Shown: positions 1 through 35,917 of the stretch, in pieces
Layout: the number at the start of each line of letters is the position of its first letter
Numbering within the stretch: the stretch's first letter is position 1
Assembly: GCA_002069885.1 (NCBI GenBank)
Contig: MWCD01000039.1
Coordinates: 1-35,917 of the forward strand
DNA: 35,917 nt
Direction: 5' to 3'
Source of the DNA: a bacterium ADurb.Bin236
Lineage (GTDB): Bacteria; UBP15; UBA6099
Program-made: the position numbers and the translations under genes
The notes under the pieces: model-generated
What the model saw: only the letters and a program-made list of their open reading frames with translations
Database searches by the model: none
Told to the model about the DNA's origin: nothing

Positions 1-1
1 C

Positions 2-3000
2 AAATTCAACGCGGACAACAAAGCATATATAGCTCCCGCCGTAGCGGTGGGTTCATACAAAGTGGCCGTCTCGAAACCCGGATACGCAGGAGTCATTGAT
101 TCAGCGGCGGTAACGACAAATTGGACAGCCGCTGTGAATCCCGATTTCAACGTTGCGGGCACGGACGCTTTCGGATACCACCTTGTTGTTAAGGTTTATA
201 ACGAATTGAGCGTTGCCATCGCGGGCGCGACGGTAACCCACAACGGGACTCCTTGCACGGTGGTAGGAGGAGCGGGCAGCAACTTCTACTACTGCACTAC
301 GAACACTCCCGGAGCTATCGCAGTTTCAGCCGCCGGTTATATGGATTTGAAAGTCACCCTTGACACGGCGCTCACGAGCGTCGGCGTATCGACAGGGAAT
401 ATGACGGAGATAACGCTGGACGCTGCGACGGCCTGCACGGGCGGAGACCCGGCCGGAACGTCAATAACTTGCAGCGGCTTGAAATACCCCATCAAGGTCG
501 TTGTCGAGGACGAGCTTGGAAATCCGATTAACGGAATAGCGACTAATCAGATTACCCTCGGTGGCAATCCTGCTGATTTCGTAAATGGCAATGAACTTCT
601 TTACAACACGGGCGGAGTTCTTGCCGGAACAGTTCCGGGATACAGGCAGAATACGAGCGTGGCCAGCGGCGCGCTGACGGTTACAGCCGGAACGGCGGTT
701 GATGGTCAGACGGTTCTGAATCTTACGGGCGGAGCCGTTCAATGCGCTGGCGGAACAATAGCCGCAGGCGGCACGCTTGAGTGCGCGGGACTCGGTTTCC
801 CGCTCGTGGTGGACGCGGTTCAGAATGAACTCGGCGACGCGCTGACTCTCGAAGCTACGGATTTCGTGGCGGTTTATTCGTCCGCAGTTAACTGCACGAA
901 TCAGGCGGCGCAAGTTTCAGAAGTTTATCGTGAATTCAACGGCGGAAAATGGTATATAGCTGTAGCAAACGGCACATATTGGGTGAAATACGGAAAGAGC
1001 AGCGCGGGATATGTGAACACCTGCGATTCAACAAGCGTAGCGGTCAGCGCCGCGGGAGCCGTTGTGAAACCCGGATATGTGGGAGCAACGGACGGCCTTG
1101 ATTACGGCGTGAAAGTCCAGTTAATGACGGAGCTTGGCGGAGCAGTTGAGACGACTCCCACTTTGGGAAATCTAACTCTGACTATCGGCGGTGTTTCCGC
1201 AGTGGCTATTAGCGGCAACTACGCGTACTATCCCGTGACGACGACGGGGGCAATTGCGGCAGGCGGTTATAAAGGATATGTCAATGTTGACACAGTAGCC
1301 GACGCGGGCCTTGGCAGCATAACTATCAACGCGTCTAACGCCGGTTCAGGACAGACAGTGATTAATCTAACAGGAGTAGTTGCTTGCGGAGCTGTTCCTG
1401 CGAGCGCGACGACAACCTGTAATGGTTTTGATTTTCAGATTAAAGCGACGTCAGGCGGAGGAGAAGTTGTAACGGACGCCGCGAATGAACTTACGCTGGT
1501 TACCGGCGATACGTTTACGGTGTGCCAAGGGACATCGGATCCGGTGGTTTCAACGGCTTGTGTGGCAGAGACTCCTATCAATTCTGTTTTCAATGGAACG
1601 ACAAGATACATAGCGCCGAACAGAGTAGGTGGAGCTACGTATGTGATGCTGTACAGGTCGGGTTATGTTAAGACGATATCGGCTGCCGCCGCCCCGACGA
1701 CGACAAGCCAAGTTCCTCTTGCTTATACCGGCGCGAACGCGGTGAAGCACTCGATTAAAGTTGTTATTGAAACAGAATTAGGGGAAGTCCCGGCGGCGGT
1801 TTATGCGGCCGGTTCATATACTGTGACAATAGCGACTCAGACATCGACGCAGAGAGTTTTGAACACGAGTTATTTCGCGGTTCCGACTGCAGGCGCGATG
1901 ACTCTCGGCTTTAATAACGGAACGGTAGGATTCCTGAACGTTAGAAACGCCGACGACACGCAGTTGCAGAGCGTGCAGGCGGGCGTGGACGCTCAGACGG
2001 TGGTTACGCTGACCGGCACGGCGCTTTGCACGACGGGAACAAACGTGCCCGCCGGGGACTCCGTGACATGCAGAGGCTTGAGATACCCGGTGCATATCGA
2101 CAGCGCTAATGTTGTCAACGATATCGCCGCCGCTGTTACTCTTGACGGAACTGAAACAATAGAAGTGTGCACGGACGCCACGTATTGCACAGGCGGCCCG
2201 GAAGCTGTCGCCGCTGAGGTTTTCGACACGGACACTTATTACATCATCCCCGGCGCGACTGGAAGCAGGCGGTACTATATCTCGAAAGATGGATATGTCA
2301 GAAGACAATTCAACACTGCGGCGATCAACTATACGCTCGCAGGCACGGCTACGCTTACTCCGTTGTACACCGGAACATCCGCGCTGAAACACAAGTTGAG
2401 AGTTAGGATGAGCGATCAGGTTGCGGGAACGAACTATCTGACCGACATTTCGAAAGCGACGCTGAAATTGATACCCGGTGATATCGCTCCTGTGGCGTAT
2501 GATTCAAACTATTTTTACTTTACTTTCCCAGACGCCACCGACGGCACTTTCGCCCTTCAAGGCGGATACAGGGGGTTCGTCGATCCTACGGACGTCGCTC
2601 TCGCCACTTTCGATGTTAACAACACAGGAAGAACAGAGATAAACATGACTGCCGCTGTCGGAACCGGATGCGGCGGCGGAGTTATCACAACAGGGGCAGT
2701 CAACACCTGCGACCGCCTCAGATTCCAGATAATGATTAACAGAACGGGTGGGGCGTTCCTTACGGAATCCGGAGCGGCTCCGACGAATTTGCTGGTGTCC
2801 GATCAGTTTAAGGTCTGCTCCAATGCGCCTCCGGCTGATCTGTCAACATACACTTGCACGGACATCACGCTAGTGTCGAGATACAGCACTACGGCTCTTT
2901 GGTATCTTGCTCCGGACATTGATGTTGCGACACCCGTTTACGTATGGTTCTATCGCGCGGGATATGTGGAAACAGTCGATTTGGACGCGATAACCGTCGG

Positions 3001-6000
3001 CCCGGCGATAGCTCAGCAGTCGCCCACTTTCTCCACGGCGTGGGATTATGTATTAGGAACCAGAGGCGACAGGATACAGTATCCGATAAGAGTGCATGTG
3101 GCCGACGAATTCGGAACGGCTCTCACGACGCCGTGGACATTGCAGTTCAACGGTGGCGCCTCGACTGTCAACAACGGAGCGAGCAGTTTGTTGTGGACAG
3201 CAACGGTTGCAGCGCCTTTGACGCTCGGCAAGGAAGGTTATCTAAGCATAGACGCGGCAGCGGACACTATGCTTGCGAGCGTCGAGCCCGGCGTTTCCAA
3301 GCAGACGATTGTGACGCTATCCGGAACAACGCCATGCGGCACGGGCGGTTCTGTCGCGGCGGGAACAAGCGCGACATGCAACGGACTTAAGCACAACGTG
3401 ATGGTGAATGTGGGCGATGAGTTGGGCAATGACCTCGACACGCTCGGAATCACGCTTGCAGTAAGCGATATAACTCTCGGCGGAAGCAACGCGAAGGCAG
3501 TGGATGGCAATACGTTATATTACGCGGCTCCCACGGCGGGCGTTCTTGCTCTTGCGTCGAATAACGTAAATCTAGGATTTAAGAATATCAGTACGGCAGT
3601 TGACACGCAGTTGGCTAGCATACAGAGAGAAACCACCAACCGCACTACGATCAATCTCTCCGGAATAACCGCATGCAGCACGGGCGGTTTTGTTCCCACA
3701 GGCACGACAGTTACATGCAACGGGTTGGATTATCAGATAAAGATGCTGAGCGGGGCGGGAAATCTGGAAGACGAGATCGGCGGAACTTTCACGCTTGCTC
3801 AGGCTGATATCGATAACAGCAGGATTGAAGTCTGCAACGTGGTTGATTGCGCGACCTCAGACGCGGCGGTTATGCGCATTTCAGGCGGGTCGATTTACAT
3901 CGCTCCTACAGCGGCCGCAGGCAATAAGTACATTAAGTATGCATTGCCCGGATATATGGAGACGATAGCTCCTGTTATAACGACGACGACGGCCGCCGGC
4001 GCGCCGGTGTCTCCCGTCTTCTCAGGCGCGTCAGGACTGCCCTTCGCGCTGAAACTCGCGGGCGCGGGTGTACAGAATGAACTCGGCGGCGCCGTAACGC
4101 TCGTTGGCACAGGCTCGTTGGCATTGTATCCGACGGCAGGGGATTGCACGGCCGGAACGAACTCGCTAGTTCCCATCGCCGGCCCGACATTCAGCGGCGG
4201 AGACTGGTATGTTGCTGTCGCCGACGGTCTCGGCTATGTCACAAAATACGGACAGAGCGGATATATCACAACTTGCGATGCGGACACAGTTGATGTTGAT
4301 ACTGCGCTTACAGGCGCGCAGGCCGCTCCGGACTTTACGCTTGCAGGAACAGATGGACTCGAATTCTCCGTAAAGCTTGCGCAGGGCGATCTGCTCAATG
4401 AGCTTGGAGATGCGGTCACTCTTGCGGGCGGGGACACGTTCAAGCTTTTCTCGAACCCGGACTGCACGGGCGAGGCTGTTTACATTTCAGGTCCGACGTT
4501 TGACACGGACACGTGGTATGCGGCGGTCGCGGACGGCAATTACACTCCGCAGTACACTCAGAGCGGATACTTGAGAACATGCGACAGCGCGCCGGTGGCG
4601 GTGGCTGTTGCCGGAGGAAGCGCGGGAATAGCCTTCACTGAATCGTTGCCTTTCACAGTGAAATTCGACGAAACGGTTGTTGAAGACGAGCTTGGAAACG
4701 CGCTTGCTTCGCTGGATGGAGCGGGAACGCTTAAACTGTTCGGCTCGCTAGTGGATTGTCAGGCGGGAGCTCCTGAATCTGCATATGTCACTGTTCCTTC
4801 GAACCCGGACGGCAACTGGTATGTGGCTGCTGCCAATGGAACATATTTTGCGAAACTGACAGAACCCGGATATATCGCGACTTGCGATACGACGGGAATA
4901 GTTATTGATAATACATCCGCAACTCCGTTTGCGCCTCAATGGGCGTTGGCGGACGGAGACGGATTGATGTTGCCGGTGAAAGTGGTTGTTGAGGACGTTC
5001 TAGGAAACATGATTACCGGAATTCCCGCCGGAGCCATCACAATAGGCGGGACCGGCGCGGTGGCTGGCAGCGGTCTCACGAATGAGTTGTATTATGCGGT
5101 ATCCGCACCCGGACTGCTCGAAGGCGGCGTGTCGGGATACATGGAAGTGCATACGGTTTCCGGAGCTGCGATAACAGTCACTCCAGGTACTGATGTTGAC
5201 GGGCAGACAGTTATCAGCTTGACGAACGGCGCGACGACTTGCGCCGGCGGACTGATAGCGGCCGGAGACACGGCGACGTGCGCGGGGATAAGCTTCCCGA
5301 TGGTTGTCGACACGGGAGCTGCGGCCGTCCAGAACGAACTTGGGAATTCACTTGCTCCGCTGCTCGGAACGGACACGTTGACGGTTCACGCGGTCGCAGA
5401 TTGCGCGACAGGCGCAAGCCCCGTCGGCACGGCTACTTTCAACGGCGGTAAATGGTATGTAAGCGGACTGACGGATGCCACGACATATTCAGCTAGATAC
5501 GGCAGAGCCGGATACGTGCCTTCCTGCGACGTTGAAGGAAAGACGATTGATGTTACGGGCGTCGCTGTGAATCCTGATTTTACGCTCGCAGGAACAGACG
5601 GCGTTAAGTTCCAACTGAAAGTCGTTGTGAACGACGAACTTGGAAATCCGATTAACGACACTACAGTGAGACACGGCGCGACTGTCGCTCCGTTCTCTTC
5701 AGGCAATTCTTATTACTTTAACACCACTGTAGCCGGAGACGTGTCATCGACAAGAGCCGGTTACATCACGTCGAACACAGGCAGAGACACTTCTCTTTCA
5801 AATGTTCCTGTGGCGACGACACAGCAGAGAGTAATAACATTTGACGGCGCTACATACTGCACGGTTGACAACACGACCAGTTACGCGATTCCTTGCGCCG
5901 GACAGAAGTTCTATCTAAAGGTTGTGGCGAACGACAGATGGGGCAATGCGTTGACAGGCCTGACGGTCGCGCACAACGGCGTTCCCCCCGCATACGCGGA

Positions 6001-9000
6001 TGAAGGTGTGGACGGCAATGAGTATTACTTCAACGTCAACGCCACTAACGGTGCGCTAACAGCGGGCACATTGACAGGATACACCGACCTTAACACAGGC
6101 GGAGGCGAGGACACACAAGCCGCATCCATTAACTACAGCAACGTGACGCAGACAGTGGTAACGCTCAACGGAGAAACCCGTTGCACAGGCGGAACACCGG
6201 TCATTGGTCAGAACATAACCTGTAGAGGACTCTATCCGGAAGCGGACTATGTTGTTGCGACAGAAGATGTCGTGACGGGCGAGATTATCGCCACCGAAGG
6301 CAAACTCATAAACATCGACGTTTATGATGTGAACGGCGATCCGTTCATGGTTTCAACGGATCAGTCGGTGACGGTTAATATATCCCTTACCGGCGGTTCT
6401 TCGGCTCCAGCTTCCACAATGAGTATTCTCACAGGTGTCGGCGAGACGAACTGCGATTCCGTTGTGGTTAACAGCGCGACGGATGTGGATTGCACCATTT
6501 CGACGCTCGGAGCTTCTAAAGCAGCTTCCGCTTTCGTGACTGTTTCGGTCCCGATTGTCGGAGATGGAACGGATGTTGATGTTGTTGTGGCAGGGAATCC
6601 TGCTTTTGCAAATAACGGAGCAGCGGACGCTGGAATCGCGGCTCTCGATGTTGTCCCCGGACCTCTTGCGACTCTTGAGATCGCGGGCGAACCGCTATCC
6701 ACAATAGCAGGAGACCCATTTGTCGGCGATATTACGGTAACTGCTAAGGATGCTGAAGGAAATGTTAAAACTGATTACGAAGGAACTGTGACATTCACAT
6801 CTAACGATGCTAATGCAACATTGCCCGCTGATTACACATTCACGTTGCTCGACGCGGGAGTGAAGACGTTCGCAGCGGCCGGATTTACGCTTGCGACGGC
6901 TCCGACGCTGACGGCAACGATAACGGTTGAAGACACCGTGGCGGTAGGACCGATTAACGTCACGACTGCGAACATAGAAGTGGTTCCGGGAGCGTTGTCA
7001 TACTTCACGATAACGGGAGTTCCCGCAGCGGCTGTGGCGGGGACGGCGTTTGCGACGCCTGCCAATGACTTAATCGTGACGGCATACGACGCGCAGGACA
7101 ACGTGAAGACGGATTACACGGGAACGATAGCGTTCACATCGACGGACGGGGCCGCGACGCTTCCTGCCAACTATCCGTTCTTAGTGGGAGACGCTGGAAC
7201 GAAGACATTTGCCGGAAGCGCGTTCACGTTGAACACGACCGGAAACCAGACGATAACGATAACGGACGCAGTGGCTGTTATAAGTGAAGTCACAGGCAAT
7301 ATCAACGTTGCCGCAGGAGCGTTGTCTTACTTCACAATAACGGGAGCGCCTGCGACGACTTATGCCGGGATAGCCTTCACGAATCCGGTGACTGTCACAG
7401 CTTATGACGCGCAGGATAATATCAAGACGAACTACACAGGCGAAATTGAGTTCACTTCGCCTGAGGATGCGCTAGCGACGCTGCCCGCCAACTACACTTT
7501 CGTCGGCGGAGACAACGGAGCGAAGATATTTGCGGGAGCGGAGTTCATTTTGAGAACCACGCCGTCTGCCACCATAGTGGTGACGGATACGGCGACAAGT
7601 ATCAATGAGGACACGGGCGGAATCATAGTGGTCAATCCGGGGACTCTCGGGGCTATAGAGATAACCGGCGCGCCCGCGACAATTAAGGCAGGAGAGGCAT
7701 TCAGCGGAGACATAACAGTCACTGCGTACGACCTGATCGGCAATGTAAAGACCGACTATGTGGGAACTGTCACATTCACATCGTCCGACGCAGACGCCGA
7801 GATTCCCGCTGATTACACGTTTGTTCTAGGCGACGCAGGCGTAAAGGTGTTCGCCGCCGCTGATTTCAAACTATTCGCGGCGACATTGACGGCCACAATT
7901 ACAGTAACGGACGAATTCGAGGAAGAATCCGGCTCGACTGGAAATATCGAAGTGACAGCTGACGCAGAACAGCTGAACCCGGTTAACCTCGCGTCTGTTG
8001 TCACTATTGCTTTTCCCGGAACGACAACATACGCAAACGACCTTGCACAGATAGTGCTTGAATATCCGACTACGGATCAGATCGATATACTCAAAATGCT
8101 TATCGCTGACGGTGTCACGACATATCCGGTTACTATCCACATCTTTGACAATTGGGGCAACCCGGTGCCGGGAGTTCAGGTTTACCTGATTAGGATTGAC
8201 GGCGGAGCGGGCAGGGTAGTTGCTAGAGTAGCCGGAGAAGTGTCCGGATTCGATGTTCCCGCTGTTACTGATGAAACTGGCGCGGCAGTATTCAACTTGG
8301 TGTCGGACGAAGGCGGAGAATTCGAATTCGTGGTTAGATACCAGACTGAGGACGGCGATATCATCGGGCCGAATTCCTTCAGGATTTCGTTCCAGATTGC
8401 TGACACGCATGCGCCGACACTGACAGTGACGGAAAACGGGGATATAGAAGTATCGCTGGCTGACAACGATATCTTTGAAATCGGTCAGGATATCACACTT
8501 AACTTCTCAGTGTACGACGATCCGTCCGACACATCGGGGATAGATCTTGCGGCAATCAAGCTGTATGTTGACGGAACGGCAATTGTGAATGGCGCGCAGG
8601 AAAGCGCGAGAATAGCTCATAGAAGCGGAAATCAGGTTGTGCCCGGAGCTTCGAGTTGTGAATTCAATCCGGCAACCTTGGAAGGTGTGTGCGTATGGGA
8701 TACCGACGGCGTTCCTGCGGCTGGCACCTATAACCTCACTCTGGAAGTGGCTGACAATCACGGCAACCTAGTGACGCGAACATTCGCGATACGGATGGTG
8801 GCTGCGGGCAGCTTCGTGTTCGACGAAGTGTATGCGATGCCGAACCCGATGGTTTTGCCCGGAACCGGCTCAAGCTTCACCTTCCAATCGTCCAGACCCG
8901 GTGTTGTCACAATAGAGGTTTATTCCAGCACGGGAAGGCTCGTATATACGACTACAGCCGCCTCCAGCGCAGGATTCAATCAGATTCCGTGGGATGGAAG

Positions 9001-9109
9001 AGCGATGGGCGGAGACTATGTGGCTGCCGGCGTGTACTTCTACAGGATTATCGGATCGTTCGGCGGAACTAATTTTGAGAGCAAGGGCAAGATAGCGGTG
9101 ATTAAGTAA
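2..9109 (+). CDS. Giant repeat-rich secreted surface protein, 5' partial
   Basis: The frame is open from base 2 to the stop at 9107-9109 (about 3035 residues visible), and repeat sequence is already under way at the edge, so the true start lies upstream. The first about 2080 residues are roughly 20 degenerate units with recurring ELG(N/D), (F)NGGKWYIA and SGY(V/I) signatures and paired cysteines ending CxGL. Residues about 2218-2652 are four Ig-like repeats. One or two further Ig-like domains follow (near FDNWGNPVPGVQVYL and a segment starting HAPTLTV). From about residue 2939 a FlgD-Ig/Por-type C-terminal domain is seen (MPNPM, then VYSSTGRLV, then DGRAMGGDYVAAGVYFYRI). Such domains dock secreted proteins to the cell surface, as in type IX secretion cargo. 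An adhesin or stalk-like role is inference. The stop overlaps a possible ATG of the next gene, so the two are probably co-transcribed. Confidence 0.85.
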   Translation, partial: KFNADNKAYIAPAVAVGSYKVAVSKPGYAGVIDSAAVTTNWTAAVNPDFNVAGTDAFGYHLVVKVYNELSVAIAGATVTHNGTPCTVVGGAGSNFYYCTTNTPGAIAVSAAGYMDLKVTLDTALTSVGVSTGNMTEITLDAATACTGGDPAGTSITCSGLKYPIKVVVEDELGNPINGIATNQITLGGNPADFVNGNELLYNTGGVLAGTVPGYRQNTSVASGALTVTAGTAVDGQTVLNLTGGAVQCAGGTIAAGGTLECAGLGFPLVVDAVQNELGDALTLEATDFVAVYSSAVNCTNQAAQVSEVYREFNGGKWYIAVANGTYWVKYGKSSAGYVNTCDSTSVAVSAAGAVVKPGYVGATDGLDYGVKVQLMTELGGAVETTPTLGNLTLTIGGVSAVAISGNYAYYPVTTTGAIAAGGYKGYVNVDTVADAGLGSITINASNAGSGQTVINLTGVVACGAVPASATTTCNGFDFQIKATSGGGEVVTDAANELTLVTGDTFTVCQGTSDPVVSTACVAETPINSVFNGTTRYIAPNRVGGATYVMLYRSGYVKTISAAAAPTTTSQVPLAYTGANAVKHSIKVVIETELGEVPAAVYAAGSYTVTIATQTSTQRVLNTSYFAVPTAGAMTLGFNNGTVGFLNVRNADDTQLQSVQAGVDAQTVVTLTGTALCTTGTNVPAGDSVTCRGLRYPVHIDSANVVNDIAAAVTLDGTETIEVCTDATYCTGGPEAVAAEVFDTDTYYIIPGATGSRRYYISKDGYVRRQFNTAAINYTLAGTATLTPLYTGTSALKHKLRVRMSDQVAGTNYLTDISKATLKLIPGDIAPVAYDSNYFYFTFPDATDGTFALQGGYRGFVDPTDVALATFDVNNTGRTEINMTAAVGTGCGGGVITTGAVNTCDRLRFQIMINRTGGAFLTESGAAPTNLLVSDQFKVCSNAPPADLSTYTCTDITLVSRYSTTALWYLAPDIDVATPVYVWFYRAGYVETVDLDAITVGPAIAQQSPTFSTAWDYVLGTRGDRIQYPIRVHVADEFGTALTTPWTLQFNGGASTVNNGASSLLWTATVAAPLTLGKEGYLSIDAAADTMLASVEPGVSKQTIVTLSGTTPCGTGGSVAAGTSATCNGLKHNVMVNVGDELGNDLDTLGITLAVSDITLGGSNAKAVDGNTLYYAAPTAGVLALASNNVNLGFKNISTAVDTQLASIQRETTNRTTINLSGITACSTGGFVPTGTTVTCNGLDYQIKMLSGAGNLEDEIGGTFTLAQADIDNSRIEVCNVVDCATSDAAVMRISGGSIYIAPTAAAGNKYIKYALPGYMETIAPVITTTTAAGAPVSPVFSGASGLPFALKLAGAGVQNELGGAVTLVGTGSLALYPTAGDCTAGTNSLVPIAGPTFSGGDWYVAVADGLGYVTKYGQSGYITTCDADTVDVDTALTGAQAAPDFTLAGTDGLEFSVKLAQGDLLNELGDAVTLAGGDTFKLFSNPDCTGEAVYISGPTFDTDTWYAAVADGNYTPQYTQSGYLRTCDSAPVAVAVAGGSAGIAFTESLPFTVKFDETVVEDELGNALASLDGAGTLKLFGSLVDCQAGAPESAYVTVPSNPDGNWYVAAANGTYFAKLTEPGYIATCDTTGIVIDNTSATPFAPQWALADGDGLMLPVKVVVEDVLGNMITGIPAGAITIGGTGAVAGSGLTNELYYAVSAPGLLEGGVSGYMEVHTVSGAAITVTPGTDVDGQTVISLTNGATTCAGGLIAAGDTATCAGISFPMVVDTGAAAVQNELGNSLAPLLGTDTLTVHAVADCATGASPVGTATFNGGKWYVSGLTDATTYSARYGRAGYVPSCDVEGKTIDVTGVAVNPDFTLAGTDGVKFQLKVVVNDELGNPINDTTVRHGATVAPFSSGNSYYFNTTVAGDVSSTRAGYITSNTGRDTSLSNVPVATTQQRVITFDGATYCTVDNTTSYAIPCAGQKFYLKVVANDRWGNALTGLTVAHNGVPPAYADEGVDGNEYYFNVNATNGALTAGTLTGYTDLNTGGGEDTQAASINYSNVTQTVVTLNGETRCTGGTPVIGQNITCRGLYPEADYVVATEDVVTGEIIATEGKLINIDVYDVNGDPFMVSTDQSVTVNISLTGGSSAPASTMSILTGVGETNCDSVVVNSATDVDCTISTLGASKAASAFVTVSVPIVGDGTDVDVVVAGNPAFANNGAADAGIAALDVVPGPLATLEIAGEPLSTIAGDPFVGDITVTAKDAEGNVKTDYEGTVTFTSNDANATLPADYTFTLLDAGVKTFAAAGFTLATAPTLTATITVEDTVAVGPINVTTANIEVVPGALSYFTITGVPAAAVAGTAFATPANDLIVTAYDAQDNVKTDYTGTIAFTSTDGAATLPANYPFLVGDAGTKTFAGSAFTLNTTGNQTITITDAVAVISEVTGNINVAAGALSYFTITGAPATTYAGIAFTNPVTVTAYDAQDNIKTNYTGEIEFTSPEDALATLPANYTFVGGDNGAKIFAGAEFILRTTPSATIVVTDTATSINEDTGGIIVVNPGTLGAIEITGAPATIKAGEAFSGDITVTAYDLIGNVKTDYVGTVTFTSSDADAEIPADYTFVLGDAGVKVFAAADFKLFAATLTATITVTDEFEEESGSTGNIEVTADAEQLNPVNLASVVTIAFPGTTTYANDLAQIVLEYPTTDQIDILKMLIADGVTTYPVTIHIFDNWGNPVPGVQVYLIRIDGGAGRVVARVAGEVSGFDVPAVTDETGAAVFNLVSDEGGEFEFVVRYQTEDGDIIGPNSFRISFQIADTHAPTLTVTENGDIEVSLADNDIFEIGQDITLNFSVYDDPSDTSGIDLAAIKLYVDGTAIVNGAQESARIAHRSGNQVVPGASSCEFNPATLEGVCVWDTDGVPAAGTYNLTLEVADNHGNLVTRTFAIRMVAAGSFVFDEVYAMPNPMVLPGTGSSFTFQSSRPGVVTIEVYSSTGRLVYTTTAASSAGFNQIPWDGRAMGGDYVAAGVYFYRIIGSFGGTNFESKGKIAVIK
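6653..7957 (+). repeat. Four tandem Ig-like protein repeats
   Basis: Four in-frame coding repeats start near 6653, 6983, 7310 and 7634 and are about 330, 327, 324 and 324 bp long. Each begins (V/A/N)xGxL and carries ITVTAYDxxxNVKTDY, then a (T/S)FTS strand, then PA(D/N)Y and GDxGxKxFA. The similarity is clear at protein level. They form a rod-like section between the cysteine-repeat region and the C-terminal domains. Family: bacterial Ig-like surface repeats. Confidence 0.85.
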
Positions 9110-9180
9110 TGGTTAATATAGAGAAGAGAGGTTTCCGACGGACGAATTCGGAGCCTAAAAGAAGAAAGGAGCAGCACAAC

Positions 9181-10902
9181 GTGAGAGCCAAATCAGCAAT
9201 TCTAATTGTTGTAGGGTTGTTCCTGTTGGGATCAACCATCGCAGCCAAAGCATCGGATCAGGTGGACTTCTTGATCAAGGGAGCTTCGGCGAGGCCCGGA
9301 GGAATGGGCCAAGCGTTCGTGGCAGTAACCGATGGGCCGGACTCGGTCTATTGGAACCCCGCCGGGTTGGGTATGGTAGATGTGGTCGGCTTCAACACCG
9401 TTCACTCATCATTGAATGAATGGGACATGAACACCGACATGCTAACTCTTTCGTTCCCGCTCGAATGGAAGCAGTCTGGCATGGGGTTGTCGTTCTACAG
9501 GTCTTCAATTAGCAGCATTCAAGCCGTTGAGATAAACAACGGCAGACCAGATCCCGGCGGGTTCGTCAACGAGACGGAAACGTCATTTCTTGCTGGCTAT
9601 GGGATGAAGGCCCTAGATAATCTCTGGATAGGCGCCACCCTAAAGTACATGAGCATGAAACTGTTCACGTACAGCGAATCCGGAATAGGATTGGATCTCG
9701 GCGCTCTGTACAAGATTGACGACAACTGGACGCTAGGCCTGAACCTTCAGAATGCCGTGCCGGTAGAGTTGGGCGACGATCAGGTTCCGCTGAACGCGAA
9801 ATTCGGCGTAGCTTACAAGTCTCCATGCAAAAAGCTTACTCTGGCAGGCGACATCGACACAAATGTGCTCGACGATGAAGTTTTCCATCTGGGAGCCGAA
9901 TACTGGATTGTTCCGCAACTTGCGGTAAGACTAGGCTCGAACGATGGGAATCTCACGGCAGGCGTAGGACTTGCCAAGCTTGCAGGCGGCTGGTCGTTTG
10001 ATTACGCTTATGACGACTCTGATCTCGGCGACACTCACAAGGTTTCCGTCGGATACGAATTCGGCCCGAAACAGCAGAAACCCAAGACGGAAAAGGCTGA
10101 GAAGCCCGCTTCGAAACCGGTAGAACCCGCGCCAGCGCCCAAAGCGCAGCCTGTAGCCGAACCCAAACCGGCTCCGGCTCCGGCAGCCCCGAAAGCCGAG
10201 CCTGTGAAAGTTCAGGAAGCCGGACCTGCAATGTTGGATATTTATGTTTTCCACGAAGGCGATGGCGTTCTGTCATTAAGCAGCATCGACTTTAAGATCG
10301 GGCAGTCCATAGCAGTTTATAAGAACAAGTCTAAAATCGCCGAAGCTTCTATCACCAATGTGGCGATGCTTTCCAGTTCGGCGAAAGTCACAAAATTGTT
10401 CGTAGATAAACTTCAGGACTATATGATCGGCGACAAGATAGCTCTAATCGAAAAGAAACAGGAAGCGGTAAAAGAACAGCCCGCGCCCGCGCCGGCTCCG
10501 GCCCCTAAGGTTGATACTGCTCCCGCGCCTAAAGCGCCTGAACCCGCTCCGGCTCCGAAACCTGCCCCCGCGCCCGCGCCGGCTCCGGCCCCTAAGGTCG
10601 AGCCTGCTCCCGCGCCGAAAGTTGAACCGGCCCCGGCTCCCAAGCCTGTACCGGTTCCCGAACCGGAAGCCAAGCTTGAAATGATTGACGCTTATTCTTT
10701 CCACGAAGGCGACGGAATGCTCTCCTTGAGCTACACCGAGCTGAAAGTCGGACAGAGCATACTTATCTTCAAGAACAAGAAGAAAGTTGCCGAAGCGAAA
10801 GTAACGGACGTCGGCATGCTTTCCAGTTCCGCCAAGATATCCACTCTATTTATCGACAAGATAGAGGAATATATGATTGGCAACAGGATAGCGATCAAGT
10901 AA
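9181..10902 (+). CDS. PorV/UPF0164-like outer-membrane protein with duplicated C-terminal domain
   Basis: I chose GTG 9181 because GAAAGGAG lies at 9164-9171 and the product then begins with a signal peptide (MRAKSAILIVVGLFLLGS, cut near AKA). An in-frame ATG at 9109 would add 24 charged residues before it. After cleavage the protein shows the PorV/UPF0164 start: KGASARPGGMGQAFVAV, then VYWNPAGLG, then alternating strands up to about residue 300 that suggest an outer-membrane beta-barrel. The C-terminal half is two Pro/Ala/Lys linkers, each followed by a copy of a roughly 73-residue domain (HEGDG(V/M)LSLS, MLSSSAK, YMIG). PorV proteins shuttle CTD-bearing cargo in type IX secretion. Its position directly after a CTD-type giant protein suggests a similar partnership (inference). 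The extra domains are unusual for the family and may bind peptidoglycan or protein partners. Confidence 0.8.
   Translation: MRAKSAILIVVGLFLLGSTIAAKASDQVDFLIKGASARPGGMGQAFVAVTDGPDSVYWNPAGLGMVDVVGFNTVHSSLNEWDMNTDMLTLSFPLEWKQSGMGLSFYRSSISSIQAVEINNGRPDPGGFVNETETSFLAGYGMKALDNLWIGATLKYMSMKLFTYSESGIGLDLGALYKIDDNWTLGLNLQNAVPVELGDDQVPLNAKFGVAYKSPCKKLTLAGDIDTNVLDDEVFHLGAEYWIVPQLAVRLGSNDGNLTAGVGLAKLAGGWSFDYAYDDSDLGDTHKVSVGYEFGPKQQKPKTEKAEKPASKPVEPAPAPKAQPVAEPKPAPAPAAPKAEPVKVQEAGPAMLDIYVFHEGDGVLSLSSIDFKIGQSIAVYKNKSKIAEASITNVAMLSSSAKVTKLFVDKLQDYMIGDKIALIEKKQEAVKEQPAPAPAPAPKVDTAPAPKAPEPAPAPKPAPAPAPAPAPKVEPAPAPKVEPAPAPKPVPVPEPEAKLEMIDAYSFHEGDGMLSLSYTELKVGQSILIFKNKKKVAEAKVTDVGMLSSSAKISTLFIDKIEEYMIGNRIAIK
10231..10899 (+). 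repeat. Duplicated C-terminal domain separated by a PAPAP linker
   Basis: Copies at about 10231-10455 and 10681-10899 encode closely related domains sharing FHEGDG, LSLS, GQSI, KNK, MLSSSAK and YMIG. The linker between them (about 10456-10680) is almost wholly Pro, Ala, Lys and Val with PAPAP runs, and a similar linker (about 10075-10230) precedes the first copy. This is an intragenic domain duplication. The low-complexity linkers are also likely sites of length variation. Confidence 0.85.
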
Positions 10903-10946
10903 TTGTGCGACGGCATTTGGCGATCTCACGCTAAATAGAAACCATA

Positions 10947-10982
10947 CGGGCGGCTGGAAGAAAAGCCGCCCGTTTTTATTTT
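10947..10982 (+). terminator. Rho-independent terminator
   Basis: A 9-bp stem CGGGCGGCT (10947-10955) / AGCCGCCCG (10964-10972) has an 8-nt loop and is followed by TTTTTATTTT. It lies 45 bases after the stop of the PorV-like gene and closes the surface-protein transcription unit. Confidence 0.85.
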
Positions 10983-11066
10983 AAACCGAATCCTAATCAA
11001 AGATTGTCGGATGAAAGCGATGGGTTTGGGTTGAATGAAAGAAAGCGGATTAATGTTGCTTCAACT

Positions 11067-11840
11067 TCATGAAATCAGACGCGAATGGCTGCGAATCCAC
11101 TCGTGGGTTTTTTCAAAAACGATGTCTCGCTGGGCGTCGACAGGGGCGCAATGTCCTGAATTATCTAGCCACAGAATCTGTTTGTCAATGCTGGAAACAG
11201 AGTCATAAATATGTTGCGCGGTTTCCGGGCGGACAAGCTTGTCTTTCCTGCCTTGAACCGCCAGAAGGGGGCAAGTCACTTTCGGAAGACATTCTCTGAC
11301 CACCGCTGAAAACTCAATGAGGCTCTCAAGGCAGTTCAATGGTATATAATCATAATCAACAATATACTTAGCTTGCTCTTTGTCGATAAAGTCATCGCCT
11401 ATTTTAGGAAAGAAACGAATAAAGCGCTTGAAAAGAGGCAGCAAGAAAAGCTTCCAATCGTGAATCTCAGATGCAGCGGCCATGCAAATAGCGGAGGGAA
11501 GCTCGTGCCTAGAAGCTAGATAAAGAGTGAGAGCTCCGCCCATGGAGAGTCCGGCGACAAATACCTCGTCGCAGATTTCTCTCAGTTCGGCAAAACCTCG
11601 TTCCGCTGATTCAGCCCAGTCCCTCCACCCAGTCAAAGCCATTTCATCGGCTGTGGTTCCGTGTCCGGCCAGTTGTATTCCGCTCACTGTAATATCTCGT
11701 TCCGCCAAATAGTCGGCCAAGAAAATCATTTCAGCGGGAGAACTGGTAAACCCATGAATGAGCAGGCATCCGACTCTCCCGCGCCGTATAAGAAACGGTT
11801 CTGTGGCCAGCGGCGGGCATTTGTGCGGAAGAATTCCCAT
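11067..11840 (-). CDS. Alpha/beta hydrolase, monoacylglycerol lipase/carboxylesterase type
   Basis: 257 residues with no signal peptide, so cytoplasmic. An oxyanion-loop segment LLIHGFTSSP is near residues 27-36. The nucleophile elbow GLSMGG has Ser99, and the acid (GRKDKLV) and the histidine (DNSGHCAP) follow in the expected order near the C terminus. Length and motif order match the Est30/thermophilic monoacylglycerol-lipase family, which cleaves short to medium acyl esters. The substrate is unknown. It is the last gene of a leftward three-gene group, 35 bases after the acetyltransferase stop. Confidence 0.85.
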   Translation of the reverse strand: MGILPHKCPPLATEPFLIRRGRVGCLLIHGFTSSPAEMIFLADYLAERDITVSGIQLAGHGTTADEMALTGWRDWAESAERGFAELREICDEVFVAGLSMGGALTLYLASRHELPSAICMAAASEIHDWKLFLLPLFKRFIRFFPKIGDDFIDKEQAKYIVDYDYIPLNCLESLIEFSAVVRECLPKVTCPLLAVQGRKDKLVRPETAQHIYDSVSSIDKQILWLDNSGHCAPVDAQRDIVFEKTHEWIRSHSRLIS

Positions 11841-11875
11841 GATGATATCTCTCGCGCAATTAACTCCATTTATTC

Positions 11876-12397
11876 CTAGTTATCCTCAGACTTCTCGGGA
11901 GCGGAAAGCTTGTTCACAAGCGCGCTCATTGTCGCGCTGGAATGAGTGACTCGAGCGACGAAACCCAACTTGTCCCAGAAAGCGTGAGCTTCAGGGTTGT
12001 TGACCACATATCCGATGGTGATTTGTTCGATGTCACGCCGCGAAAGAAAGTTGAGAGCTGTTTTGACCAGCGATCGACCCAGTCCCCGGCATCGGCTGTT
12101 TTCTTCCACAAAAACCCAGTGTATGTGTCCGAAGCGCTCGGGATTACGGTACTCGTCTCGCGCCGCTTCCGCCATTATCATTCCGAGGATGCGGCCGTTT
12201 TCGTCTTCAGCGACCCCCATGTAGGAGGACTTGCTGCGCAGTCTGGCTTTCACTTCCAGAGGAGCTATCTCAAAGCCGCGTTGAGAGAATTTCCATATCT
12301 CCGGATCCCGGGCTTCAAGGTGCTTCTGCAGGGCTACTCGCATTTCGACAAGCGCTTCGAGATCGTTTTCAGAAGCTTCGCGCAATCTGGTTTTCAT
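11876..12397 (-). CDS. GNAT-family N-acetyltransferase
   Basis: 173 residues. The acetyl-CoA pyrophosphate-binding motif A is seen as the segment RCRGLGRSLVKTAL after the beta strand IHWVFVEE. The C-terminal half has the NPEAHAFWDKLGF block typical of GNAT enzymes. These transfer acetyl from acetyl-CoA to an amine. Nothing in the sequence identifies the acceptor. The spacing to both neighbours is short (38 and 35 bases), which supports one transcript with them. Confidence 0.85.
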   Translation of the reverse strand: MKTRLREASENDLEALVEMRVALQKHLEARDPEIWKFSQRGFEIAPLEVKARLRSKSSYMGVAEDENGRILGMIMAEAARDEYRNPERFGHIHWVFVEENSRCRGLGRSLVKTALNFLSRRDIEQITIGYVVNNPEAHAFWDKLGFVARVTHSSATMSALVNKLSAPEKSEDN

Positions 12398-12435
12398 GGC
12401 AACCCGATCCGAAAAAGCAGATATCTTTCCTCAAT

Positions 12436-13662
12436 CTATTTGAATTCCAATATGGTTCCATAGATATTGCTTCCGACTATCTGACCCCATATCCAACTCC
12501 AGTCGAAACCGTCGATGTCGGAACTGTAATTCAGCAGATAGTACTTATTGTCGTCAATTTTTACTATGCCCGAGAACGCTGTGTCTCCTCGTGACGGGAA
12601 GTCCAACACAGGGACAAGCTCGAGTTTTTCCTTGTCAAGGCGGTACAGCGCGGTGCGCTTGCGGGAAAGGGAATATCTGACAAGGTAATACTTAGAGCGT
12701 AGAGATTCCGGCACGATGGTTGATTCCCGGTTGTATTTGCCGTCGACATTTCTTCTCGCCACCACATAAAAATCCTTCCCATGTCTGAACATGAGAGAGG
12801 AATCATATTTGAAAAGAGTGAATTTGCAGTTCCACGCGGTCAGGTTGTCTCTTGGGGCGGAGCAAACTTGCCCCCCCTTCATCTCCATTCGGACTGTCGC
12901 GTACAAAGTTCCATCCTCGTCAAACTCGAACTCGCCTTCTTCGGCGCTAGCCTCGGCGGTCACTTTTTTGCCATCAACCGGCGCGTAATTCAAGCCGTCG
13001 TCCGATACAAGCAATTGCAAAGAGCCTTCCCGATGCTCGTCTGAATAAAGTCCGACTCCGTAATAAACGCTCATGTAAGCTTTGCCGCCGCGCTCTTTAA
13101 CTCGCCACACGACATATCCCGGCTCGTAAAACGGTTTCGGCTGAGACCATTCGCCTTCCGCCGAGCGCTCGGATACATACATGCTCTGAGGAGCGAATGA
13201 CAAAGGGTTCCCTCCGCCTTGAAAGAAGTAGAAAAACAACTTGTCCTTGAAAGCCAAGAACCTCGGCTCCCTCAAGTCGCTTCCCATCTTGAACTCGGTT
13301 TCATACTGCCAAGATGAGAGGTCGGAAGAGCTTAATAGATAGATTGTGGTTTTTGGAGACGCGAAGTGGGTAGGGGCGGAGCGGAAAGCGAAATAGTATT
13401 TATCCTTGAATTTTGTGATATCGAGATTGTTGTTCGATTTGGAAAGAGCCAAGTTTGAAGGAAGCTTATCAGACGGAACCACTTTCTCCAAAGGGGAAAA
13501 AGAAACGTGCGCGGCGGCGGATTCATCGAACTCGACCGGAGCTTTTGCTATTTGAAGATAAGCGGCGCAGGCTGCAAGCGCCAAGAAAGCCATGAAGATC
13601 AAGCTGAAAATCAATCTAAAAAGAGAAGCGAGACAACAACAAGAGCCTCTTTTTCCAAACAT
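12436..13662 (-). CDS. Predicted lipoprotein with beta-propeller (sialidase/GH43-like) fold
   Basis: 408 residues. The N terminus has a basic start, three cysteines (8-10), a hydrophobic stretch and a lipobox LAAC with Cys32, so it is probably a lipid-anchored envelope protein; a plain membrane anchor is the alternative. The body is rich in short beta blocks of the kind (I/V)xKFKDKYYFAFR, then SSDLSSWQYE, LREPRF, and DDGLNY. Such blocks recur in five- or six-bladed propellers of glycoside hydrolase or sialidase type. I cannot assign catalytic residues, so glycan binding or hydrolysis is only inference. The SD-like GAAAGGA precedes the ATG. It is first in a leftward three-gene group. Confidence 0.65.
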   Translation of the reverse strand: MFGKRGSCCCLASLFRLIFSLIFMAFLALAACAAYLQIAKAPVEFDESAAAHVSFSPLEKVVPSDKLPSNLALSKSNNNLDITKFKDKYYFAFRSAPTHFASPKTTIYLLSSSDLSSWQYETEFKMGSDLREPRFLAFKDKLFFYFFQGGGNPLSFAPQSMYVSERSAEGEWSQPKPFYEPGYVVWRVKERGGKAYMSVYYGVGLYSDEHREGSLQLLVSDDGLNYAPVDGKKVTAEASAEEGEFEFDEDGTLYATVRMEMKGGQVCSAPRDNLTAWNCKFTLFKYDSSLMFRHGKDFYVVARRNVDGKYNRESTIVPESLRSKYYLVRYSLSRKRTALYRLDKEKLELVPVLDFPSRGDTAFSGIVKIDDNKYYLLNYSSDIDGFDWSWIWGQIVGSNIYGTILEFK

Positions 13663-13707
13663 AAATAATCCTTTCTATGAGCGCGCGAGACAGCTCATCG
13701 CATAAAT

Positions 13708-13737
13708 ATATTATTCCATCATGAGCGCGCGTGTCAA
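13708..13737 (-). promoter_or_regulatory. Promoter for the leftward three-gene group, within an 11-bp direct repeat
   Basis: On the minus strand TTGACA (13737-13732) is followed after 18 bases by TAATAT (13713-13708); TATATT two bases further on is an alternative -10. An exact 11-bp direct repeat ATGAGCGCGCG occurs at 13721-13731, abutting the -35, and at 13677-13687, downstream of the -10. This arrangement would suit a repressor or activator binding two sites. Confidence 0.5.
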
Positions 13738-13799
13738 AGCCGCATGGTCAGTGTTGATTTGTCTTCAGCGCAAATTATTGATTATGTCATAGTTTATTT

Positions 13800-16700
13800 T
13801 TACTCAGTCGCTTTTCTTCGGGCTTTAGCATTGACCAAGAAGTTCTCCACCAGAGAATAAAGCGCGGGAATGAAGAAAAGAGTCAATATCGAACCAACAA
13901 GAAGTCCGCCAATAACCACTCTGCCCAGAGGCGCTTGCATCTCTGACCCGGCGCCTAATCCAAGAGACATCGGTATTAGAGCGAGAGCAGTGGTAAGAGT
14001 CGTCATCAGGATAGGCCGGAGTCGCAATTTGCCTGTTTGAACAATAGCCTCGTCCAGCGTCATGCCTTCACGCCTCAGTCTATTAATGAAATCAATGTAT
14101 ACAATGGCATTGTTCACAATGATGCCTGCCAGCATTATTATTCCGAGGTATGCCATAAGGCTGAGATTTGTTCCCGTTATGAATAATGCAAGCATTACAC
14201 CGAGAGCGCCCAGAGGCACTGTGAACATAATCAAAAGAGGATGCAACAAGGATTCGAATTGAGTCGCCATCACCATATAGACCAGAGCAATCGCCAAAAT
14301 GAAGGCGAGCATCATGCTTTTGAAAGCTTCCCTTCGTTCCGTTTCCTCTCCGACGAAATCGATTGAGAAGCCTGAAGGAATATCGAGTTTCCTGATTTTG
14401 GCCATAATCTCATTGTTAACTGAACCCATAGGAACGTCGCCTGTGTACGAGCCTGAAACCGAGGTGTATCTTTCCTGATCCACTCGTTGAATCTGAGCCG
14501 GGCCGGAATCCATGCTTTGTTTGACTATGCCTCTGAGGGGAACGGGGGCGCTTACGCCGGGCGCTGTGACGAGGATATTGCCGATGTCTTCCACTCCACG
14601 TCTGTCCTCGGGGCGAAGCCGGACTCTTACGTCGATTTCGTCTCCTTCGCGTCTCAGTTGAGTCGCAACCGACCCGTCTAAGCAGGTTCTCACAGTATCG
14701 CCTACGGCAGCGGGGCTTAGGCCCAGCGCGCCCGCTTTCTCTCTGTCCACAACAATGTTCATCTCAGGGCTTCCGGGAGTTCGGGACACTCTCGAATTGG
14801 CCGCGCCCGGAGTCTCGTCGACAATTTTTGCCACCATTTGCGCTAGTCTGTCCCCGGCGTCAAGATCGTGTCCTCGTATGTTCAACTCGAGTCTGCTTTC
14901 CTGCCCGCCGCCCATTATCCGCTGCATTATCGATCCGGACTCCTGCACCCAAACTCTGCCCGAAGCCACAGCCGTCAGCTTTTCCCTCAGGTCATTCGCA
15001 ATCTCTGTCGTCGTTCGGTCTCTTTCATTCTTAGGAACAAGCATGATTCTAAAGGAACCGGAGTTAGAGCCTGAACCGCCGGGAGCTCCCGGCATTCCGC
15101 CTCCGCCGGAGCCTACCTGAGCGTACATGTTCGTCAGTTCAGGAGTTTCAGCAATGATTTTTTCTAGCTTAGTCATTTCTCGAGATGAGACCTCAAGTTT
15201 TGTGCCGACAGGCAGTTCGAAACTGGCGCTTATCTGTCCTTCATCAACTTGGGGGATATATTCGCTCCCGATCCGGCTTTTCAGAACGAACGCTCCGCCT
15301 GCGAAAATGGCGACGATTATAAATATCACGGCAATTCTATATTTGAATACCCCCTTCAGCGCTTTTCCATATAATCCGTAAATCCCCTTGTCAGCGGCGC
15401 TTGTCTGCGAGCTTTCCAAACGGACTTTCAGGAATCTGGAGGCAAGCATAGGCACAAGAGTGAGAGAAACCACAAGCGACGCAAGAAGCGAAACAACGAC
15501 AGTAACGCCCAATTCCTTGAAAAAGATTCCGCTCATCCCACCTACGAAAACAAGAGGCGCGAACACGCAAACCGTCGTAAACGTTGACGCCGACACCGCC
15601 GACGCCACTTCGGCGGAACCTTTTATAGCCGCCTCGAACCTGCCCATTCCTTCCGCTCTGTGCCTGTAAATGTTTTCGAGGACGACCACTGAGTTGTCCA
15701 CCATCATGCCTACGCCCAGAGCAAGCCCGCCGAGCGACATGATGTTGATGGTCAAACCGCTGAAATACAGCAAAATGAACGCGCTTATAAGAGAGAAGGG
15801 GATAGCGGTGAAGATTATCAGCGTTGAACGAACGTTTCTCAAAAAAAACAGAAGTATTAACAGCGCGATCACGCCGCCGACAAGGCCTGAAACCCTCAAC
15901 TGGAAAATCGAATCCTTGACTGTCTGAGATGTGTCGAACATCACCCGGATGTCCGATCCTTCCGGCAGCATCGGCTTAACCCGTTCTATCTTTGCGCGAA
16001 CATTGTCCGCCACCTTCACCGTGTTCTCGCCCGACTGTTTTCTGATGGTCATTAACACGCCTTGGCGTCCCATGAGTCGGGTGTCCGAGCGTTTTTCCAC
16101 CACGCTTTCATAAACGTTCGCGACATCTCTAACATAGACCGGAGCCGCTCCTTTGTTAGACACAATCACATTGCCGATGTCGTGGACATCCAAGAACTCG
16201 CCTTTGCCACGAACAAGAAACTCGCTGTCGCCTTCCTCCACATATCCGCCGGGAACATCCCGGTTCTCTCTTTTTATTGCGGCGACCACAGTGTCGACAG
16301 GCAACCCGAGAGAAGCCAGTCTTGCTGCGTTGACGTCTACCTTAATCTCCCTAGTTTCCCCTCCGGATACATCGACCGCGGCAACGCCGGGTATCTGCTC
16401 GAACCGGTATCTCAATTCGTTTTCAACATATTCTTTGAGGTCGACTGCCGACATGTCGCCGGTCACAGTAAGCGTCATTACCGGAATCATTGATGTGTCG
16501 AACTTGAACACCGTCGGCTCGTCCGCGTCATCAGGCAATACTCTTTTCGCCTGTCCGACTTTGTCTCTGACGTCGTTCATCGCCGCGTCCATGTTCGTTC
16601 CCCAAGCGAACTCTATCCTCACGCTCGAAGAGCCTTCTTTCGATGTCGACGACACCTTGGTGACATTATTGATGGTGGACATCGCCCGTTCCATCGGCTC

Positions 16701-16892
16701 TGTAATGAGACGTTCGATTTCCTGCGGGCCAGCTCCGCTGTAACTCGTGTTCACCGATATCATGTTTCGTTCGATATTGGGAAGAAAGTCTATCGGCAGC
16801 CGGGGAAGGCTGACCATACCCAGCGCCATCACAGCCATAATGCACATCAGGGTGGCGACTGGGCGGCGGACGCATTTTTCATATATGCTCAT
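13800..16892 (-). CDS. RND multidrug-type efflux pump, inner-membrane permease (HAE1/AcrB family)
   Basis: 1030 residues, the normal size for the family. The N terminus MSIYEKCVRRPVATLM leads into TM1. Two porter loops lie between TM1-TM2 and TM7-TM8 (the IERLITEPMERA block sits near residue 60). The TM4 motif GVGMMVDNSVVVLENI is near residues 390-405, with the proton-relay Asp in VDN. The duplicate GIIVNNAIVYIDFINRL lies in the C-terminal half. A glycine-rich loop (GSGGGGMPGAPGG) interrupts the second porter region. Its start overlaps the adaptor stop by four bases, so it is translationally coupled as third gene of the efflux operon. It works as a trimer with the adaptor and TolC-like channel. 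The substrate is not readable. Confidence 0.95.
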   Translation of the reverse strand: MSIYEKCVRRPVATLMCIMAVMALGMVSLPRLPIDFLPNIERNMISVNTSYSGAGPQEIERLITEPMERAMSTINNVTKVSSTSKEGSSSVRIEFAWGTNMDAAMNDVRDKVGQAKRVLPDDADEPTVFKFDTSMIPVMTLTVTGDMSAVDLKEYVENELRYRFEQIPGVAAVDVSGGETREIKVDVNAARLASLGLPVDTVVAAIKRENRDVPGGYVEEGDSEFLVRGKGEFLDVHDIGNVIVSNKGAAPVYVRDVANVYESVVEKRSDTRLMGRQGVLMTIRKQSGENTVKVADNVRAKIERVKPMLPEGSDIRVMFDTSQTVKDSIFQLRVSGLVGGVIALLILLFFLRNVRSTLIIFTAIPFSLISAFILLYFSGLTINIMSLGGLALGVGMMVDNSVVVLENIYRHRAEGMGRFEAAIKGSAEVASAVSASTFTTVCVFAPLVFVGGMSGIFFKELGVTVVVSLLASLVVSLTLVPMLASRFLKVRLESSQTSAADKGIYGLYGKALKGVFKYRIAVIFIIVAIFAGGAFVLKSRIGSEYIPQVDEGQISASFELPVGTKLEVSSREMTKLEKIIAETPELTNMYAQVGSGGGGMPGAPGGSGSNSGSFRIMLVPKNERDRTTTEIANDLREKLTAVASGRVWVQESGSIMQRIMGGGQESRLELNIRGHDLDAGDRLAQMVAKIVDETPGAANSRVSRTPGSPEMNIVVDREKAGALGLSPAAVGDTVRTCLDGSVATQLRREGDEIDVRVRLRPEDRRGVEDIGNILVTAPGVSAPVPLRGIVKQSMDSGPAQIQRVDQERYTSVSGSYTGDVPMGSVNNEIMAKIRKLDIPSGFSIDFVGEETERREAFKSMMLAFILAIALVYMVMATQFESLLHPLLIMFTVPLGALGVMLALFITGTNLSLMAYLGIIMLAGIIVNNAIVYIDFINRLRREGMTLDEAIVQTGKLRLRPILMTTLTTALALIPMSLGLGAGSEMQAPLGRVVIGGLLVGSILTLFFIPALYSLVENFLVNAKARRKATE

Positions 16893-18049
16893 CTATTCCC
16901 TCTCCCTCCGGCGGAGGTTCCCGCCACCACAACCACATCTCCCTCCGACAGCCCGGACAGGATTTCAACCGACTCCGAGGTTTTTATCCCCGTCTGAACT
17001 TCGCGTCTTTCTGGCTCTCCTGCGGTTTTCAGCATTACATAAGTGGCGCCGGCGTCCGATTTCAGAGCGCCCGCAGGAAGCGTGAGAGCTTGTTCCTTAT
17101 GAGCCACAGTCAGCCTGACTCTTGCCGTCATCCCCGTTCTCAAGTCGCCGGATTTGTTTGGCAGAATAATCTCAATCGCGGCCGTTCTGCTGTTTCTGTC
17201 TATGGATGGAGAAACCCTTTTCACTTTAGCGGAGAAGGAGCGGCCCGGCCATGCGTCCACTGTGACTTCCGCTTCCGCGCCTATCTTAATCCACGGCACA
17301 TCCTCTTCGACAGCGTTAATAACGACTTTGGCCTCTGAATCGTCTATGAGCCGAAGGATCGCGCTGGAAGGCGACACGTAAGCGCCATTGTCCAGATATC
17401 TTTCCGCGACAACCCCTGAGAACGGAGCGCGAATCGCGGTGTCGTTCAGACGCGACTGAGCTGTTTTCAACTGCGCCGTCGCTTGATCCAATTGAGCGCG
17501 CGCCGCGTCCACAGACGCCTTGTGCTGTTTGCGCGTAGACTGCGCGCTTTCAAGCTCGCGCTGCGAAATATATCCTTTCGAGTAGAGAGATTCCGCCCTC
17601 GCCGCCTCGTTGCCGACTTGTTCGAGCGCGGCTTCGGCTCTGGCGAGAGCGAACTCCGCCGCCGCGATTCCGGCTCGCGCCTGTTCCGCTTGCGCCTTAA
17701 GCTCCTCATTGTCTATTCTGCAAAGCTCCTGTCCGGCGGCGACTCTGCTGCCTATGTCCACTTTCAAATTTGCCAGCCATCCCGACGCCGTTCCGCGCGC
17801 TTCCACTGAATACGCCGGAGCGACTTCGCCGATGTATTCTCTTTTGAGGCTTATCTGTCGGATCTCGACGGTCGCGGTTTTCAGTTGCCCCGCGCCGCCG
17901 GGCCCTCCCGGCTTATTTTGCGCCGCCGCGGCGGATGGCGCTCCCGCAGACTCGTTAGCCGGCGTGCTTTTCTTGGAACACCCCGTCGCGCACATCGTTC
18001 CCACCGCAACCAGCATCGCCGCAATCTTGGTTTTCATCGTCATTCTCAT
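16889..18049 (-). CDS. RND efflux periplasmic adaptor (MFP/HlyD family), lipoprotein
   Basis: 386 residues. The signal ends in a lipobox-like ATGC with Cys24 followed by SKK. A Pro/Ala/Gly spacer follows, then the lipoyl half-motif (GWLANLKVDIGSRVAAGQ), a long Ala/Glu/Gln-rich coiled-coil hairpin (about 110-190), the second half-motif (IRAPFSGVVAERYLDNGAYV), a beta-barrel and a membrane-proximal domain. This is the standard adaptor order. It bridges the permease and the outer-membrane channel. Several in-frame Met codons (1, 3 and 5) make the exact start uncertain by a few residues. Confidence 0.93.
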   Translation of the reverse strand: MRMTMKTKIAAMLVAVGTMCATGCSKKSTPANESAGAPSAAAAQNKPGGPGGAGQLKTATVEIRQISLKREYIGEVAPAYSVEARGTASGWLANLKVDIGSRVAAGQELCRIDNEELKAQAEQARAGIAAAEFALARAEAALEQVGNEAARAESLYSKGYISQRELESAQSTRKQHKASVDAARAQLDQATAQLKTAQSRLNDTAIRAPFSGVVAERYLDNGAYVSPSSAILRLIDDSEAKVVINAVEEDVPWIKIGAEAEVTVDAWPGRSFSAKVKRVSPSIDRNSRTAAIEIILPNKSGDLRTGMTARVRLTVAHKEQALTLPAGALKSDAGATYVMLKTAGEPERREVQTGIKTSESVEILSGLSEGDVVVVAGTSAGGRGNR

Positions 18050-18093
18050 TTTATTGTCCTCTGCTTTTCTATGGTTCGGCGCGCATCGCCGGA

Positions 18094-19602
18094 TTACTCG
18101 ATATCCACTCCTCTGCTTTCCGCCAGAGAGCCGAGCGTGTGCAAATATGCCGCGGCTGCCTCCCTGAAATCAATCAAAGCTCTCAGTTCATTCAATTTCG
18201 CCGAGAAAAGATCGTTCTGATATTCCAATACGTCCTGAGTCACGGCCATGCCCAGAGTATGTTTTTCCTCTTCCTCGGCAAGTTTTTTTTCAGAGAAGCG
18301 CGTTGCGGCGCGGGCGGCGTCTATCTTCTTGGCGGCGGTGACAAGCGCAATCTCTGCCCTTGCAATTTCCACAGCCGCGCGTTGCGCCGTCTTTTCATAT
18401 TCGAGCCGGGCCGACGCTTCATTGTTCTCGCTCTGAGCCAGACGCGCTTTGGCGTAACGCATGCCTACAGGGAAATCCACAGTAAATCCCGCCTGCGCGG
18501 ATGGATGTCTAGCGTCTATAATGTCTCTTGCCGCCCCTCCCGCACCGTTGTCCATCCCGTCAAGACTTGTCTGAAACTCGAAACTGAAACCGCGTTTAGC
18601 GCTGTTTTTTGCCGCTGACGTCTCAATTATTCGAGCGTCAACATTTTTTGCGGCAGCAACAACGTCAGGTCTGGACGCGAGCGCTTTCTCATAAGCGGAG
18701 TCGAACGGATACGGCGAAAAAGACACCTCGGCCGTCAGAGCGTCCGACGCAGTTATTTTTGCTCCCCATAATTCGTCTCCGGGAGAGATATTCATGATTG
18801 TTTTCAATTCGAGGGCGGCGTTTTCCAACGCGCCTTCCGCCGCTATTGTTTCCAACTCTCTGGCGGCGGTCTGAGCTTCGACCAGAACAATGTGCGATGC
18901 GGGCAAAGCCCCCGCGTCGGCCATGTCGCGCGTTCGTTTCAGCGTCTTTTCTGCAAGCGCCAGAGCCTCTTTTCTTGTGTCAAAACTCCGCTCCGCGTAC
19001 GCAAGCTCCCAGTATGCTTTCTCAACGCCGTAAATAACTTCCAGCAGCTTCGATTTAAGTTGATGTCCGGAGATTTCGCTGTTCAGAAGAGACACTCGAA
19101 GACGCGATTCATTAAACTCGCGCCCGGAGCCTCTGCCTAGAGGGCGGGTATATTTGAAAGTCAAGTTTGATGAATCTGCGGGATTTATTCCAGAACCTCC
19201 CTGCCTCGTGTCGGTCCGGGAATGAGAAGCGGTCAGCGAATAGGAGTCTCCTCTGCGCGTCTTGGCCCCGTATGCAGACTGAGCGGTGAAAGTCGACCGC
19301 TTCACTCCGTCAAGAAAACTGGCCGTGGGCCGATTGGCGTCGCCGAGCGTGAAACCGGATGAAAACGCCGCGTCAAATTCACTGTCTTCAATCGTGACAT
19401 TCAGCAGCGCGTTGTCCGCGCTGATCCTTCTGGCAGATATGTCCGGGTTTGTCTCGAGAGATGTCAGTATGCATTCGGCCAAAGAAACTGCTCGCGCTCT
19501 GCTCTCAGTCGCATTTGCGGAATGACTGAGTCCCGCAATTAAACAAAAAATACTTGCCATCCCAGTGAGTTTGAATAAATTTATGGATCGTCTGTGGTTC
19601 AT
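18094..19602 (-). CDS. TolC-like outer-membrane efflux channel
   Basis: 502 residues. A signal peptide ends near SHSANA. The mature part has the OEP pattern: SLAECILTSLETNPDI near the N terminus, two similar halves of long helices rich in Ala/Glu/Arg, and internal strand regions. ELAYAERSFDTRKEALALA and its C-terminal counterpart mark the two helical repeats. It forms the outer-membrane duct of the tripartite pump. It is the first gene of the operon, 44 bases before the adaptor. No regulator gene is linked. Confidence 0.92.
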   Translation of the reverse strand: MNHRRSINLFKLTGMASIFCLIAGLSHSANATESRARAVSLAECILTSLETNPDISARRISADNALLNVTIEDSEFDAAFSSGFTLGDANRPTASFLDGVKRSTFTAQSAYGAKTRRGDSYSLTASHSRTDTRQGGSGINPADSSNLTFKYTRPLGRGSGREFNESRLRVSLLNSEISGHQLKSKLLEVIYGVEKAYWELAYAERSFDTRKEALALAEKTLKRTRDMADAGALPASHIVLVEAQTAARELETIAAEGALENAALELKTIMNISPGDELWGAKITASDALTAEVSFSPYPFDSAYEKALASRPDVVAAAKNVDARIIETSAAKNSAKRGFSFEFQTSLDGMDNGAGGAARDIIDARHPSAQAGFTVDFPVGMRYAKARLAQSENNEASARLEYEKTAQRAAVEIARAEIALVTAAKKIDAARAATRFSEKKLAEEEEKHTLGMAVTQDVLEYQNDLFSAKLNELRALIDFREAAAAYLHTLGSLAESRGVDIE

Positions 19603-19637
19603 TTAAATACCTCGGTTTGATTAAACTTAAGACTGTA

Positions 19638-19666
19638 ATTATAATTTCTATAAAAACCTCATTGAA
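19638..19666 (-). promoter_or_regulatory. Predicted promoter of the efflux operon
   Basis: On the minus strand a perfect -10 TATAAT (19643-19638) lies 17 bases after TTCAAT (19666-19661, three of six consensus bases). It sits 36 bases before the TolC-like start in an AT-rich gap. The weak -35 suggests activator dependence, but no activator gene is nearby. Confidence 0.45.
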
Positions 19667-19782
19667 TTTTTAGACAATTAATTGATGACAAAGTTAATAA
19701 CAGACCAACAATATAATTGTTCCGGAAAAGTGAACAAGAAATTACTCGCAACAACCGGAAAGCGAGCGGCATTCAGAATGAG

Positions 19783-20625
19783 TCAGGATTTTCGCCAGAA
19801 AGCTCCGATTCCGTCGATGTCGACAATGTTTTCTTCGATGCTGTGCCGCTTTCTGTAGTCATGCACGGCGGCGCGGCAACCTTCCAACGCGTAATCGTCA
19901 ATGATTAAAAAACCGCCTTTGGAAAGTTTGGGGTACATCGGTTCTAGGACGTCCATAGTCGAGCCGTACATATCTCCATCCGCACGCAGAAGAGCCAGCT
20001 TTTCAATCGGGGCGGACGGCATCGTGTCTGAAAACCATCCCTTGAGAAATTTTATGTTATCGTCAAACAGGCCGTATCTTTCAAAATTTCCTCTGACTTC
20101 TTCCAGAGAGACCCTCAGGTTGTCGAATGTCCAATGCATGTCTCCCTTGTCTTTGGGATATTTTTCCACATCCGGTTTAGGCAGTCCTTCAAAAGAGTCA
20201 GCGACCCAGATAGTCCGGTCGCGTCCTCCGTAAACCACAAGAGCCGCTTTCATAAAGATTGAAGCTCCGCCGCGCCAGACGCCTGTTTCCAGAAAATCTC
20301 CGGGTATCCCGTCCTTCAAAATCTGTTTTACGCAAAATGAAATATTGTCGAGCCTCTTTAGTCCGACCATGGTTTCCGCGTCGCTCGGCCAATCCCTTCC
20401 TCCCTCTCTCGCCTCAGCGTCAATCTTGACCCTTCGCACAATTTGCATTCCGCGTTTTGTCAGATACTTTCCCAACTTCGGATTCAACACTTTTCCGACG
20501 TCTCCCGGAAGAAGCTTCGCCGGCTCGTAATTGTATTCGCTGAACAAAAGCCTTGTCAGACAACCCTTAAGCAATTCAAGGTACATTTCGGCGGGATCGC
20601 AATTGATTTCGACGGATTGATTCAT
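19783..20625 (-). CDS. TylF/MycF-type O-methyltransferase (macrocin O-methyltransferase family)
   Basis: 280 residues. The SAM-binding motif lies in DFLETGVWRGGASIFM. The following strand WVADSFEGLPKPD and the metal/active-site region LRADGDMYGSTMDVLEPMY, then LIIDDYALEGCRAAVHDYR, are signatures of the TylF family. These enzymes methylate sugar hydroxyls using SAM and a divalent metal. Outside antibiotic clusters they usually sit in polysaccharide or glycolipid pathways. It stands alone here, so the substrate is not readable. Its SD is weak (AAAGAG upstream). Confidence 0.85.
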   Translation of the reverse strand: MNQSVEINCDPAEMYLELLKGCLTRLLFSEYNYEPAKLLPGDVGKVLNPKLGKYLTKRGMQIVRRVKIDAEAREGGRDWPSDAETMVGLKRLDNISFCVKQILKDGIPGDFLETGVWRGGASIFMKAALVVYGGRDRTIWVADSFEGLPKPDVEKYPKDKGDMHWTFDNLRVSLEEVRGNFERYGLFDDNIKFLKGWFSDTMPSAPIEKLALLRADGDMYGSTMDVLEPMYPKLSKGGFLIIDDYALEGCRAAVHDYRKRHSIEENIVDIDGIGAFWRKS

Positions 20626-20817
20626 ATTCGCTCTTTCTTTTTTTAAAAATCAATATATTCCAAACCGCAGGATAAAGCAATATCGGCGAGTCGCTTGCCG
20701 TCAGAGCTAATTTGCGAGATTTGCGCAAGGTTCCGAATCGTTTTCAATCCCGATGGTTTTTGACTATTGATTGGTATAAAATTCCGGAATGTCAAACACA
20801 TGACTGGCGGAACCATA

Positions 20818-22110
20818 ATGGAAAAAATAAAATCTAAGTTTGCTAGCTACAGGATTCGCAGCTTTTCCATTCTGTGGATAGTGTACGCCGGGTTTTATCT
20901 GACTCGTAAAAACCTATCGGTGTGCAAAACATCTCTGATAGACGACTATGGATTGACAGTCGCGGAACTAGGCTGGATAGAGGGGGCGTATCTGGCTCTC
21001 TACGCGGTCGGTCAGTTTCTCAACGGGATATTGGGAGACAGGCTTGGCGCGCGGGTTATGCTGTCTATCGGCATGATAAGTTCGGCCGCAATGAGCCTGT
21101 TGTTCGGTTTTGTGCCGGCTTTTATCATGCTGGTTCTGCTGTGGGGAATAAACGGTTACGTCCAGTCGAGCGGATGGTCGAACTGCGTGAAATCCATGAC
21201 CCAGTGGTTTGCCACCCGAGAGCGCGGCACCATAATGGGTTTCTACAGCACATGCTATCAGATAGGGAGTTTCGGAGCCGGTTTCATTGCCACTTACTGC
21301 CTTGGCCGGTGGGGACTGAAATCAGCCTTCGCATTCCCCGCGTTCCTCCTGCTTGCTATCGCCATCATTTACATATTGTTCCATAAGGACACTCCGGAAC
21401 AGTTGGGGTTGCCCTCCGCCGAACAGCAGTACGGCGACGACAAGGGACGCGAAGCAGAAAAGATAGAATGCGCGGCTGCGGATAAAAGAGCCGAAACCGG
21501 AGCGGCGGACAGCAGTGTAATTCGAGAAGTTCTTTCACATCACATGGTATGGCTTATGGGAATATCGTATTTCTGCCTGAAGTTCATACGGTACGCGCTG
21601 CTAGGCTGGCTGCCTTTCTACATGACCCGACAACTGGGTTATGACCCGATAAAGTCCGGATACATGGCGAATCTCCCTGAGATCGCCGGTTTTCTAGGAG
21701 CGATAAGCGCGGGGTATGTTTCGGACAAGCTGATGCAATCGCGCCGCGCTCCAGTGTGCGCTATTATGTTTATGGGCTTAGTCCTTGCCTGTGTCGTTCA
21801 AACAAAGTTAACCTCAATGGGAATAGTTCCGATGATACTCGGAGCGTCTGTGATTTTCTTTATGATATACGGTCCGGACTCCATCATGACGGGAGCGGCC
21901 GCGATGGATTTCGGCTCTCGGAAAGGCGCGGCAACCGCTGCGGGCTTCATCAACGGCTGCGGTTCGATCGGAGCAGCAATCCAAGCGCCGCTCCTCGGTT
22001 ATCTGGCCGGAGTGTACGGGACGCAATATTTCTTCCATATTTTCGCTCCGCTGGCCGTCGTTCCGTTCTTTCTGATGCTGTCCCAATGGAACGTAAAAGC
22101 GAAGGCGTGA
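20818..22110 (+). CDS. MFS transporter, organophosphate:phosphate antiporter (GlpT/UhpT) type
   Basis: I chose ATG 20818 (MEKIKSKFASYRIRSF; 430 residues). In-frame upstream starts at ATG 20800 and TTG 20767 are possible but less well placed for an SD. About 12 hydrophobic segments are seen with a charged central loop near residues 200-240. WIVYAGFYLTRKNLSV near the N terminus and the Asn/Gly-rich segment FINGCGSIGAAIQAPLLGYL near TM11 are typical of the OPA group, which exchanges sugar phosphates or glycerol-3-phosphate for phosphate. The exact substrate is not readable. It is the last host protein gene before the tRNA and the integrated element. Confidence 0.85.
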   Translation: MEKIKSKFASYRIRSFSILWIVYAGFYLTRKNLSVCKTSLIDDYGLTVAELGWIEGAYLALYAVGQFLNGILGDRLGARVMLSIGMISSAAMSLLFGFVPAFIMLVLLWGINGYVQSSGWSNCVKSMTQWFATRERGTIMGFYSTCYQIGSFGAGFIATYCLGRWGLKSAFAFPAFLLLAIAIIYILFHKDTPEQLGLPSAEQQYGDDKGREAEKIECAAADKRAETGAADSSVIREVLSHHMVWLMGISYFCLKFIRYALLGWLPFYMTRQLGYDPIKSGYMANLPEIAGFLGAISAGYVSDKLMQSRRAPVCAIMFMGLVLACVVQTKLTSMGIVPMILGASVIFFMIYGPDSIMTGAAAMDFGSRKGAATAAGFINGCGSIGAAIQAPLLGYLAGVYGTQYFFHIFAPLAVVPFFLMLSQWNVKAKA

Positions 22111-22196
22111 GAGAGCAAGAAAGCATAAAATCTGCAAACTGCCAAAGAGGATGAACCCGAAATCAAAAGCCGCGTTGACACTTAAAATGGAAAACG

Positions 22197-24035
22197 CTAT
22201 AAATATAAAGCTGTTTTGCCTTCTGGAGAGGTGGCCGAGAGGCTGAAGGCGTCGGTCTCGAAAACCGATTTGGCGCTTGCGTCAACGTGGGTTCGAATCC
22301 CACCCTCTCCGTGTTTTTCACCAAAGAATTTTTGTGCGGAAATATCTTCGCAGTTATCGCGTTTTTTTGGTTTACCGCGTTTGCGGGAGCCGTTTCTTGA
22401 TCTATCGTCTCCTCCACTATCGCTGCCGTCTCCGCCGTCATCCGAACCCGGCGCGAGGAATCTGTCCGGGTCGAAAACAGATGGGATGCCGTAGTGTATT
22501 TCATACCATTCCGGGTCAATGATGATTTTGTTGATGAAAGTGTTCATGAGTTCTTTTCGCTTGCCGAACGGTAGCCTGTCAAACATTTCTCTTAGCTTGT
22601 CAAAATCAATATTCAGAATCGCGTCATCAAATTGATTGTCTTCCACCTGACACGCCAGAATCGTCGTTTTCATGTCTGAAATTCGGAATTCGAATTCTTT
22701 GATATTCCCCTGATGCTTTTCCACCTGCGCGGACAGCTTTTCCGGGTCCAAATTGCCATCCTCGAATGCTTTGTAATATTTCTGTAAAGCCATCTCAATT
22801 TTTTCTTTTTCCCTCTGAAGCGCGGCTATCTCTTGTCTTTTTGCAGTTGTCATTGCTTTGACATCATCAGCGCGTTTTTCTCGTTTCATCCTAAGATTCG
22901 CTTTCGACAGAATCTTATCGAATAGTTTGTCGACGATCAATTTATCGAAGTCGTCCCTGTTCAGATTTTTGTTGTCCCTTTTCTTTGCATAGCTTCCGCG
23001 CGATGAACAAATGTAACTCGTCCACACGTATTCTTTCCCATTCTGCTTTTTTCTGCATGTAAATCCGTGGTAGCAGTTCCCGCATACGTTGCACTTTATC
23101 AGACCACCCAGAAGATATTGCGACCGCAGTGATTGGGCTTTGGATTTATCCGATTCGGACAGCCTTATCTGAACCCGGTTGAATATTTCCATCGGCACAA
23201 TCGGGTCCACCGCGCCATCGAACCTGACCCACTCCTCCGGGTCTTTTGTATCGAAGGAGCCGTGATACCGCCCGTTTCTTTTTTCCTCTTTGTTGTAAAC
23301 GACGTTCCCGATGTAGATTTCGTTTCGGAGCATCCTTGAAAAAGAGGACGACCGCCACGGAAGCCCGCGTATTGTCGTTATTCCTTTCTCGTTCAGGAAT
23401 GCGGTGATTTTTTTGAATCCCATCCCCTCGGCATACATTTCAAAGATTCTCTTGGCGACCGGAGCCGTCTCAGGGTCCGGCTCCCATTTAACCCGCTTGC
23501 AGCCATTGTCCTGTATTTCCAATCTGCGCAGTCCGAACGGCGGCGGTCCACCCGTGGAATAACCTTTCCGGGCCAGATGTTTCTTGCTACGCTCCACGTC
23601 CTTGACGTACTCAAGCCGCGAGAATTCGGCAACCGCCCGCAGGATTTCGATAATCAACTTGCCGAGCGCGTCATCGGAGTTGAACGGTTCCTTGTGGTAA
23701 AAGATGGATACGCCGCGTTCTTTAAGTTTCTCGGTCGCAATGTAGGACTCCATTGTATTGCGCCCGAACCGGGACACGGACCACGTCAACACGAGATCGA
23801 ACGGCGGCGGCTTGATCTGCGTGTCGCGCATCATCTCCTGAAACGCCGGTCTGTTGAACGTCCCGCCGGAGATGGTATCGCTGTAAACCTTGTAAACGGT
23901 TTTTCCGCGCTTTTCCGCCTCGTGTCTCAGAGTTTCAATCTGAGATTCAAGCGAAAGTCCGACATCGGCCTGCATCTGCGTGCTGACGCGCACGTAGATG
24001 GCGCAGGGCCTATTTTTCTTGTTAAGCTGGCTCAT
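22197..24035 (-). CDS. Large serine site-specific recombinase (integrase); tail encoded by tRNA antisense
   Basis: 612 residues. The N-terminal resolvase domain has YVRVSTQ with catalytic Ser18 and the segment SRFGRNTMESY. The recombinase domain follows (GGPPPFGLRRLEI). A zinc-ribbon cluster (CNVCGNC, then a Cys in FTC and one in ICSS) lies near 315-350, and a coiled coil near 400-455. A strong SD (GGAGGGGG) lies just before ATG 24035. This is the normal large-serine-integrase order. From about residue 575 the frame crosses the tRNA-Ser gene antisense (GEGGIRTHVDASAKSV and onwards) and stops only at 22197. The last about 38 residues are therefore encoded by chromosomal sequence, and the native phage-encoded tail would differ in the excised form. 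Confidence 0.9.
   Translation of the reverse strand: MSQLNKKNRPCAIYVRVSTQMQADVGLSLESQIETLRHEAEKRGKTVYKVYSDTISGGTFNRPAFQEMMRDTQIKPPPFDLVLTWSVSRFGRNTMESYIATEKLKERGVSIFYHKEPFNSDDALGKLIIEILRAVAEFSRLEYVKDVERSKKHLARKGYSTGGPPPFGLRRLEIQDNGCKRVKWEPDPETAPVAKRIFEMYAEGMGFKKITAFLNEKGITTIRGLPWRSSSFSRMLRNEIYIGNVVYNKEEKRNGRYHGSFDTKDPEEWVRFDGAVDPIVPMEIFNRVQIRLSESDKSKAQSLRSQYLLGGLIKCNVCGNCYHGFTCRKKQNGKEYVWTSYICSSRGSYAKKRDNKNLNRDDFDKLIVDKLFDKILSKANLRMKREKRADDVKAMTTAKRQEIAALQREKEKIEMALQKYYKAFEDGNLDPEKLSAQVEKHQGNIKEFEFRISDMKTTILACQVEDNQFDDAILNIDFDKLREMFDRLPFGKRKELMNTFINKIIIDPEWYEIHYGIPSVFDPDRFLAPGSDDGGDGSDSGGDDRSRNGSRKRGKPKKRDNCEDISAQKFFGEKHGEGGIRTHVDASAKSVFETDAFSLSATSPEGKTALYL
22225..22311 (+). tRNA. tRNA-Ser (anticodon CGA)
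   Basis: The acceptor stem GGAGAGG (22225-22231) pairs perfectly with CCTCTCC (22304-22310), and the discriminator is G (22311), as expected for serine. The anticodon loop is CTCGAAA with anticodon CGA at 22259-22261 and a 5-bp stem. A long variable arm of class II type lies between about 22269 and 22286. The T arm is GTGGG/CCCAC around TTCGAAT. CCA is not encoded. The gene is complete and sits at the border of the integrated element. Confidence 0.95.
22287..22311. other. Probable left attachment site in the 3' end of tRNA-Ser
   Basis: The recombinase gene abuts and overlaps the tRNA, which stays intact. Elements that integrate in tRNA genes usually carry a copy of the T arm and 3' end so that the tRNA is restored. 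The span given is the T arm to the discriminator base. The matching right-hand copy should lie beyond the window. Confidence 0.4.
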
Positions 24036-24060
24036 TTACCCCCTCCCTTTCCTTTAAAAG

Positions 24061-24312
24061 TCACTTGAGGTTAGAGCCGCTTTTATCAGTTGTAAAGCCA
24101 TTTTTTGATGATTCCCATGCGTGTTTTTCGGCGGATTTGCCCACATCCGAAACGTCGGTATTTCCGCTTGAATCTTCCTTGGGAATAACCGCGATCCGGT
24201 GAACGCCATCGGAGAAAAAGTAGTTTAGTTTTTCCTGAACAAAGTCGAAATCGTCCATAACACCGCACTTCCCGGTTTGACCTGATTGAGAACCAATGCC
24301 CTCACTTTTCAC
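24061..24312 (-). CDS. Small hypothetical protein upstream of the recombinase
   Basis: 83 residues from GTG 24312, or 65 residues from the internal ATG 24258 (MDDFDFVQEKLNYFF). It ends 25 bases before the recombinase start in the same direction, which suggests co-transcription. The core VQEKLNYFFSDGVHRIAVIP looks like a small folded alpha/beta protein, and the C-terminal half is polar and charged. I recognise no family. Excisionase-like or regulatory proteins often occupy this spot, but no HTH is visible. The first codons from the GTG lie inside a 63-bp inverted repeat, which favours the internal ATG. Confidence 0.5.
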   Translation of the reverse strand: MKSEGIGSQSGQTGKCGVMDDFDFVQEKLNYFFSDGVHRIAVIPKEDSSGNTDVSDVGKSAEKHAWESSKNGFTTDKSGSNLK

Positions 24313-24357
24313 TTACCGGGATTGCGGAAAAAATGACGGGGGGGTGGGGCAAATAAA
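24295..24357 (-). repeat. 63-bp inverted repeat, left copy (IR-L)
   Basis: Read on the minus strand from 24357, it matches 28700-28762 on the plus strand at 56 of 63 positions by hand alignment. The most conserved part is a 24-bp exact block (core GGTAAGTGAAAAGTGAGGGC, ending at 24298). A second block has a 7-C run followed by GTCATTTTT. It lies in the divergent control region between the small ORF and the XRE gene. Confidence 0.85.
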
Positions 24358-24409
24358 CTTACCGAGGGGAGACATCCGGGCCGTTCAACATTTTTTGCAA
24401 TCATGGGGA

Positions 24410-24446
24410 TTGACACGGATGTCTTTGGTGTTTATATTTAGTAAAC
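24410..24446 (+). promoter_or_regulatory. Promoter of the XRE/ImmA operon with overlapping operator-like palindrome
   Basis: Consensus TTGACA (24410-24415) and TATATT (24433-24438) are separated by exactly 17 bases. The inverted repeat GTTTA-N7-TAAAC (24430-24446) covers the -10, so a bound repressor would block this promoter. That fits autoregulation by the downstream XRE protein. The SD AAGGAG (24471-24476) lies 5 bases before ATG 24482. Confidence 0.75.
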
Positions 24447-24481
24447 ATGTACGGTGTTTGGGACGCATCAAAGGAGAATAA

Positions 24482-24853
24482 ATGACCGCAATAAAGGAAT
24501 TTGGAAAAAGAATAAAAGAATTAAGGGAAGCGAAAAAAAGGGACGATCCTGCTTTTTCCCTGAGAAGGTTCGGACAGGCCGTTGACCTGAGTCCGACATT
24601 TCTGAGCAAACTTGAAAACGGAGAAATGAGTCCTCCGAAAGCGGAAAAGATTGAGAAGATGGCCGAACTGCTCGGCGTGGACGCTGATGAATTGCTGGCG
24701 CTTGCGGGAAAAGTATCTCCCGACCTCCCCAAAATCATTCAGAAAACGCCGGTTGCAATGGCTGAATTTCTCCGAACCGCGAATGAAGAAGGCTTGTCGG
24801 AAAAAGAGATACAGAAATTGACTGAACAGATACGCAAAAGGAAGAAAGTGTAG
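24482..24853 (+). CDS. XRE-family HTH transcriptional repressor
   Basis: 123 residues. The N-terminal helix-turn-helix spans about residues 7-65: FGKRIKELREAKK, the recognition part LSPTFLSKLENGEMSPP, then IEKMAELLGVDADELLALAG. The C-terminal part is helical and charged (ends RKRKKV). The next gene is an ImmA-type protease ten bases downstream. The pair resembles the ImmR/ImmA control of ICEBs1 and related prophages, where the protease cleaves the repressor on induction. By analogy this would be the element's lysogeny repressor. It is divergent from the recombinase group. Confidence 0.85.
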   Translation: MTAIKEFGKRIKELREAKKRDDPAFSLRRFGQAVDLSPTFLSKLENGEMSPPKAEKIEKMAELLGVDADELLALAGKVSPDLPKIIQKTPVAMAEFLRTANEEGLSEKEIQKLTEQIRKRKKV

Positions 24854-24863
24854 TCCAGGGCTT

Positions 24864-25586
24864 ATGACGTCAATCGTGAAATTCATTCCTCGTGATAAGA
24901 TTGAAGCGGAAGCGGTGAAGACCCTTTGCGACTACGGGCGCAAGTATGGAGATGTTGTCAGCCCCCCCGTACCCGCTGAAGAGATAATTGAATCACTGCT
25001 GGGTCTGACGCTTGGTTTCGACGATCTGCCGGAAGTGCTCAAGACGCCGGGAGTTCTGGGGGCGACATGGGTTCTCGACAGAAAAGTATTGATTGATGAA
25101 ACCCTCGATCCCGAAGTGTATCCCCAGAAGGAAGGACGATTCCGATTTACGGTGGCGCACGAGATAGGTCACTGGCAGTTGCACAGCCATTTGTATCTTA
25201 CAAATGAAAAACAAATGAAATTATTCGACATGGATGATAAACCGAGTATTGTTTGTCGCGCCAAGGACAGGAAAGAACCGATGGAATGGCAGGCTGATGT
25301 TTTCGCCGGATATCTTCTCATGCCGGAGGAGATGATAAGAAAATCGTGGCTTGAGAAATATGGAATGAACGAGCCTTACGTGGCCGCAACGGAAATCGGT
25401 CGCCTGAGTACGAAGCTGGGCCTTGGTGAAGACAATACGCCGACCGTGGAAATAGCGCGGGAGATAGCTAAGGACTTCAAGGTCTCCGGGCAAGCCATGC
25501 AGATCAGGTTGATCGGCATGGGTCTGATTCAGGTCAGGGATCAGGGTCCGTCAATCTTCGATGGAGGTGTGGATGACACGAACTGA
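24864..25586 (+). CDS. ImmA/IrrE-family metallopeptidase
   Basis: 240 residues. The zinc-metalloprotease motif HEIGH lies in RFTVAHEIGHWQLHSHL near residue 95, and the downstream EWQADVFAGYLLMP supplies the usual third-ligand Glu/Asp region. This is the hallmark of the IrrE/ImmA (DUF955) family. The upstream segment VSPPVPAEEIIESLLGL is also typical. Probable role: cleavage of the XRE repressor encoded just upstream, relieving repression of the element. The start is ATG 24864 with a weak SD (CAGGG), so expression may depend on coupling to the XRE gene. Confidence 0.88.
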   Translation: MTSIVKFIPRDKIEAEAVKTLCDYGRKYGDVVSPPVPAEEIIESLLGLTLGFDDLPEVLKTPGVLGATWVLDRKVLIDETLDPEVYPQKEGRFRFTVAHEIGHWQLHSHLYLTNEKQMKLFDMDDKPSIVCRAKDRKEPMEWQADVFAGYLLMPEEMIRKSWLEKYGMNEPYVAATEIGRLSTKLGLGEDNTPTVEIAREIAKDFKVSGQAMQIRLIGMGLIQVRDQGPSIFDGGVDDTN

Positions 25587-25593
25587 AAGCTAC

Positions 25594-25640
25594 GGGCATT
25601 TTTTTTGCCCTGTTGTGTTTACTGTTTAGCCAATGTTGGC
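25594..25640 (+). promoter_or_regulatory. Hairpin and palindrome ahead of the unknown gene pair
   Basis: GGGCA (25594-25598) and TGCCC (25606-25610) flank a T-only loop and could form a weak hairpin just after the ImmA stop. GCCAA-TG-TTGGC (25629-25640) is a perfect 12-bp interrupted palindrome. It is followed by the AT-rich CATATAAAAAT and by the SD GGAGG 7 bases before ATG 25670. The palindrome is a plausible operator for the next two genes. No clear -35 was found. Confidence 0.4.
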
Positions 25641-25669
25641 ATATAAAAATCTGAAATGGAGGCAAAACG

Positions 25670-26839
25670 ATGTCTAAAACATTTTCCATGAAACGGTTTC
25701 TCATCGCAACATCCAATGAATCTCTCGCGGGATATTTCACCGCGAAAGGCATCTCCATAGAGGTGGATTTGACGGCGCTCGGCGAAGCCGACAGCGGCCC
25801 GATAATGAAATCCATCCAGGAGATGCCGCGCGACGTTTCTTCGCGCATTGAAAACGATTTCAGGGACATCCATGCTCTCAGTTACGAGGGTGGGATCAAA
25901 ACGCTGCTTGCCGAAACGCGGGACAATTTCGATGAAATCTCCGACGCGCTGCTCGTCATCGATGGACATGAGGATAAAGTCATGTGGGTGTTTCTCAACA
26001 AACCGGAAGTATTCGAATCCGCCTCGACATGGCATCGCATCGACACTATGACGCGGTGGCGGCATAGAAAGAACCTGCCGAAGGCGCGCCCGGCGACCGA
26101 CGATGAAACCAAGGCGGCGCTCGCCGGAGTTCTCTCTGAATATTTCAGGGAGGAGGCGCGCGGCAGGAATTGCGAAGTGGAAACGTATGAACGTCCCGAC
26201 TGCGTGTGCTATCACGCTTTTCCCGAGGACTATGCGACCACCGACATGTGCTACGACGAGGACGGGCGCCTGCAAAGGCGCATCCGCAAATCGGTCTTTG
26301 AAATCATTTTCTGCTACCACCCCGATGAAGGGCGTCTCAGCATAAACGGCGGAGGCCGAAAAGACCAGATCGATATGCTCTGTGAGATGTTCACGGACAA
26401 TGTGCTTAAAATACCCGCGGAACCTGATCTGAAGAACGACCGTGTTTTCGACCTGAGCGGCCTCAAAAACCGCGATTTTGAGTTTGTCACCGATCCTGCG
26501 GACAACGTCGAGTTCGTTAGGGTGAAGAGCCTCGGTTTTTCCGTCGTCGGAAACAGCGGAAGGAAAATAGCGCTTGAAGCCGATCCCGACAACAACGGAA
26601 ACAGGCAGGCGGTGTATGACCATATCGACCAAAGCATCAACAAGGAGAATGTTCCAGCGGACCAGATGCTTGTTAAAAAGGCGACGATTCAGATGAAGTT
26701 TCCCGGCAAGGGGAATCACGGCAGCGTCACATTCGAGATAGGATGGCCGGATTCATGCACGTTGAAAGACGGGGAGAACCACCGCAAGGTCAAGGAATAC
26801 CTGAAGAGATGGGGGATCGATAAATGCGCGACGCAATAA
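25670..26839 (+). CDS. Uncharacterised protein, first of an overlapping gene pair
   Basis: 389 residues, soluble, with no signal or TM segments. A good SD (GGAGG) precedes ATG 25670. The N-terminal part (about 1-130) includes an acidic stretch DALLVIDGHEDKVMWVFLN. The middle has a cluster of Cys/His/Tyr (YERPDCVCYHAF, then TTDMCYDEDGRL). The C-terminal half has FDLSGLKNRDFEF, DPADNVEFVRVKSL, the block ALEADPDN, and near the end IGWPDSCTLKD and YLKRWGI. I recognise no catalytic motif. The C-terminal blocks look like a family I recall only as a conserved hypothetical from accessory regions of other bacteria, not checked. The 16-base overlap with the next gene shows they act together. Confidence 0.8.
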   Translation: MSKTFSMKRFLIATSNESLAGYFTAKGISIEVDLTALGEADSGPIMKSIQEMPRDVSSRIENDFRDIHALSYEGGIKTLLAETRDNFDEISDALLVIDGHEDKVMWVFLNKPEVFESASTWHRIDTMTRWRHRKNLPKARPATDDETKAALAGVLSEYFREEARGRNCEVETYERPDCVCYHAFPEDYATTDMCYDEDGRLQRRIRKSVFEIIFCYHPDEGRLSINGGGRKDQIDMLCEMFTDNVLKIPAEPDLKNDRVFDLSGLKNRDFEFVTDPADNVEFVRVKSLGFSVVGNSGRKIALEADPDNNGNRQAVYDHIDQSINKENVPADQMLVKKATIQMKFPGKGNHGSVTFEIGWPDSCTLKDGENHRKVKEYLKRWGIDKCATQ

Positions 26840-27891
26840 TTAATATTCTGGGGACCGCCGAGGCCTCGGATAGCGCCGCTTTTGCCGATAGTGAAATGCT
26901 GGACTGGCGGGATGGAGTGAAAGGTGCGCTGCTGTCCGATGGAATACTGAAAGAATTGGACCATGCCCGTGCGATTGAATGCGACGGCTGTGACAACCGC
27001 TGCATCGAGAAAGTCCGCATAAGAAAGAGGGCTGGCGGGTCGGTGATAGCCACCGTTTACTGCGGCGCGAGAGATGATATCGGGAGCGTGAACGTGCCTC
27101 TCGACCGTTTGCGGCGCTGGGGCATTGACTGGGATCGGCTTGCCCATCTTGTCTGTAAATCGCTTGGCGCATCGGGACCATCTGAAAACATCGTGCCACG
27201 ACGATTGTGGCGTCTTGGCGGTAACAACATCGACGGAATGAAGGCCGAGCTTTTTCTGGCGGTTGGGCTGGAGCGTGCCGGCGGAAATGATCTCCGCAAG
27301 GAAATCCGCAGTCATGCTTCTCTTCCCTCCCCTGTTGTAATCATTCCTCTAAAAAAGCCTCCGGGCCGCTTCGGCGATTTCCGTTTTGTCTGCTTACGTT
27401 CAATTATGAATGTGTCGAATGGCCGCAGTCTCTTTTCTCTGGATGAACTGGCTATCGTACTCGGCGCAAAAAAGAAATCGAAAAACGCGCCTGTCGTCGT
27501 GAAAACTTTCCCGCTCTCCGCTGGGAAGGATTTTACGGCGGTTGCCATGACTCTTTACGACGGTGGAAAAATGGATGTAAACATCTCAGGTGCCGGAAGC
27601 GAAGTGTATTCGTATGAAGACATGGGATTCGCCGATGGGAGGAGAACTCCCACTACTCCGAATGATCTGTGGGGTGTGCTAAATGCCTTTGCACAATTTC
27701 ACGGACAGATTACATGGAAAGACAACATCGGTAGTCAGAAAGAGCGGGCAAATCTGAAAAAGCAGGTTTCTCTCGTTTCATCTGTCCTACAAACATTTTT
27801 CCAAACGAATGAAAGTCCGTTCCATCCATATTCAAAAGAAGACGGATACAGAACCCGGTTCGTTATAACCGACAGCAGGACAAATAGATGA
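26824..27891 (+). CDS. Uncharacterised protein with CxxCxxxC cluster, second of the pair
   Basis: 355 residues, soluble. ATG 26824 lies inside the end of the previous gene (16-base overlap), so translation is coupled. Near residues 50-80 is ECDGCDNRC followed by a single Cys in VYCGA, a likely zinc-binding knuckle. It is followed by VPLDRLRRWGIDWDRLAHLV and VPRRLWRLGG, which look like a DNA- or protein-binding module. The C-terminal about 150 residues are mixed alpha/beta with no motif I know. It ends just before palindromic sequences and a terminator, so the pair is a closed unit. Function unknown; defence, superinfection control or element regulation are all open. Confidence 0.8.
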   Translation: MRDAIINILGTAEASDSAAFADSEMLDWRDGVKGALLSDGILKELDHARAIECDGCDNRCIEKVRIRKRAGGSVIATVYCGARDDIGSVNVPLDRLRRWGIDWDRLAHLVCKSLGASGPSENIVPRRLWRLGGNNIDGMKAELFLAVGLERAGGNDLRKEIRSHASLPSPVVIIPLKKPPGRFGDFRFVCLRSIMNVSNGRSLFSLDELAIVLGAKKKSKNAPVVVKTFPLSAGKDFTAVAMTLYDGGKMDVNISGAGSEVYSYEDMGFADGRRTPTTPNDLWGVLNAFAQFHGQITWKDNIGSQKERANLKKQVSLVSSVLQTFFQTNESPFHPYSKEDGYRTRFVITDSRTNR

Positions 27892-27922
27892 ACAGCGCAA
27901 ACATCCTCTCGTAACATCCATT

Positions 27923-27951
27923 CCGGTGAATTCCTTGTGAATTTTCACCGG
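27923..27951 (+). promoter_or_regulatory. Inverted repeat with nested GTGAATTTTCAC
   Basis: CCGGTGAA (27923-27930) and TTCACCGG (27944-27951) form an 8-bp inverted repeat. The right arm overlaps a second palindrome GTGAA-TT-TTCAC (27937-27948). The same 12-mer recurs at 28065-28076. It lies just after the unknown pair and may be an operator or an RNA hairpin. Confidence 0.5.
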
Positions 27952-27986
27952 CCCCGAAAATAATCTCAAAAATAATTTTCCACGAC

Positions 27987-28012
27987 AAGGGCTGAAAAAG
28001 CCCTTTATTTTT
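27987..28012 (+). terminator. Rho-independent terminator after the unknown gene pair
   Basis: AAGGGCT (27987-27993) and AGCCCTT (27999-28005) form a 7-bp stem with a GAAAA loop, followed by TATTTTTG. It separates the repressor/unknown-pair unit from the sigma-like genes. Confidence 0.8.
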
Positions 28013-28064
28013 GCCTCTATTTATTCTTTCGCCCCTTAAGCGCGTCTTTTTTCGCGCTGATTCC

Positions 28065-28076
28065 GTGAATTTTCAC
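28065..28076 (+). promoter_or_regulatory. Second GTGAATTTTCAC palindrome
   Basis: This is an exact copy of the 12-base sequence at 27937-27948, 128 bases further on and 53 bases before the first sigma-like gene. Two identical palindromes in one 237-base gap suggest binding sites for an element-encoded regulator that flank a terminator. Confidence 0.5.
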
Positions 28077-28079
28077 GAA

Positions 28080-28124
28080 TCCCGGTCGAGCGGGCACGTC
28101 GCCCGCAAATCGCACCGGGAGGCG
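28080..28124 (+). promoter_or_regulatory. Folded leader that can sequester the SD of the first sigma-like gene
   Basis: The outer stem TCCCGGT (28080-28086) pairs with ACCGGGA (28114-28120). The inner stem GCGGGC (28090-28095) pairs with GCCCGC (28101-28106) around ACGTC. The right strand of the outer stem contains the start of the SD GGGAGGCG (28117-28124) for ATG 28129. Opening of the stem would expose the SD, so translation may be controlled by RNA folding. Confidence 0.5.
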
Positions 28125-28128
28125 TGGA

Positions 28129-28755
28129 ATGAAAAACAGTTATGAGGGGCTGGACGACCGCATTGTAAAAACGGTTCTCATCAAAGCAAAACAACTCATC
28201 GGCAAAGCCGGATACACCAGCGAGGATTACGACGACATCGTTCAGGAAATGATCCTCGACATCTATTGCCGTTTGTCGAAATACGACCCGGCAAGGTCGA
28301 CATTCAAAACCTTTATCAATCGCATCGTTGAAATGAAATGCGCGGACATGCTCCAGGCGGGACATGCGGCGAATAACGATTTGAACCGGCGTGCGGAAAG
28401 CCTGAACCTGATTGTCGAGCAGGAAGACGGGGCGCAACTGGAATGCATACAGACTGTTTCCGTGGAGGAACTGCCGTGGAATAACGGCGCGGTCTTCGCA
28501 GCGGAATCCGATCTATCAGACTTCAAAATCGACCTTCAAAAAATCATGTCCCGGCTGTCGCCCAGAAATCGAACTTTGTGCGAACGCCTCACGCGCGAAC
28601 ACATCTCCGAAATATGCCGTGACAGTGGCATCTCCAGAACAGCTCAATACGACCACATCAGGCAGATACGGAAAAAGCTTCAAGAAGCCGGTTTTGAAAT
28701 TTATTTGGGACACCCCCCCGTCATTTTTCCCGGACTCCCGGTAAGTGAAAAGTGA
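28129..28755 (+). CDS. Sigma-70-like RNA polymerase factor (first of two tandem paralogues)
   Basis: 208 residues. The N-terminal region resembles sigma region 2: YDDIVQEMILDIYCRLSKYD, then STFKTFINRIVEMKCADML. A central acidic linker follows. The region-4-like HTH is LSPRNRTLCERL then ISEICRDSGISRTAQYDHIRQI. Probable role: redirects host RNA polymerase to element promoters. The last about 18 codons lie inside the 63-bp inverted repeat, so the C terminus (HPPVIFPGLPVSEK) may not be ancestral. SD GGGAGGCG lies in a foldable leader. The domain order is clear, but its promoter targets are unknown. Confidence 0.75.
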   Translation: MKNSYEGLDDRIVKTVLIKAKQLIGKAGYTSEDYDDIVQEMILDIYCRLSKYDPARSTFKTFINRIVEMKCADMLQAGHAANNDLNRRAESLNLIVEQEDGAQLECIQTVSVEELPWNNGAVFAAESDLSDFKIDLQKIMSRLSPRNRTLCERLTREHISEICRDSGISRTAQYDHIRQIRKKLQEAGFEIYLGHPPVIFPGLPVSEK

Positions 28756-28762
28756 GGGCGTT
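28700..28762 (+). repeat. 63-bp inverted repeat, right copy (IR-R)
   Basis: It matches the reverse complement of 24295-24357 at 56 of 63 positions. It covers the 3' end of the first sigma-like gene and ends 22 bases before the SD of the second. With its partner it brackets 4468 bp, including the XRE, ImmA, unknown-pair and first sigma genes. Confidence 0.85.
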
Positions 28763-28799
28763 GATCATCGGATGCCGCGACCATGAGGAGGTACGAAGG

Positions 28800-29417
28800 A
28801 TGTTTTCAGCAAATAAATACGAGGATTTCACCGATTACGAAGTTGAACTTGCGAGGGCAACCGCCAGAAAGATGGTCGGCAACTGCGGTCTCTCGATGGA
28901 CGATGTTCCCGACCTTGAGCAGGAATTGATGTGTCACCTGTGGAAAAAGAAGCGCGAATTCAATCCGGAGCACCTGTCCCAGTGCAGTTATAAGACGTTT
29001 GTCTCGCGGGTCATCGCAAAAAAGAAAGTGAGCATCTTCAGGGAGAAGTCCCGCGAGAGACGGCTTCTGGACCACAGGAAAGACCTCATTGAAGCATACG
29101 GTGAAGAGTTGTTCGACGACGCTTCCGACGCCTCCGATGCGTCGCCGTGCATCACACGCGACCAGATCACATGGAGTTCGGCAAACGACAGTTCATGCGG
29201 CTCGGTGGAAGAACGGGTAATCTCCAAAGTTTTACTCGAAGAGAACCTGAAGAAACTGCCTTTCATTCAGCAGACAGTGTTCCTTTTGCGTGAAGCCGGA
29301 TACAGCCCCCTCGATATCTCCGAACAACTGAACATATCCAAGACCGCTGTCTACAAGCACTTGAATATCGCCATTTTGAAACTCAATGAAGCCGGTGTTT
29401 TCGACCGGAGAGATTGA
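28800..29417 (+). CDS. Sigma-70-like factor (second tandem paralogue)
   Basis: 205 residues from ATG 28800, chosen because GAGGAGG (28785-28791) lies 8 bases upstream. A GTG at 28752 is in frame but lies in the inverted repeat and lacks an SD. Region-2-like sequence (DVPDLEQELMCHLWKKKREF, then SYKTFVSRVIAKKK) aligns with the first sigma-like protein, as does the region-4 HTH (LPFIQQTVFLLREAGYSPLD, then LNISKTAVYKHLNIAILKL). A polar linker with DASDASDAS joins them. It probably serves a different promoter set or time. It is the first gene of the run that continues into the recombination module. Confidence 0.75.
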   Translation: MFSANKYEDFTDYEVELARATARKMVGNCGLSMDDVPDLEQELMCHLWKKKREFNPEHLSQCSYKTFVSRVIAKKKVSIFREKSRERRLLDHRKDLIEAYGEELFDDASDASDASPCITRDQITWSSANDSSCGSVEERVISKVLLEENLKKLPFIQQTVFLLREAGYSPLDISEQLNISKTAVYKHLNIAILKLNEAGVFDRRD

Positions 29418-29445
29418 CCCACCCAAGTGGAAAGGAGGTGCCATT

Positions 29446-30489
29446 ATGTTTGACCCACAGGAATTGACCCCGGTCACATGCAGCAGCTTGAAAACATTCA
29501 AGTTGTGCCGCAAGGACTACAACCTGCGCTTTATCCGCGGGCTGCAGGGGCTTGAGGAAAGCGAGGCGCAGTATCTCGGATCGGTGATGCACGGCGCGCT
29601 TGAGCGGTGGCACGGGCGCGGCGATGCGGACAAAGACGCGGTCGTCGCCGCCATCTTCGATTACATCGACGTCGCGTTCTCAAGCCGTGAGCAGGACGAG
29701 CGCCAGAAAAAAGACTGGCATCTGGCGCGGGCAATGATAACGGCGTACATCGAGACGTACCCATCGGAAGACTTTGATGTCATCGCTGTCGAGAAACAGT
29801 TCCAGTGCCCCATCATCAACCCGGACACCGGCGCGGCCAGTCGCAGTTTTTACATGCGGGGCAAGGTGGACGCCCTCGTCATGCGCAACGGCGAATATTT
29901 TCTGCTGGAACACAAAACAGCAGCCGTCATAGACAAAAGCTACATCGAAAAGTTGCCGCTCGATTTTCAGGTCACGCTCTACGCCCATTACCTCGAGCAA
30001 TTCATGAACATCCGCATTGCGGGCGTGATCTACAACGTCCTCGCCAAGTCACTGATACGCCAGAGCAAAGGCGAGACCGAGGAAGAATTTGAGCAGCGGC
30101 GAGCCGACCTGATTGCCAAATCCAAGTCCGGCAAGTCATCCGCAAAGCGGAAGCTGCCGGAGACAGACGATGAATACTCGGCGCGGCTGGCCGAGAAATA
30201 CCGCGAGCCCGGAATGTTCCACCGCGAGATGCTGTACATCCCCCGCAGCCAGTATGAGACGCTCACCGCCGAAATATGGGAATTGTCGCAGCAGCTTCTA
30301 ATCGCCCGGCGCACCAGCCGCTGGTACATGAATACGGACGTCTGCTTTCTCTACAACCGTCCGTGCCGCTTTTTTCCCATCTGCGTATCCGGCGACAACC
30401 CGAACGTCATCGAGAACCGTTACCGCGTCGGCCCTATTCACCCGGAACTGGACGAGGCCGCGCAATCGCGCGAACCGATGTTCACGTAA
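29446..30489 (+). CDS. PD-(D/E)XK nuclease with predicted Fe-S cluster (Cas4/RecB-like)
   Basis: 347 residues from ATG 29446, with SD AAAGGAGGTG (29431-29440); an in-frame ATG at 29386 inside the previous gene is less likely. GSVMHGALE is motif I. GKVDALV and EHKTA give the catalytic D and ExK, and DFQVTLYAHYLEQ gives motif QxxxY. N-terminal Cys12/Cys21 and a C-terminal three-Cys cluster (CFLYNRPCRFFPIC) match the 4Fe-4S arrangement of Cas4/AddB-type nucleases. Likely a 5'-3' or single-strand exonuclease that makes recombinogenic ends, working with the ATPase and ssDNA-binding protein downstream. Confidence 0.85.
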   Translation: MFDPQELTPVTCSSLKTFKLCRKDYNLRFIRGLQGLEESEAQYLGSVMHGALERWHGRGDADKDAVVAAIFDYIDVAFSSREQDERQKKDWHLARAMITAYIETYPSEDFDVIAVEKQFQCPIINPDTGAASRSFYMRGKVDALVMRNGEYFLLEHKTAAVIDKSYIEKLPLDFQVTLYAHYLEQFMNIRIAGVIYNVLAKSLIRQSKGETEEEFEQRRADLIAKSKSGKSSAKRKLPETDDEYSARLAEKYREPGMFHREMLYIPRSQYETLTAEIWELSQQLLIARRTSRWYMNTDVCFLYNRPCRFFPICVSGDNPNVIENRYRVGPIHPELDEAAQSREPMFT

Positions 30490-30522
30490 TTCAATGCAAA
30501 TCAAAAGAAAGGAGTCATTCCA

Positions 30523-31338
30523 ATGGCAATAACGTTACCCAAGGCGCCCACGCCGAGGAAAAACGATCTCCAGAATCTGACCGTGCTTATTCACGGCGGA
30601 AAGAAGATCGGCAAGTCGACATTCTGCTCTCAGTTGCCCAATGCCGTGTACGCGGCCACCGAGCCCGGCCTCGGACACCTCGAGGTGCATCAGACGCCGA
30701 TTCAAAGCTGGCAGGATTTCCTCGATTTCTGCAACGCACTCGTCACCGAGAAGCACGGGTTCCAGACGGTCGTGATCGACACGATCAACAACCTGTACGC
30801 CTTCTGTTGCCGCGCGGTGTGCGAGAAACACAAAGTCGAGTACGTCGGCGATTTCAAAGCCATCGGCAAGGGGCACGTGCTGGCGAACAACATGTTCTAC
30901 GAGACGATGCTGAAGCTGGCGAATCAGCCATACGGCCTGTGGATGATCGCCCACTCTGCGGAGCGCGAGATCGAAACCCGGACGGAGAAATACCTCAAGA
31001 CGGTGCCGCAACTCCCGGACAAGGCGGCGGGTCAGATTCTCGGCATGGCGGACATGATCCTGTTCGCCGACCTGCACGAGGACAAAGGCGAGGATGGCAA
31101 GTCCACGTTCCGCAGGGTGCTCCGCACCAAACCGTCGAAGTATTACGAGGCCGGAGATCGGAGCGGCGCGCTGCCGACAATCGTTGATCTCGATTATCGG
31201 AAGTTTGCCGCCGCTTACGAGTCGGGCATCGCCGCGCAGAAGAACAAGGCAGTGCCACCCGCAAGCACGCCGAACGGCCAGAAACCCGCCGCAACGTCCG
31301 ACAAGCCCGCCGCGCCGGCGGCTGCGGCAAAGAAGTAA
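30523..31338 (+). CDS. RecA-like/Sak4-type phage ATPase (AAA_24)
   Basis: 271 residues; SD AAAGGAG upstream. Walker A GGKKIGKS is at 25-32. The Walker B-like strand is TVVIDTINNLY. A RecA-core sensor region is GLWMIAHSAERE. The C-terminal about 45 residues are Ala/Pro/Lys-rich and disordered. This pattern fits the Sak4 group of phage single-strand annealing or recombination ATPases, which act with an ssDNA-binding protein. Here the DUF669-type gene follows directly. ATPase class is well supported; Sak4 assignment is from context and motif layout. Confidence 0.82.
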   Translation: MAITLPKAPTPRKNDLQNLTVLIHGGKKIGKSTFCSQLPNAVYAATEPGLGHLEVHQTPIQSWQDFLDFCNALVTEKHGFQTVVIDTINNLYAFCCRAVCEKHKVEYVGDFKAIGKGHVLANNMFYETMLKLANQPYGLWMIAHSAEREIETRTEKYLKTVPQLPDKAAGQILGMADMILFADLHEDKGEDGKSTFRRVLRTKPSKYYEAGDRSGALPTIVDLDYRKFAAAYESGIAAQKNKAVPPASTPNGQKPAATSDKPAAPAAAAKK

Positions 31339-31378
31339 TTTTTGCAAGGCAAAAAAATCTCAATGGAGGTAACCAAAC

Positions 31379-31891
31379 ATGACAGATCATACGGATCAGG
31401 AAAACGAGAACGAAGGACAGCAGGACCAGTTCGACCTGTCCCAGTGGGACGAGGAATACGAAAACGCGCCCGTCGAGGAACACGACTTCGAAAACGTCCC
31501 GGACGGCAAATACCAGGTCGTCGTCGACCGGGTGGAACTCACCGCGTCCAAGACATCGGACAAGCCGATGCTCAAGTGGGCGCTCAAGATCATCGCGCCG
31601 AACCACGTGGGCCGTCTGCTGTGGCGCAACAACATGATCGCGAGCGCGGACAACATCAAGTGGCTCAAGAACGACCTGCTCACCTGCGGGATGAAATTGG
31701 GCAAGCTGTCCGAACTGCCCGAGAACATCGAGAAACTGCTGGACGTCAAGATCGAGGTCACCGTGCGCACGCGCGGCGAAAACCAGAACATCTACTTCAA
31801 CAAGCTGATCGATTCCGGCAGGCAGGACTCCGGCGACGGCGCGAACATCGACCGGGAAATGGATCAGCAGGCGCAGGAAATCTTCAAGTGA
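31379..31891 (+). CDS. DUF669-type phage ssDNA-binding protein
   Basis: 170 residues. SD GGAGG lies upstream. An acidic N-terminal part precedes VPDGKYQVVVDRVELTASKT, then PMLKWALKIIAP, GRLLWRNNMI, LKNDLLTCGMK, and the C-terminal strands VKIEVTVRTRGENQNIYFNK. This order matches the OB-fold-like DUF669 family found beside Sak4 and helicase genes in phages, where it is thought to coat ssDNA. Unlike classic SSB there is no acidic C-terminal tip (ends QEIFK). It shares the operon with the ATPase, 40 bases downstream. Confidence 0.82.
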   Translation: MTDHTDQENENEGQQDQFDLSQWDEEYENAPVEEHDFENVPDGKYQVVVDRVELTASKTSDKPMLKWALKIIAPNHVGRLLWRNNMIASADNIKWLKNDLLTCGMKLGKLSELPENIEKLLDVKIEVTVRTRGENQNIYFNKLIDSGRQDSGDGANIDREMDQQAQEIFK

Positions 31892-31911
31892 TCTCCTCCT
31901 CGCTTTGGGGG

Positions 31912-31950
31912 CGGACGGGACCCTCTCCCGTCCGTTCCCCTCTTTTTTTT
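31912..31950 (+). terminator. Rho-independent terminator after the ssDNA-binding gene
   Basis: A perfect 9-bp stem CGGACGGGA (31912-31920) / TCCCGTCCG (31926-31934) has a CCCTC loop and is followed by a pyrimidine tract ending in eight T (to 31950). It would separate the ATPase/SSB pair from the next genes, so the latter need readthrough or another promoter. Confidence 0.85.
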
Positions 31951-31970
31951 CTACAAGGAGACGTGACGCT

Positions 31971-33158
31971 TTGGAAAAAACAACACTGACACACAGGGAA
32001 ACAACGCGCATTCTATCCCTCGCCGACAAAGGCATGGGCCGACGCGCCATCGCACGGGAAACCGGCATCTCGCAATGGGCGATCCGAAAAGCCCTTGAAG
32101 AGCGCCTTGAAGAATGCTCCCCGGAAAAATCACACACGGACAGGATGCGCGAACGGCTGGACATGGCCGAATTCGCGGCCCTGAAGAAACGAAGCACCCT
32201 GTTCGAGATTATCGGCGAGAACATCCTTCGCGCCGTGCAGGCGTTCCCGCCGCCGAAGACGCCGCCCGCGGAAAAACTTCTCTTTAACAAAAAGCACGAA
32301 CCCGAGGAGATGATTCTGCTCTGGTCGGACAGCCAGATCGGGCAGATCGTGGACCAACAGGAATCCGGCGGGCTTGGAGCATACAACGTCGACATCTTTC
32401 TCGAACGCCTGGAGTTCCTGAAGGTCTCCCTGAAAAAGATATTTGAAATCCACCTCGATAATACGCCGTACCCGGTCTTCAATATCTTTTTTCTTGGCGA
32501 CATCGTCGAGGGTTCGACAATTTTTCCGGGGCAGGAACGGCAAACAGACATGCATGTCGTCGAGCAGGTCATGTTCGCCGTGGACAGGATCGCGGAATTC
32601 GCGGCGTGGGTCGCGGCGCTGTACCCGTGGAAAGTTAAATGTTTCTGCGTGGTAGGCAATCACGGGCGCGTCGGCAAAAAGGGCGAACAGTCGCCGTTGA
32701 ATAACTTCGATCATCTGGTCTACTGGATACTGGCCGAGAAGTTGAAAAACATCCCGTCCGTTGAATTCCACATCTCAAAGTCATGGTGGATGCTCGCGGA
32801 GCGGATGAAACACTCATTTCTTCTTGTCCACGGCGATGACATTCGCGCGTGGATGGGCATCCCCTATTACGGGATCGAGCGCTCCGAGTCCAGGTATCAG
32901 AAGATGCTCGGACGCGCCGGAGAAGGATTCCACTACTTCTGCTGCGGCCACCACCATCAGGAGGCGGCGATAAAAAGCCGCATCTTCGCAAACGGCAGTT
33001 GGGTCGGCGGAAGCGAATTTTCAATCAAGACGCTTCAGGTCGCGGGCGCGCCGTCGCAGATTTTGTTTTCCGTGCATCCGATGTTCGGCGTGACGTGGGA
33101 ACGGAATCTCCAACTCCAGGACCCGGCGAAAATGCCGCCTATCAAAATCTATCGGTAA
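31971..33158 (+). CDS. Phage metallophosphoesterase with N-terminal HTH
   Basis: 395 residues from TTG 31971, chosen because AAGGAG (31955-31960) lies 10 bases upstream. The frame extends further upstream only through the terminator. The N-terminal HTH is TTRILSLADKGMGRRAIARE then TGISQWAIRKALEE. The calcineurin-like phosphoesterase motifs follow in order: SDSQIGQ, GDIVEG, GNHGR, VHGDD and GHHHQE, the usual metal ligands. Such HTH-fused enzymes occur in phage replication regions and probably cleave DNA or nucleotide phosphoesters. Which one is not known. It precedes the ERCC4 gene by 18 bases. Confidence 0.8.
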   Translation: MEKTTLTHRETTRILSLADKGMGRRAIARETGISQWAIRKALEERLEECSPEKSHTDRMRERLDMAEFAALKKRSTLFEIIGENILRAVQAFPPPKTPPAEKLLFNKKHEPEEMILLWSDSQIGQIVDQQESGGLGAYNVDIFLERLEFLKVSLKKIFEIHLDNTPYPVFNIFFLGDIVEGSTIFPGQERQTDMHVVEQVMFAVDRIAEFAAWVAALYPWKVKCFCVVGNHGRVGKKGEQSPLNNFDHLVYWILAEKLKNIPSVEFHISKSWWMLAERMKHSFLLVHGDDIRAWMGIPYYGIERSESRYQKMLGRAGEGFHYFCCGHHHQEAAIKSRIFANGSWVGGSEFSIKTLQVAGAPSQILFSVHPMFGVTWERNLQLQDPAKMPPIKIYR

Positions 33159-33176
33159 CCCTCGAAGGCGGTTTTC

Positions 33177-33608
33177 ATGGTCATTGTTATCGATACCAGA
33201 GAGAAACATCCCTATTCGTTTTCCGTTCCGGTTACGAAACGGAAACTCGAAGCGGGCGATTACTCCATCGAAGGCTTCGAGGCGGTCGCGGCCATCGAGC
33301 GCAAAGAATTGAACGATTACGTTCAGACCATCATTTACCGGAAAGAACGATTCGGAAAGGAACTGGCGAAGCTATCGCACTACCGGTTGAAGGCCATCGT
33401 CGTCGAGGCGTCGATGTCCGACATCCTCGAGGGCCGGTATGAAGGCCACATTCCCCCGCAATCCGTCATAGGCGCGACGATAGGCATTCATCTCGGGTTC
33501 GGCATTCCCATCCATTTTTGTTGCAACCGCCAGATCGCGCTTCATTTCACGGAAACATTGCTCACGAAGTTTTACGAGCGTCAGACCGGCGAGAGGATCG
33601 GAAAATGA
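33177..33608 (+). CDS. ERCC4-domain (XPF/Mus81-like) nuclease
   Basis: 143 residues. The catalytic block DTREK near the N terminus, then GDYSIEGF and IERKELND, gives the GDxn-ERKx3D signature of the ERCC4 nuclease domain. No helix-hairpin-helix domain follows, so it is a minimal version as found in phages. It probably cuts branched or flap structures during replication or recombination. Its stop overlaps the next start (ATGA) by 4 bases, so the RecD2-like gene is translationally coupled. Confidence 0.88.
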   Translation: MVIVIDTREKHPYSFSVPVTKRKLEAGDYSIEGFEAVAAIERKELNDYVQTIIYRKERFGKELAKLSHYRLKAIVVEASMSDILEGRYEGHIPPQSVIGATIGIHLGFGIPIHFCCNRQIALHFTETLLTKFYERQTGERIGK

Positions 33609-34519
33609 AAAAGAAAAAATGCGAGGAAACGATCAACGGCATCGTCACAAGGGTGTTCTTCAATCGGGACGGTTTCTTTTCCGGCGTGCTGCGAACCTCA
33701 ACGGGCGAAACAATCCGTGTGTGCGGCGCGATGACCGCGAATGAGAACGATGCCGTAATTGTCCGGGGTTCGTTTGAGCAAAACAAATACGGCACGCAGC
33801 TCCGCGTCACGGCGTTTGAATACGACATGGCGTTCGACACTGCCGGAATAGTTCATTACCTCACCTGCAATCCGGCGATGAAGGGCATCGGCCCGCAACG
33901 CGCCCGGGCCATCGCGGAATTCTGCGGCGCGGAATTCGACACCATCATCACCGATGATCCGAAACGGCTTCTGTCAATCAAGGGGATTACGCCGGACATC
34001 GTCACGCAACTCCACGACGAGTGGGTCAAATACAAATCCCTGAATAAAACGATCACGTTTCTCGCCGGGTTCGGCATTACCCACAAACAGATCAACGCGC
34101 TGATCGACAAATACGGAAACTTCGCTCTGCAGTTCATGAAGGAGAATCCGTACAAGATCATCGAGGACATTCCCGGCTACGGATTCAAAAAAGCGGATGT
34201 CATCGCCCTTAAAATGGGCGTTCCAAAGAACGACCCTAACAGAATACACGCGGGGCTATTTTATCTCGTTCAGAAAAACATTCAGGACGGCGACACATGG
34301 ATTGAATCGGAATGCCTCGTTTCCGAGGCGAACAAACTCCTCATCATGGACACGCTCGACAGCCGGGAAATCATCAGTAAACGGCTCGATGCGATGATCG
34401 AGGCCGAAACCCTCTCCGAATACCACTTCGACAACCGCGTTCTTGTGTCGCTCCCGTCAATTTATCATCAGGAGGCATTCATTGGTGACACCTTCCAGAA
34501 ACTTTGTTCAAAACAATGA
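33605..34519 (+). CDS. recD2: RecD2-like helicase, N-terminal half (OB and HhH domains)
   Basis: 304 residues from ATG 33605, which overlaps the ERCC4 stop. The first about 85 residues look like the OB-like RecD2 N-terminal domain (TRVFFNRDGFFSGVLRT). Tandem helix-hairpin-helix blocks follow: MKGIGPQRARAIAEFCG, LLSIKGITPDIVTQLHDEW, and IIEDIPGYGFKKADVIAL. The end SLPSIYHQEAFIGDTFQ matches the linker that normally leads into the helicase core. The stop at 34519 falls there and the helicase continues in another frame. Either a split gene or a frameshift. Confidence 0.85.
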   Translation: MKKKKCEETINGIVTRVFFNRDGFFSGVLRTSTGETIRVCGAMTANENDAVIVRGSFEQNKYGTQLRVTAFEYDMAFDTAGIVHYLTCNPAMKGIGPQRARAIAEFCGAEFDTIITDDPKRLLSIKGITPDIVTQLHDEWVKYKSLNKTITFLAGFGITHKQINALIDKYGNFALQFMKENPYKIIEDIPGYGFKKADVIALKMGVPKNDPNRIHAGLFYLVQKNIQDGDTWIESECLVSEANKLLIMDTLDSREIISKRLDAMIEAETLSEYHFDNRVLVSLPSIYHQEAFIGDTFQKLCSKQ

Positions 34520-35783
34520 CAAGTTTGATCTCGATGATGTTTCGTCTTCCGTTCCGCAGGAACTGAATCCCTGCCAACGGCGGGCATATCTCGCGGCCGC
34601 GCGGTACAAGGCCGTTCTCATCGCGGGCGGCGCGGGAGTCGGCAAAAGCTACGTGGTCGGCAAAATCGCGTGTCTGTACGCCGAACACGGCTACCGCGTC
34701 GCGCTCGCGGCGCCCACGGGCAAGGCGGCGAAGAGAATCGAGCAGATCGTCGACATGCCCGCACAGACGGTCCACCGGCTTCTGAAATACAACGGCCATG
34801 AGTTCGCGCGGAATGAGGAATCCCCGCTCAACTGTGATGTCGTCATCGTGGACGAGGTCTCCATGCTCGACGTGCCGCTCTGCTACCGCCTGTTCAAGGC
34901 GATTGATTTTACGAAGACGAATCTCGTGCTGGTCGGCGACCACAACCAGTTGCCGCCCGTGGGCCCCGGCAACATCATCCGGGACATTCTCTCGAACGGT
35001 CTGCTCCCCACCGTGATTCTCGACGAGGTCGTCCGCCAGGCAGGTCTCCTGAAGGAAAACAGCATCGCCATTCTCGACGGGCGCGTTGCCGGAAACACGG
35101 AAACGGATGAAGGAAGGAAAAGCTGGTATCTCGTCGACAAATATACCGAGCAGACTGACATCCTGAATTTCATCATGCTCATGTACGAGAAAATCCTCGA
35201 CGAGAAACTCGGATACCACATCGTCAACAGCGTTCAACTGCTTGCGCCGATGAAGAAGGGACTCCTCGGCGTCGACAACCTGAACATCGTTCTCCAGCGG
35301 CTGATTCAGAAGAAATGCCACGGCGTTGATGTTGACGACGTCCCCGCCGGACGCAGGCCCCGGTTTTATCTTCACGACAAGGTGATTCAACTTCGCAACA
35401 ATTACGACCTCAACGTAATGAACGGGTCCATCGGAACAATCGAGTCTTACGATGCGGACGCCGGTGTTTACACCATCCTCTTCGACGAGGGTGAGACACA
35501 GGTCGAACGCGATGATATGAAGGACGTCGCGCTCGCTTACGCGCTGACATTCCACAAAAGCCAGGGCTCCGAATACGAGTGCGGGATTGTGATTGTTCAC
35601 AAATCCCAGTCGTTCATGCATCACAGGAACCTGTTCTACACCGGAGTCACCCGCGCGAAAAAGACCGCGATCATCATCGGCGACCGATGGGGCATTCGGA
35701 ACTGCGCGAAGCACAAGATCACCGACCGGCGGCGGACATTCCTGAGTTTGGAAGGATTCCCCCGTGAGGTCGCCGCCGGATGA
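34485..35783 (+). CDS. recD2: RecD2-like helicase, C-terminal half (SF1B ATPase core)
   Basis: 432 residues from GTG 34485; TTG 34482 is an alternative. AGGAGG (34470-34475) lies 9 bases before the GTG. The product begins in the linker (NDKFDLDDVSSSVPQELNPC) and has the SF1B motifs: Q-like LNPCQRRAY, Walker A GGAGVGKS, motif Ia APTGKAAKR, Walker B DEVSMLD, motif III VGDHNQLPPVGPG, and the UvrD_C_2 segment ALTFHKSQGSEYECGIVIV with VTRAKK near the end. It unwinds DNA 5'-3' by family knowledge. It overlaps the N-half by 35 bases in another frame, so the two polypeptides may form a two-subunit helicase. Confidence 0.88.
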   Translation: MTPSRNFVQNNDKFDLDDVSSSVPQELNPCQRRAYLAAARYKAVLIAGGAGVGKSYVVGKIACLYAEHGYRVALAAPTGKAAKRIEQIVDMPAQTVHRLLKYNGHEFARNEESPLNCDVVIVDEVSMLDVPLCYRLFKAIDFTKTNLVLVGDHNQLPPVGPGNIIRDILSNGLLPTVILDEVVRQAGLLKENSIAILDGRVAGNTETDEGRKSWYLVDKYTEQTDILNFIMLMYEKILDEKLGYHIVNSVQLLAPMKKGLLGVDNLNIVLQRLIQKKCHGVDVDDVPAGRRPRFYLHDKVIQLRNNYDLNVMNGSIGTIESYDADAGVYTILFDEGETQVERDDMKDVALAYALTFHKSQGSEYECGIVIVHKSQSFMHHRNLFYTGVTRAKKTAIIIGDRWGIRNCAKHKITDRRRTFLSLEGFPREVAAG

Positions 35784-35917
35784 GACTGTTTCGGGAATAC
35801 TGGCACCTGCACAACGCCGCATACATGAAAAAACGCGGGCCTATCAATTTCGCCCAGCGTTTCTACGATGCGTTCGGTTTCGCGCACGACGCGATCTACC
35901 CGCAGTGGAAGACGGAC
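35780..35917 (+). CDS. Uncharacterised protein, 3' partial at window edge
   Basis: 46 residues visible from ATG 35780, which overlaps the helicase stop (ATGA). The sequence begins MRLFREYWHLHNAAYMKKRG and runs to the edge without a stop. It is basic and aromatic-rich, with no recognised motif. Four-base overlap shows it belongs to the same operon as the helicase. Confidence 0.7.
   Translation, partial: MRLFREYWHLHNAAYMKKRGPINFAQRFYDAFGFAHDAIYPQWKTD

Follow-up and report, generated by a model that had tools for sequence, protein, structure and literature searches.

The window, that is, the whole stretch of DNA analysed here, is a complete 35.9-kb contig from a draft genome of 3.87 Mb whose relatives are sparsely sampled; of the 98 genomes searched, only six others belong to its order. 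Its left two thirds carry ordinary host genes (efflux pump, MFS transporter, methyltransferase), and a temperate phage starts after a serine recombinase gene. As shown in Table 1, the pair described here, g1 and g2, follows an HTH repressor gene and an M78 peptidase gene, and is itself followed by two sigma-like genes, an exonuclease, a Sak4-like ATPase and more. The phage module in the window ends, after the Sak4-like ATPase, with a DUF669 single-strand-binding protein, an ERCC4 nuclease and RecD2, and because the contig ends within this module no virion genes are visible in it. The repressor and M78 genes resemble the ImmR/ImmA modules of ICEBs1-type elements, judging from family matches; those modules are not known to carry a g1-g2 pair. 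A tRNA-Ser(CGA) (22224-22312, plus strand) lies within the 3′ end of the recombinase gene and may mark the left attachment site of the element. The sigma-like genes stand in tandem in the window, while one was mapped in other phages of the lineage. The RecD2-like helicase is spread over two overlapping frames (33518-34519 and 34443-35783), a sign of a frameshift or of an error in sequencing. The C-terminal part of a 3020-aa protein (47-9109) weakly matches Ig-like, FlgD_ig and CHU_C (type IX secretion signal) domains.

Table 1. Features of the g1-g2 locus and its flanks, numbered from the first base of the window.
Feature	Position	Strand	Basis
Serine recombinase gene	22197-24035	-	
HTH repressor (Cro/CI-type) of the element	24482-24853	+	Pfam HTH_31/HTH_19/HTH_3, E 5e-11 to 4e-9
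M78 (ImmA/IrrE-like) peptidase, presumed antirepressor	24864-25586	+	Pfam Peptidase_M78, E 2.7e-12
Hairpin between M78 and g1, possible terminator	25594-25610	+	Hairpin scan
Operator-like element GTGTTTACTGTTTAGCCAAT, overlapping the -35-like hexamer, 5′ of g1	25615-25634	+	Gibbs motif
Promoter-like pair TTTACT-18-TATAAA 5′ of g1	25618-25647		
Dyad GCCAATGTTGGC 5′ of g1	25629-25640		
Shine-Dalgarno sequence GGAGG 5′ of g1	25658-25662		
g1, 389 aa	25670-26839	+	ORF list
g1/g2 overlap, 16 nt	26824-26839		
g2, 355 aa	26824-27891	+	ORF list
Predicted zinc site of g2 (C53, C56, C60, C80)	26980-27063	+	Conservation in 51 homologues
Exchangeable C-terminal DNA-binding domain of g2, OmpR/PhoB-like winged helix	27538-27879	+	Structure matches
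Intrinsic terminator-like hairpin after g2, T-rich tail	27987-28005	+	Hairpin scan
Sigma-70-like factor 3′ of the pair	28129-28755	+	Pfam Sigma70_r2, E 1.1e-6
Second sigma-like gene	28752-29417		

A preliminary description of this DNA had reported two overlapping reading frames with a palindrome and a Shine-Dalgarno sequence upstream and a terminator downstream, and each of these was found again. The frames did not arise by chance, since homologues with conserved order and overlap occur across many phyla. The promoter-like pair was not among the calls of a simple promoter scan, and in the hairpin scan the window was no richer in terminator-like sites overall than shuffled sequence.

Relatives of the pair were reached only by profiles. 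With the window proteins, tblastn found nothing in 50,697 phage and 72,556 plasmid records, nor did two g1 relatives, one for each collection; a sequence search of IMG/VR with the window proteins found nothing either. When 84,980 species genomes were scanned under the guidance of a profile, 118 relatives of g1 came out and 80 of them were kept; IMG/VR gave 45. A g2 homologue lay directly 3′ of g1, usually overlapping it, in 126 of 130 loci, and one short form of the overlap was common to 44 loci. Three of the four exceptions (L042, L045 and L063) end at a contig edge, and L016 alone truly lacks g2; L008 was rejected as a further case because its g2 is masked by a longer antisense ORF. Among 386 diverse genomes, g1 was found in five and the N-terminal domain of g2 in the same five; in a sixth, a weaker, divergent g2 stood directly 3′ of a divergent g1, and three more marginal g2 rows (E about 0.01) look like chance. 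By record title, the hosts belong to Planctomycetota, Proteobacteria, Acidobacteria, Armatimonadota, Gemmatimonadota, Chloroflexi, Cyanobacteria and other phyla. g1-g2 is thus a real, fixed and mobile pair, as the preliminary description had supposed, and, L016 apart, the homologues occurring singly that it had set against a joint function were not found. In two loci g1 is broken near its middle (L049, 7977-9218; L060, 7986-9206); these are decayed genes or sequencing errors.

The survey of gene neighbourhoods suggested in the same description placed the pair in phage repressor regions and in islands beside restriction-modification (R-M) genes. The phages have the order repressor, M78, g1, g2, sigma, Sak4, DUF669, helicase. 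In the integrative islands the pair stands between variable defence genes and genes for AlpA-like, DUF3987-like primase and tyrosine recombinase proteins. The nearest large upstream gene (n = 81), often one for restriction or for a defence helicase, matched ResIII in 24 cases, SNF2 in 13 and N6_Mtase in 10 in Pfam, and the PADLOC models matched there were type I MTase/REase, mad2, DrmD and PbeA. At least 56 of 111 non-redundant loci had a member of an R-M-type cluster. Where phages carry R-M genes, these lie on the far side of the repressor and M78 genes from the pair, and the pair is kept without R-M genes in the window, L127 and L129. In L011 (4208-9802), g1-g2 is divergent beside a Cas9-like gene with CRISPR-like repeats.

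The place of the pair in the phages is nearly fixed. A Cro/CI-type HTH repressor was two genes before g1 in 11 non-redundant phage loci, and M78 was immediately 5′ of g1 in 18 non-redundant loci. When the M78 profile was used to collect 59 IMG/VR loci, 46 had the order M78-g1-g2-sigma, which is the layout of the window. In five (L205, L211 and L227-L229) M78 was followed directly by sigma and the pair was absent, so the pair is not essential to phages that keep repressor, M78 and sigma. Two others held a different pair in the slot (L202, 4620-6813; L226, 4831-6253), formed by a weak-SAP protein and a zinc/winged-helix protein; the latter, in L202, has a C-terminal domain of a class also borne by g2. 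A scan with the SAP-type protein gave 13 loci, and its homology to g1 was not detectable by hhalign. The analogous SAP-type pair, with swapped C-terminal DNA-binding domains, was also seen in L239-L250. On these counts the slot is near-fixed in the phage lineage, yet dispensable and open to an analogous pair. The preliminary view of g1-g2 as cargo is therefore too simple for a pair so firmly seated between M78 and sigma. On the island side, four relatives of the recombinase (54-66% identity) were without g1-g2 in the available sequence. In pair-less phages the stretch from M78 to sigma contains a small gene, about 120 aa long (L205, 4558-4926; L227, 2419-2763), and similar-looking small genes stand between g2 and sigma in L180, L206 and L209; its assignment as a tandem DUF2292 protein was rejected, Pfam giving only one copy at E 0.086.

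As stated before, the pair matched no phage structural or replication family. For g1 there was no sequence match in Pfam, PADLOC or PDB, and one non-significant row in NCBIfam (E 0.16). PHROG 37634 is the same family as g1, matched over almost its whole length (E 3.1e-28; g1 residues 5-384 on profile positions 4-405 of 416); its library entry records neither function nor partner, and the pair, widespread as it is, has no name beyond this number. The most conserved block of g1 is RGxxC...R...FAYPxD, which contains its only invariant Cys, C168. The Cys/His-rich middle claimed earlier did not hold up, since most homologues have Tyr and Phe instead around C168, and a zinc- or Cys/His-based function of g1 was dropped for the same reason.

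The AlphaFold2 model of g1 (101 sequences; pLDDT 93.4, pTM 0.82) has a helical N-terminal region (1-126) followed by alpha/beta repeats at about 130-252 and 263-380. Foldseek against PDB gave two matches at E≤0.001, E. coli RdgC (2owl; E 3.7e-4, probability 1.00) and yeast Chl4 (E 7e-4), and then other CENP-N entries; named matches among viral models include RdgC-like recombination proteins. Alignment by VIA gave Z 9.3 over 163 residues for Chl4 (Chl4/CENP-N range 8.0-9.3, 162-178 residues, rmsd 5-6 Å), 8.2 for CENP-N, 6.8 for RdgC (223 residues, rmsd 6.8; model 122-388 on RdgC 1-302), 5.7 for TBP and 5.4-5.9 for Iml3; these are matches of a predicted model at moderate Z and rmsd 5-7 Å, and a Z around 8 may reflect a common arrangement. 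RexA was not among the matches listed for g1, which excludes nothing. RexA, RdgC, IML3 and CHL4 are described as one DNA-binding fold (PMC11077077), and the Chl4/Iml3 complex as related to RdgC and TBP (PMC4080450). The published DALI Z for RexA and RdgC is 4.4 (PMC11077077), so that g1, at 6.8 by VIA, appears to be about as near RdgC as RexA is, allowing for the different aligners. g1 is predicted to have the RdgC/CENP-N fold class that includes RexA, and a fold common to lambda RexA would lend weight to the earlier guess of superinfection exclusion.

At the level of sequence the picture was different. In hhalign the g1 alignment gave a probability of 0.4% (P 0.15) against lambda RexA and P 0.5 against E. 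coli RdgC. PF04381 (RdgC) was not among the best 25 of 35 families at E≤1 for 101 g1 homologues, window g1 itself had no PF04381 match, and CENP-N/Chl4 had no profile match to g1 in the PDB search. Because sequence-level support is absent, homology behind the fold matches of g1 is unproven. RdgC, the best Foldseek match, shares with the g1 model its overall fold and two-repeat alpha/beta architecture over 223 residues, but the identity is 8-9%, nothing in the aligned part corresponds to the g1 N-terminal region, and RdgC has no g2-like partner. The inner-kinetochore proteins CENP-N/Chl4 and CENP-L/Iml3 have a helical N-terminal domain and then an RdgC/TBP-like domain, an arrangement that the g1 model may share; with about 10% identity and a eukaryotic nucleosome-binding role for CENP-N/Chl4, the likeness of the predicted model would be one of fold only.

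No match to g2 was found in Pfam, NCBIfam, PADLOC or PHROG, PDB gave one chance row, and PADLOC 2.0 at E≤10 gave 0 families for g1 as for g2. The AlphaFold2 model of g2 (pLDDT 85.3) begins with a winged-helix-like part that includes a zinc site, continues with an alpha/beta domain in the middle and closes with an OmpR-like winged helix. Because Foldseek with the whole model found nothing at E≤0.001, the first of these assignments is tentative. The Cys cluster noted before (ECDGCDNRC) is present and conserved as the predicted zinc ligands: C56 and C80 in 51 of 51 aligned homologues, C53 in 48 and Cys or His at position 60 in all 51. The VPRRLWRLGG stretch, too, lies within a conserved block (W/LG, G132). 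Residues 239-352 matched BaeR (4b09) at Z 6.2 and an OmpR/PhoB homologue (1kgs) at Z 6.0. The highest 19-residue hydropathy of g2 was 0.95 and was below 1.6 in 92 of 102 homologues, and no membrane or catalytic effector domain was found in g2. Two readings were set aside. The mid domain weakly resembles nucleases (EndoMS, Bax1, TIP26; Z 3-5), but a conserved catalytic motif was not seen in the alignment; a pair of the type 'TBP plus TFE/TFB-like' is too weakly indicated, at Z 5.7 for g1 with TBP and Z 3-4 for g2 with TFIIE and RNA polymerase III factors.

The C-terminal part of g2 is exchanged between homologues. About 20 sequence classes were found among 100 g2 homologues, and single homologues matched the MarR_2, Sigma70_r4, Trans_reg_C, IclR, GerE or HTH_17 families. 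The class changed at least 22 times on the g1 tree, one class accounting for five changes and that of the window for four. The window-type module also stands on unrelated N-termini (L012, E 5e-14; L249, E 5e-13). On the models and alignments, g2 resembles an adaptor for DNA targeting with a freely swapped DNA-binding end, and this swapping offers natural specificity variants for direct tests. In L012 the module (4283-5029) occurs without g1, on a contig with terminase-like, ParB-like and DNA methylase-like genes.

A Gibbs motif search upstream of g1 in 25 phage loci, the window's included, gave a motif of 16.1 bits, compared with 8.0-8.2 in shuffles. Most of these loci have GTGTTTACTGTTTA(C/G)TGxAC in common, 20-100 nt 5′ of g1. 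The window site scores 21.4, chance matches at or above 12 amounting to 0.014 per kb, and the motif is kept in the window even though window g1 shares no more than 36% identity with its relatives. Weaker copies were found around or upstream of the repressor gene start in several relatives, a copy precedes the analogous pair in L202, and the same motif occurs at loci with different g2 C-terminal classes. We rejected the element as an operator of g2 on these three grounds, which make the phage repressor the likeliest binder of this putative operator. As the motif is common to different g2 C-terminal classes, the C-terminal part of g2 is probably not the binder. Phage loci also have 7-bp tandem repeats upstream of g1.

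Island loci have a different upstream motif, made of 10-bp direct repeats (11.5 bits against about 7.5 in shuffles). The repeats were in tandem directly 5′ of g1 in 13 of 34 loci at lag 10, where 5 were expected. Since no repressor/M78 unit was recognised in the islands, autoregulation of g1-g2 would be likely there.

In lambda, rexA follows cI. The lambda RexA-RexB pair and the Rex-like pairs of Sbash, CarolAnn, Toast and P. putida P1 are, as g1-g2 is, two-gene units beside the repressor, and RexA-RexB is likewise accessory and mobile. The position of g1-g2 directly 3′ of HTH repressor and M78, in the window and in the phage lineage, matches that of RexAB. Several features separate the two. 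g1 has an extra helical N-terminal region; RexB is a membrane protein (four TM helices in P. putida), whereas g2 is a predicted soluble zinc/winged-helix DNA-binding protein; and g1-g2, unlike RexAB, also occurs in non-phage islands next to R-M genes. As g2 is not a membrane protein and g1 has no detectable sequence similarity to RexA, g1-g2 is not RexAB proper. RexA acts on the lambda switch by stabilising its lytic state, and Rex both regulates its own element and excludes other phages (PMC11077077).

We tentatively favour g1-g2 as a RexA-like, soluble two-protein DNA-binding module that would control the early switch of its element and perhaps exclude other phages. The strict pairing, the fold matches, the place after the repressor like that of rexA after cI, the diversity of g2 HTH domains, the upstream repeats and the analogous pair in the slot point this way; the excess of acidic over basic residues in window g1 (67 vs 54) does not favour DNA binding. 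The two proteins would act as a complex, in which g1, with its predicted RexA/RdgC/CENP-N fold, probably clasps DNA without strong sequence preference, and g2, as a soluble adaptor, probably guides it to certain places on the DNA of the element itself. In the window phage the pair would be transcribed as a unit of its own, placed after the repressor/M78 antirepressor genes and before the early genes, and preceded by the element also found upstream of the repressor gene in some relatives. Lifting of the repressor would switch the pair on and bias the early switch of the element, as RexA does in lambda, and exclusion of other phages would be a possible second effect, as with Rex. If g1-g2 is such a module, the Rex puzzle, among the oldest in phage biology, would extend to elements with a DNA-targeting partner in place of a membrane protein.

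The main rival reading is an anti-phage system (superinfection exclusion or abortive infection) in which g1 senses foreign or stressed DNA and the pair blocks the invader or stops the cell, like RexAB. We consider it rather unlikely. In Pseudomonas putida, one two-gene defence system includes a RexA-like protein (PMC12894663), and the patchy, mobile and always paired occurrence of g1-g2, with frequent R-M and defence helicase neighbours, would agree with such a role. PADLOC, however, has no match for either protein, g2 is predicted to be soluble and DNA-binding with no effector domain of the membrane or catalytic kind found, and the R-M genes of the phages, lying beyond repressor and M78, are not needed for the pair to persist.

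We regard a module for replication initiation or segregation, with g2 binding origin- or centromere-like repeats and g1 clasping DNA there, as improbable. It would explain the tandem island repeats, the primase, helicase and SSB genes that adjoin the pair and the predicted fold common to CENP-N/Chl4, binders of centromeric chromatin; but the repeats overlap the presumed g1 promoter, as autoregulation would give, the neighbouring replication genes vary among backbones, and both the phages and the island recombinase have relatives that lack the pair. There is little to be said for the pair shielding or regulating element DNA against restriction, nucleases or RecA, as is thought for RdgC, and being kept near R-M genes for that reason: RdgC, which restrains RecA (PMC11077077), is the best Foldseek match of g1 and R-M genes are neighbours, but g1 has a helical N-terminal region lacking in aligned RdgC, a general shield would not be expected to have an exchangeable partner that reads sequence, and the pair is present also where R-M genes were not seen.

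For the switch module that we favour, the role in islands must be put more generally, because these have no repressor/M78 unit. A broader and more speculative proposal, which we think doubtful, is that g1-g2 represents a widespread, hitherto unnamed class of two-protein DNA-targeting complex. In it a bacterial clamp of the CENP-N/RdgC fold would be steered by an adaptor whose DNA-binding domains are interchangeable, and unrelated phages and defence islands would use it to control their own DNA; the clamp would also be a candidate for a prokaryotic relative of the CENP-L/N fold of the kinetochore. The family supplies numerous bacterial proteins that join a predicted helical domain to a CENP-N/RdgC-like fold, and these would help in asking how the kinetochore fold arose. 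In about 20 of 47 island loci (L010, L011, L034, L037, L040 and others) a palindrome, TTGGGCGgaaattttCGCCCAA, begins 7-11 nt past the g2 stop. In these loci another CGCCCAA site follows 140-190 nt downstream, ahead of AlpA when that gene comes next.
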